34,138 nucleotides of DNA from Alicyclobacillus sp. Lineage in GTDB: Bacteria; Bacillota; Bacilli; Alicyclobacillales; Alicyclobacillaceae. A model generated the notes under the pieces. The model saw only the letters and a program-made list of their open reading frames with translations, was not told where the DNA came from and did not search any database. The position numbers and the translations under genes were made by a program. Numbering within the stretch: position 1 is the first letter of the stretch; each line of letters opens with the position of its first letter. Positions 1-34,138 of this stretch are shown piece after piece. The stretch is from positions 1 to 34,138 of the forward strand of contig JAILZF010000009.1 in the NCBI GenBank assembly GCA_023512635.1, in the 5' to 3' direction.

Positions 1-155
1 GGAAGGACGGAAACAATCACGTAACGGGCAGCATCGGTGGTGCGAAACACGGCCGCTTCCGTCGCTTCATCCCAAGCCGGGAATTCACTTCCCTGTGTTT
101 TTTCCTCTGGCTTTCCCTTGACCACATACCCCTCATAACCCAGGCTTGATTCCAA
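1..155 (-). CDS. N-terminal part of an unknown protein, cut by the window edge
   Basis: On the minus strand a frame stays open from a TTG at 155 to the left edge, giving 51 residues (beginning ESSLGYEGYVVKG after the start). An in-frame TGA lies just two codons upstream, so the start can only be near this TTG; an AAAGG lies about 11 bases before it, which is a poor distance. The composition (acidic and basic residues mixed, no low complexity) looks like real protein, but I do not recognise the family. It runs in the same direction as the ABC operon and could be its last gene or a separate one. Confidence 0.45.
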   Translation of the reverse strand, partial: MESSLGYEGYVVKGKPEEKTQGSEFPAWDEATEAAVFRTTDAARYVIVSVL

Positions 156-274
156 CGGTCATCCGACCTTTCAACAGATTCTGAGCCCAACGTATGCCAA
201 CACGCAGAAGCCTGTTCTAGGCATCCGCCCAGCCGGAACCAGGAAAGGCGGATGGGGAGAAAGACCCCAGACGC

Positions 275-1054
275 TTACAGGGCCAGGTAGCGGTCCAGGA
301 CAACGGCGGCGCCTAACACCAACCCAACTGCCAGCAGCCACATGGCCAGCACCGCCTCAACCTGGTGCCAGGACCACAGGGACCACACCTGGAACAGGGG
401 GCTCACGCGGGCATGGCTGGCGACGGGAAGGTGGTTGCCGCGAGTGGAAACCTGCCACCACACCAAACCGAAGGCCAGCCAGACCAGCGGGACGGCAGGC
501 CGGAGCCGAGACTGCATGAGGACACCGTAAAACACGCCCAGCGCAGCCGGCAGGGGCGTGAGGGCCAACAACAAAGTGTACGCCCCCACCCCTGTGTTGA
601 AAAACGCCACGAGGGTGTGGTAGTGCAGCTGCCCAGCCACCGCCAGGGAGTACAGGCCAAAGCCGGCCATCAACAGAAAGACCCGTGTGTATACCCACAG
701 CGTGCGTAAAAGCGTGGCAACCCATTTCGACAACACGAGGCGGCCGCGCGAGACGGGCAACGTCAGCCACCAGCCGACGGTGCCGTTGCGCCACTCGTTG
801 GCTGTGCAGCCAATGCCCAACCCAAAACTTAAAAACAGCAAGCCAAACACGGCAAACCAGGCAAACCGCAGGTTCTCGGCAGCTTGGCCCACCCGGGCCG
901 AGAGGACCAGCAGCGCGGCGCACACGCCCAGCGCGTACACCCACCACCAGCCGCGGTACGCCCGCAGCCCTCCCCGTTTCCGGCGCTTGAAGTCGTGTTT
1001 CACCAACGCCCAAAAAGGAATACGGGCGAGAGCCAGGGAGCTGGTTGTGTCCAT
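275..1054 (-). CDS. ABC transporter permease, ABC-2/YtrC type
   Basis: This is an integral membrane subunit of an ABC transporter, probably an exporter or a cell-envelope stress system paired with the ATPase encoded upstream. The 259-residue product has about six hydrophobic segments, a very basic N-terminus (HDFKRRKRGG) and the sequence NEWRNGTVGWWLTLP typical of ABC-2 permeases after the second helix. I chose the ATG at 1054 because an AGGAGG lies seven bases before it; the ATG at 1060 and GTG at 1057 sit too close to that site. It is the third gene of the GntR-ATPase-permease operon, 102 bases after the ATPase gene. The transported substrate cannot be read from the sequence. Confidence 0.85.
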   Translation of the reverse strand: MDTTSSLALARIPFWALVKHDFKRRKRGGLRAYRGWWWVYALGVCAALLVLSARVGQAAENLRFAWFAVFGLLFLSFGLGIGCTANEWRNGTVGWWLTLPVSRGRLVLSKWVATLLRTLWVYTRVFLLMAGFGLYSLAVAGQLHYHTLVAFFNTGVGAYTLLLALTPLPAALGVFYGVLMQSRLRPAVPLVWLAFGLVWWQVSTRGNHLPVASHARVSPLFQVWSLWSWHQVEAVLAMWLLAVGLVLGAAVVLDRYLAL

Positions 1055-1156
1055 CACCATGCCTCCTCGTTGGACAGGATGAAAGAAAGCCCTCGGCAAG
1101 CAAGACGTGGAGTCATCCCCCTGGCGGAATGCTGTGTCACAGCCGAGGGGGCCGCC

Positions 1157-1858
1157 TCAGGTCACCAAGGTTTCCAGGATGTGACGCATCGAGCCGTGCT
1201 GCCGCCGCAGCGTCTCAGCGTCTCCTGCCAAGACCACGCGGCCGCCAGTCAGGAACACGGCGTAGTCTAGCAAGGGCTCTGCTTCATACAGCTCGTGGGT
1301 GCTCAACAGGACCGTCGGGCGTTCCTCCTCGCTCAGCACGGAGACGATGCCTTCCAGAATGCGGGCGCGTGACGGGGCGTCAATCCCGGCCAACGGCTCA
1401 TCCAACACCACAAGTGGCACGCGGCGGGCGAGGCACATCAGCAGCATCAGGCGAGCCTCTTGGCCGCGCGACATCTGCCCGGCGCGAACGTGTTCGTCCA
1501 TCCGCAGCAGCGCCGCGAGCCGATGGGCCGTGTCAAGATGAAACCCAGGCAAAAACGTCTCCGCCCAGCGGAGGGCGTCCGCCACCGTGTGATCCGGGTA
1601 CCAGCGCGCCCGGTCTGGAAGGTACGCCACTTGGCGGTTGGTTCGCCAACCGGGGCTCTCGCCCAACACCCGGACCTCACCCGCCTCCGGGCGCACCAAG
1701 CCGGTCAGGATCCGAAAGAGGGTGGACTTGCCCGCCCCATTTGGGCCCAGGATACCGACCACGCGGCCGCGGGGAATGGCCAACGACACATCAGCCAAGG
1801 CTTGTTTGCGGCCGTAAGACTTGGTCACGTGGTGCAAGCTCACCGCCATCTCACTCAT
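1157..1858 (-). CDS. ABC transporter ATP-binding protein, YtrB/BcrA type
   Basis: This is the nucleotide-binding subunit of the neighbouring ABC permease. The 233-residue product has the Walker A motif GPNGAGKST near residue 40, a signature-like MSRGQEARLMLLMCLAR (the usual LSGGQ is altered to MSRGQ), the Walker B motif VPLVVLDEP followed by the D-loop LAGID, and the switch histidine in LLSTHE. The ATG at 1858 has a GAGGAGG site ten bases upstream and overlaps the stop of the regulator gene by eight bases, so the two are probably translationally coupled. The frame is open far upstream of this ATG, but that extension is antisense-like and lies over the regulator gene. The altered signature motif is seen in many YtrB-like proteins whose operons start with a YtrA-type regulator. 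Confidence 0.9.
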   Translation of the reverse strand: MSEMAVSLHHVTKSYGRKQALADVSLAIPRGRVVGILGPNGAGKSTLFRILTGLVRPEAGEVRVLGESPGWRTNRQVAYLPDRARWYPDHTVADALRWAETFLPGFHLDTAHRLAALLRMDEHVRAGQMSRGQEARLMLLMCLARRVPLVVLDEPLAGIDAPSRARILEGIVSVLSEEERPTVLLSTHELYEAEPLLDYAVFLTGGRVVLAGDAETLRRQHGSMRHILETLVT

Positions 1859-2387
1859 GCTCGTGGCCTCCTCTGCGGGGCTTGGGTGACGGCTCCTCAC
1901 AAGCCGGTACAGCCGCGGCGGGCGGCGCTGCGGACGGTGACACGGCAGGCGCATCGTTGCGCGGGGCGTCCCGCGCCTGTGTGCCGTCGGGGGACCCATC
2001 GGCCATGGACTGCGCTGCCTCGAGAAGTTGCACAATGTCCGGCCAACTCAAGCCGTAGGCAAACATCTGTTGTAAAAACTCGCGCGTCAAGCGCTGCGCC
2101 ATGTCTTGCCGGAACCGTTGGATGGTGGCTGCCGACGTGGTGATAAACGTCCCTTGGCCGCGCCGGGTCTCAGTCAACCCATCGCGCTCCAGTTGTTGAT
2201 ACGCGTGGCTGACCGTGTTGGGATTGACCCGCAGGGACTGGGCCATCTCGCGCACAGACGGGATCTTCTCGCCTGGGCCCAGCTCGCCTTTGGCAATGGC
2301 TTGGCGCATCTGCTGCATAATCTGTTCATACAACGGTTGACTCCAATCCAGGTGAAAGGTCAACGCGCCAACGCGGCGTTCCTCCAA
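1851..2387 (-). CDS. GntR-family transcriptional regulator, YtrA subfamily
   Basis: This is a short GntR regulator with a winged helix-turn-helix near the N-terminus (LYEQIMQQMRQAIAKGELGP, then IPSVREMAQSLRVNPNTVSHAYQQLE and TRRGQGTF) and only a small helical effector tail, as in YtrA-type repressors of ABC operons. The tail ends in an Ala/Pro-rich stretch that looks disordered. The TTG at 2387 is preceded at seven bases by GGAGG and starts the protein just before the conserved LTFHLDWSQPLYEQI; an in-frame ATG at 2483 would place the start upstream of the promoter and operator. It is the first gene of the operon and most likely represses its own promoter through the AGTGTA-N13-TACACT site. 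Ligand unknown; relatives respond to cell-wall-active agents. Confidence 0.88.
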   Translation of the reverse strand: MEERRVGALTFHLDWSQPLYEQIMQQMRQAIAKGELGPGEKIPSVREMAQSLRVNPNTVSHAYQQLERDGLTETRRGQGTFITTSAATIQRFRQDMAQRLTREFLQQMFAYGLSWPDIVQLLEAAQSMADGSPDGTQARDAPRNDAPAVSPSAAPPAAAVPACEEPSPKPRRGGHEHE

Positions 2388-2446
2388 GCGGCTCCCTCCC
2401 CTCGCTGCGAGGGCGCAGGCCAACCTGACGTGTTCTATGTGTGTTG

Positions 2447-2476
2447 AGTGTATCATGATACTTAATACACTTGCAA
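2447..2476 (-). promoter_or_regulatory. Promoter and YtrA-type operator of the GntR/ABC operon
   Basis: On the minus strand a -35 box TTGCAA (2476-2471) and a -10 box TACACT (2452-2447) are 18 bases apart. The plus-strand sequence AGTGTA (2447-2452), 13 bases, TACACT (2466-2471) is the same inverted repeat that is known upstream of Bacillus subtilis ytrA. It covers the -10 box and the spacer, so bound repressor would block RNA polymerase. Inside it lies a second perfect palindrome GTATCATGATAC (2450-2461). The leader before the TTG start is about 50 bases. Confidence 0.8.
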
Positions 2477-2557
2477 CACCCAAATGGACACGGTGCAGGG
2501 GGAGTAGGCAGTGGGCTGGTCCAGACCGTTCGGAGGCCCGCGTCTCCCGTTCAGGTC

Positions 2558-2585
2558 TTCGGAGGATAGCAAACGTTGGTATACT
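2558..2585 (+). promoter_or_regulatory. Candidate sigma-A promoter for the TrpD-like gene
   Basis: A TATACT at 2580-2585 is preceded by TGG, giving an extended -10 (TGN) element. A weak -35 match TTCGGA lies 16 bases upstream at 2558-2563. Transcription would start near 2592, about 80 bases before the ATG at 2671. Confidence 0.45.
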
Positions 2586-2670
2586 GAAAGAAGATCAACC
2601 CTTGCAGCAAGAAAGGTCCCGGTGAAGCAGCGAATGGGCCGCGGGCCAGGCGGGGACAGGAGGCGGGAGG

Positions 2671-3666
2671 ATGCAGACGTTGCTGCGCGAGGTGGCGCGC
2701 GGGGCAAAAGGCGCCCGCGATTTGAGCTATGCGGAGGCGTACCAGGCCGCCGTTCAAATCCTGGAGGGCCGAGCGACAGACGCGCAAACCGGGGCCTTCT
2801 TGGTGGCGGAACGGGTGAAGGGGGAAAGCGTGCCAGAACTGCTGGCGTTTCTCCATGCCCTGGCGGCGCACAACCCGCCCCCGCTGTGCCCGGCCGAAGG
2901 GCTGTTGGACTGCGCCGGTCCGTACGACGGACGCTCCAAATCGTTTGCAGCCACGGTGCCGGTGTCCTTGGTCTTGGCCGCCGCGGGCGTCCCGGTGTTG
3001 CTCCACGCTCCGGACGCCTTGCCGCCCAAATCCGGGGTGTCGCTGAAGTCGGTGGTGAGGGAGCTGGGCCTGCCGCTCGGAGTACGGCCAGGCGCGGGGG
3101 CACGGTGGGCGTTTGTCGATCCCGAAGAGGTCCATCCGGGGCTGCGTGCGCTGCGCCGCATCCGCCAGGAACTGGGCGTGCGCACACTGTTCAACACCGT
3201 GGAAAAGTTTTTGAACCTGGGCGGGGCGTCCCTGCTGGTGACGGGCGTCTTTCACGGCACGGCGGTCCGCAAGGTGACGGAGTTGGCCGCTTCGCTGTCG
3301 TTCCAGCAGGTCATGGTGGTGCAAGGCCTGGACGGGTCTGAAGACTTGCCGGTGCACCGCCCGTCCTTGGTGCACGTGGTGTCCGGCGGGGACGTCACCG
3401 TGCACCAGGTAGACCCGGCCCTGCTCGGTGTCCAGGCGCCGGGGGGACCGGTGCGCTTCACGGCGGCGGAGCACGCGGCTCATGCGCTGGCGATTTTGCG
3501 CGGCGAGCAAGACGCATTCCGCCCCCTGGTCTTGTTGAACAGCGGGGTCCGCCTGTGGTTGGCAGGACGCGTGGCATCCATCCGCGAAGGGGTGGATTGG
3601 GCGCGTGATCTGCTCGATTCTCGCCAGGCCTGGGCGGTGTACCAGCAACACATCCACGCGGGATAA
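2671..3666 (+). CDS. TrpD-like (anthranilate phosphoribosyltransferase family, YbiB/TrpD2-like) protein
   Basis: The 331-residue product has the all-helical N-terminal domain of the family (LSYAEAYQAAVQILEGRATDAQTGAFLVAERVKGE) and the alpha/beta domain of class-III phosphoribosyltransferases. At the place of the GTGGD phosphate-binding loop of true TrpD it has CAGPYDGRSKSF, and the KHGN region reads HAPDALPPKSGVS. This is the pattern of the TrpD2/YbiB group, whose E. coli member binds nucleic acid and is not a tryptophan enzyme. No trp genes are nearby. AGGAGG lies seven bases before the ATG. It stands alone, converging on the secreted glycosidase gene. I am sure of the superfamily, not of the reaction. 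Confidence 0.8.
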   Translation: MQTLLREVARGAKGARDLSYAEAYQAAVQILEGRATDAQTGAFLVAERVKGESVPELLAFLHALAAHNPPPLCPAEGLLDCAGPYDGRSKSFAATVPVSLVLAAAGVPVLLHAPDALPPKSGVSLKSVVRELGLPLGVRPGAGARWAFVDPEEVHPGLRALRRIRQELGVRTLFNTVEKFLNLGGASLLVTGVFHGTAVRKVTELAASLSFQQVMVVQGLDGSEDLPVHRPSLVHVVSGGDVTVHQVDPALLGVQAPGGPVRFTAAEHAAHALAILRGEQDAFRPLVLLNSGVRLWLAGRVASIREGVDWARDLLDSRQAWAVYQQHIHAG

Positions 3667-3727
3667 CACGCCGCGGTGTACCGACCCCAGGCCCCAGCGG
3701 GATCACACGCCTAGGCAGGGTTCCGCA

Positions 3728-5200
3728 TCACGGGGATTGGAAACGGACCGTCAAGGCGTCGGCCAACGGCCTGCCCGGCTCTAGCACATAGCGGCCATCG
3801 ACATACAGGCCGCTGGACGCCCCGCCGTCCAGGTTCATGGCTGTACGCAAGTGCAGATGGCAGGCGATTTGCGCCAACTGTTCCATGTTAGCAAACCGCA
3901 CGGTGGCCAACACGAGATTGCCGTCCTCGTCAATGCCTGCCAAACTCCGGCGGGTCACTGGATTGAGCAGCGACGCGTCATTCAACCCGTCTAGCGCCGG
4001 GTTGAGGACCACCTGGCCGTTGTCCACCAACAGGGGTCCAGCCCCCAGGGCGGCCTGTAGATTGGAAACGTCGATGGGCTGGTGGTTGGGCAGCGTTGTC
4101 AGTGTGACGGTGTAATCCACCGGATCGCCAAGTTGAAACAGGGACGCCTGGTGGGGGTCCGCCAGCTCAATGACATACCCATCCTCGGGGATGGGCGCAT
4201 CACCGGAGACGATATCGGTGACCACCCCGTGACGGACGACCACCGAGGTGGCGTTGGCGATGTGGGTGTGCTGTCCGTAGAAAGGTGTCAAGATGCTGAC
4301 TTCAAAGGGCTGGCCTTGCCAGCTGTTGATGCCACCCCACGCCGTGAGTTGACTGAGGCCGGCGCCCGGGTTGTGCAGGTGAATCACCGCGGACGTGTCT
4401 GCGCGCGCCATCATCAGGGAACCGTCCTTGCCAATCCCCAAAAGGACAGGCCCCCACAGGTGCTGGAATTGTCCGTTCATCATCAGGGCGCCTTGCGGGG
4501 TCTGGTCCGAGTAGGCGTTGAAAAAGGTCCCGTTGATAGCCACCACTGCCTGATTGCTTTGCGCCAAATCCGCCAAGGAGGCGACACTGCCGATATGCTG
4601 GTTGGCTATCACCGGCGCCACCCGGATGTACGGGTTTTGAGTGTTGATGCGCACGTACGTCACCGTCTGGCTGCCTGTGCCGTCTGGCACCGTGACGGTC
4701 CCTGGGGTGATAAAATCGCGCCACGAGGGTTGGTTCGAGATGTCCCAGTGCTGGCCGTCCCAGTGGTTGACCAACCCTACATGGGTTAAGACCTGTTGGA
4801 TGTACCAAATGGGAAGAAACGTGGTCTCTTGCCCTGAGGCAGGGTCCACAGCGGTGATGCCATCCACCTTGACCACCGCGGACCCGTTGATGCGGAAGGT
4901 CACGGCCCCGCTGCCGGTGTTGTGGTTTGGCAAGGGGACGGAGGACGCGGTGTGAATGTCCCAGGTGGACCCGTCCCACGAAGAGGAAATCCCGATGGTT
5001 TGGAGGGCCTGCTGGACATACCACATGGGCATGTAGGTGGTGCCATGGGCCACCAGCCCATAAGGGCTTGAGACAAGCTGACCGTTCAAGCGGATGTGGT
5101 CTTGGTGCATCGGATAGCCTGACGCCAAGGCTGTTGGCACAGGCCACAGCCACACACCAGCCGTGATGGCGCTTCCTGCCAACCATCCCCATTTTCTCAT
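3728..5200 (-). CDS. Secreted phosphodiester glycosidase (NAGPA/DUF2233) with two stalk domains
   Basis: The 490-residue product starts with a signal peptide (MRKWGWLAGS..TALASG, cleavage near residue 27). Two repeats of the copper-amine-oxidase-N-like 'stalk' domain follow at about residues 33-85 and 98-157 (YMPMWYVQQALQTIG..WDGSTWDI and FLPIWYIQQVLTHVG..WDGQHWDI). From about residue 175 comes the phosphodiester glycosidase domain with AVVAINGTFFN near 219 and MNLDGGASSGLYVDG near the C-terminus, the two hallmark motifs of the family. Relatives remove N-acetylglucosamine from phosphodiesters or act on wall polymers; the extracytoplasmic location and stalk domains suggest a cell-wall substrate. 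The ATG at 5200 has AGGGG six bases upstream. Confidence 0.9.
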   Translation of the reverse strand: MRKWGWLAGSAITAGVWLWPVPTALASGYPMHQDHIRLNGQLVSSPYGLVAHGTTYMPMWYVQQALQTIGISSSWDGSTWDIHTASSVPLPNHNTGSGAVTFRINGSAVVKVDGITAVDPASGQETTFLPIWYIQQVLTHVGLVNHWDGQHWDISNQPSWRDFITPGTVTVPDGTGSQTVTYVRINTQNPYIRVAPVIANQHIGSVASLADLAQSNQAVVAINGTFFNAYSDQTPQGALMMNGQFQHLWGPVLLGIGKDGSLMMARADTSAVIHLHNPGAGLSQLTAWGGINSWQGQPFEVSILTPFYGQHTHIANATSVVVRHGVVTDIVSGDAPIPEDGYVIELADPHQASLFQLGDPVDYTVTLTTLPNHQPIDVSNLQAALGAGPLLVDNGQVVLNPALDGLNDASLLNPVTRRSLAGIDEDGNLVLATVRFANMEQLAQIACHLHLRTAMNLDGGASSGLYVDGRYVLEPGRPLADALTVRFQSP

Positions 5201-5227
5201 ATCTATCCCCTTTGTTCAGAGCGTTGT

Positions 5228-5255
5228 GATGATCTGAATGATAAATGAGATCATC
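5228..5255. promoter_or_regulatory. Inverted repeat upstream of the phosphodiester glycosidase gene
   Basis: GATGATCT (5228-5235) and AGATCATC (5248-5255) form a perfect 8-bp inverted repeat with a 12-base AT-rich centre. It lies 28 bases upstream of the glycosidase start, where a promoter or operator is expected, in an otherwise GC-rich sequence. A repressor site is the simplest reading; the AT-rich centre could also hold a -10 element. Confidence 0.4.
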
Positions 5256-5407
5256 CACGCGGGGCTAGTCTAGTTCAAACGGTCCCAAGGCAGAGCCATG
5301 GACCCAGGGGATGGGCGGTGGGGCATCACGCTTGGCGTGGGCAGGCGGGATGTGGCCACGGCGGCTGGGAAGGGAAACCATCGTCTTGAAGACAGGGTGG
5401 GCTTCGC

Positions 5408-6310
5408 ATGACGCGTTTTCTTTTTATAGGCCCGGGCCGCATGGGGACCGCGTTGTCGCTGGTGCTTGCGGCGGCGGGTTACGAGGTGTTGGGTGCGTAT
5501 AGCCGCCATCCGCACAGCGCGGCGGCGCAGCGATACCGCGCGTTGACTGGCCGCCCGGTGTTGGACGGGGCGGGGGACGGGCGGCTGTTGCGGGAGGCGG
5601 ACGTGATTTTTGTGACGGTGCCAGACCAAGCCATCGCGTCTGTCGCTGCCACCTTGGCGGCCAGCGGCCAGCTGCGGCCGGGCCAGGTGGCGGTGCACAC
5701 GGCCGGGGTGTTGGCAAGCAGCGCGCTTGACCCCGTGGGCCAAGCGGGATTGGCCCGGTTAAGCCTGCACCCGCTGCAGACTGTGGCCAATCCGGCGCTG
5801 GCGCACACGCTGTTGCGCGGGGCGTATTGCACGTTGGAAGGGGATGAAGCCGCGGTGGCCCAAGGCTGGGAGTGGGTCAAGGCCTGGGGCGGGGTGCCGC
5901 TTACCCTCCGCGCAGAGGACAAGCCGCGCTACCACGCCGCCGCGGCCTTGGCCTCGAACGCTGTGGTGGCGCTGATGGCGGTGGCGGCCTCGCTATTTCC
6001 CGCCGAGGGTCCGGGGCTGCCACCCCTCTTGCCCTTGCTTCAAGGTGCACTTGGCAACCTGGAATCCCTCGGGGTGCCTGCAGCCCTGACAGGGCCTGTG
6101 GAACGCGGCGACGTGGCCACGGTTGCGTTGCACGTGCAGGCGCTGCGGGCCCATCCCACGGCGCTGCGCATCTACGCGGCCCTGGGCGAGGCGACTGTCC
6201 GCTTGGCTTTCGCCAAAGGCAGTTTGCTCGCGGAGCAGTGCGACGCCCTGATTTCGTTGTTGCGGAGCGCCGCAGAGGACGCGGAGGACGCGGAGGACGC
6301 GGAGAAATAG
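5408..6310 (+). CDS. Rossmann-fold DUF2520 domain protein
   Basis: The 300-residue product has an N-terminal NAD(P)-binding Rossmann domain (FIGPGRMGTALSLVLAAAGYEV, residues 6-27; dinucleotide motif GPGRMG) with VIFVTVPDQAI at the end of strand four, and a C-terminal helical DUF2520 domain (LSLHPLQTVANP; ASNAVVALMAVAASLF). Such proteins resemble ketopantoate or pyrroline-5-carboxylate reductases and in Firmicutes often stand near pantothenate genes, but no such gene is in this window and the substrate is unknown. The Shine-Dalgarno site is weak. The C-terminus ends in three copies of Glu-Asp-Ala coming from a 9-base tandem repeat. Confidence 0.85.
   Translation: MTRFLFIGPGRMGTALSLVLAAAGYEVLGAYSRHPHSAAAQRYRALTGRPVLDGAGDGRLLREADVIFVTVPDQAIASVAATLAASGQLRPGQVAVHTAGVLASSALDPVGQAGLARLSLHPLQTVANPALAHTLLRGAYCTLEGDEAAVAQGWEWVKAWGGVPLTLRAEDKPRYHAAAALASNAVVALMAVAASLFPAEGPGLPPLLPLLQGALGNLESLGVPAALTGPVERGDVATVALHVQALRAHPTALRIYAALGEATVRLAFAKGSLLAEQCDALISLLRSAAEDAEDAEDAEK
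6275..6301 (+). repeat. Three 9-base tandem repeats at the end of the DUF2520 gene
   Basis: GAGGACGCG is repeated exactly three times (6275, 6284, 6293), followed by GAGAAATAG. It encodes (EDA)3-EK, a charged tail that can change length without a frameshift. Confidence 0.85.
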
Positions 6311-6515
6311 GGGGCGGGCGTGTGCCCGGGGCTGCGGGCAAGCGCACCAGCTTCGTTCGCAGCCTCTGCACGCTGTATTCCCTCTTATCTCCAGCCGTCG
6401 CAAGAGCTTGGGCGGCCCGCCGAGGGCCTAGCGGAAATTACAGGGAAACCTGCCGTTGGCGGAGACAACCCCTGCGCTTCCCCCATCTGATGGACAGGGA
6501 AGGAAGGGGGGAAGC

Positions 6516-6752
6516 ATGATGCTCCACTGTGTCCAGTTGCGACGCGGGCAATCGCGATCCTTCACGTTTGGGCACGCCACTCTGCGGACGCGGCGGGTGG
6601 TGTTGACGCCGGGGGTTGGCCTGGTCATCAACCGTGGGACCAACACGACGTTTGTCAAGTGTGGCAATCGCGCTGTACACGCCGTACGCGTGGTGACGCT
6701 GCGCCGCGGCGAAACGTTGGTGGTCAGGTGCCGTCACTGCCACTGCGCCTGA
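6516..6752 (+). CDS. Small basic protein of unknown function
   Basis: A 78-residue frame starts at ATG 6516 (a second ATG follows directly at 6519) behind a strong purine-rich site, GGAAGGAAGGGGGGAAGC. The product is rich in Arg, Val and Thr with many predicted beta strands (FGHATLRTRRVVLTPGVG; RVVTLRRGETLVVRC) and ends in the cysteine/histidine cluster CRHCHCA, which could bind a metal. I do not recognise a family. It stands about 200 bases after the DUF2520 gene in the same direction. The strong ribosome site is the main support. Confidence 0.55.
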   Translation: MMLHCVQLRRGQSRSFTFGHATLRTRRVVLTPGVGLVINRGTNTTFVKCGNRAVHAVRVVTLRRGETLVVRCRHCHCA

Positions 6753-6781
6753 GCAGGCGGCAGGGATCAACCTGGTGAAGC

Positions 6782-6839
6782 GTGTGACACGCTGGCGACG
6801 TGTTTGACACGCTGGCGTGGTGTTTGACACGCTGGCGGG
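6782..6839 (+). repeat. Three tandem copies of a 20-base repeat
   Basis: GTGTGACACGCTGGCGAC (6782-6799), GTGTTTGACACGCTGGCGTG (6800-6819) and GTGTTTGACACGCTGGCGGG (6820-6839) follow each other without a gap. More decayed copies of GACGCTGG and GCGCTGGCG continue to about 6910. The array lies between the small unknown gene and the end of the L,D-transpeptidase gene. It is too short and lacks spacers, so it is not a CRISPR array. Confidence 0.8.
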
Positions 6840-6954
6840 GCAACGGCAAGCTGTACGAAGCGACGGATGAAAGCGTTGGGCATGAGACGCTGGACGGGAG
6901 CGCTGGCGCGGGGCATGGGCCCTGCTGCCAGCGCTTTTGGTTGGGGCGCCATCT

Positions 6955-7902
6955 TTACTTCTGCACGCTGACGAGGGTTCCGAGGTGCATCAGGGCGAAA
7001 GCCGCCTTGGCTTGGGGGATGGGTAATTCCACACAACCGAGGCTCTGGGGGGTACCGTAGCTGTCGCGGACAAACCCGTGCACGGCCTCCCCTTCATCAA
7101 AGTAGCTGACCCAGGGGACGCCGGGGTCTTCGTAAGGGTGACCCCAGGGATCCGTTCCACGCATGGTCTGCGATTCAAACTGCAGGTACACGGGATAGGT
7201 CCCAGGCATGGTGGGGCTCTCTGGAATGCCCGTGTTGGCCAGGCAAGTCACCGCTACGGCGCCGTTATGCCATAGGGTGAACCGCTCGGGTGGCTGCAGG
7301 CTGACCAGGGCAAAGCTGTAGCCGTAAGGGTTCCATGTATGGGTTTGCACATCTCGCATCAAGGCGTTCCACACCTGTGGACCGGCTATGCCGTCCACAT
7401 CCAGGCCGTCCGCTTGCTGCAGGGACATGACAGCCCCTTCCACCAGCACGTTGTACCGCCCCGGCTGCCACAGCGAATGCAGTGCGGCGGGGATGTTGGG
7501 GTACCGCCAAGCAAACGCACCTGCGGGTGGGTTTTGGAGGGTTGTAAGAAAGCCTGCAGGTGACGCAACGGGATTGGCCGTGGGTGCAGCGGGCGCTGAC
7601 TGCCAGGTGAGGGGCAGGTAGCCGAGCCAGGCCAACAACTGCTGCAGGCGTACCACGGGTAAGCCGCTGGAACCCTTCTGCAGCACGGGCCACTGCAGGG
7701 GCTTGGGCGGAAAGGGGGGCGGTGTGTAGAGGGACAGAGAACCAGTGAGAGAGGTGGAGGATGAAGCGGGATCGACAGATGGAGCGACGGAAGCGGAGAT
7801 GGGAGATGCAGAAAGGGAATGGGATGGGTGCGGGATGGGCAGGTTGCAAGCTGTCAGGGCAAGGAAGATAAGACAGGTAAGGGCAAGCCGCAAGGTGCGC
7901 AT
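6955..7902 (-). CDS. L,D-transpeptidase lipoprotein with peptidoglycan-binding domain
   Basis: The 315-residue product would form 3-3 cross-links in peptidoglycan or attach proteins to it. It begins with a lipoprotein signal (LIFLALTAC, lipid cysteine at residue 19), then a Ser/Pro-rich linker to about residue 70, a peptidoglycan-binding helical domain (VVRLQQLLAWLGYLP..GLDVDGIAGPQVWNAL, about 75-175) and a YkuD catalytic domain. The catalytic motif is complete: HGFVRDSYGTPQSLGCVELP, with His near 275 and Cys near 290. The ATG at 7902 has AAAGG eight bases upstream; a GTG three codons earlier overlaps that site. It stands alone between a repeat array and a long gap. Confidence 0.9.
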   Translation of the reverse strand: MRTLRLALTCLIFLALTACNLPIPHPSHSLSASPISASVAPSVDPASSSTSLTGSLSLYTPPPFPPKPLQWPVLQKGSSGLPVVRLQQLLAWLGYLPLTWQSAPAAPTANPVASPAGFLTTLQNPPAGAFAWRYPNIPAALHSLWQPGRYNVLVEGAVMSLQQADGLDVDGIAGPQVWNALMRDVQTHTWNPYGYSFALVSLQPPERFTLWHNGAVAVTCLANTGIPESPTMPGTYPVYLQFESQTMRGTDPWGHPYEDPGVPWVSYFDEGEAVHGFVRDSYGTPQSLGCVELPIPQAKAAFALMHLGTLVSVQK

Positions 7903-8363
7903 GGGCAACACCTTTCTATGAGGTCTGGGTGATAGAGCGAGAGCCGGAAGAGAAGCTGGTTTACAGTATTATTCATAGTTGGGGAATATGAGTGGATAAG
8001 CCCACAGGGGGCGGAACGGGGCGTGAAGGGGTGGGCCAGCGGACGCGCCGCCTCATGGGAGGGCTGCTTGGCCTGTCCGTTCCTTCCAATCTAAACCTAA
8101 TCCTCCCAACGGGTTGGCAACCGATCCAACATCTTCGCAAAGGGAATTCGCTACCCTCCAAGAATTGATTCACTCAATCTACTTAGCAATCCTATCCTTC
8201 GTTGGTTTGGAGGGTCGAGGGCTGACAGCGACAGGGTGAACAGGTACAGGGAAACAGTTGCCGGCTATGCAGCTCTCGGGTTTGCAGTCACCGGCTGCAC
8301 AGCGACAGGTCTGCTACCACAGAGACGGACACTTACAACCTTGAGGGAGTGGACCCTAACCCC
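7903..8363. other. Intergenic region between divergent secreted-protein genes
   Basis: These 461 bases must hold the promoters of the L,D-transpeptidase gene (leftwards) and the Ig-repeat gene (rightwards). The first part is AT-richer (AATACTG and TATTCATAG near 7965-7985 could be -10 elements) but no clean -35/-10 pair is visible for either gene. Two imperfect direct repeats, CCGGCTATGCAGC (8261-8273) and CCGGCTGCACAGC (8291-8303), are 30 bases apart in the leader of the Ig-repeat gene. I see no known riboswitch. Confidence 0.5.
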
Positions 8364-10901
8364 ATGCAGAAACGTGTGAACAAGGCATGCAATTTGGTGA
8401 CGGCCGGGGCGGTCATGGCGCTGTTGGCCAACCTGACCAGTGCCCAGGCGGCGACGGTGCCGCAGAGCGGTTACTTTATCGACGGTTACTTTTTTGCCAG
8501 TGCGGACGTGGCGCAGAATCCACAAGTGTTGGTGCCGGAAATCAACGGGCTGATCAACCAGGACCCAGCCGGGCTGGCTTTGGAGCTAAACGGCTACTTT
8601 GCGAATTACCAAGGATTTATGGCGGCAAAGCCGAGCGGCAACCTGTGGGATGCGTTTGTACAGTACGCGCAGGCGCATACGTTTGCACTGCCTCCGGGGA
8701 CGCAGCAGGTGTACGCGGATGGCAGCCGGACGGTGCTGGTGCCGGACGTGGCCGCGGCGGTGTCTGACTTTGCCTACGTACAGAGTGAAGTGGTACCGCC
8801 GGCCAGCGGCCGTGTGACACTGACGCTGCAGCAGCCGCCAGTGGCCACCAATAGCCAGGGGCAGGTGGTGAGTCGCCAGGGTACGTTCAGTGTCAGCGGG
8901 CCGGACAGTCAGCATGTGACCATCGACGCGCAAACAGGGACCTTGTCGGTGACGGCGGGGGCGGCGTATGGGGTCTACACGGTCACCTACCGTGTGGATG
9001 GCGTGAATCAGCAGACTCAAGTGACGGTGGCACCCGGCGCGCCAGCGGCGGTCACGGCGGCTTCATCCCAGGACGTGGCGCTGCTGGTGCACAAATCGCA
9101 AACCTTGACTTTTACCGTGGCGGACAGCAACGGCAACCCGGTACCGGGCGTCAAGGTGGACTTTGGCGTGACAGGCAGCCTGAAGGCGGCGGGCTTGAGC
9201 TCTTCCGCAGGGGTGACGGACAATCACGGCCAGGTGAGCGTCAGCTACACGGACGATGTACCGGGGGACAGCGGTACCGTGACGGCGGCGGTGGACGGTG
9301 GTGGTGTGCAGGGGGCATCCGGGAACATCACGGTGGTGGCCATTGGCCCGGCGCAGGTGAGCAGCAGCCTGACGGCGCCCGTCCAGGTTACGGCAGGAAA
9401 AGCCCAGGATGTGGCGTTCAGCGTGATCGACAGCAACGGCGATGCCGCCGCGGGGGTGGTCTTGGACCTGGGTGTGACCGGTACCCTGCAGGTTGGCGGG
9501 TTATCTAAGCAGCAAGTGGTGACGGACGCTACGGGGCAAGCGGCCGTGACGTACACCGACACGCGGGCCGGCGACACGGGCACGGTAGTGGCCACGGTGG
9601 ACGGCCAGCCTGCGGTGAGTGGGGCGAGCGCGCCGCTGACGGTGTTGGCCGCGGACCCGGCGGTGGTGACCGCGGATGTGGCAGATGCGCAGAACGCGGC
9701 GTTGGAGGTGCCACTCACCCTGCATTTTACGGTCGAGGACGCGTACGGCAACCCTGTGTCTGGGACACAGGTGGACTTTATCACCACCTTGGCCGCTGCG
9801 CAGTTGAGCGCTCTTCAAGCGGTGACCGACAGCAGCGGGCGAGTGAGTGTCAACGTGACCGATCCTGCCGCTGAAAGCGGTACGGTGACGGCGACGGTGC
9901 ACGGCACCAACCTCCAGGCGAGCACAGGTACGCTATCGTTTGCTGCTCAGTTGCAAGTGAACCCGGCTGCCGCCCAAAAGGTGACGGTGTCGCAGCCGCA
10001 GACGGTGACGTTTACGTTGACGGACGGCCAGGGACAGCCGCTGGCGGGGATGAAGCTGGACTTTGGCGTCACAGGGACCCTCAAGGCAGCAGGGTTAAGC
10101 GCAACCTCGGCAGTGACCGACAGTCGAGGTCAGGCTAGTGTGACGTACACGGACGCCACGGCGGGCGACAGCGGCAGCGTGACGGCGACCCTGGACGGCA
10201 CGCAGCTCGCCCAGCCGTCCGGGACGTTGACGGTGGTGGCGGTGGGGCCGTCGGCCATTGCTACGGATGTGACGGAGCCGGTGAACCTGACCGCTGGACA
10301 GCCGCTGACGGTGCACTTTACGGTGACGGATCAGAACGGTAACCCGCGTGCGAGCGTGGGCTTGAATGTCAGCACGACGGGCACACTGCCTGCTTCGGGC
10401 TTGAGCAAGACGCTGGTCACCACGGACACCACCGGTACGGCGTCGGTGACGTTCACGGACACGAAGGCTGGCGACACGGGAACGGTGGTGGCGACGGCGG
10501 CCAACGACAACACGGTGCAGCAGGCGACAGGGACCATCACGGTGGAGGCTGGCCCGGTATCAGCGAGCCAGAGCACGGTGAGCGGGCCGGCGAACCCGGT
10601 GCAGGCAGGGACGGGCAATGTCAGCCTGACGGTCACCGTGGCGGACCAGTACGGCAATCCGATTGGCGGGCTGGGACAGGATGCGTTTGCTGTGTCCTCG
10701 GATGACCTCGGTGCTGGAGCGAACGGGGTGTTGGCGGTGACGGGGGTGACGGAGTCGGCGGCAGCGCCGGGGACGTATTCGGTGGTGGCCACGGACGAAG
10801 ACACCAACGGGGGCAGCGCGCAGACGCTGACTGTGAGCGTCCGGGGGACGGCACTGGCGCAGACGGCGAGTGTCACGGTAGAGTCGGCCCCGCAGGGATA
10901 A
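8364..10901 (+). CDS. Secreted tandem bacterial Ig-like (Big_1/invasin type) protein with a novel N-terminal domain
   Basis: The 845-residue product has a signal peptide ending in SAQA near residue 29, then a domain at about 34-126 (SGYFIDGYFFASADV..LELNGYFANYQGFM..LPPGTQQVYADGS) that is shared with the products at 29217 and 31164. A beta-rich segment (150-223) is followed by five repeats of about 100 residues (227-731), each with F/VxVxDxxGNPxxGxxxDF, VTDxxGQxxVxYTD and GDSGTVTA, typical of Big_1/invasin domains. A sixth, different Ig-like domain (about 732-841) ends the protein. There is no visible sortase motif or SLH domain. The start may be the ATG at 8364 or the GTG at 8349; neither has a well-spaced ribosome site. 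A terminator follows at 11078. Confidence 0.88.
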   Translation: MQKRVNKACNLVTAGAVMALLANLTSAQAATVPQSGYFIDGYFFASADVAQNPQVLVPEINGLINQDPAGLALELNGYFANYQGFMAAKPSGNLWDAFVQYAQAHTFALPPGTQQVYADGSRTVLVPDVAAAVSDFAYVQSEVVPPASGRVTLTLQQPPVATNSQGQVVSRQGTFSVSGPDSQHVTIDAQTGTLSVTAGAAYGVYTVTYRVDGVNQQTQVTVAPGAPAAVTAASSQDVALLVHKSQTLTFTVADSNGNPVPGVKVDFGVTGSLKAAGLSSSAGVTDNHGQVSVSYTDDVPGDSGTVTAAVDGGGVQGASGNITVVAIGPAQVSSSLTAPVQVTAGKAQDVAFSVIDSNGDAAAGVVLDLGVTGTLQVGGLSKQQVVTDATGQAAVTYTDTRAGDTGTVVATVDGQPAVSGASAPLTVLAADPAVVTADVADAQNAALEVPLTLHFTVEDAYGNPVSGTQVDFITTLAAAQLSALQAVTDSSGRVSVNVTDPAAESGTVTATVHGTNLQASTGTLSFAAQLQVNPAAAQKVTVSQPQTVTFTLTDGQGQPLAGMKLDFGVTGTLKAAGLSATSAVTDSRGQASVTYTDATAGDSGSVTATLDGTQLAQPSGTLTVVAVGPSAIATDVTEPVNLTAGQPLTVHFTVTDQNGNPRASVGLNVSTTGTLPASGLSKTLVTTDTTGTASVTFTDTKAGDTGTVVATAANDNTVQQATGTITVEAGPVSASQSTVSGPANPVQAGTGNVSLTVTVADQYGNPIGGLGQDAFAVSSDDLGAGANGVLAVTGVTESAAAPGTYSVVATDEDTNGGSAQTLTVSVRGTALAQTASVTVESAPQG
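9042..10556 (+). repeat. Five tandem Ig-like domain repeats of about 300 bases each
   Basis: Five units of 98-104 codons begin near 9042, 9354, 9663, 9957 and 10254. Units one and four are closest to each other (both contain DFGVTGxLKAAGLS), as are two and five (both contain TGTLxxxGLSK and AGDTGTVVAT), which suggests duplication in blocks and not one at a time. Confidence 0.8.
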
Positions 10902-11077
10902 GGTACGGGATCTCGATGACGTGGGATGTGAGCCATTCTGGGTGAATGAGGAAAGGGCAGGGTGGGAGGGTGACTTGTTGGAGGGGGTGGGAAATCAGGC
11001 GGAGGGAGGAAGGTTGAGGCTCTCCATGTTGTGTCGGGTTGATGAGGTGGATGAGGGTATGACAGGGTTTGGACTTC

Positions 11078-11103
11078 CCGCCGCGGATTGCGGCGGTTTT
11101 TTT
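11078..11103 (+). terminator. Rho-independent terminator of the Ig-repeat gene
   Basis: CCGCCGC (11078-11084), loop GGATT, GCGGCGG (11090-11096) form a perfect 7-bp stem followed by seven T residues (11097-11103). It lies 177 bases after the stop codon. Confidence 0.9.
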
Positions 11104-11203
11104 ATGGGGGATGGGGGCCGGATAAGGCCCGCGGCGGCCGCTAAGCGGGGCGCGTGGGCTTGGCAGGGGGCGAGAGAGTCCCCTGCGCCGCCCCCCTTTC
11201 CCG

Positions 11204-12469
11204 CTACACCAAACAGGGCAGGGTCTCAAACGAGGCGCCGAGCACCTCCTTCGCGGGGGTGTGCAGCACCCCTTCCAACACGGTGGCGTAGACGGTGCGG
11301 AAGTCGACCGCGTAGGCCAGATCGCCATTGTGGGTGTGGCGCGGCGTTGGGGCTTCTCCGTAGAGGCCCCCTTTAACGCGCGGGCCAATCAAAAACACCG
11401 GGCCGGCCTCGCCGTGGTCGGTGCCGCCGCTGCCGTTTTCCTTAATGCGCCGCCCGAACTCGGAGAAAGCAAGCAGCGTCACCCGGTCCGCGAGCCTGCG
11501 CTGCTGTACATCGCGCAGGAAGGCCCCGACACTGGCAGAAAAGGCACCCAGCGTAGCGCCGTGGTGGGACTCTTCCGCAGCGTGATCGTCGAATCCACCC
11601 ATTTGGGTATAGAAGACGCGGGTGGGCACGCCGGCGCCCATCAGCTCGGCAACCACCTGCAATTGGGCGCCCAGTGCGGTCTGGGGATACCCGGAAGAGG
11701 GCTTGATTTTACCGCTGAACCCCTCCATTTCTTGCATCCCGCCGTACAGCTGTTGGCCTTGTTTGCGGACGTAGGCGAGTGGGTCCGTGCTGCCAGGGTC
11801 TGCATCCTGGGCGTACAGGGTGCGCGCAGCGGCGGCCAGGGCAGGGTTCCACCAGGCGGATTGCTCGGCCGCGAGCCGGTAGGTGTTGGGGCGGATGAGG
11901 CTTGGCACGCTGGCCTTCTGGGCGGCAAAGGCGAGTGGTGCCAACGTGCCCAGGTTGATGGCGCGCAGGGGGTCAGCGGTTGGGGTGGCGGTGAGGTCGA
12001 GGTAGCGGCCCAGCCAACCCGTGTGCTGGCGTAAAGCGGGATCGGCCGTGTGCCAAACAGCCATCGATTGAAAATGAGATAGGATGGGGTTAGGGTAGCC
12101 AACGCCTTGCACAATCGCAACCTGTCCGGCTTGGTACAGGTGTTGCAAGTCCTGCATGTTCGGATGCAGGCCAACCTCAGAGGTCAGCGGCAACACGTCC
12201 TTCTGCTGGATGGCGATGTTGGGACGGGCGTCGTAGTACCAACCTTGCGTGTACGGGATGACGGTGTTCAGGCCATCGTTGCCGCCGGATAACTGCACCA
12301 CCACCAGAACGTCGTTCGCGTTGTGGGCCAACGCAGGGGCACCCACAAGGGCCGCGCGCTGCAGCCATTCTTTGAGCAATGCGCCGCCAAGGCCCGTAGC
12401 CAGCAGCGTCAGTCCGCCGATTTTGAGAAACTCCCGGCGCGTCAGGTACCGTTTCACGGGGAGCACCAT
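11204..12469 (-). CDS. DUF1501 family protein with Tat signal
   Basis: The 421-residue product has a twin-arginine signal near its N-terminus (TRREFLKIGGLTLLATGLGG), so it is probably exported folded by Tat. The body is a DUF1501 protein: VVVQLSGGNDGLNTVIPY, HPNMQDLQHLYQAGQVAIVQGVGY, HFQSMAVWHTAD, MGGFDDHA, LLAFSEFGRRIKENGSGGTDHG. The fold is of the alkaline-phosphatase/sulfatase superfamily and the Asp and His residues of FDDH and TDHG are candidate metal ligands. It begins two bases after the stop of the DUF1800 gene and is certainly co-transcribed with it. The ATG at 12469 is used here; a GTG at 12454 directly before KRYLTRREFL is an alternative. The frame stays open upstream but that part lies over the DUF1800 gene. 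Confidence 0.9.
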   Translation of the reverse strand: MVLPVKRYLTRREFLKIGGLTLLATGLGGALLKEWLQRAALVGAPALAHNANDVLVVVQLSGGNDGLNTVIPYTQGWYYDARPNIAIQQKDVLPLTSEVGLHPNMQDLQHLYQAGQVAIVQGVGYPNPILSHFQSMAVWHTADPALRQHTGWLGRYLDLTATPTADPLRAINLGTLAPLAFAAQKASVPSLIRPNTYRLAAEQSAWWNPALAAAARTLYAQDADPGSTDPLAYVRKQGQQLYGGMQEMEGFSGKIKPSSGYPQTALGAQLQVVAELMGAGVPTRVFYTQMGGFDDHAAEESHHGATLGAFSASVGAFLRDVQQRRLADRVTLLAFSEFGRRIKENGSGGTDHGEAGPVFLIGPRVKGGLYGEAPTPRHTHNGDLAYAVDFRTVYATVLEGVLHTPAKEVLGASFETLPCLV

Positions 12470-12471
12470 CC

Positions 12472-13869
12472 TTAACAGATGTGATACTCGGGGGCGGTCC
12501 AAAGAAGGTAGCGCAACTGTGCCAAGGAGGCATGGCCAGACGCAGAAGCGGCAAAAGTGCGCAACGCCTGCAGGGTGGCCGCTGACGGTTGGAGGATGAG
12601 GGCCTCTTGCAACAAGGGGTCCATCCGCGGGTCTCCCGTCCCCCCGTGGGCCCCGGTGCTGGCAATGTCCGCAGCAGAGGCGGGGGCAGCGGCGGCGGCA
12701 GGGGCCGTGGTGTCCAGGCGTCGTGCGACTTGGTAGGCAAAGTTGAAACGAGCAAGCAGGGTGGCGGAGTTGATCCAGGTCTGCCCGCCAGGCCAGCCAG
12801 CGACGTTGGGCGGATTGAACAGTTGCATCCCGCACGCGGTCAGGGCGCTGTCCAACTGGCGGGCAGGCAGGTTGACCCCTGTGCTGCGCACCAGGCCTAT
12901 GACGAAGTCGACCGGGGATTTCACCAGGCTGCCCACGGCTTGTGCGCTTTGGAACTCGTCTGAGAGAAAAATCGCCTGCATCAGCCGGCCAATATGGTAA
13001 TCCTGTTGCACCCACACGCGTGCAAACTTGTCGATCCACGCGGCAGGCGGGTTGGGATGGACAAACCACTGCAAAATCTTGCCCGTGACAAACGGTGCGC
13101 AGTGAGGGCTTGCTAACAGAATGTCAATGACCTCGGCGGGGCCAAAGTTGCCGGTGCGGCCCAGCAGTGTCTTGACGCCGTCGTCGTGGCGGGCGGCGAC
13201 AAACCGAACCTGGCCCGTCTGTCGGTTGAGCTGGTATCCGGTGAGTGATCGCGCTGCGGCGACGACGTCCTCCTGGGTATACGTCAGTCCGATGGTGAAC
13301 AGTTCCATCAACTCGCGCCCGTAGTTTTCATTGGGCGCCTTTTTGGTGCTGCGGGCGTTGTCCAACCAAATGAGCATGGCAGGGTCGGCGGTGATGTCGA
13401 GCAGCATCTGGCGGAAGGAGCCGAGCGCGTTTTTGCGCAGGGTGTTGTTTTGCTGCAGCATCAGCCACGGTGAGTTGACTTTGGATTCCGCGGTGGCAAA
13501 GTGATTGTGCCAAAACAGGGTCATCTTTTCTAAGAAAGGATGGCGGGTCTGTACCATCCGGGTAATCCAAGCCTCACGCAGGCGGGCAAAGTCGGGGCCG
13601 AGCGTCCCTTTGTGCTCCTGGGCGGGCGGCGCGATGTCAGCGGTCAGGTCGAACGTTGAAGGTGCTGTGGTCACCGCCGGCGCGGCAGGTGCTGCGGGTG
13701 TGGCTGCCGTGTGGGCAGCGGACGCTGGGGTGTCGGAGGCCACCGGGTTCACCAGGCTTTGCACAGTCGCTTCATAGCCTTGCTTTTGCCACTGTTGCAA
13801 CACCGCCAGGTGTTCACCCCCCAACCCGGCTCGCTTAGACAGGTGGACAAAGGCACTCCAGTTGTCCAT
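12472..13869 (-). CDS. DUF1800 family protein
   Basis: The 465-residue product is a typical DUF1800 protein: an N-terminal HLSKRAGLGG, then ITRMVQTRHPFLEKMTLFWHNHF, NYGRELMELFTIGLTYTQED, and near the C-terminus NPPNVAGWPGGQTWINSATLLAR. DUF1800 and DUF1501 genes are found as a pair in many bacteria; the pair's biochemical role is not established. An Ala/Thr/Pro-rich insertion (about residues 43-72) and a second one near 415-430 look like flexible linkers. I use ATG 13869 (GGGGG at eight bases; the protein then starts with MDNWSAFVHLSKRAG); an ATG at 13884 would add five residues. No clear signal peptide is visible although the partner is exported. Confidence 0.88.
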   Translation of the reverse strand: MDNWSAFVHLSKRAGLGGEHLAVLQQWQKQGYEATVQSLVNPVASDTPASAAHTAATPAAPAAPAVTTAPSTFDLTADIAPPAQEHKGTLGPDFARLREAWITRMVQTRHPFLEKMTLFWHNHFATAESKVNSPWLMLQQNNTLRKNALGSFRQMLLDITADPAMLIWLDNARSTKKAPNENYGRELMELFTIGLTYTQEDVVAAARSLTGYQLNRQTGQVRFVAARHDDGVKTLLGRTGNFGPAEVIDILLASPHCAPFVTGKILQWFVHPNPPAAWIDKFARVWVQQDYHIGRLMQAIFLSDEFQSAQAVGSLVKSPVDFVIGLVRSTGVNLPARQLDSALTACGMQLFNPPNVAGWPGGQTWINSATLLARFNFAYQVARRLDTTAPAAAAAPASAADIASTGAHGGTGDPRMDPLLQEALILQPSAATLQALRTFAASASGHASLAQLRYLLWTAPEYHIC

Positions 13870-13988
13870 GGTGATGGCCCCCATCCATCAAAAAGGTGGG
13901 CGGGAGGCCGGGGAACATCTGCGTGCGGGCAGGCCTCCGCCATCGGCAGGCAGCATCCTCAGGAGATGTACGTGCTGCTCCATTGACC

Positions 13989-14017
13989 ATTCTAAAGATA
14001 GGATGGGAACCTTGAAA
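13989..14017 (-). promoter_or_regulatory. Candidate sigma-A promoter of the DUF1800-DUF1501 operon
   Basis: On the minus strand a -35-like TTTCAA (14017-14012) and a -10 TAGAAT (13994-13989) are separated by exactly 17 bases. The site lies in an AT-rich island just behind the metallophosphoesterase gene and would give a leader of about 110 bases. Confidence 0.5.
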
Positions 14018-14049
14018 AGAGATTGAAAAGTACGACGCCATGGACGGCT

Positions 14050-15102
14050 TTATCGACCTGGTTGCGCGGGTGAGTCCAGGCTTAACCGGTACTGCCCCAG
14101 CCAAGCGTGATGGCGAAAGTCGCGCTCTCGCACCACAAGGGTACCGGCGTACACCTCCACGCACAGACCCTCGCTGGTTCCAGCCGGCTGGTGATTGGGC
14201 AGCAGGGGCATGTACACGCTCGCGTCGTTGAACATCACAATGCGGTGATGGTACATCGTCAGCGGCTGGTTTTTCAACGTAAGGTGCGTATGACCAGAAA
14301 ACAACACCACATTCGGGTGTGCGTACAGGATTTGTTTTAACGCTTCAGGTTGGACAATGGTTTCCTTGCTGCTGCCAGCCACCGTGTGTGGAATCGGCTG
14401 ATGGAGGAAGACAAAGACTGGCCGGTCGGCCGGGCTGGCTTGCAACTGCGATTGCAGCCAAGCCAGTTGCTGGCTGGACAAGACGGCGTTGTCGTAGTAG
14501 CGGGGATTGGTCATGCGCGAGGCTTCCGTACCCAGAATAATAAAATGGTAGCCTGCAACCCAGCGATCGTAATACACATGGGGAACCCCGGTGTTTTGCG
14601 TGAACCGCTCGATGCAACGCTGATCCGTTTGGCCGTTGGGGAAGGTGGCTACGCTTAATCGCCCGGTTTTCGTGCGAAACGCCGCGTAAAACTCGTGGTT
14701 GCCAATGGCGCAGAGGGTGCGGGCCGGATGCGGCAGTTTGGCCAGAAGCCGATGGAGTTCTGCATAATCTTGAGGCATCCCGGTGTCTGTGAGGTCGCCG
14801 TTGAGGATTAAGGCGGCGTACGCGGGCGTGAGCTGGTGAATATCCTGCAACGCCACAGACAGGTTGCGCTCCGCCAGTACGTTGACATACGCCTGACCGC
14901 GATCATTCGTCCCCCGAATGTGGAGGTCACTGAGGACCCAGAACGTGAGAGAGGGGGCAGGATGGCGGGAAGTGGGTGTGGATGCGGACACGGGTGGGTG
15001 AACCGCAGCGGCCTGAACGGTGGGGTGACCTGCAAATGGGAGGACCACCGCCCACATCCATGTACAAACCCCTTGGCAGGCGCGACGTACGGTGGATGGC
15101 AA
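14050..15102 (-). CDS. Secreted metallophosphoesterase (calcineurin-like)
   Basis: The 350-residue product has all five motifs of the calcineurin-like phosphoesterase family: SDLHIRG (D-x-H), NGDLTD (GDxxD), GNHEF (GNHE), a single His in FLHQPI and GHTHLTL (GHxH), which bind two metal ions. The N-terminal 35 residues have an Arg-rich start, a hydrophobic stretch (CTWMWAVVLPFAG) and VQAAA, consistent with a signal peptide. The TTG at 15102 lies a few bases after GGGAGGGAGG; an ATG at 15057 would remove half of the signal. Natural substrate unknown; relatives include purple-acid-phosphatase-like and Icc enzymes. Confidence 0.85.
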   Translation of the reverse strand: MPSTVRRACQGVCTWMWAVVLPFAGHPTVQAAAVHPPVSASTPTSRHPAPSLTFWVLSDLHIRGTNDRGQAYVNVLAERNLSVALQDIHQLTPAYAALILNGDLTDTGMPQDYAELHRLLAKLPHPARTLCAIGNHEFYAAFRTKTGRLSVATFPNGQTDQRCIERFTQNTGVPHVYYDRWVAGYHFIILGTEASRMTNPRYYDNAVLSSQQLAWLQSQLQASPADRPVFVFLHQPIPHTVAGSSKETIVQPEALKQILYAHPNVVLFSGHTHLTLKNQPLTMYHHRIVMFNDASVYMPLLPNHQPAGTSEGLCVEVYAGTLVVRERDFRHHAWLGQYRLSLDSPAQPGR

Positions 15103-15288
15103 AAGCCTCCCTCCCTCTGGCTGCGGCGTCCATCTTATCCATCAGCGTGCCCGCTTGGGGTCAGGGCATGCAGGGTGGAGAGGGGGAATTCGGACGAAAG
15201 ATCAGTCTTGCGCGCCCGCGGGCTTGATGTGGGCCGCGCCGGCCGTTGCATAGCATACATTCAGGCTTTCCCACATAAGGATGGTCGA

Positions 15289-15338
15289 TAGGTGATGGGG
15301 CTCACCTTCAACGCCTGGACAGGATGATGGCTCCTACG
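15289..15338 (+). ncRNA. Fluoride riboswitch (crcB motif)
   Basis: The aptamer reads TAGGTGATGGGGCTCACC, TTCAACGCCTGGACAGG and ATGATGGCTCCTACG in order. It has the GGNGATGG start, the P1 stem GGTGA/TCACC, the conserved CAACGCC, a short hairpin and the closing TGATGGCTCCTAC, which together are diagnostic of the crcB motif. Its 3' end forms part of the terminator stem at 15329-15358, so fluoride binding should prevent termination and switch on the two CrcB/FluC fluoride exporters. Confidence 0.93.
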
Positions 15339-15373
15339 GATGGTGATTCGTAGGGGCCTTTGCTGTCTTTTGC
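15329..15373 (+). terminator. Riboswitch-controlled attenuator before crcB
   Basis: GGCTCCTACG (15329-15338) pairs with CGTAGGGGCC (15349-15358), ten pairs with one G-U, followed by TTTGCTGTCTTTT. The left arm is also the last conserved part of the fluoride aptamer, so aptamer and terminator exclude each other. This is the expected layout of an 'on' switch. Confidence 0.85.
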
Positions 15374-15394
15374 GGAAAGGAGAGAGCAGGACAG

Positions 15395-15817
15395 ATGAAC
15401 ATCTTGGCCATTGGGGTGTTTGGATGTATTGGAGGGATGCTCCGGCTTGTCATTGAAAACAGCCTGCACGGACCGCAGGGTTTGCCAGTGGCCACCGTCA
15501 CCATCAATCTAAGCGGATCGTTCCTGTTAGGGTTTTTCCTTGTGATGGCGGAACGGAAAGGGTATCGGGACTGGATTAGGCAGGGGATAGGCGTGGGCTT
15601 GTTGGGGGCCTTGACCACCTTTTCAAATTTTACATTGGACACCTTGCAGCTGTTGCGCACGCATGGGGGGCTGGCCGCTGCCTATGTTGCGCTGAGCCTG
15701 GGGGGCGGGCTGATCTGCGTGTGGTTTGGTGAAGGGTTGGCCAGCCGGGTGTTTGCACGCCCCCTTCCATCCGCCTTGCCGGATGCGGGAGGGTATGCGT
15801 ATGACACTGGCCAATGA
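15395..15817 (+). CDS. crcB: Fluoride channel/exporter CrcB (FluC), first subunit
   Basis: The 140-residue product is a four-helix Fluc fluoride channel subunit. Visible family features are GCIGGMLRLVIEN with the conserved Arg, INLSGSFLLGF with the pore Asn, and GLLGALTTFSNFTLDT with the phenylalanine-box TTFSxF. A 25-residue tail beyond the usual end is encoded partly by sequence shared with the start of the next gene. An AGGAGAG site lies upstream of the ATG. It is under the fluoride riboswitch and overlaps the second crcB by 17 bases; in many Firmicutes the two paralogues form one channel. Confidence 0.93.
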   Translation: MNILAIGVFGCIGGMLRLVIENSLHGPQGLPVATVTINLSGSFLLGFFLVMAERKGYRDWIRQGIGVGLLGALTTFSNFTLDTLQLLRTHGGLAAAYVALSLGGGLICVWFGEGLASRVFARPLPSALPDAGGYAYDTGQ

Positions 15818-16169
15818 CCTGTTGGTGGGGACAGGAGCGACCGTGGGCACCGTGTTGCGATACGGGGTGGGGCAGTGGCTGGGGAAGAAGCTGGCTGTGC
15901 AGTTCCCTTGGGGGACTTGGTTGGTGAACGTGGTGGGGGCTTTTTGGCTGGGGTGGTGTGTGCGGGGGGTTGACGCCGGGGTATTGAGCTCCGGCTGGTG
16001 GATGTTCTTGGGGACTGGGGTGTGCGGTGGTTTTACGACGTTTTCCACGCTGTCGGTCGAGACGGTTCGATTGCTTCGCGTCAATTGGCGGATGGCGCTG
16101 GTGTATGTCGGCAGCTCGCTGGGGGTGGGAGGATGGTTGGGCTGGCTGGCGATGCACCACTTTGGGTGA
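15801..16169 (+). CDS. crcB: Fluoride channel/exporter CrcB (FluC), second subunit
   Basis: This 122-residue Fluc subunit shows GTGATVGTVLRYGVGQ with the conserved Arg, LVNVVGAFWLGW with the pore Asn, and GVCGGFTTFSTLSVET. The ATG at 15801 has GGGAGGG seven bases before it; upstream in-frame ATGs at 15783 and 15795 are too near or before that site. The reading frame starts inside the end of the first crcB, so translation is probably coupled. It exports fluoride together with, or in antiparallel pairing to, the first subunit. Confidence 0.93.
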   Translation: MTLANDLLVGTGATVGTVLRYGVGQWLGKKLAVQFPWGTWLVNVVGAFWLGWCVRGVDAGVLSSGWWMFLGTGVCGGFTTFSTLSVETVRLLRVNWRMALVYVGSSLGVGGWLGWLAMHHFG

Positions 16170-16195
16170 GGGAGGCGGCTTGGCCCGGGCAGACC

Positions 16196-16222
16196 AGCAA
16201 CCGCGGGCAGGCCGCGGTTGCT
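16196..16222. terminator. Hairpin between convergent crcB and SDR genes
   Basis: AGCAACCGCGG (16196-16206) and CCGCGGTTGCT (16212-16222) form a perfect 11-bp stem with a 5-base loop. There is no T run on either side, but its place 26 bases after crcB and 20 bases after the SDR stop, between convergent genes, fits a two-way terminator. Confidence 0.65.
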
Positions 16223-16242
16223 AGCGGGATCGACCAAGGAAC

Positions 16243-17061
16243 TCACTGCAGGCTCTCAAACCCGCCGGTGGACAGGGTGAGACCCCCGTCCACGCGGATG
16301 ACCTGCCCGGTGATAAAGCGGGCGGCGTCACTCGCTAAAAAGACGGCCGCGTCGGCCACGTCCTCTGGGGTGCCAAGGCGGCCGAGCGGGGTGTGAGCGA
16401 TGACGTCGCGGCGATAGGCTTCAAACTGGCTGCCTGCGAAAAAGCGGGCTGATTCGGTATCGACCACACCTGGGCAGAGGGCGTTGCAGGTTATCTGCTG
16501 AGGACCGAGTTCGGCGGCCAGGTACCGGATGAGCGATTCTAGTGCAGCCTTGGCGGTGCCGAGCAGGGCGTAGCGGGGCAGGGTATAGTCACTGCCCATG
16601 CTGGAGATGGCGATGACCCGTCCGCCCGGGCTGGGGTCTGTGGCTGAGGCCATGAGCGGCAGGGCGTATTGGACTGCCTGGACCACGCTGTAAACCACGG
16701 TTTTATACGTCCGCTCGAAATGATGGGGTTTGAGTTCCATGACGGGTTTAAACGCGCTGGCGGCGGCGTTGGCGACAAACACATCGAGGCGTCCCCAACG
16801 CTTGCCAATGGCTTCGAACATCGCCTGTAAGTCGTCGTCCACTTCCATTTCAGCGCGCACCACGAAGGTGTCCCGGCCCAGGCGGCGAATCTCCTCTGCC
16901 GTCTGCTCAGCTGCTTCCTGGTTACGCCGATAGTGTATCACCACATCGGCGCCCGCGCGCGCCATGGCCAGGGCACACGCCCGGCCGATGCCGCGGCTGC
17001 TGCCGGTGATGAGGATTTTCTTCCCGGCCAGCACCTGTCCGGTGGGAGTATCTGTTGGCAA
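16243..17061 (-). CDS. FabL-like short-chain enoyl reductase, candidate 1-cyclohexenylcarbonyl-CoA reductase (ChcA-like)
   Basis: The 272-residue product is an SDR with ITGSSRGIGRA at residues 18-28 and VANAAAS at 97. The active site has Tyr164 and Lys171 (YALLGTAK): Y-x6-K, the spacing that marks FabL enoyl-ACP reductase III, in contrast to the Y-x3-K of ordinary SDRs. The C-terminal half (KAALESLIRYLAAELGP, NALCPGVVDTESARFF) is also FabL-like. It may therefore be a housekeeping enoyl-ACP reductase, or, given the adjacent genes, the enoyl-CoA reductase that makes cyclohexanecarboxyl-CoA. The TTG at 17061 lies ten bases after AAAGGAG; no ATG is available. It follows the FadH-like gene in the same direction after a 230-base gap with a strong hairpin. 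Confidence 0.85.
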   Translation of the reverse strand: MPTDTPTGQVLAGKKILITGSSRGIGRACALAMARAGADVVIHYRRNQEAAEQTAEEIRRLGRDTFVVRAEMEVDDDLQAMFEAIGKRWGRLDVFVANAAASAFKPVMELKPHHFERTYKTVVYSVVQAVQYALPLMASATDPSPGGRVIAISSMGSDYTLPRYALLGTAKAALESLIRYLAAELGPQQITCNALCPGVVDTESARFFAGSQFEAYRRDVIAHTPLGRLGTPEDVADAAVFLASDAARFITGQVIRVDGGLTLSTGGFESLQ

Positions 17062-17130
17062 TGTGAATCGGCTCCTTTCGTCGGTCGCGTAGCAAGTGGA
17101 GGCTCGTCTTGGGATGACCTGTTGCGTTGG

Positions 17131-17162
17131 CGCGAGCCGGAGCGGGCGCGAGCCGGAGCGGG
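17131..17162 (+). repeat. Two direct 16-base repeats
   Basis: CGCGAGCCGGAGCGGG occurs twice head to tail (17131-17146 and 17147-17162), followed by a further CGCG. It lies in the gap between the FadH-like gene and the SDR gene, next to the hairpin at 17188. Confidence 0.8.
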
Positions 17163-17187
17163 CGCGTGTGGCGCGGATGGCGCCCGT

Positions 17188-17228
17188 CGCGGGATTGCGC
17201 AGGCCCCGCGGCCCTGTGCAATCCCGCG
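17188..17228. other. Long hairpin in the leader of the FabL-like gene
   Basis: Positions 17188-17203 and 17213-17228 form a 16-bp stem (arms starting CGCGGGATTG and ending CAATCCCGCG) with a single G-U/C-A position and a 9-base loop. There is no T run. It could end transcription of the upstream FadH-like gene, stabilise the message, or regulate the downstream SDR gene. Confidence 0.6.
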
Positions 17229-17291
17229 TGAGTCCGCGCAAACCGTTTTCCTTACAAGCCGTTTTCCTAGCACCCGCCGCCAGCGCTGCTT

Positions 17292-19397
17292 CTACAATTC
17301 ATACGCCGCTTCAAACCCTTCCCGGATGGCTCGTGCAGCGTTCAGCCCGCGCGTTTCACGGGCGCCGCCAATCACGCGCAGCCATGGGTGATCCGCCAGC
17401 TCCTCCCATAACTCACGGCGCGGGACTTGGCCTGTACAAATCACCACCTGGTCCGCAGGAATCAGCCGCTCCTCGCCATGGACCGTGCCCAGAATGCCCT
17501 CGTCCACCACAGCTTTTGCCTGGAAGTGGGTGAGGGTTTGAATCCCCAACTCGTGGAGTTCGCTGCGCACCACCCAGCGCGTGGTGCGGCCCACGGTGGC
17601 GGCAATCCGCTGGGACCTCGCCAACAGGGTGATGGTGCGGGGCATCCCCTGGGCCGTGGTCGCGGCTGGACTGCCTGCGCCGTTCGCCGCCGCGGCTGGA
17701 CTCGCCCCAGCGCCTGCCGCCGTACCTGTGGTGGCAGACCAGCCGGGGGCAAGGCGGTGGTGAGCGAGGAACGCCTGCACGGAGGCTGGTGGGTGCGAAC
17801 CCTTCGCCAGGTACAAGGCGACGTCGCAGCCAATCCCACCGGCGCCGAGGATGGCCACGCGCCGGCCAGCGGCGACGCGGCCCGAGAGCAGGTCACTGTA
17901 CGAGACCACGTGGGGCAAATGGACGCCGGGCAAGTCAGGGAGTGCCGGGGCGACGCCGGTGGCCAGCAACACCGCGTCAAAAGCGCGCAGGTCTTGGACG
18001 CTGGCGCGGGTGTTCAGGCGTACCTCCACGCCCAGGCGTGCCAACTCGTGCTGGTAGTAGCGCAGCGTCTCCCAAAACTCCTCCTTGCCTGCCACCTGCG
18101 CCGCCAGCCGCAACTGGCCCCCCAGCACGGGCATCGCCTCAAACAGCGTCACCGCATGGCCGCGCTGTGCCGCGGTCCGGGCAGCCTCAAGGCCGGCCGG
18201 GCCCCCGCCTACCACCGCCACGCGGCGGCTGGAGCGGGCAGGCGCCAGCGGCCAGTCGTATTCCTGCCCGGCGCGCGGGTTGGCCAGGCAACTTGCAGGA
18301 CGGGGCGGCCGGTCCATCACGTGATCGAGACACGATTGGTTGCAGGCGATACACACGTTCAGTCCAGCCCGGTCACCTTGCAGGGCTTTGCGGGCAAAAG
18401 CAGCATCCGCCAGCCAAGGCCGGGCGGGGGCGACAAAGTCGAGCCAACCTAAGGCAATCAGTCGGTCAGCCACTTCGGGCGTGTTGATGCGGTTGGCGCC
18501 AATCACCGGGATGCGCACCGCCGCTTTGATCCCCGCCACGACGGGCGCAAAACCGCCGCGCGGCACAACCGCAGCCACCGTGGGCACGAGGGATTCGTGC
18601 CAGCCTATGCCGATGTTGAGCGCATCCACGCCCGCCTGCTCCAGCCGCTGGGCGAACACCACCGTTTCCTCCCAGGAGGTGCTGCCGGGCATGCAGTCGG
18701 CTCCTGACATCCGGAACAACAGGGGGAAGTCCGGTCCGGTGGCGTCGCGGATGGCTGCCACCACCTCCAGGCTCAGGCGCATCCGGTTCTCCAGGCTGCC
18801 GCCGTACTCGTCTTGCCGCTGGTTGGTGAGCGGCGAGAGAAACTGGTTGAGCAGGTAGCCCTCCGATCCCATCACCTCGACCGCAGCAAACCCTGCCGCG
18901 CGGGCAAAACGCGCGGCGGCGGCAAACGCCTCCACCGTGGCGCGGATGTCCGCGCGGGTCATCGCGCGCGGCGTCTCGCGCGTGAACTTGGAGGCGATGG
19001 CGCTGGGCGCCCACGGCGTAGCCCCAATTTCGTCCGCAAAGGCGTAGCGGCCGGCGTGGAACAGCTGGAGGGCCACCTTCCCGCCTAAGGCGTGCAGGTG
19101 TTCCGCCAACCGCGCCAGTTGCCGTTGGTGATCCGGTTGGGTCAAGCAAAACCAGTGGTCACCGCCCCCCTCCGGGCTCACCGCGGCGCCGCCCGTGATG
19201 ATCAGCGCGGCACCGCCTTGTACGCGCTCCGCGTAGAACGAGTGCAGGCGTTTCTCCTGCGCGCTGTCGCCTTCGACGCCCAGGTGCATGGAGCCCATCA
19301 AGATCCGATGGGGCAGCATGAGGCTGCCGATGCGCCCCGGCTGGGCGAGTGCGGGGTACGTCGACGGGATGAGGGTCCAAGGAGCTGATGTGGACAA
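17292..19397 (-). CDS. fadH: FadH-like 2,4-dienoyl-CoA reductase (Old Yellow Enzyme family, FMN/FAD/4Fe-4S)
   Basis: The 701-residue product has the three-part FadH layout: an FMN-binding TIM barrel (1-330), a 4Fe-4S motif with Cys349, 352, 356 and 370, and FAD and NAD(P) domains (VVGGGPAGLEA near 396; ILGAGGIGCD near 516). The catalytic Tyr (VMGSEGYLLNQF, Tyr181) and His (IGIGWHES, His267) of E. coli FadH are kept, so reduction of a conjugated dienoyl-CoA is likely. A low-complexity Ala/Gly/Thr insertion at about 554-584 lies in the C-terminal domain. The TTG at 19397 follows GAGAGGAGAGGATACG. It is divergent from the EPSP-synthase-like gene and fits reduction of a cyclohexadiene-carbonyl-CoA intermediate. 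Confidence 0.88.
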   Translation of the reverse strand: MSTSAPWTLIPSTYPALAQPGRIGSLMLPHRILMGSMHLGVEGDSAQEKRLHSFYAERVQGGAALIITGGAAVSPEGGGDHWFCLTQPDHQRQLARLAEHLHALGGKVALQLFHAGRYAFADEIGATPWAPSAIASKFTRETPRAMTRADIRATVEAFAAAARFARAAGFAAVEVMGSEGYLLNQFLSPLTNQRQDEYGGSLENRMRLSLEVVAAIRDATGPDFPLLFRMSGADCMPGSTSWEETVVFAQRLEQAGVDALNIGIGWHESLVPTVAAVVPRGGFAPVVAGIKAAVRIPVIGANRINTPEVADRLIALGWLDFVAPARPWLADAAFARKALQGDRAGLNVCIACNQSCLDHVMDRPPRPASCLANPRAGQEYDWPLAPARSSRRVAVVGGGPAGLEAARTAAQRGHAVTLFEAMPVLGGQLRLAAQVAGKEEFWETLRYYQHELARLGVEVRLNTRASVQDLRAFDAVLLATGVAPALPDLPGVHLPHVVSYSDLLSGRVAAGRRVAILGAGGIGCDVALYLAKGSHPPASVQAFLAHHRLAPGWSATTGTAAGAGASPAAAANGAGSPAATTAQGMPRTITLLARSQRIAATVGRTTRWVVRSELHELGIQTLTHFQAKAVVDEGILGTVHGEERLIPADQVVICTGQVPRRELWEELADHPWLRVIGGARETRGLNAARAIREGFEAAYEL

Positions 19398-19488
19398 CGT
19401 ATCCTCTCCTCTCGCATAAAGCGCGCCGGCAGTCATACACATAAAACTAGGCATTCGCCAGATAGGAGCCTCGCCGCACGCCTCCCCT

Positions 19489-19508
19489 ATCCTTGAAGAA
19501 TCCTTGAA
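19489..19508 (+). repeat. Direct repeat in the divergent promoter region of the cluster
   Basis: ATCCTTGAA occurs at 19489-19497 and again at 19500-19508, an 11-base spacing of about one helical turn. It lies in the 212-base gap between the divergent FadH-like and EPSP-synthase-like genes and could be a regulator site or carry -35 elements (TTGAAA at 19504). Confidence 0.45.
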
Positions 19509-19569
19509 ATTCGGGGCGGGCAACGCTACCATTGTTACTATCTAAATTATCATGCTTGGTTTTATAGGC

Positions 19570-19598
19570 ATCGTACCCACCGAATACCGATTATGCAA
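19570..19598 (-). promoter_or_regulatory. Possible promoter of the FadH-like gene
   Basis: On the minus strand TTGCAT (19598-19593) and TACGAT (19575-19570) are 17 bases apart. Both boxes match only partly. For the opposite direction TTGAAA (19504-19509) and TACCAT (19527-19532), also 17 apart, could serve the EPSP-synthase-like gene. Confidence 0.3.
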
Positions 19599-19609
19599 GA
19601 GGCGAGATC

Positions 19610-20956
19610 ATGACGAAAATGATAGTCACTGCCACCCGCGGGGACGTGCGTGGAACCATCCCCGTTCCCTGCTCGAAATACCACCTCCACCGAGCCCTCA
19701 TCCTGGGCTCTTTAGCGGACGGGACGGCCCTCATCCACGGCCGATCCCAGGCCCGCCACATTCAAGACACCCTGAACTCTCTGAAGGACCTCGGCATTCG
19801 CGTAGACCACACGGCTGACGGTTACCGCGTGCACGGTGGTGCCTACGTGCCGCGCAACGGGCGTGTACGCGTGGGCAGTTCCGGCTCGACCCTGCAGTTT
19901 TTGCTCGGCTTGGGCGCGCGGGCGAGTGCGCCGGTCACGTACGACGGCGTCGAGGCGCTGCGCCGGCGTCCGATTGGACCGCTGCTGCAGGCGCTGCAGA
20001 CGCTCGGGGTGCGGACGGAGTCGGTTGACGAGCGGCTGCCGGTGACCGTCTACCCAGGGCTGCCGAAGGGCGGCCAGGTGCAGATACCTGGCGTGCTCAG
20101 CCAGTGGATTTCCGGGTTGCTGATGGTGGCCCCGCTGGCCCAGCAGGACACGGTCATCGAGATTTCCGATCCGTTCAACGAGCGCAACTACATCCGCTTG
20201 ACCGCAGCCATGATGGCACAGTTTGGCGTGCAGGTGCAGGCGTCGCCCGATGAGCGGCACTGGCAGGTGCCGGCAGGACAGGTGTTCCGCTCCGCTGAGG
20301 TGTATCTCGAGCCAGACCTGTCGTCCGCCGCCTTCCCCCTGGTCTACGCGGCTTTGCATCCTGGCGAAGTGCGGCTGACCGGCGTCGCCGGAGCGGGATC
20401 GCACCCGGAGGGCCGGGTGATTGACCTGTTGCGCGAGATGGGCGCGCAGGTGGAGGTGCAGGCGCAAGAACGGCAACTGGTGGTGCGCAACCGCGGCGAG
20501 CGGCTGCGCGCCATCGACGTCAATATGCAAGACATGCCGGACCTCATCCCCATCCTTTCCGTGGCGGCGGCCCTGGCCCGCGGCCGCAGCGTGCTGCGCA
20601 ACATCGGCCCGGGACGGTTGAAAGAGTCGAACCGCGTGCGCGCCATGCTGCAACTGCGCAAAATGGGCGCGCGCATTGAGGAGCAGGGCGACAACTTGGT
20701 GATTGACGGGGTAGAACGGCTGCACGGGGCGGACATCTCCAGCTTCAACGACCATCGTGTGTTGATGGCGTTTGCGGTGGCTGGGAGTGTGGCGGACGGC
20801 GAGACGCGGCTGACGTTCCCCAACGCTTTTCGCATCTCCTATCCCGAGTTCATCGACCATATGAAGGTGCTTGGGATGCGTTTTGGCCCGGCGGCTGCCT
20901 CGGCTGCACCGGCCGCGCCGGTGAAAGAGGAGTTGGTCCCCAGTGTCAGCGGCTGA
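19610..20956 (+). CDS. Diverged EPSP synthase homologue (AroA superfamily), probably a cyclohexanecarboxylate-pathway enzyme
   Basis: The 448-residue product has the enolpyruvyl-transferase fold with several AroA motifs: Lys23 and Arg28 of SKxxxHRAL, RRRPIGPLL, LSQWISGLLM, DMPDLIPILSVAA (Asp311), RLKESNRVRAM (Glu339, Arg342), NDHRVLMAF (Arg383) and ISYPEF. By eye, the NAGTAMR loop reads SSGSTLQ, losing Asn and Arg; the Ser after Lys23 is Tyr; KESDR is KESNR; and the C-terminal Lys of KTFPDYF is not kept. The altered residues contact PEP or shikimate 3-phosphate in true AroA, so this is probably not the housekeeping enzyme. GAGG lies seven bases before the ATG. It overlaps the acyl-CoA ligase gene by 14 bases. 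Inference: it removes an oxygen substituent from shikimate, as proposed for the homologue in the Streptomyces ansatrienin locus. Confidence 0.87.
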   Translation: MTKMIVTATRGDVRGTIPVPCSKYHLHRALILGSLADGTALIHGRSQARHIQDTLNSLKDLGIRVDHTADGYRVHGGAYVPRNGRVRVGSSGSTLQFLLGLGARASAPVTYDGVEALRRRPIGPLLQALQTLGVRTESVDERLPVTVYPGLPKGGQVQIPGVLSQWISGLLMVAPLAQQDTVIEISDPFNERNYIRLTAAMMAQFGVQVQASPDERHWQVPAGQVFRSAEVYLEPDLSSAAFPLVYAALHPGEVRLTGVAGAGSHPEGRVIDLLREMGAQVEVQAQERQLVVRNRGERLRAIDVNMQDMPDLIPILSVAAALARGRSVLRNIGPGRLKESNRVRAMLQLRKMGARIEEQGDNLVIDGVERLHGADISSFNDHRVLMAFAVAGSVADGETRLTFPNAFRISYPEFIDHMKVLGMRFGPAAASAAPAAPVKEELVPSVSG

Positions 20957-22592
20957 TTGGACGTCAAACCACGGTGCGGGTGTGGAACTGTTCCTTGACC
21001 GCTTGGACGCTACCTGCCGTCAGCAGCCCCAGCGGCTGGCTGTGGTGGACCTGAGCTCCGGCGCGCAGCCGGTCTGTCTGACCTACGGCGATCTCGCCGG
21101 ATTGGCGGAGCGGGTGGCGGCGCGCTTGCTGGAGCTAGGCGTCCAGCCTGGGGAGGCGGTTGGCTACCAGTTGCCAAGCTGTTGGGAGTTTGTCGTCTTG
21201 ACGGTGGCGCTCTGGCGGGTGGGAGCGGTGCCTTGCCCGCTTTTGCCGTCGCTGCGCGCGCGCGAGGTGCAGTTCATTCTCGCCACCGCCGGGGTTCGGC
21301 TGTGGGTGGTGCCGGACGAATACCGCGGCTTTGACTACCGCGCGTTGGTGGAACAGGTGCGGCCGCAACTGCCGCAGCTTACCTCGGTGCACATCTTGGA
21401 GTGGGGGGAGCGCTGGCCCCAGCAATCCACCCTGGGCGGGCTGCTGGCGGCACCGGCGGACGCAGCCGCGGCGGCCGCCCGCATACGTGATCGCCGGCCA
21501 GGGCCGGATGCGGCTGCGCAGTTGCTGTTCACCTCTGGGACGACGGGGGAGCCGAAAGGCGTGGTGCACACGCACCTCACGCTGTCCCATGGTTTGGCGG
21601 CGCACGTGCGCACCTTGGGGCTGACAGCAGAGGACACGGTCTGGGTGCCGTCGCCTTTGGCCCACCAGACGGGCTTTTTGTACGGCATGATGGTCTCGCT
21701 CTACCTGGGTGCCACCGGTGTCTATCAGGCCGTGTGGCAGGTGGACGACGCCCGGCGCGCCATTGCACAGTACGGAGCCCGTTTTGTGCAGGCGGCGATG
21801 CCGTTTCTGGCCGATCTCGCGCAGGCGCCCCAACCGCCGCAGGGGCTGCGCCTGTTTGTCGCCACTGGCGCCGCCATCCCGCGCGGTTTGGCGCAGATGG
21901 CGAGGGCGGCGCTCGGTTGTCCTGTGGTAGGGGCCTGGGGCTCCACCGAGACCTGCCTGGTGACGGTTGGTTTTCCGGGAGACCCTCCGGACAAGCTCTG
22001 GGGCACGGACGGCCGGGTGATGGACGGAATGGCCATCCGCATTGTCGACGACGCCGGGCGGCCACTGCCGGCAGGGGTGGAGGGCAACTTCCAGGTGAAG
22101 ACCCCGGCCATGTTCACCGGCTACCTGCACCACCCGGAGTGGACACAAGCCGCCATGACGGCGGACGGGTTTTTCGACACCGGCGATTTAGCGGTGATTG
22201 ACGCGGACGGTTACCTGCACATCAGCGGCCGCAAAAAAGACGTGATTAACCGCGGCGGTGAAAAAATCCCGGTGGTCGAGGTGGAAAACCTGCTCTACCA
22301 ACACCCGCGCGTCCGTGACGCAGCGGTGGTGGCGATGCCCGACCCGCGCTTGGGCGAGCGAGCCTGCGCGTTTGTGGTGAGCAAAGACGGCCAACCGCTG
22401 GACTTGGAAGACCTGACGGCGTTTTTACACGCCCAGGGGATGGCGAAGATCTACTGGCCGGAGCGCGTCGAGATGATGGACGAGCTGCCGCGCACGCCCA
22501 GCGGCAAGGTCCAAAAATACCTATTGCGCCAATGGATTGCTGACAAGCTGAAGGCGGAATGGGCCACCGCCTGTAAGGGTGGACAAGCTTAG
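20943..22592 (+). CDS. AMP-forming acyl-CoA synthetase (cyclohexanecarboxylate-CoA ligase-like)
   Basis: The 549-residue product is an ANL-superfamily acyl-CoA ligase. Visible motifs are the P-loop LLFTSGTTGEPKGVVHTH (near 194), VGAWGSTET (A5), FFDTGDLAVID (A7), YLHISGRKKDVINRGGEKI (A8, hinge) and the catalytic Lys in PRTPSGKVQKY near the C-terminus. It activates a carboxylic acid through an acyl-AMP to the CoA thioester. The sequence resembles short-chain and alicyclic/aromatic acid ligases. The start is GTG 20943, ten bases after GAGGAG and inside the end of the EPSP-synthase-like gene. In context it probably loads the shikimate-derived dihydroxycyclohexadiene carboxylate, or cyclohexanecarboxylate, onto CoA. 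Confidence 0.9.
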   Translation: MSAADWTSNHGAGVELFLDRLDATCRQQPQRLAVVDLSSGAQPVCLTYGDLAGLAERVAARLLELGVQPGEAVGYQLPSCWEFVVLTVALWRVGAVPCPLLPSLRAREVQFILATAGVRLWVVPDEYRGFDYRALVEQVRPQLPQLTSVHILEWGERWPQQSTLGGLLAAPADAAAAAARIRDRRPGPDAAAQLLFTSGTTGEPKGVVHTHLTLSHGLAAHVRTLGLTAEDTVWVPSPLAHQTGFLYGMMVSLYLGATGVYQAVWQVDDARRAIAQYGARFVQAAMPFLADLAQAPQPPQGLRLFVATGAAIPRGLAQMARAALGCPVVGAWGSTETCLVTVGFPGDPPDKLWGTDGRVMDGMAIRIVDDAGRPLPAGVEGNFQVKTPAMFTGYLHHPEWTQAAMTADGFFDTGDLAVIDADGYLHISGRKKDVINRGGEKIPVVEVENLLYQHPRVRDAAVVAMPDPRLGERACAFVVSKDGQPLDLEDLTAFLHAQGMAKIYWPERVEMMDELPRTPSGKVQKYLLRQWIADKLKAEWATACKGGQA

Positions 22593-22624
22593 GCCATGGG
22601 CCGCCGCCGGAGGGGGGAACGGGG

Positions 22625-23839
22625 TTGGCAGCAGAGCCATCGTTGCCGGCGCTGAAGGCCGAGATACAAGCGTTTGTACACGGGCCGGCCCGCGCCTGGG
22701 GCGAGCACATTGAGGCCAGCGGGCGATTGCCGGACGGTGTCTGGGACGAGCTGAACGCGCGTGGCTTCCTGCGCTTGGCGGCACCTGTTGCTTACGGCGG
22801 GCTGGGGCTGTCGTTTCCGGCCTACCTCGAGGTGTTTGAGGCGTTTGCACACATGCACGGCTCTCTGCGCGTCATTGTCCACGTCTGCAACGGCTTGTGG
22901 CGGGCGCTTGCGTACGCGGCAACGGCTGAGCAGTTGGAGCGCGTGGTCAAGCCGTTTGTTGCCGGCCAGCGGCGGGTGACGTTCACCCTGACGGAGCCGG
23001 ATTCGGGGGGTGGCACCGACCTGCGCACCACTGCCCGGCGCGAAGGCGACACGTACGTGTTAAACGGCCAGAAGTGGATGATTATCTTTGCGGATGTGGC
23101 GGACGATTTCCTGGTGTTTTGCCGCCTCGCCGGCAGCCGCGGCGCGGACGGCACGCTGGCGCTGCTGGTTCCCCGTGACGCTCCGGGCTTGGAGATCCGG
23201 CCGATGGCGCCGGCGATGGGGGTGACGGGGACGCAGCACGGACACCTGGTGTTCCGCGACTGCCGCGTGCCGGTGGCCAACCGTTTGGGCGAGGAGGGTC
23301 AGGGTCTGGCCGTGGCCTTCAACGGCTTTTTAGACCCGAGCCGCATCGGGGTTGCCATGACCTGCGTAGGCCTGGCTGCGCGTGCGCTCGATCTCGCGGT
23401 TTTGCATGCCCGTCAGCGCGTCACCTTTGGCAAGCCACTCGCGGATCGACAAACGATTCAGATGTGGGTGGGGGAGATGGCCACCGACATCGAGGCGGGC
23501 CGCCAACTGGCGCTGCAAGCGGGGCGTGTCTGGGCTGCCGCCGCAGAAAGCGAGGCGTCTGGCGCAGTAGCGAGGGAAGGCCATCAGGGGGCTAACCCGG
23601 CTGGCGGGGCGGCGCTGGCCAACCGGCCTTCAGCCAGTGCGTGGGCGGCGATGGCCAAGCTGTATTGCGCTGACATGTTGCAGCGTGTGACCGATAAGGC
23701 GTTGCAGATACACGGGGGGATTGGCTATTTCCGCTGCTCGGAGATGGAGCGGGTGTACCGCGACGCGCGCATGCTGCGGTTTGAAGAAGGCACGGCTGAG
23801 ATTCAGAAGCTGGTGATTGCCCGCGAGTGGCTCAAGTAG
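22625..23839 (+). CDS. Acyl-CoA dehydrogenase family flavoprotein
   Basis: The 404-residue product is an FAD-dependent acyl-CoA dehydrogenase: TFTLTEPDSGGGTDL (FAD/substrate loop near 119), NGQKWMI, the helical C-terminal domain with RVTFGKPLADRQTIQ, QIHGGIGYF and RFEEGTAEIQKLVIAR, where the catalytic Glu of the EGT region is kept. A low-complexity stretch of about 30 residues (near 303-333) interrupts the C-terminal helical domain. The TTG at 22625 has a G-rich ribosome site. It follows the ligase by 32 bases in one transcription unit with it and the EPSP-synthase-like gene. In context it may oxidise or, run in reverse, reduce ring positions of a cyclohexenyl-CoA thioester. Confidence 0.9.
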   Translation: MAAEPSLPALKAEIQAFVHGPARAWGEHIEASGRLPDGVWDELNARGFLRLAAPVAYGGLGLSFPAYLEVFEAFAHMHGSLRVIVHVCNGLWRALAYAATAEQLERVVKPFVAGQRRVTFTLTEPDSGGGTDLRTTARREGDTYVLNGQKWMIIFADVADDFLVFCRLAGSRGADGTLALLVPRDAPGLEIRPMAPAMGVTGTQHGHLVFRDCRVPVANRLGEEGQGLAVAFNGFLDPSRIGVAMTCVGLAARALDLAVLHARQRVTFGKPLADRQTIQMWVGEMATDIEAGRQLALQAGRVWAAAAESEASGAVAREGHQGANPAGGAALANRPSASAWAAMAKLYCADMLQRVTDKALQIHGGIGYFRCSEMERVYRDARMLRFEEGTAEIQKLVIAREWLK

Positions 23840-23878
23840 TGCGCATCGGCGGTGACCGCGTCCTGGAAAGCCGCGCAG

Positions 23879-23898
23879 GCCCGCCGGCCAGGGCGGGC
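23879..23898. terminator. GC-rich hairpin between convergent genes
   Basis: GCCCGCC (23879-23885) and GGCGGGC (23892-23898) form a 7-bp stem with a 6-base loop, 39 bases after the dehydrogenase stop and 49 bases after the convergent SDR stop. No T run follows, so termination is only suggested by position. Confidence 0.4.
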
Positions 23899-23947
23899 TG
23901 GCCGGGTGGCGCGGAGGATGAGCGCGGGCAGGTTCAACGCCAACGGG

Positions 23948-24706
23948 TCAACGCTTGAAGACGGCGGCGCCGTCGTCGACGAAAAAGGCGTGTCCGTTGA
24001 TGAACGACGCCTCGTCACTGGCTAAAAAGGCCACAACGTTGGCGACGTCTTCTGGTTTGCCGAGGGCGTGGCGCATGTGGGCGCGCTCTAGGATCTGCCA
24101 GGCGTGCGCGTTGCCGCGCCAGCCGTCGACAAGCGGGGTGTCAATCATCCCAGGGGCGACGGCGACCACACGGATATTGTACTTGGCCAACTCTAAGGCG
24201 GCGGCTTTGGTCATGGCGACCACCGCCGCCTTGCTGGCGTGGTAGGGCAGTTGCCGCCTGTCTACGATATAGGCGTAAATGGAAGCGGTATTGATGATGA
24301 CACCGCCGCGATTCCGCATGGCGGCTGCGGCTGCTTTGATGCCGTAGAACACCCCATCTTGGTTCACCCGTACCACCCGGTGGTACTCCTCAAGGGGCAT
24401 GTCGATCACGTTGTCGCGCCCGTCTCCAAACACACCTGCGTTGTTGAACATGATGTCGAGCTGGCCGTAGGTGGACACGGCCTCCTGGACAGCTTGGCAG
24501 ACGCTGTCGAACGAGGTCACGTCGGTCTGGACAGCGACGGCTTGTCCGCCGGCTGCTTGGATGGCCTGCACCGTGGTCTGCGCGGCTGCGAGGTGCAGGT
24601 CTGCTACCACTACTCGTGCGCCGTCGCGGGCCAAGCGTACAGCGCTCGCCCGCCCAATTCCCCCGCCGCCGCCTGTCACCAGGGCCACTTTTTCAGCCAA
24701 CCGCAT
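23948..24706 (-). CDS. Short-chain dehydrogenase/reductase
   Basis: This 252-residue classical SDR has VTGGGGGIGRA (10-20), an Asp after strand two (VVVADLH, suggesting NAD(H)), FNNAGV, the catalytic Ser in NTASIYAY, and Tyr-x3-Lys in PYHASKAAV, then APGMIDTPLVDG. The C-terminus is longer in side chains than FabG (INGHAFFVDDGAAVFKR). AGGAGG lies eight bases before the ATG. It converges on the acyl-CoA dehydrogenase gene. In the proposed pathway it could oxidise or reduce a ring hydroxyl/ketone; on its own the sequence only says NAD(P)-dependent alcohol dehydrogenase. Confidence 0.9.
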   Translation of the reverse strand: MRLAEKVALVTGGGGGIGRASAVRLARDGARVVVADLHLAAAQTTVQAIQAAGGQAVAVQTDVTSFDSVCQAVQEAVSTYGQLDIMFNNAGVFGDGRDNVIDMPLEEYHRVVRVNQDGVFYGIKAAAAAMRNRGGVIINTASIYAYIVDRRQLPYHASKAAVVAMTKAAALELAKYNIRVVAVAPGMIDTPLVDGWRGNAHAWQILERAHMRHALGKPEDVANVVAFLASDEASFINGHAFFVDDGAAVFKR

Positions 24707-24882
24707 GCGCTACGCCTCCTGCTATGCTTGAGAGTGGATGAATAGTAGATGCAACGGAATGTGCGAATGAAGGAAGGTTCAACGGGGATCTATTTCGCAC
24801 AAACACGCGTACCTCCTCCTTGCCGGGGTGCCGAAAGCTTCGCAGGGGGTGGTGCGATGGGTTGGAAAGGGGATCACGGTAG

Positions 24883-24901
24883 CCGTTCACGCCGTGAACG
24901 G
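24883..24901. promoter_or_regulatory. Nineteen-base palindrome, candidate operator
   Basis: CCGTTCACG-C-CGTGAACGG is a perfect 9-bp inverted repeat around one base. It lies between the divergent SDR and MFS genes, about 180 bases before the SDR start. The size and symmetry fit a TetR- or LacI-type dimer site. Confidence 0.5.
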
Positions 24902-24940
24902 GCGGAGCAGGGCCTTCTCCTCTCGTTTCGTGTCCACCAT

Positions 24941-25047
24941 CCACATCCTTATCCACAGATTGTGGATAAGGATGTGGAATAGGTTGTGGAAGGGTCATTC
25001 GGGAGTGTGGATCATGCTGTGCATCACGCTGTGGAATCTGTGGATAA
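24941..25047. promoter_or_regulatory. Cluster of DnaA boxes with a 17-bp inverted repeat
   Basis: CCACATCCTTATCCACA (24941-24957), GAT, TGTGGATAAGGATGTGG (24961-24977) is a perfect inverted repeat. Each arm holds one consensus DnaA box TTATCCACA (24949-24957 plus; 24961-24969 minus). A third perfect box lies at 25039-25047 (minus orientation). Between them are degenerate copies starting at 24973 (TGTGGAATA), 24985 (TGTGGAAGG), 25006 (TGTGGATCA), 25018 (TGTGCATCA) and 25030 (TGTGGAATC), many 12 bases apart. No dnaA gene is in the window, so a DnaA-binding regulatory or titration site is more likely than the chromosomal origin, though the origin cannot be excluded from this alone. Confidence 0.65.
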
Positions 25048-25171
25048 CAACCTTCTGGGTGCCGGACGATCCGCTGGTGTTGGCCAACAAGCGGTTCTTG
25101 GAGGAACGCCTGGGGGACCGCGGTGCGTAAAGGTTGCTGGGGTCTGCAGGTCAGGGGCAGGGAGATGCGCG

Positions 25172-26449
25172 GTGGTTGCGAAGAGTAAAGATATGAACGG
25201 GGAGAGGAACAGAACACAGGCGTGTGTCGAAAACCAGCAGATGCAACGCCAGCCACTTCCGCCGCGGCATCTGACCCTGGGCGTGGCGCTGACCACGGCC
25301 GCTTGTTTGACGAGCGATTCGATGCTCTACGTGGTTTTGCCGCTGCACTGGCGGGAGGCAGGGTTGACCCACGTGTGGCAGGTGGGGGTGCTGCTCGCCA
25401 TCAACCGCCTGGTGCGGCTGGTGACCAACGTCGGGACAGGGTGGTTGTACCAGCGGATTGCCCCCCAAACCGGGGTGGTCTGGGCGGTTGGCTTGAGTGT
25501 GGTGATTTCTCTTGGCTATGCGTTTGGGCAGGGCTTTGCTGTGTGGTGCCTGCTGCGGATGGTATGGGGTTGCGCCTGGTCCCTGCTGCGCATTGGCGGG
25601 TTGCTGCTGGTGAGCGCGACAGCGGCGGAGGGGCGTACGGGCCGCGAGATGGGGTGGTACAACGGGGTTTACCGCTTGGGCAGCCTGGTGGGGGCGCTGG
25701 TTGGCGGTTGGGCGGTGACTGGGTTGGGATTGCATGGGACGTCCATCATCTTGGCGCCATTGCCTGTGTTGTGTCTGCCCTGGTTGCTGCGGGCAAGGGC
25801 GGGGGGTGGGCCGTTGTATTCGCCTGCCCGCACGGACTCGGGCGTGGCTGGCCGAGCCGTTCTTTCCTGGTCGAGATGGGGCTTGGTGATGGCGGGAGGC
25901 TGGTTGGTGTCGCTCGTTTATCAAGGGCTCTTTGTGGCGACGTTGAGTGAGGTTCTGTCGATCCGCTATCCCCAGGGGGTTTCATGGGCTAGGTTCGCCT
26001 TGTCCGTGGCGTTTGTGTCGGGGTTGATTCAGGCGGCCCGCTGGGCATGGGAACCGCTGCTCGGGGCGTGGGTAGGGCGGTTGGCGGATACTTGGCGGCA
26101 TGCCAGGCGGTTGCCAGGGTTGACGGTGGTCTTGGCGGCAGGGTTGTTGCTGTCGCTGCAACTCCCCGCGCCAGCCACCGTGTTTGGGCTGTTGTGCTTG
26201 CTGGTCTTGGCCACGGGCACAGCTTTGACGGTCCTCACAGATATGGCCGCCGCGCAGGCGGCGCGCAGGGTGGGATCGGTACAGGTGTTGAGCAGTTACG
26301 CACTCCTCCAAGACATAGGGGCCGCCACAGGTCCGGTGCTAGGGTATGTGTTGTTGGCGCTGCATCACTCTGCTTGGGCCTATCCGCTGTTGGCGGGGCT
26401 GTTGTTGATTTGGGGGGCGTGGCATACCCTTGCGGGCCGTACGGGGTGA
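25172..26449 (+). CDS. MFS transporter
   Basis: The product of about 425 residues is a membrane transporter of the major facilitator superfamily with about twelve hydrophobic segments. TM2-3 region carries INRLVRLVTNVGTGWLYQR, the place of the MFS A-motif, and the second half has WVGRLADTWRHARRLPGL at the corresponding loop. Substrate unknown. The start is uncertain: GTG 25172 has GGGAG at seven bases and is used here; ATG 25193 and ATG 25241 are alternatives with weaker sites. The open frame upstream runs through the DnaA-box cluster and is not likely coding. It follows the proposed cyclohexanecarboxylate cluster but is not clearly part of it. Confidence 0.85.
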   Translation: MVAKSKDMNGERNRTQACVENQQMQRQPLPPRHLTLGVALTTAACLTSDSMLYVVLPLHWREAGLTHVWQVGVLLAINRLVRLVTNVGTGWLYQRIAPQTGVVWAVGLSVVISLGYAFGQGFAVWCLLRMVWGCAWSLLRIGGLLLVSATAAEGRTGREMGWYNGVYRLGSLVGALVGGWAVTGLGLHGTSIILAPLPVLCLPWLLRARAGGGPLYSPARTDSGVAGRAVLSWSRWGLVMAGGWLVSLVYQGLFVATLSEVLSIRYPQGVSWARFALSVAFVSGLIQAARWAWEPLLGAWVGRLADTWRHARRLPGLTVVLAAGLLLSLQLPAPATVFGLLCLLVLATGTALTVLTDMAAAQAARRVGSVQVLSSYALLQDIGAATGPVLGYVLLALHHSAWAYPLLAGLLLIWGAWHTLAGRTG

Positions 26450-26604
26450 ACGCGTGGCCGTGGGGAATGGCCGCTGCGGGCGCAAACGCCTCCCGTGAAG
26501 CTGCCTGGTCACCGGCATGTCAGAGGCGGAGGCATAGGCGCTGGGTGCAAACCCTGGCACCAGGTCCATCCAAATGAAAAACCACGCTTTGCGTGTTGAC
26601 CGAC

Positions 26605-26633
26605 TTGTCTATCCATTTCGACAGGCGTATACT
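26605..26633 (+). promoter_or_regulatory. Sigma-A promoter of the c-di-GMP riboswitch transcript
   Basis: TTGTCT (26605-26610) and TATACT (26628-26633) are exactly 17 bases apart. Transcription would begin near 26640, directly before the riboswitch aptamer. Confidence 0.75.
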
Positions 26634-26640
26634 TATCTCA

Positions 26641-26727
26641 AACGAAAAAGGCAAACTTGGCGAAAGCCAGGGGCGCAAAGCTACAGGGGCTACAGCGTAA
26701 CGCCAGGCCAGCCAGCTGCCGTTGGAC
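26641..26727 (+). ncRNA. Cyclic-di-GMP class I riboswitch (GEMM-I)
   Basis: The aptamer shows, in order, AAAAAGGCAAACTTGGC, a GAAA tetraloop closed by TTGGC/GCCAG, the conserved GGGCGCAAAGCTAC, a second hairpin GGGGCTACAGCG-TAA-CGCC and CCAGCCAGCTGCCG. The GGCAAAC, GCGCAAAGC and GCAGC-like elements and the GNRA loop with its receptor are the signature of GEMM-I. It sits between a sigma-A promoter and an intrinsic terminator just before a secreted-protein gene, so c-di-GMP most likely controls termination. The direction (on or off) cannot be decided by eye. Confidence 0.85.
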
Positions 26728-26791
26728 AGGCAAGTCTACATATCTGCCTTTGTACTTGATTCCAAAGGATTCCAAAGGTGGACTGGCGTGC

Positions 26792-26821
26792 GTAGGCCCG
26801 TAGCGGCCTACTTTTGTTTTT
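26792..26821 (+). terminator. Intrinsic terminator of the c-di-GMP riboswitch
   Basis: GTAGGCC (26792-26798), loop CGTAGC, GGCCTAC (26805-26811) make a perfect 7-bp stem followed by TTTTGTTTTT. It ends 13 bases before the TTG start of the regulated gene, so read-through is required for expression. Confidence 0.88.
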
Positions 26822-26834
26822 GGGGGCGATAGGA

Positions 26835-27578
26835 TTGCGTAAACAGCGTAAACCGTGGGTTGCTGGGGTGGCTGCCGTGGCGCTGATGGTCATGTCTCCG
26901 GGCACCGCCTGGGCCAACCCGCACAGCGTGGGTGCCGGTCATGCCGGGGGAGGCACAGGCAGCGGATGGAGTGTACCCATGGGCGGGATCGACCGAACCC
27001 TGGGGGGTATAGGGACTGCCTTCTCCCCAGAAGGCTCTGTGACCACCTCGGTTCGACAAAAGCCGGTGACAGATCTGACCTCTGCAACTGCGACGGAGAC
27101 ATCCGACACAGGGGTGACGGGCATCCGTTCCGATCATGACGGCCATCCGGTCCCGCCGCGTGGTCAGGACGTATCCGCCTTGATGCACCTGTTGAATCAG
27201 TTCAACCAGGCAATGATGACGGCGCGCCAGCAGTTGGTGCTCTCTCTGTCATCCTCGACAGCCGCCAACGGATCGCAAACCGCTTGGCAGGCGTACGAGC
27301 AAGCGGTACAACAGGCGGTGGACCAGCTGCAACAGTCCCTGCAGCAGCTGTTGACCCCGGAAGACACCGGGACGGACACCGCAGCGGCGGCAGGCAGCAG
27401 CGGGGATTCCTCCGCTGGCAGCACCAGCTCTGGGGATACATCCTCGACCGCGGGTAGCACCACCACCACCACGGGGACGTCGGATACATCCTCGACCGTG
27501 GGTAGCACCACCACCACGGGGACGTCGGATACATCCTCAACCGCGGGTACCACCACCACCGCGCCAAGTGGCAGCTAA
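26835..27578 (+). CDS. Secreted Ser/Thr-rich protein controlled by c-di-GMP
   Basis: The 247-residue product has a classical signal peptide (RKQRKPWVAGVAAVALMVM..GTAWA, cleavage near residue 27), a variable Gly/Ser-rich part, one helical segment (LMHLLNQFNQAMMTARQQLVLSL.. to QQAVDQLQQSLQQLL, about 114-172, Gln-rich, possibly a coiled coil) and a low-complexity Ser/Thr/Asp tail with three repeats. No membrane anchor or sortase motif follows the tail. TTG 26835 is chosen because GGGGG lies eight bases upstream and the signal peptide starts there. I do not recognise the family. The c-di-GMP switch suggests a role in the sessile/motile change, for instance matrix or adhesion. Confidence 0.75.
   Translation: MRKQRKPWVAGVAAVALMVMSPGTAWANPHSVGAGHAGGGTGSGWSVPMGGIDRTLGGIGTAFSPEGSVTTSVRQKPVTDLTSATATETSDTGVTGIRSDHDGHPVPPRGQDVSALMHLLNQFNQAMMTARQQLVLSLSSSTAANGSQTAWQAYEQAVQQAVDQLQQSLQQLLTPEDTGTDTAAAAGSSGDSSAGSTSSGDTSSTAGSTTTTTGTSDTSSTVGSTTTTGTSDTSSTAGTTTTAPSGS
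27435..27563 (+). repeat. Three tandem 45-48-base coding repeats
   Basis: Units begin with GATACATCCTCGACCGCGGG at 27435 (48 bases), 27483 (45 bases) and 27528 (shorter, CAACCGCGGG). They encode DTSSTxGSTTTTxGTS. The length difference is one ACC codon within the Thr run, a typical slippage site. Confidence 0.85.
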
Positions 27579-27627
27579 TCCGCTGTGTGGCGCGTACATG
27601 GGGCTGTCCCAATGGGGCTGATGCACT

Positions 27628-27648
27628 GAGGGGCGGCCCCTCTTTTTT
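27628..27648 (+). terminator. Rho-independent terminator after the secreted Ser/Thr-rich protein
   Basis: GAGGGG (27628-27633), CGG, CCCCTC (27637-27642) form a stem followed by six T residues (27643-27648), 50 bases after the stop. Confidence 0.88.
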
Positions 27649-27698
27649 CGGGCTCCGTTTCTGGCAGGTCCCTACGCCCGCCTCGAGAGGAAATCCAC

Positions 27699-27723
27699 CC
27701 CAGTCTCCCTCCACCGGACTGGG
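27699..27723 (-). terminator. Possible terminator of the PAS-HD gene
   Basis: CCCAGTC (27699-27705) and GACTGGG (27717-27723) form a 7-bp stem with an 11-base loop, 42 bases after the PAS-HD stop read leftwards. No strong T run follows, so this is tentative. Confidence 0.3.
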
Positions 27724-27764
27724 CCGGGCACACCGGCTCGCCTGCCGGAGAGCGGCCCCCTTGC

Positions 27765-28838
27765 TTAGCGCGCAGGGGTGGCGGAGGCGGGGTCCGGTTG
27801 GGTCAGGCGTTTGCGCGAACCGGTGTACAGGTCGATTTCCCAGGTACCGTTGTACTGCGGGCGGGCGTTGACTTCGGTGACGCGCAAGGTACAGTCGTGC
27901 AGGGAGAACTGGACCTCCACGCCACCGCGCGTGATGGCAGCAGACAGGCCGTCAATGACCTGGAACAGGCGAAACATCGGTTTCAGGCGCCAGGGGAAGT
28001 GGGCGGGCAGCTCGTGTTCTGCGTGGTGGTGATAGCGGATGATTTCCACCGCATCGGCCGGTAGCTTGTACATGTGCTCGGCGATGTCCGCCCCGCGGTA
28101 CGCGTGCAGCTTGCTCTCCTCAAACACCTCCCGCGGATGAACCACGTCGCCTGGACGCAAATTCGGTTGAGACTTGCCTAAATCATGGAAGATCAAGGCC
28201 TGTACCAGCAGGTCTTTTTCGATCCCGATGAGTTGGGTGACGCCCTGTGCGCGCAGCGCTGCGAAGATGCGCAGGGCGTTCACAACATGGCGGTAGCCGC
28301 CGTCTTCAATCACGCGCAGGATGGTGATCTTCCCTGTCACCGGATCGTACCGGTCAGCATACTCGGGGGTGGTTTTCAGCTTATGCTCCACTTTGCTGTT
28401 GGGCAGGGTGAGGGCAAACGCCAAATCCAGCTCTTCTTCCATGCGCGCGAGGTCTGTGATGTCTTGACCGGTCAAGAGGACACCGCGCTTGCGCCCGTTT
28501 TCCACCAAAGGGACAACGTTCATGGAAAGCAGCCGGTTGTTCGCCAGCCGGCGCCTGATGCCGCGTTGCGGCAGGCCGCTCGCCAGCACCTCTTCGATCA
28601 CGGTGGGGCGGTTGCTGCGGGGGACAATGAGGGGGCGCAAGTCTTCAAAAAAGTGACGGCCCACGTAGGAGTCGTCGTGGAAGTTCAGGAGATCGCGCGC
28701 GGCGCGGTTCATATAGGCGACGTGCAGAGCAGGGTCGAGGACAATCAACAGCTCGTCCATGCTGTTCAACACGTGCTCCAGCAGTGTACCAGGCGAAACC
28801 AGTGCATGGGGTTTCAAGGGCGTACCCTCCATTTCCAT
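27765..28838 (-). CDS. PAS-HD domain signalling protein
   Basis: The 357-residue product has an N-terminal PAS sensor (LLEHVLNSMDELLIVLDP..AYMNRAARDLLNF..YVGRHFFEDL..GVLLTGQDITDLARMEEEL, about 18-137) and an HD-type metal phosphohydrolase domain with candidate ligands His184, His218-Asp219 (ALIFHDLGKSQ), His245, His270-271 (IIRYHHHAEHELP) and Asp296. The C-terminal 50 residues are a beta-rich tail. The HD part resembles HD/HD-GYP-like phosphohydrolases but the GYP motif is absent, so nucleotide signalling is possible and c-di-GMP hydrolysis unproven. ATG 28838 has AAGGG five bases before it; TTG 28817 has a better GGAGGG at seven bases. It lies tail to tail with the c-di-GMP-controlled gene. 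Confidence 0.82.
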   Translation of the reverse strand: MEMEGTPLKPHALVSPGTLLEHVLNSMDELLIVLDPALHVAYMNRAARDLLNFHDDSYVGRHFFEDLRPLIVPRSNRPTVIEEVLASGLPQRGIRRRLANNRLLSMNVVPLVENGRKRGVLLTGQDITDLARMEEELDLAFALTLPNSKVEHKLKTTPEYADRYDPVTGKITILRVIEDGGYRHVVNALRIFAALRAQGVTQLIGIEKDLLVQALIFHDLGKSQPNLRPGDVVHPREVFEESKLHAYRGADIAEHMYKLPADAVEIIRYHHHAEHELPAHFPWRLKPMFRLFQVIDGLSAAITRGGVEVQFSLHDCTLRVTEVNARPQYNGTWEIDLYTGSRKRLTQPDPASATPAR

Positions 28839-29216
28839 GGCAACCCTTGCTTCCCCTGGCGCTTCCTGCCGACTCCGTTTCCTCCCGACGCTGTCTGGTC
28901 TTGCCTCGTTTATTTAGCGGCACGGGGGAGGGAAACGGTTGGCTGGTCTGGTGGTCCCCGATTACCCTGAGTGGTCATGTCGGGCCGAATCCCCGGCTGG
29001 GATGGGTTCGACCCTGTTTCTCTGTCTCTGATTTGATTTTTAATGAAATTTCCGCAGATTGCAAGATACCTAGGCGGGCATCTACAGGGGCTTGGCCCGT
29101 GATGAGCTTGCGCCGCATGGTGGGGCGGGGCCAGGAGTCAGCAGGAGCATGGCATTTTTTGTCGAAAGGAGACGAGAACACGCTTGGACGCGTGCAGGGA
29201 GAGAGGGAGTGTGGCG
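28839..29216. other. Intergenic region between divergent PAS-HD and secreted-protein genes
   Basis: This 378-base gap holds an AT-rich island (29030-29055) with TTGATT at 29033 that could be a -35 element for the rightward gene, but no good -10 lies 17 bases on. A short GGGTTCGACCC inverted repeat near 29004 resembles a tRNA T-arm by chance. I see no riboswitch and no remains of the missing half of the MFS gene at 30321. Confidence 0.5.
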
Positions 29217-30317
29217 ATGATCAGACAGCACAACCGCCGGCGAGCGGTGCGGGCAGCCGCGGCGGGCCTGGCGGCGGGGGTGGTGGTGGCGGGAACCGCC
29301 TTGGGCAGTTGCGCCTGGGCCGTGGCCATTCCGTCCAGTGGCTACTACGTGAACGGCAAGTTTTACGCTTCCACCGACTTGAGTACGAGCGCTTACCTGG
29401 TGCAACAACTGAACCAGGCATTAACGCAAGGTCCTTTGTATGTAGAGCTCAACGGGGAGTGGGTGAATTACGGAGACTTTATGGGCACGCACCCAACGGG
29501 GGATTTGCTCAGCGCTTTTAACCAGTATGCACAGCAACACCCGTTTACGTTGCCGCCCGGGACTGTCCAGGTTCACCCGGACGGTTCAACCACGGTGTTG
29601 GTGCCGCCGCAAAACAGTGTGAACGTCAGCAACTCGTCGGCAGGCTGGCCGAACACGCTGACGCTCCAGAACGGGACACCGCTTGTCTTGCAGCCCATTC
29701 TTGAAGACGGCAATGCCCAGCCGGTGACGGGTTTGGCGGCAGCCGATTTCACGCTGGGCGTGGGCGCTTACAGCGTGCCTGCCGCAGGAGCCTGGTACCT
29801 GGGGTCTGGCGTCTACCAGGTTGTGTTTTTACCGTCGAACCTGCCCGGCGGCACCAGTGCCAACGTGACGTTGTCGGTGGACGGGCAGACGGTGGGCATG
29901 GTGAACGGGGTGAGCATCGGCAGCCCGCCGGTGCCGACTGCACCGGTTCTGGCGGGGGCGCAGTTGGCCAGTCTCAACGGCGTGGGTGTTCCCCAGGGCA
30001 GCCTGCAAGGCGGCCAGGTCAGTCAAAACCTGACCAGTACCTTGCCGAACAGCACATACACCTTGGTACTGCAAGCCACCGACGCCGCCGGCAACCCGCT
30101 GAATAATGTTCCTGCGGGGCAGACCTTGACCGTGAGCTGTAACGGCGCGGGCAGCTTGCAGACCGCTGGCGGGACCGCCATCGGGCCGGCAGGCGTCAGT
30201 GTACCGGTGAATAGCAAAGGACAAGCCCTGCTGAGCTTTGCTAGCGGCGACAGTGGATTGACCACCATCACCGTGACCGGCGCTGGGTATACCGACACCC
30301 TCACCCTGTCCAATTGA
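29217..30317 (+). CDS. Secreted protein with the novel N-terminal domain and Ig-like C-terminus
   Basis: The 366-residue product has an Arg-rich signal peptide (residues 1-36). The shared domain follows at 41-129 (SGYYVNGKFYASTDL..YVELNGEWVNYGDFM..NQYAQQHPFTLPPGTVQVHPDGS), close in sequence to those at 8364 and 31164. Two beta-rich, probably Ig-like modules follow at about 140-243 and 252-366; the last has the Big_1-like LQATDAAGNPLNNVPAGQ. ATG 29217 has GGGAG seven bases before it. It stops three bases before half an MFS gene. The architecture suggests an extracellular or surface-associated protein; function unknown. Confidence 0.82.
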   Translation: MIRQHNRRRAVRAAAAGLAAGVVVAGTALGSCAWAVAIPSSGYYVNGKFYASTDLSTSAYLVQQLNQALTQGPLYVELNGEWVNYGDFMGTHPTGDLLSAFNQYAQQHPFTLPPGTVQVHPDGSTTVLVPPQNSVNVSNSSAGWPNTLTLQNGTPLVLQPILEDGNAQPVTGLAAADFTLGVGAYSVPAAGAWYLGSGVYQVVFLPSNLPGGTSANVTLSVDGQTVGMVNGVSIGSPPVPTAPVLAGAQLASLNGVGVPQGSLQGGQVSQNLTSTLPNSTYTLVLQATDAAGNPLNNVPAGQTLTVSCNGAGSLQTAGGTAIGPAGVSVPVNSKGQALLSFASGDSGLTTITVTGAGYTDTLTLSN

Positions 30318-30320
30318 AGG

Positions 30321-30863
30321 TTGGCCACCTTGGCGGCTATGGGCGTGTCGGTAGGGGTCTGGGGACTGGCCGCTTGGTTCCCCAGCTACCTGTCCAGCGG
30401 CAAACACCTCAACATGACCATGACAAAAAACTTCCTGCTGCTCGCTTACTTTGTCGGTTTGGTGGTCAATCTGGTTTTGGGCCGTTGGATTGACCGTACG
30501 CAAAAACGCGGCTTGCTGGGATTTCTAGGATTTCTATTCAACGCGGCCTTGTTGCTGATTGTCGGTTTTGTCCCGGCTGCGCCGGGAGTGCTGCTGCTGA
30601 TTATCTTGATTGGTGTGCACTACGGGATCTCCCAGCCTGCAGGCCAAGGGTTTATCGACCGTATCTCCGTCCCGGCACGAGTTGGGAAGGAGAGCGGCGT
30701 CATGAATTGCATCGGCAACGTGGTAGCTTCCATCGGCCCAACGTTGATGGGCTGGTTGATTGGTGTGGCGCACGGCGGTTACCAGTATGCGTTTTTGTTT
30801 TTGGTTGTCGTGTTTTTGGTGTCTTCGCTCGCCAGTGGGCTCCTGATGCGTCAAGGGTATTAG
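30321..30863 (+). pseudogene. C-terminal half of an MFS transporter (truncated)
   Basis: The frame encodes about 180 residues with six hydrophobic segments that look like TM7-TM12 of a metabolite:proton symporter of the MFS: WFPSYLSSGKHLN, then GLVVNLVLGRWIDRTQKRG as the loop 8-9 signature, SQPAGQGFIDRISVPARVG and GVMNCIGNVVASIGPTLMGWL. The first six helices are missing; the sequence upstream is the end of the secreted-protein gene, whose stop lies three bases before the first possible start (TTG 30321, no good ribosome site). The likely history is a deletion or insertion that joined the secreted-protein gene to the middle of an MFS gene. Expression of a half transporter by coupling cannot be excluded. 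Confidence 0.75.
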
Positions 30864-30973
30864 TCACGGTTTTTCACCAGGATGGGGGCCAGGGGTGCAG
30901 CTGTCCGCGTCCTCAGATGTGCATGGAGCGCCTCCGGGATGGGGGTGCCACAGAGCAAGGGCCATACGATGAT

Positions 30974-31010
30974 ACACCCCGGCGCGGAGAACCGCGCCGG
31001 GGTGTTGTTT
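30974..31010 (+). terminator. Strong terminator hairpin before the transglutaminase gene
   Basis: ACACCCCGGCGCGG (30974-30987), loop AGAA, CCGCGCCGGGGTGT (30992-31005) form a perfect 14-bp stem followed by TGTTT. It ends transcription 111 bases after the MFS fragment. Confidence 0.8.
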
Positions 31011-31081
31011 GAGCATGATCAGCGGAACGGTGGGGAGGATTCACGATTGGGGGACTTTTCCTGGAGAATCACGTGGCCTTA

Positions 31082-31147
31082 GGGACTGCCGCTGTGAGTG
31101 CAGTCCCGTGTATACTGCAGGTATCAAAGGCTTGTCTTAGACCTGCA
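31082..31147 (+). promoter_or_regulatory. Two inverted repeats around a TATACT in the transglutaminase-gene leader
   Basis: GGGACTGC (31082-31089) and GCAGTCCC (31100-31107) form a perfect 8-bp inverted repeat directly before TATACT (31111-31116), a good -10 box without a clear -35. A second repeat, TGCAGGT (31116-31122) and ACCTGCA (31141-31147), ends two bases before the AAGGAG ribosome site. The first could be an operator or activator site, the second an RNA hairpin that affects translation. Confidence 0.5.
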
Positions 31148-31163
31148 TCAAGGAGCGATGACC

Positions 31164-33191
31164 GTGCCTTTTGCGCCGGCCCGTTGGTTTCTGCAATCGC
31201 TGATGGTTGTTTCTCTCTCCGGCGGGGCACTGTCCAGTTCCCTGGTCACGGTCCCGGCTGTGGCGGCTGCCACGTTGGCAGTGAACCCGTTGGCGACGAC
31301 TAGCGGCTACTATATCAACGGGGTTTTCTACAATAGTTCCGATGTTGCCCACTCCCAGGCGGAGTTGCTGGCGCTCAACCAGGCGTTGGCGCAGGCGGGC
31401 GTAGCGGCGCTGTATTTGATGCTCAACGGCGAGGTGGCCAACTACCAGGCGTTCATGCAGCAAGTCAGCAGCTCGGACAACCTGGTGAACCAGTTTCTCG
31501 CCTATGCTCAACAGCACCCGTTCACGTTGCCTGCCGCGACCGTCCTGGCACGGCCGGATGGCAGCCAGGTCCCCTACTATCAGACGTCAGACCCGTCTGT
31601 CACCAGCACCGGCTCCGGGACCCTCAGTTCTGGCACAGGCAGCAGCACGAGTGGCGCAGGGGGGACTGCGGTGACTGCGAGCAGCAGTGGCGGGGGCACG
31701 AGCGGGTCAGCCGTGGGCGGTGGCGGGAGTGGCAGCACTGCGGGGGCGGGCGGTCTGAATCTGCCGGCGCTGGCAGATTCGGTTCAGTTGCCATCGGTGG
31801 GTCAGGCGGTGAGCAACGGGGCGCAGGACGACAGCGTAGACTGGCAGCGCATGAGCGAAGACTTTTATATCATGGCGCAGACGACCCCCATCGCTTCCAC
31901 TACGAGCACCCCACCGCTCTTGCTGGCGCTGCAGCCCGGCCAGACGGTGTATTTGGCGGCGTACAAAGAAAACGCCGCCGTGCCACCGCGCGCCTGCCAA
32001 TGGACGGTGAACAGCGCACAGGCGCGGGTCACGCCGCAAATGGCGGGTGCCACCTACACGTTGAACGGCTACACGGTGGCCGCGGCGCAGTTTGTCGCCC
32101 AGTCACCGGGCATTTACACCGTCCAGGCGTATGCCAACGGCGAGTACAGTGTCCCGCTGGTGTTGGTGGTGGGGTTGAACGCGCTGACGGGCAGTGCTCC
32201 CCTGGCGGCGGCCACGGACAGCGGGGTAGTGCCTCTGCCTGCGGGCTGGCAACCAGGGGCGTTGGTGACGGGCACGTACTTTGACTATACGGTAGGGTCT
32301 CCGGTGAACGGTTGGCTTCCGGTGACGGGGAAGGCACACACGCCCGGCGGGCAGGTGAGTGTGGTCTTGAGCAGTGGCGGTCAGTCCTGGTTGTACACCG
32401 TACCGGAACAGGCCGACGGGTCGTTTGCGGCCTGTCTGCGTTCTCCGTATACGGGTTCGGTCAATGTAGGGTTTGTCCCGAATCTTTTTCAACAATTGAA
32501 CCAGAACAGCTCCTACCAGTGGGCAGACGCCACCACGGTTACCGTCCCGGAGGTGGCGCCGACTCTGCAACACCAAGCCCTGTTCGCTTCGGCGATGCGT
32601 GATTACAACGTCCAGGCGCCATACGCCGCCACAGCGGCCAAGTTGGCGGCGGCTGCGCCGACCTTGGACACCGCGATTGCCGCCATAAGCAACGTGGTCA
32701 GCGAGACGGTGGCGTACAACTTTACGGCGGCAAACAACAACCAGGTGCCGTGGCAGGACGCGGCCACCACGTGGAATACGCGGCTTGGGGTATGCCAGGA
32801 CATGGCCAACCTGGCTGCGGCGATGCTCGCCACCCTCGGTGTGCCTGTCCAAACCCTCACCGGGACGGCTAACAACGGTGCGCAAACCGAATCGCATGAG
32901 TGGGACCAGGCGTGGGACGGACGGAATTGGTTGATTTTTGACCCTACCTGGGGTGCTCCCGACGACGGACCGATTGACACCTTGGTAAACGAATTCTTTA
33001 CGGACACGGTCAGTCTGCAAGCGAGCCATCAATGGAGTGCGGGCGGGACGGGGACGGCGTTTGCCCCGGTGGTGGGGGTACCAGGTCCGGACAAGCCTGG
33101 CCAGTTTCGCAAGACAGAGGCGCTGGTGGGCCAGCCGGCCTTGGCAGCGCCGTGGGCCGTCAGTGCCCGCCGCGAGGAGGAAGGCACATGA
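31164..33191 (+). CDS. Secreted transglutaminase-like protein with the novel N-terminal domain
   Basis: The 675-residue product has a signal peptide, then the shared domain at about 46-134 (SGYYINGVFYNSSDV..LMLNGEVANYQAFM..YAQQHPFTLPAATV..PDGS), a Gly/Ser/Thr linker (about 143-196), beta-rich modules (about 240-460) and a transglutaminase-like core. The catalytic triad is complete: Cys544 in TRLGVCQDMANLAAAML, His578 in ESHEWDQAW and Asp593 in WLIFDPTWG. It may cross-link or hydrolyse surface proteins or peptides. GTG 31164 has AAGGAG at eight bases; ATG 31158 is only two bases from that site. The stop overlaps the start of the lipoprotein gene by four bases, so the two products probably work together. 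Confidence 0.85.
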   Translation: MPFAPARWFLQSLMVVSLSGGALSSSLVTVPAVAAATLAVNPLATTSGYYINGVFYNSSDVAHSQAELLALNQALAQAGVAALYLMLNGEVANYQAFMQQVSSSDNLVNQFLAYAQQHPFTLPAATVLARPDGSQVPYYQTSDPSVTSTGSGTLSSGTGSSTSGAGGTAVTASSSGGGTSGSAVGGGGSGSTAGAGGLNLPALADSVQLPSVGQAVSNGAQDDSVDWQRMSEDFYIMAQTTPIASTTSTPPLLLALQPGQTVYLAAYKENAAVPPRACQWTVNSAQARVTPQMAGATYTLNGYTVAAAQFVAQSPGIYTVQAYANGEYSVPLVLVVGLNALTGSAPLAAATDSGVVPLPAGWQPGALVTGTYFDYTVGSPVNGWLPVTGKAHTPGGQVSVVLSSGGQSWLYTVPEQADGSFAACLRSPYTGSVNVGFVPNLFQQLNQNSSYQWADATTVTVPEVAPTLQHQALFASAMRDYNVQAPYAATAAKLAAAAPTLDTAIAAISNVVSETVAYNFTAANNNQVPWQDAATTWNTRLGVCQDMANLAAAMLATLGVPVQTLTGTANNGAQTESHEWDQAWDGRNWLIFDPTWGAPDDGPIDTLVNEFFTDTVSLQASHQWSAGGTGTAFAPVVGVPGPDKPGQFRKTEALVGQPALAAPWAVSARREEEGT

Positions 33192-33757
33192 TGTTCAGAC
33201 ATCACGGTTGGCGCTGGGGACTCGGAACGGTCTTGTTGGCGGTGCTGTGCGGGTGTAGCAGCGGTCAGGGTGCGAGCGGTGCGACGCCTGGCAACCAAGC
33301 TCAGCCAGCCGCTACCGTCACCCCGGCAGGGCCAGCGGGATCGAGTCAAAACACGGCAGGCAGCCGCACGGCTGCTGGAGCTCCTGCCCGCTCTGCAGCA
33401 AACGCGGCAGGGGGAGGCAGCGCGGCAGTTGGGAACCAGGCTGGCGTTGGCGCTGCAGGGTCCGGTCCTGGGGCCGAGACGGGCAGCGGGACGGGCGTGG
33501 CTCGCAACCTGCAGGTCAGCCATGTGACGGCGGCGTTTGACGGGTTGGTGGCGACCCATGTGCAAGCTGTGGTCACAGGCCCGGTTACAGCCGTCCGCGT
33601 CTACAATGAGAGTACGCATACGCTGCTGGGGACGTTTGCACCCAAGGACGGGAAGGTGGATCTGACCTTGATTGGTGCCAAGACCGGGAATGTGCTGACG
33701 TTGACGCCGGTCAGCGGTACTGAGACGGGACAAGCTGTGCGGGTGACGGTGCAGTAA
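33188..33757 (+). CDS. Lipoprotein of unknown function coupled to the transglutaminase-like gene
   Basis: The 189-residue product begins with a lipoprotein signal (GTVLLAVLCGC, lipid Cys near residue 23), followed by about 80 residues of Ala/Gly/Ser-rich linker and a C-terminal beta-rich domain of about 80 residues (VTAAFDGLVATHVQAVV, VRVYNESTHTLLGTF, GKVDLTLIGAKTGNVLTLTPV), perhaps one Ig-like fold. The ATG at 33188 overlaps the preceding stop (ATGA) and has GAGGAGG seven bases upstream. The overlap suggests a membrane-anchored partner of the transglutaminase-like protein. Family not recognised. Confidence 0.8.
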   Translation: MMFRHHGWRWGLGTVLLAVLCGCSSGQGASGATPGNQAQPAATVTPAGPAGSSQNTAGSRTAAGAPARSAANAAGGGSAAVGNQAGVGAAGSGPGAETGSGTGVARNLQVSHVTAAFDGLVATHVQAVVTGPVTAVRVYNESTHTLLGTFAPKDGKVDLTLIGAKTGNVLTLTPVSGTETGQAVRVTVQ

Positions 33758-33851
33758 AGCTGTAGCGGTGCCTGTGGCTGGTACAAACGCGTTCAGGCAG
33801 GCGGGTGCTGCGGCGGCCGTGCAGGTGGCGACAGGGAGGCGATTCTCGAGC

Positions 33852-34138
33852 GTGCAGATTCACCGGGCGTATCGGTATGAGTTCTCGTCGAATCGAGCGC
33901 CACAGCACCTGCTTGCGAAACACGCGGGTGTGGCCCGATTTGCGTACAATTGGGGGCTTGCCCGACGCATCGCGCTCTATGAAGAGACGGGGCAAGGCAC
34001 GAACGCCATCGGACAGTACTGGGAACCAAACCGCTTGAAGAAAAGCGACTTCCTGTGGATATACGAAGTCTCCAAGTGCGCTCCACAGGAAGCGCTACGG
34101 GATTTGGATCGCGCGTTTCACCACTTTTTTCGCGGGTT
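33852..34138 (+). CDS. tnpB: TnpB/OrfB-type transposon protein, N-terminal part, cut by the window edge
   Basis: From GTG 33852 a frame stays open to the right edge (95 residues): HRAYRYEFSSNRAPQ, LLAKHAGVARFAYNWGLARR, YWEPNRLKKSDFLWIYEVS, APQEALRDLDRAFHHFFRG. This is the N-terminal helix-turn-helix region of TnpB/OrfB proteins of IS200/IS605-type elements, RNA-guided nucleases. No tnpA is seen upstream within the window, so this is probably an IS1341-like tnpB-only element. The exact start is uncertain: in-frame GTGs at 33819 and 33825 also exist and GGGAGG lies 12 bases before 33852. The RuvC part lies outside the window. Confidence 0.85.
   Translation, partial: MQIHRAYRYEFSSNRAPQHLLAKHAGVARFAYNWGLARRIALYEETGQGTNAIGQYWEPNRLKKSDFLWIYEVSKCAPQEALRDLDRAFHHFFRG

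Follow-up and report, generated by a model that had tools for sequence, protein, structure and literature searches.

Results and discussion

The window, a stretch of 34,138 nucleotides of DNA from an Alicyclobacillaceae genome, contains a block of six genes in the order SDR1 (ChcA-like), FadH-type OYE, EPSPL, LIG, ACAD and SDR2 (Table 1), by which shikimate is very probably converted into the cyclohexane-ring starter of membrane fatty acids. It is highly probable that in this bacterium the block encodes the route to cyclohexanecarboxyl-CoA (CHC-CoA), the starter of omega-cyclohexyl fatty acids, a reading that rests on gene content, gene order, conservation, sequence motifs, co-occurrence with recorded producers and linkage to a DAHP synthase. 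The source is an uncultured MAG of 63% completeness and, judging from its genes, the organism would be expected to make omega-cyclohexyl lipids.

The genus name Alicyclobacillus comes from these lipids, which have been linked to the ability of these bacteria to withstand heat and acid in pasteurised juice. The chemistry of the starter pathway from shikimate has been known since the 1970s, and the omega-cyclohexyl lipids were reportedly traced to shikimate in 1972. A limited literature search found no publication naming the pathway genes in Alicyclobacillus. The conserved block provides a short, ordered list of genes for knock-out in A. acidocaldarius or for assembly elsewhere, connects the lipid pathway of Alicyclobacillus with a polyketide starter of Streptomyces, and singles out EPSPL, a protein restricted to some lineages.

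Gene content of the block

Table 1. Positions and strands of the block features within the window
Feature	Position	Strand	Description
SDR1	16243..17034	-	ChcA/FabL-like enoyl-CoA reductase; ORF open to 17241
OYE	17292..19364	-	FadH-type 2,4-dienoyl-CoA reductase (FMN, 4Fe-4S, FAD); ORF open to 19532
OYE/EPSPL divergent intergenic region	19365..19609	.	presumed promoter region, from layout
EPSPL	19610..20956	+	diverged EPSP-synthase homologue, PF00275
LIG	20943..22592	+	alicyclic carboxylate-CoA ligase, best NCBIfam model TIGR03208
ACAD	22625..23839	+	acyl-CoA dehydrogenase-fold enzyme
SDR2	23948..24706	-	ketoreductase-type SDR (Y-x3-K), accessory

Profile and structure-sequence matches placed all six ORFs in the families that the first-pass annotation had named, and the tight packing it described is seen in the overlap of EPSPL with LIG (14 nt) and the gap of 32 nt between LIG and ACAD. 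Where translation of SDR1 and OYE starts is uncertain: conservation sets in near 17034 and near 19364, respectively, and both proteins are shorter than their ORFs. Between OYE and EPSPL there is a single weak sigma-70-like match (19504-19532), which does not count as evidence of function.

SDR1 matches the FabL model with 249 bits and the FabL structure 3oic in the PDB with an E-value of 1.5e-53; it has the Y-x6-K motif of enoyl reductases, as do nearly all of its orthologues, which adjoin OYE within the Alicyclobacillaceae (63-78% identity). The OYE protein matches the E. coli 2,4-dienoyl-CoA reductase 1ps9 (E 9e-156), its four-cysteine cluster motif and GWHE motif are found in 14 of 14 alignment rows, and an orthologue of about 60% identity or more is present in 24 of the 41 genomes of the family. 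LIG is an AMP-binding protein with an intact adenylation motif. Its top NCBIfam model is the cyclohexanecarboxylate-CoA ligase TIGR03208, with 495 bits and thus below the cut-off of 792, and its top plasmid matches (39-43%) are annotated as cyclohexanecarboxylate-CoA ligase or aliA; this closeness to cyclohexanecarboxylate-CoA ligases was counted in favour of the CHC-CoA pathway. The nearest solved relative of ACAD is the caffeyl-CoA reductase CarC (6fah_C, E 5e-61), models of cyclohexane-1-carbonyl-CoA dehydrogenase also score on it, and the catalytic glutamate (EGTxE) is conserved in 15 alignment rows; among 397 other genomes of the phylum no match to ACAD was found at E<=1e-100. SDR2 is a peripheral SDR of the ketoreductase type, accessory to the block, with orthologues (64-78%) at the same position in the genomes G009, G005, G024, G015, G012 and G022.

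Conservation among the Alicyclobacillaceae

Four other genomes (G009, G005, A. mengziensis and Alicyclobacillus sp. SO9) share the full set of six genes and its order, and SDR1, OYE, LIG and ACAD are syntenic without EPSPL in nine further ones, including A. acidocaldarius DSM 446, A. acidoterrestris DSM 3922, A. dauci and A. fastidiosus. A chance clustering of the genes is ruled out by the synteny conserved in 14 other loci of the family. The four named species are all listed as omega-cyclohexane species in a review table, so that the core block is present in each of these recorded producers. In A. acidocaldarius, where the four syntenic orthologues show 57-67% identity, the fatty acids of strain DSM 446 consist of 51% omega-cyclohexane C17 and 33% omega-cyclohexane C19 (about 84% omega-cyclohexyl). 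The first-pass annotation had named absence from producers as evidence against its reading; the core block is in fact syntenic in both DSM 446 and DSM 3922. It is missing in 17 of the 41 family genomes, including A. curvatus and sp. ALC3, none of which is tied to a species recorded as being without omega-alicyclic acids, such as A. pomorum, A. contaminans, A. macrosporangiidus or A. ferrooxydans.

In most relatives a gene for DAHP synthase, the first enzyme of the shikimate pathway, directly follows ACAD. In the recorded producers DSM 446 and DSM 3922, too, the core block comes with a DAHP synthase. The block in the window is without it, which was counted against the CHC-CoA reading, and one DAHP synthase gene lies elsewhere in the 63%-complete source genome. 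A thioesterase is, like EPSPL and SDR2, restricted to a subset of the genomes.

The diverged EPSP-synthase homologue

EPSPL belongs to the fold family of AroA, with 289 bits against PF00275, and retains Lys22, Arg27, Arg124, Asp313, Lys340, Glu341, Arg344, His385 and Arg386, among them the catalytic residues Lys22, Asp313, Glu341 and His385. However, it is not an ordinary AroA by sequence: it falls into a separate clade of ten members (SH-aLRT 100) on a long stem of 2.35, throughout which S23Y, D49H, S169L and S197E are invariant. Ser23, Ser169 and Ser197, which are ligands for the phosphate and carboxylate of shikimate 3-phosphate, are thus exchanged for Tyr, Leu and Glu in 10 of 10 EPSPL proteins and in 0 of 32 AroA-type rows, and even if the equivalents occurring in AroAs of the family are allowed, EPSPL does not have the shikimate 3-phosphate ligands of a true AroA. 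The exchange K411I was dropped as a sign of divergence, as the class-II AroA of the same genome also has Ile at this position.

Within the block EPSPL could also act as a second 3-phosphoshikimate 1-carboxyvinyltransferase that boosts aromatic flux, which would be compatible with a CHC-CoA cluster. EPSPL does exceed the cut-off of the aroA equivalog (TIGR01356, 338 versus 287 bits), and the DAHP synthase within the block of relatives would fit such a role, but the replaced serines and the position in the tree make it unlikely, as does the presence of another AroA-type gene in all five EPSPL-bearing Alicyclobacillaceae genomes. More tentatively than for the block as a whole, but as a real possibility, we suggest that EPSPL represents a new activity on the EPSP-synthase fold with a remodelled phosphate pocket, which would act on non-phosphorylated shikimate (or its thioester) and either enolpyruvylate a ring hydroxyl, thereby making it a leaving group, or eliminate it directly, as a committed step towards CHC-CoA; in the lineage of A. 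acidocaldarius this step would have been replaced or dispensed with.

EPSPL is present in five of the 20 block-bearing genomes and is thus optional to the block. The two classic producer species have a shortened form of the block that is without this gene, so that the pathway does not strictly require it. That the most distinctive gene is absent in established producers was counted against the CHC-CoA reading.

Proposed pathway

LIG would convert shikimate, or a dehydrated derivative, into the CoA thioester, after which repeated loss of water and reduction would strip the ring. The FadH-type OYE may reduce a conjugated dienoyl-CoA, the ACAD-fold flavoprotein would work on an enoyl/acyl-CoA pair, and SDR1, being of the ChcA type, would catalyse alpha,beta-enoyl-CoA reductions including that of 1-cyclohexenylcarbonyl-CoA to CHC-CoA. 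The latter would prime fatty acid synthesis, leading to omega-cyclohexyl C17 and C19 acids. EPSPL, where present, might carry out an early step on a ring hydroxyl of a non-phosphorylated shikimate-type substrate, probably still with PEP, which would turn the hydroxyl into a leaving group. Each of these catalytic steps, including the role of EPSPL, is inferred.

Comparison with other clusters

The CHC-CoA starter of Streptomyces derives from shikimate as well, and the counterpart genes for ansatrienin are ansJ-M. In the clusters of lactomycin (lmP1-P4) and phoslactomycin the order is ligase (plmJK), acyl-CoA dehydrogenase (plmL), ChcA and NADH:FMN oxidoreductase (plmM), so that, by published annotation, gene set and order match those of the block (PMC5852498), where an AMP-forming ligase, an acyl-CoA dehydrogenase, a ChcA-type SDR and an FMN oxidoreductase are likewise clustered. 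The Alicyclobacillaceae block differs by its divergent layout on two strands and, in relatives, by additional genes (DAHP synthase, SDR2, thioesterase); moreover, the Streptomyces starter feeds a polyketide synthase, whereas the product of the block would feed fatty acids. No gene for the ChcB isomerase, which is unlinked in Streptomyces, was found within the block. Four genomes of Actinomycetota contain EPSPL-LIG-ACAD-SDR1 as a single operon (45-56% identity), which in two loci is adjoined by an F420-dependent oxidoreductase. Streptomyces genomes, sought by the SsgA marker, were not found in the Actinomycetota sample, and tblastn against plasmids gave AroA-type matches only (<=36%) and no Streptomyces CHC cluster. 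One of these (36%), on the Streptomyces plasmid NZ_CP109189, was rejected as a counterpart: the AroA-like gene lies next to a phosphoglycerate mutase gene and arsenic genes, with no CHC cluster.

The ligase and the dehydrogenase would also fit a catabolic block for activation and degradation of cyclohexanecarboxylate or shikimate-like acids, as in the bad-ali cluster of Aromatoleum and Rhodopseudomonas (AliA ligase, AliB dehydrogenase): LIG is closest to AliA, and ACAD scores against the cyclohexane-1-carbonyl-CoA dehydrogenase models. However, the BadK-type hydratase and the ring-cleaving hydrolase BadI are missing from the block, as are BadR-type genes, and two reductases are found instead, SDR1 with its Y-x6-K motif and the FadH type. 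As relatives in addition carry the DAHP synthase, Alicyclobacillus sensu stricto an ACP, and the block is conserved in strains with mostly omega-cyclohexyl lipids, degradation is very unlikely. It is also quite unlikely that the product of the block is another, related starter or metabolite, e.g. cyclohexenyl- or hydroxycyclohexyl-carbonyl-CoA or a starter for polyketides, and that EPSPL is the mark of a branch that differs from A. acidocaldarius. That only some of the genomes have EPSPL, SDR2 and the thioesterase would agree with this, and the Actinomycetota homologues could serve polyketides, but the remaining core genes are common to recorded omega-cyclohexyl producers and there is no polyketide synthase in the window.

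The CHC-CoA starter pathway is thus well supported by the core synteny in recorded producers, the linkage to DAHP synthase, the gene set and order of Streptomyces (PMC5852498) and the Actinomycetota operon. The first-pass annotation, which had proposed a Firmicute CHC-CoA cluster, is supported, with the amendments that EPSPL is not an essential part and that SDR2 is peripheral.

A further group of genes, module B (ACP, LIG2, ACAD2, ADH), lay outside the view of that annotation. In Alicyclobacillus sensu stricto this module and the block are fused: the block of A. acidocaldarius is without EPSPL and SDR2 and has module B attached, whereas the source block has EPSPL and SDR2, and module B lies on a different contig (L102) of that genome.

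Organisation of the block and enzyme assignments

The block, described in the following table, is best read as the Firmicute cluster for cyclohexanecarboxyl-CoA (CHC-CoA), the starter unit of omega-cyclohexyl fatty acids. The first-pass annotation had proposed the same, and its reading holds, with a putative role for the EPSP synthase-like protein (EPSPL) and a presumed omega-cyclohexyl lipid phenotype of the source organism, a 63%-complete Alicyclobacillaceae MAG of 1.76 Mb in which the window is contig C204. The six genes lie side by side as had been noted, with a 14-nt overlap between EPSPL and LIG and a 32-nt gap between LIG and ACAD.

Genes of the block in the window
Gene	Position	Strand	Assignment
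SDR1	16243 to ~17034	-	closest to FabL; Y-x6-K spacing
OYE	17292 to ~19364	-	full-length match to E. coli 2,4-dienoyl-CoA reductase
EPSPL	19610-20956	+	EPSP synthase-like
LIG	20943-22592	+	best model cyclohexanecarboxylate-CoA ligase, below cut-off
ACAD	22625-23839	+	nearest solved relative caffeyl-CoA reductase CarC
SDR2	23948-24706	-	Y-x3-K spacing

The active-site spacing of SDR1 is that of enoyl reductases and that of SDR2 is that of keto/alcohol SDRs, while OYE keeps the four iron-sulfur cysteines and ACAD its catalytic glutamate. The best plasmid match of LIG is likewise annotated as cyclohexanecarboxylate-CoA ligase. A search of 397 further genomes from the phylum, with at most four candidates scored per genome, gave no match to ACAD at 1e-100. 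About 30 inserted residues, near positions 303-330, set the window's ACAD apart from the solved relatives and most orthologues.

A tandem pair of overlapping CrcB-type fluoride channel genes (15395-16169) adjoins the block, and 27197-27578 encodes a protein that looks secreted and has repeats rich in threonine and serine (TTTTGTSDTSSTVGS).

Conservation in Alicyclobacillaceae

The complete six-gene order is conserved in four comparison genomes, namely Alicyclobacillaceae bacterium HOG9 (G009, contig JADGIC010000009.1), the closest block relative of the window, G005, A. mengziensis (G024) and Alicyclobacillus sp. SO9 (G015). The last two were recognised by plasmids of equal length that showed full identity along the 12 kb examined. 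Nine further loci are syntenic for SDR1-OYE-LIG-ACAD without EPSPL, including those of A. acidocaldarius DSM 446 (G026), A. acidoterrestris DSM 3922 (G036; genome PMC9713406), A. dauci (G062) and A. fastidiosus (G063), and a tenth (G011), which ends at a contig edge, shows OYE-LIG-ACAD. Omega-cyclohexane acids are listed for these four species (PMC5023266), and in A. acidocaldarius DSM 446 they account for ~51% (C17) and ~33% (C19) of the fatty acids (PMC3035248). OYE orthologues were found in 24 of 41 family genomes, a count that leaves out a 32% match in G008.

No description of the block genes in Alicyclobacillus was found in the literature searched, whose coverage was partial; a Sulfobacillus paper states, giving no detail, that omega-alicyclic fatty acid genes were identified (PMC4378227).

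The EPSP synthase-like protein

Ten EPSPL sequences form one clade apart from all the ordinary EPSP synthases (AroA) in the tree (SH-aLRT 100, stem of 2.35 changes per column), its deep placement being uncertain with the quick tree method used. All ten carry Tyr, Leu and Glu in place of Ser23, Ser169 and Ser197 (E. coli numbering). The remaining 32 rows of the alignment have Ser at 23 and 169 without exception, and usually Ser or Gln at 197. In addition, Asp49 is changed to His, and Lys22, Arg27, Arg124, Asp313, Lys340, Glu341, Arg344, His385 and Arg386 are retained. In established EPSP synthase structures, Ser169 and Ser197 bind the 3-phosphate of the substrate and Ser23 its carboxylate, and most of the retained residues act on PEP and in catalysis. 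From these replacements and retentions we infer that EPSPL would use PEP together with a different, non-phosphorylated shikimate-type compound.

EPSPL was present in 5 of 20 block-bearing genomes (first survey) and in none of 17 block-free ones, and is therefore a dispensable accessory of the CHC-CoA pathway.

Link to the shikimate pathway and module B

In most relatives the next gene after ACAD encodes DAHP synthase, which catalyses the opening step of the shikimate pathway. In the window none follows ACAD; the genome has one DAHP synthase gene on contig C136, near the ordinary AroA.

In Alicyclobacillus sensu stricto a second gene set (module B: ACP, LIG2, ACAD2, ADH) is joined to the block beyond SDR1; in the window's genome it lies on a separate contig, C144 (locus L102, 4996-9698). 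Of 24 block-bearing genomes, 23 have ACAD2 (at least 65%), as do two block-free ones (G017, G008). Module B may belong to the same pathway or to a different, ACP-bound route. In loci L102, L106 and L107 it is an ACP-ligase-ACAD-ADH-SDR set, and it accompanies nearly all block-bearing genomes.

Counterparts in Actinomycetota

EPSPL-LIG-ACAD is found in Conexibacter sp. DBS9H8 at 49-53%, and four more Actinomycetota genomes carry EPSPL-LIG-ACAD-SDR1 as a single operon. The AnsJ/PlmJ proteins are EPSP synthase-like. The starter genes of the Streptomyces lactomycin cluster include, listed in this order, a ligase (plmJK), a short-chain acyl-CoA dehydrogenase (plmL), ChcA and an NADH:FMN oxidoreductase (plmM) (PMC5852498).

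In G163 and Conexibacter an F420-dependent LLM-class oxidoreductase gene adjoins the EPSPL operon (L097, 4677-5693; L036, 8994-9977), and its product may stand in for the FadH-type OYE in the actinomycete operons. At a cut-off of 1e-40 G163 lacks any relative of OYE, though in Conexibacter a 46% relative lies ~86 kb from the operon.

In a further actinomycete locus (L098, 7513-9159), a gene for a LarA-like isomerase dependent on the nickel-pincer cofactor (group 22) lies 160 nt upstream of EPSPL and possibly provides a stereo-inverting ring step. On a plasmid of Streptomyces sp. NBC_01708 (L049, 11911-14729), an AroA-like gene adjoins phosphoglycerate mutase and arsenic genes, a group resembling an organoarsenic natural product cluster.

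Follow-up and report, generated by a model that had tools for sequence, protein, structure and literature searches.

A divergent EPSP synthase homologue in a putative cyclohexanecarboxyl-CoA operon of Alicyclobacillus and other Bacillota

The AroA-like gene and its conserved neighbours

The window, i.e. the whole stretch of 34,138 nucleotides of an Alicyclobacillus sp. contig that was analysed, contains at positions 19610–20956 of the forward strand an open frame of 448 codons with an ATG start at 19610. The encoded protein is a full-length homologue of the Pfam family EPSP_synthase (288.8 bits) and passes the NCBIfam aroA equivalog model (338 bits, cut-off 287), while its score for the MurA family is below the curated cut-off (85 versus 392.7 bits). 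An AlphaFold model had a mean pLDDT of 90.7, with a low-confidence tail at residues 429–448. Foldseek matched it over the whole chain to EPSPS structures (TM 0.87), and VIA-align superimposed 415 residues onto E. coli AroA (1g6s) with a Z score of 47.7 and an rmsd of 2.2. Judged by family score and predicted fold, the protein is a member of the EPSP-synthase fold family, in accordance with the initial annotation, which had stated that the fold and many AroA motifs are kept.

The stop of the AroA-like gene lies within an acyl-CoA ligase gene (20943–22592, forward strand), and the overlap that had been noted before was verified to comprise 14 bases (20943–20956); the same overlap of 14 bases occurs at two further loci (L037 and L038). 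The best NCBIfam match of the ligase is the cyclohexanecarboxylate-CoA ligase model TIGR03208, with 495 bits below the cut-off of 792. The next gene on the forward strand (22625–23839) encodes a protein of the acyl-CoA dehydrogenase (ACAD) family, for which the nearest models, acryloyl-CoA reductase and cyclohexane-1-carbonyl-CoA dehydrogenase, also remained below their cut-offs. Divergent from these three genes, the reverse strand carries two more. According to family models, one of them (17292–19532) encodes an FMN/Fe-S/FAD flavoenzyme of the 2,4-dienoyl-CoA reductase type (OYE, FadH-like), and its true start is probably internal to this frame, because homology begins only near residues 55–62. 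The other (16243–17040) encodes a FabL-like short-chain dehydrogenase/reductase (SDR) of the enoyl-reductase type with a Y-x6-K motif, a candidate for ChcA (1-cyclohexenylcarbonyl-CoA reductase); its open frame extends to 17241, and conservation supports a start near 17040. A second SDR gene (23948–24706, reverse strand) of the hydroxyacyl/keto type with a YxxxK motif is conserved next to the operon, but solely within the Alicyclobacillaceae.

A search of named genomes yielded 14 loci from Alicyclobacillaceae, Cohnella, Paenibacillus, Sporolactobacillus and two unplaced metagenome-assembled genomes. The ligase and dehydrogenase genes flank the AroA-like gene in all 14 loci, and all five genes occur together in 13 of them as well as in four further loci (L035–L038). 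At the single exception (L043) the ligase and dehydrogenase genes adjoin the AroA-like gene, and the contig ends just upstream, before the other genes. In Cohnella, Paenibacillus and Sporolactobacillus all genes point in one direction, in the order AroA-like, ligase, ACAD, OYE flavoenzyme and SDR. Wherever it is present, the AroA-like gene lies directly upstream of the ligase gene and heads the operon, and among the loci compared the cluster has no second conserved gene that resembles a dehydratase. The ligase motif TSGTTG.PKG, the four-cysteine Fe-S motif of the flavoenzyme and the Y-x6-K motif of the SDR were found in 20 of 20 loci. In seven relatives (L035–L038, L078–L080) the gene after the ACAD gene encodes DAHP synthase, with which the shikimate pathway begins; three of these seven were assigned by a Pfam scan and the others by BLAST matches to those three. 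The window's own operon is devoid of a DAHP synthase gene.

Residue changes and phylogenetic position

The AroA-like protein and E. coli AroA share the fold and about 31% identity, and residues are given here in the numbering of the latter (1g6s), followed by that of the window protein. The catalytic residues K22, R27, R124, D313, K340, E341, R344, H385 and R386 are retained, together with G96, S170, Q171 and Y200. By contrast, the phosphate pocket and a part of the PEP site are altered. The structure-based alignment reproduced all four deviations that had been named by eye in the initial annotation: the NAGTAMR loop reads SSGSTLQ (residues 90–96, including N94 to S90, T97 to S93 and R100 to Q96), the serine after the active-site lysine is a tyrosine (S23 to Y24), the E. 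coli motif KETDR is KESNR (residues 338–342, D343 to N341), and the C-terminal lysine is an isoleucine (K411 to I409). Thus not all catalytic residues are in place. Three further changes, S169 to L163, S197 to E191 and N336 to P334, were absent from that earlier list.

These positions were compared between 16 relatives of the AroA-like protein and 32 canonical AroA proteins. All 16 relatives, without exception, have Y24, Q96, L163, E191 and I409. The canonical proteins have S23, R100 and S169 without exception (32 of 32 in each case), and S, Q or R at position 197. At position 411 they have Lys in 27, Ile in three and a gap in two cases; Ile409 alone is thus not diagnostic, since the three canonical proteins that also align with Ile are class-II-like. 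The change to KESNR is less firm, with Asp in four of the 16 relatives and Asn in one canonical AroA. The residues that bind shikimate-3-phosphate (S23, S169, and S197 or an equivalent donor) are absent from all 16 relatives. S169L and S197E are the two most telling changes, because S169 and S197 of the E. coli enzyme contact the phosphate of shikimate-3-phosphate. The replacement of this pocket by Leu and Glu makes shikimate-3-phosphate an unlikely substrate, and the retained ring-binding residues indicate that unphosphorylated shikimate or its thioester is likely to be bound instead. In the PEP site N94, R100, K411 and also T97 are replaced, while K22, G96, R124, Q171, K340, E341, R344, H385 and R386 are kept. 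The earlier description of altered PEP and shikimate-phosphate residues therefore holds for the phosphate site and several PEP-site positions, while most PEP-site residues are unchanged. As judged by this residue test, the protein is probably not a functional EPSP synthase.

A tree of canonical AroA and AroA-like proteins, along the lines of the one proposed in the initial annotation and calculated with a quick method, placed the 16 AroA-like relatives in one clade of their own with an SH-aLRT value of 100 and a long stem of 2.56 changes per column. The clade is rare: among 398 Bacillota genomes only the window's own genome carries a member, and two weaker matches (37%) belong to another paralogue family. 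The support for the clade and the conservation of the operon from Alicyclobacillaceae to Cohnella and Paenibacillus show that the pattern is far beyond chance.

The assembly from which the window stems (1.76 Mb, 62.8% complete) contains four PF00275 genes, i.e. the window gene, two genes of the MurA type and a canonical aroA with the motifs GDKS, NSGTTMR and RVKETDR on contig C136. The search for a second, canonical aroA was thus successful, and the window gene is not the sole homologue. Separate canonical aroA genes were also found in the other sampled Alicyclobacillaceae that carry the AroA-like gene (G005, G009, G015 and G024) and in seven of seven Cohnella and Paenibacillus genomes searched. 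It is very likely that an automatic annotation of the window gene as AroA is wrong. Since the NCBIfam aroA model accepts the protein, routine annotation will assign this name; the standard model overcalls the clade, which would mislead pathway reconstructions and surveys of EPSPS types.

A possible role in cyclohexanecarboxyl-CoA formation

The gene kinds met in the operon, a CoA ligase, an ACAD, a dienoyl-CoA-reductase-type flavoenzyme and an enoyl-reductase SDR of the ChcA type, are known from cyclohexanecarboxyl-CoA (CHC-CoA) formation in Streptomyces. The set of S. collinus is ansJ-K-L-M plus chcA, and this set and the plm set comprise the same kinds as the Bacillota operon, namely ligase, ACAD, FMN oxidoreductase and ChcA-type SDR. 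The phoslactomycin-type genes are plmJK for an AMP ligase, plmL for a short-chain CoA dehydrogenase, chcA, and plmM for an NADH:FMN oxidoreductase (PMC5852498). The gene order in Cohnella parallels the Streptomyces order J-K-L-M-chcA. In contrast to the Streptomyces set, no polyketide synthase was seen beside the Bacillota operon. Judged by gene kinds and order, the operon probably belongs to the Streptomyces-type CHC-CoA gene set. The initial annotation had named AnsL-like proteins for comparison; gene order points to the J gene instead, so that ansJ, or the J part of plmJK, is the probable Streptomyces counterpart. A tblastn search of plasmid records with the AroA-like, flavoenzyme and ACAD proteins retrieved no CHC locus, and the best Streptomyces AroA match in these records adjoins gpmI rather than CHC genes.

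The lipids of A. acidocaldarius 104-IA contain about 51% and 33% omega-cyclohexane C17:0 and C19:0, respectively (PMC3035248). That omega-cyclohexyl fatty acids are formed from shikimate was recognised as early as 1972, according to the citation of De Rosa et al. in that paper. In A. acidocaldarius 104-IA the ligase, ACAD, OYE flavoenzyme and ChcA-like SDR genes lie together, with 57–67% identity to those of the window and in the same divergent arrangement, followed by a DAHP synthase gene. Thus, the operon is present in an organism known to produce omega-cyclohexyl fatty acids, but without the AroA-like gene, which is absent between the flavoenzyme and ligase genes and elsewhere in the genome. 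Genes for omega-cyclohexyl fatty acid formation are said to have been identified in Sulfobacillus (PMC4378227). In the literature searched, no paper was found that assigns such genes in Bacillota in detail, nor any mention that Cohnella, Paenibacillus or A. mengziensis contain these fatty acids. The conserved operon provides testable candidate genes for omega-cyclohexyl lipid formation in Bacillota.

For the pathway, we infer substrate, dehydration step, order of steps and end product as follows. The operon would convert shikimate to CHC-CoA, the starter of omega-cyclohexyl fatty acids. The CoA ligase would activate the acid, and the AroA-like enzyme would take the first hydroxyl off by a 1,4-elimination of water, with unphosphorylated shikimate as its substrate, either as the free acid or as a thioester, a reaction that the retained residues Lys23, Asp311, Lys338 and Glu339 around the ring could serve. 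The dienoyl-CoA-reductase-type flavoenzyme, the ACAD family protein and the ChcA-like enoyl reductase would then reduce the ring. The first step of the CHC pathway is reportedly a 1,4-elimination of water from shikimate, as concluded from labelling work by Floss, Reynolds and co-workers, and the AroA-like protein is proposed as the shikimate dehydratase because it is the sole dehydration candidate in the operon. Against this assignment, the complete pathway requires the loss of three hydroxyls, for which the operon contains only one dehydratase candidate.

It is highly probable that the protein is something other than an EPSP synthase and that its gene is part of a CHC-CoA-type operon. It is somewhat probable that this EPSP synthase paralogue no longer makes EPSP and acts as the dehydratase of shikimate, or shikimoyl-CoA, that starts CHC-CoA synthesis. 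The broadest version is tentative, i.e. that an enzyme of the EPSP-synthase fold, now dehydrating unphosphorylated shikimate (or shikimoyl-CoA) without PEP, opens the omega-cyclohexyl route across Bacillota and was lost and replaced by another enzyme several times in Alicyclobacillaceae, including A. acidocaldarius. A changed reaction on a shikimate-like substrate, as suggested in the initial annotation, is consistent with the changes in the phosphate and PEP sites, the separate aroA and the five-gene operon, and it is the reaction itself that we infer.

Besides A. acidocaldarius, four other sampled carriers of the operon (G006, G012, G022 and G036) lack the AroA-like gene. Of the PF00275 family, each of these genomes has one aroA plus murA genes; one murA is split in A. 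acidocaldarius, and G006 contains an additional short fragment. In a tree of the four shared operon proteins, carriers that have the AroA-like gene are mixed with those that lack it, so that at least three changes are needed. From this distribution the gene is read as ancestral and lost several times, although it may have been gained rather than lost. The five carriers without it indicate that the AroA-like gene is not needed for CHC-CoA there. For A. acidocaldarius it follows that either the first step is performed otherwise or the step assignment is wrong; the enzyme would be replaceable, or it has a role that is dispensable in this species. No remnant of the gene was found in the 1.4 kb gap at one such locus (L082), and no conserved replacement gene near the operon in the genomes lacking it. 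Two candidate replacements were rejected. A second ligase-ACAD-ADH-SDR module is found in genomes that have the AroA-like gene, in others that lack it and even where the operon is missing, and a bifunctional canonical Alicyclobacillus AroA (N94A, K340H) does not fit G012 and G022, which lack the AroA-like gene and have another AroA type. That close relatives differ in having the gene raises one clear question, i.e. which enzyme performs the first dehydration of shikimate.

The same distribution bears on an alternative with the same operon and product, in which the AroA-like protein performs another or auxiliary step, such as a later dehydration or a dienoyl-CoA isomerisation, and an enzyme common to all carriers performs the first dehydration. 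The operon of a proven producer that lacks the gene and the mixed pattern on the operon tree speak for it, while the position of the gene at the head of the operon, directly upstream of the ligase gene, and the lack of any other conserved dehydratase-like gene in the cluster speak against it; we regard it as unlikely. Still less probable is that the protein has remained a PEP-dependent carboxyvinyl transferase, acting on a shikimate-like alcohol without the 3-phosphate, so that the operon product would be enolpyruvyl-derived. A PEP-dependent reaction is conceivable because most PEP-binding residues are kept, and a second divergent paralogue family with S197E, encoded beside an ABC transporter, illustrates that such changes need not mean a dehydratase. 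Nevertheless, K411, N94, T97 and R100 are changed, and it is not evident what the neighbouring reductases and the ligase would do with an enolpyruvyl ether. That the protein is an ordinary EPSP synthase or a backup, possibly tolerant to glyphosate and near a CoA ligase by coincidence, agrees with the passed aroA cut-off, but is very improbable in view of the canonical aroA in every carrier genome searched, the phosphate-site replacements in 16 of 16 relatives and the conservation of the operon across families. Equally improbable is a catabolic operon for cyclohexanecarboxylate or quinate/shikimate, leading to aromatics or beta-oxidation: the ligase and the ACAD resemble enzymes of cyclohexanecarboxylate degradation, but both oxidoreductases are of a reductive type (Y-x6-K enoyl reductase, dienoyl-CoA reductase), related operons contain DAHP synthase, and the operon is present in an organism known to make the reduced product.

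Other AroA and MurA variants and further features of the window

A divergent AroA paralogue of Bacillota (L108, L109) shares S197E, K411I and an SQW motif with the window protein at 36–37% identity, but in contrast to it retains S23, N94 and T97. In this family R100 is replaced by Tyr, and in one of two contexts inspected (L110, L111), that of L111, the gene adjoins those for a branched-chain-type ABC transporter and for an IclR-type regulator, and CHC-type genes are absent. The sole AroA of Alicyclobacillus sensu stricto (L092, L095, L096 and related loci) has N94A and K340H (motif HHESDR) and keeps the phosphate-site serines; from its residues it is classified as an unusual EPSPS type. In A. 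acidocaldarius (contig C1 of the genome, positions 1940–6106 of locus L112) murA2 has murB and divIB as its neighbours and is interrupted at about codon 88 by an insert of 2.8 kb, which contains a gene for a YpdA-like flavoprotein and a large serine recombinase. The same split was found in another genome (G032), and seven more genomes of the genus have four PF00275 pieces, which suggests that the insert is a skin-like excisable element.

Elsewhere in the window, a fluoride riboswitch aptamer (15282–15343, forward strand) lies directly upstream of a gene for a CrcB fluoride channel (15395–15817, forward strand), and a pair of DUF1501 and DUF1800 genes is located at 11204–13884 on the reverse strand. 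A c-di-GMP-I riboswitch (26640–26723, forward strand, 76 bits) lies upstream of an open frame (both within 26640–27578) whose predicted product is rich in Ser, Thr and Gly, looks secreted and has no Pfam match. Three further secreted-looking proteins (8349–10901, 29184–30317 and 31098–33191, all on the forward strand) have a common N-terminal motif, in which SGYYINGxFY... precedes LNGE..NYxxFM and HPFxLP; one of them contains Big_1 domains and another a transglutaminase core.
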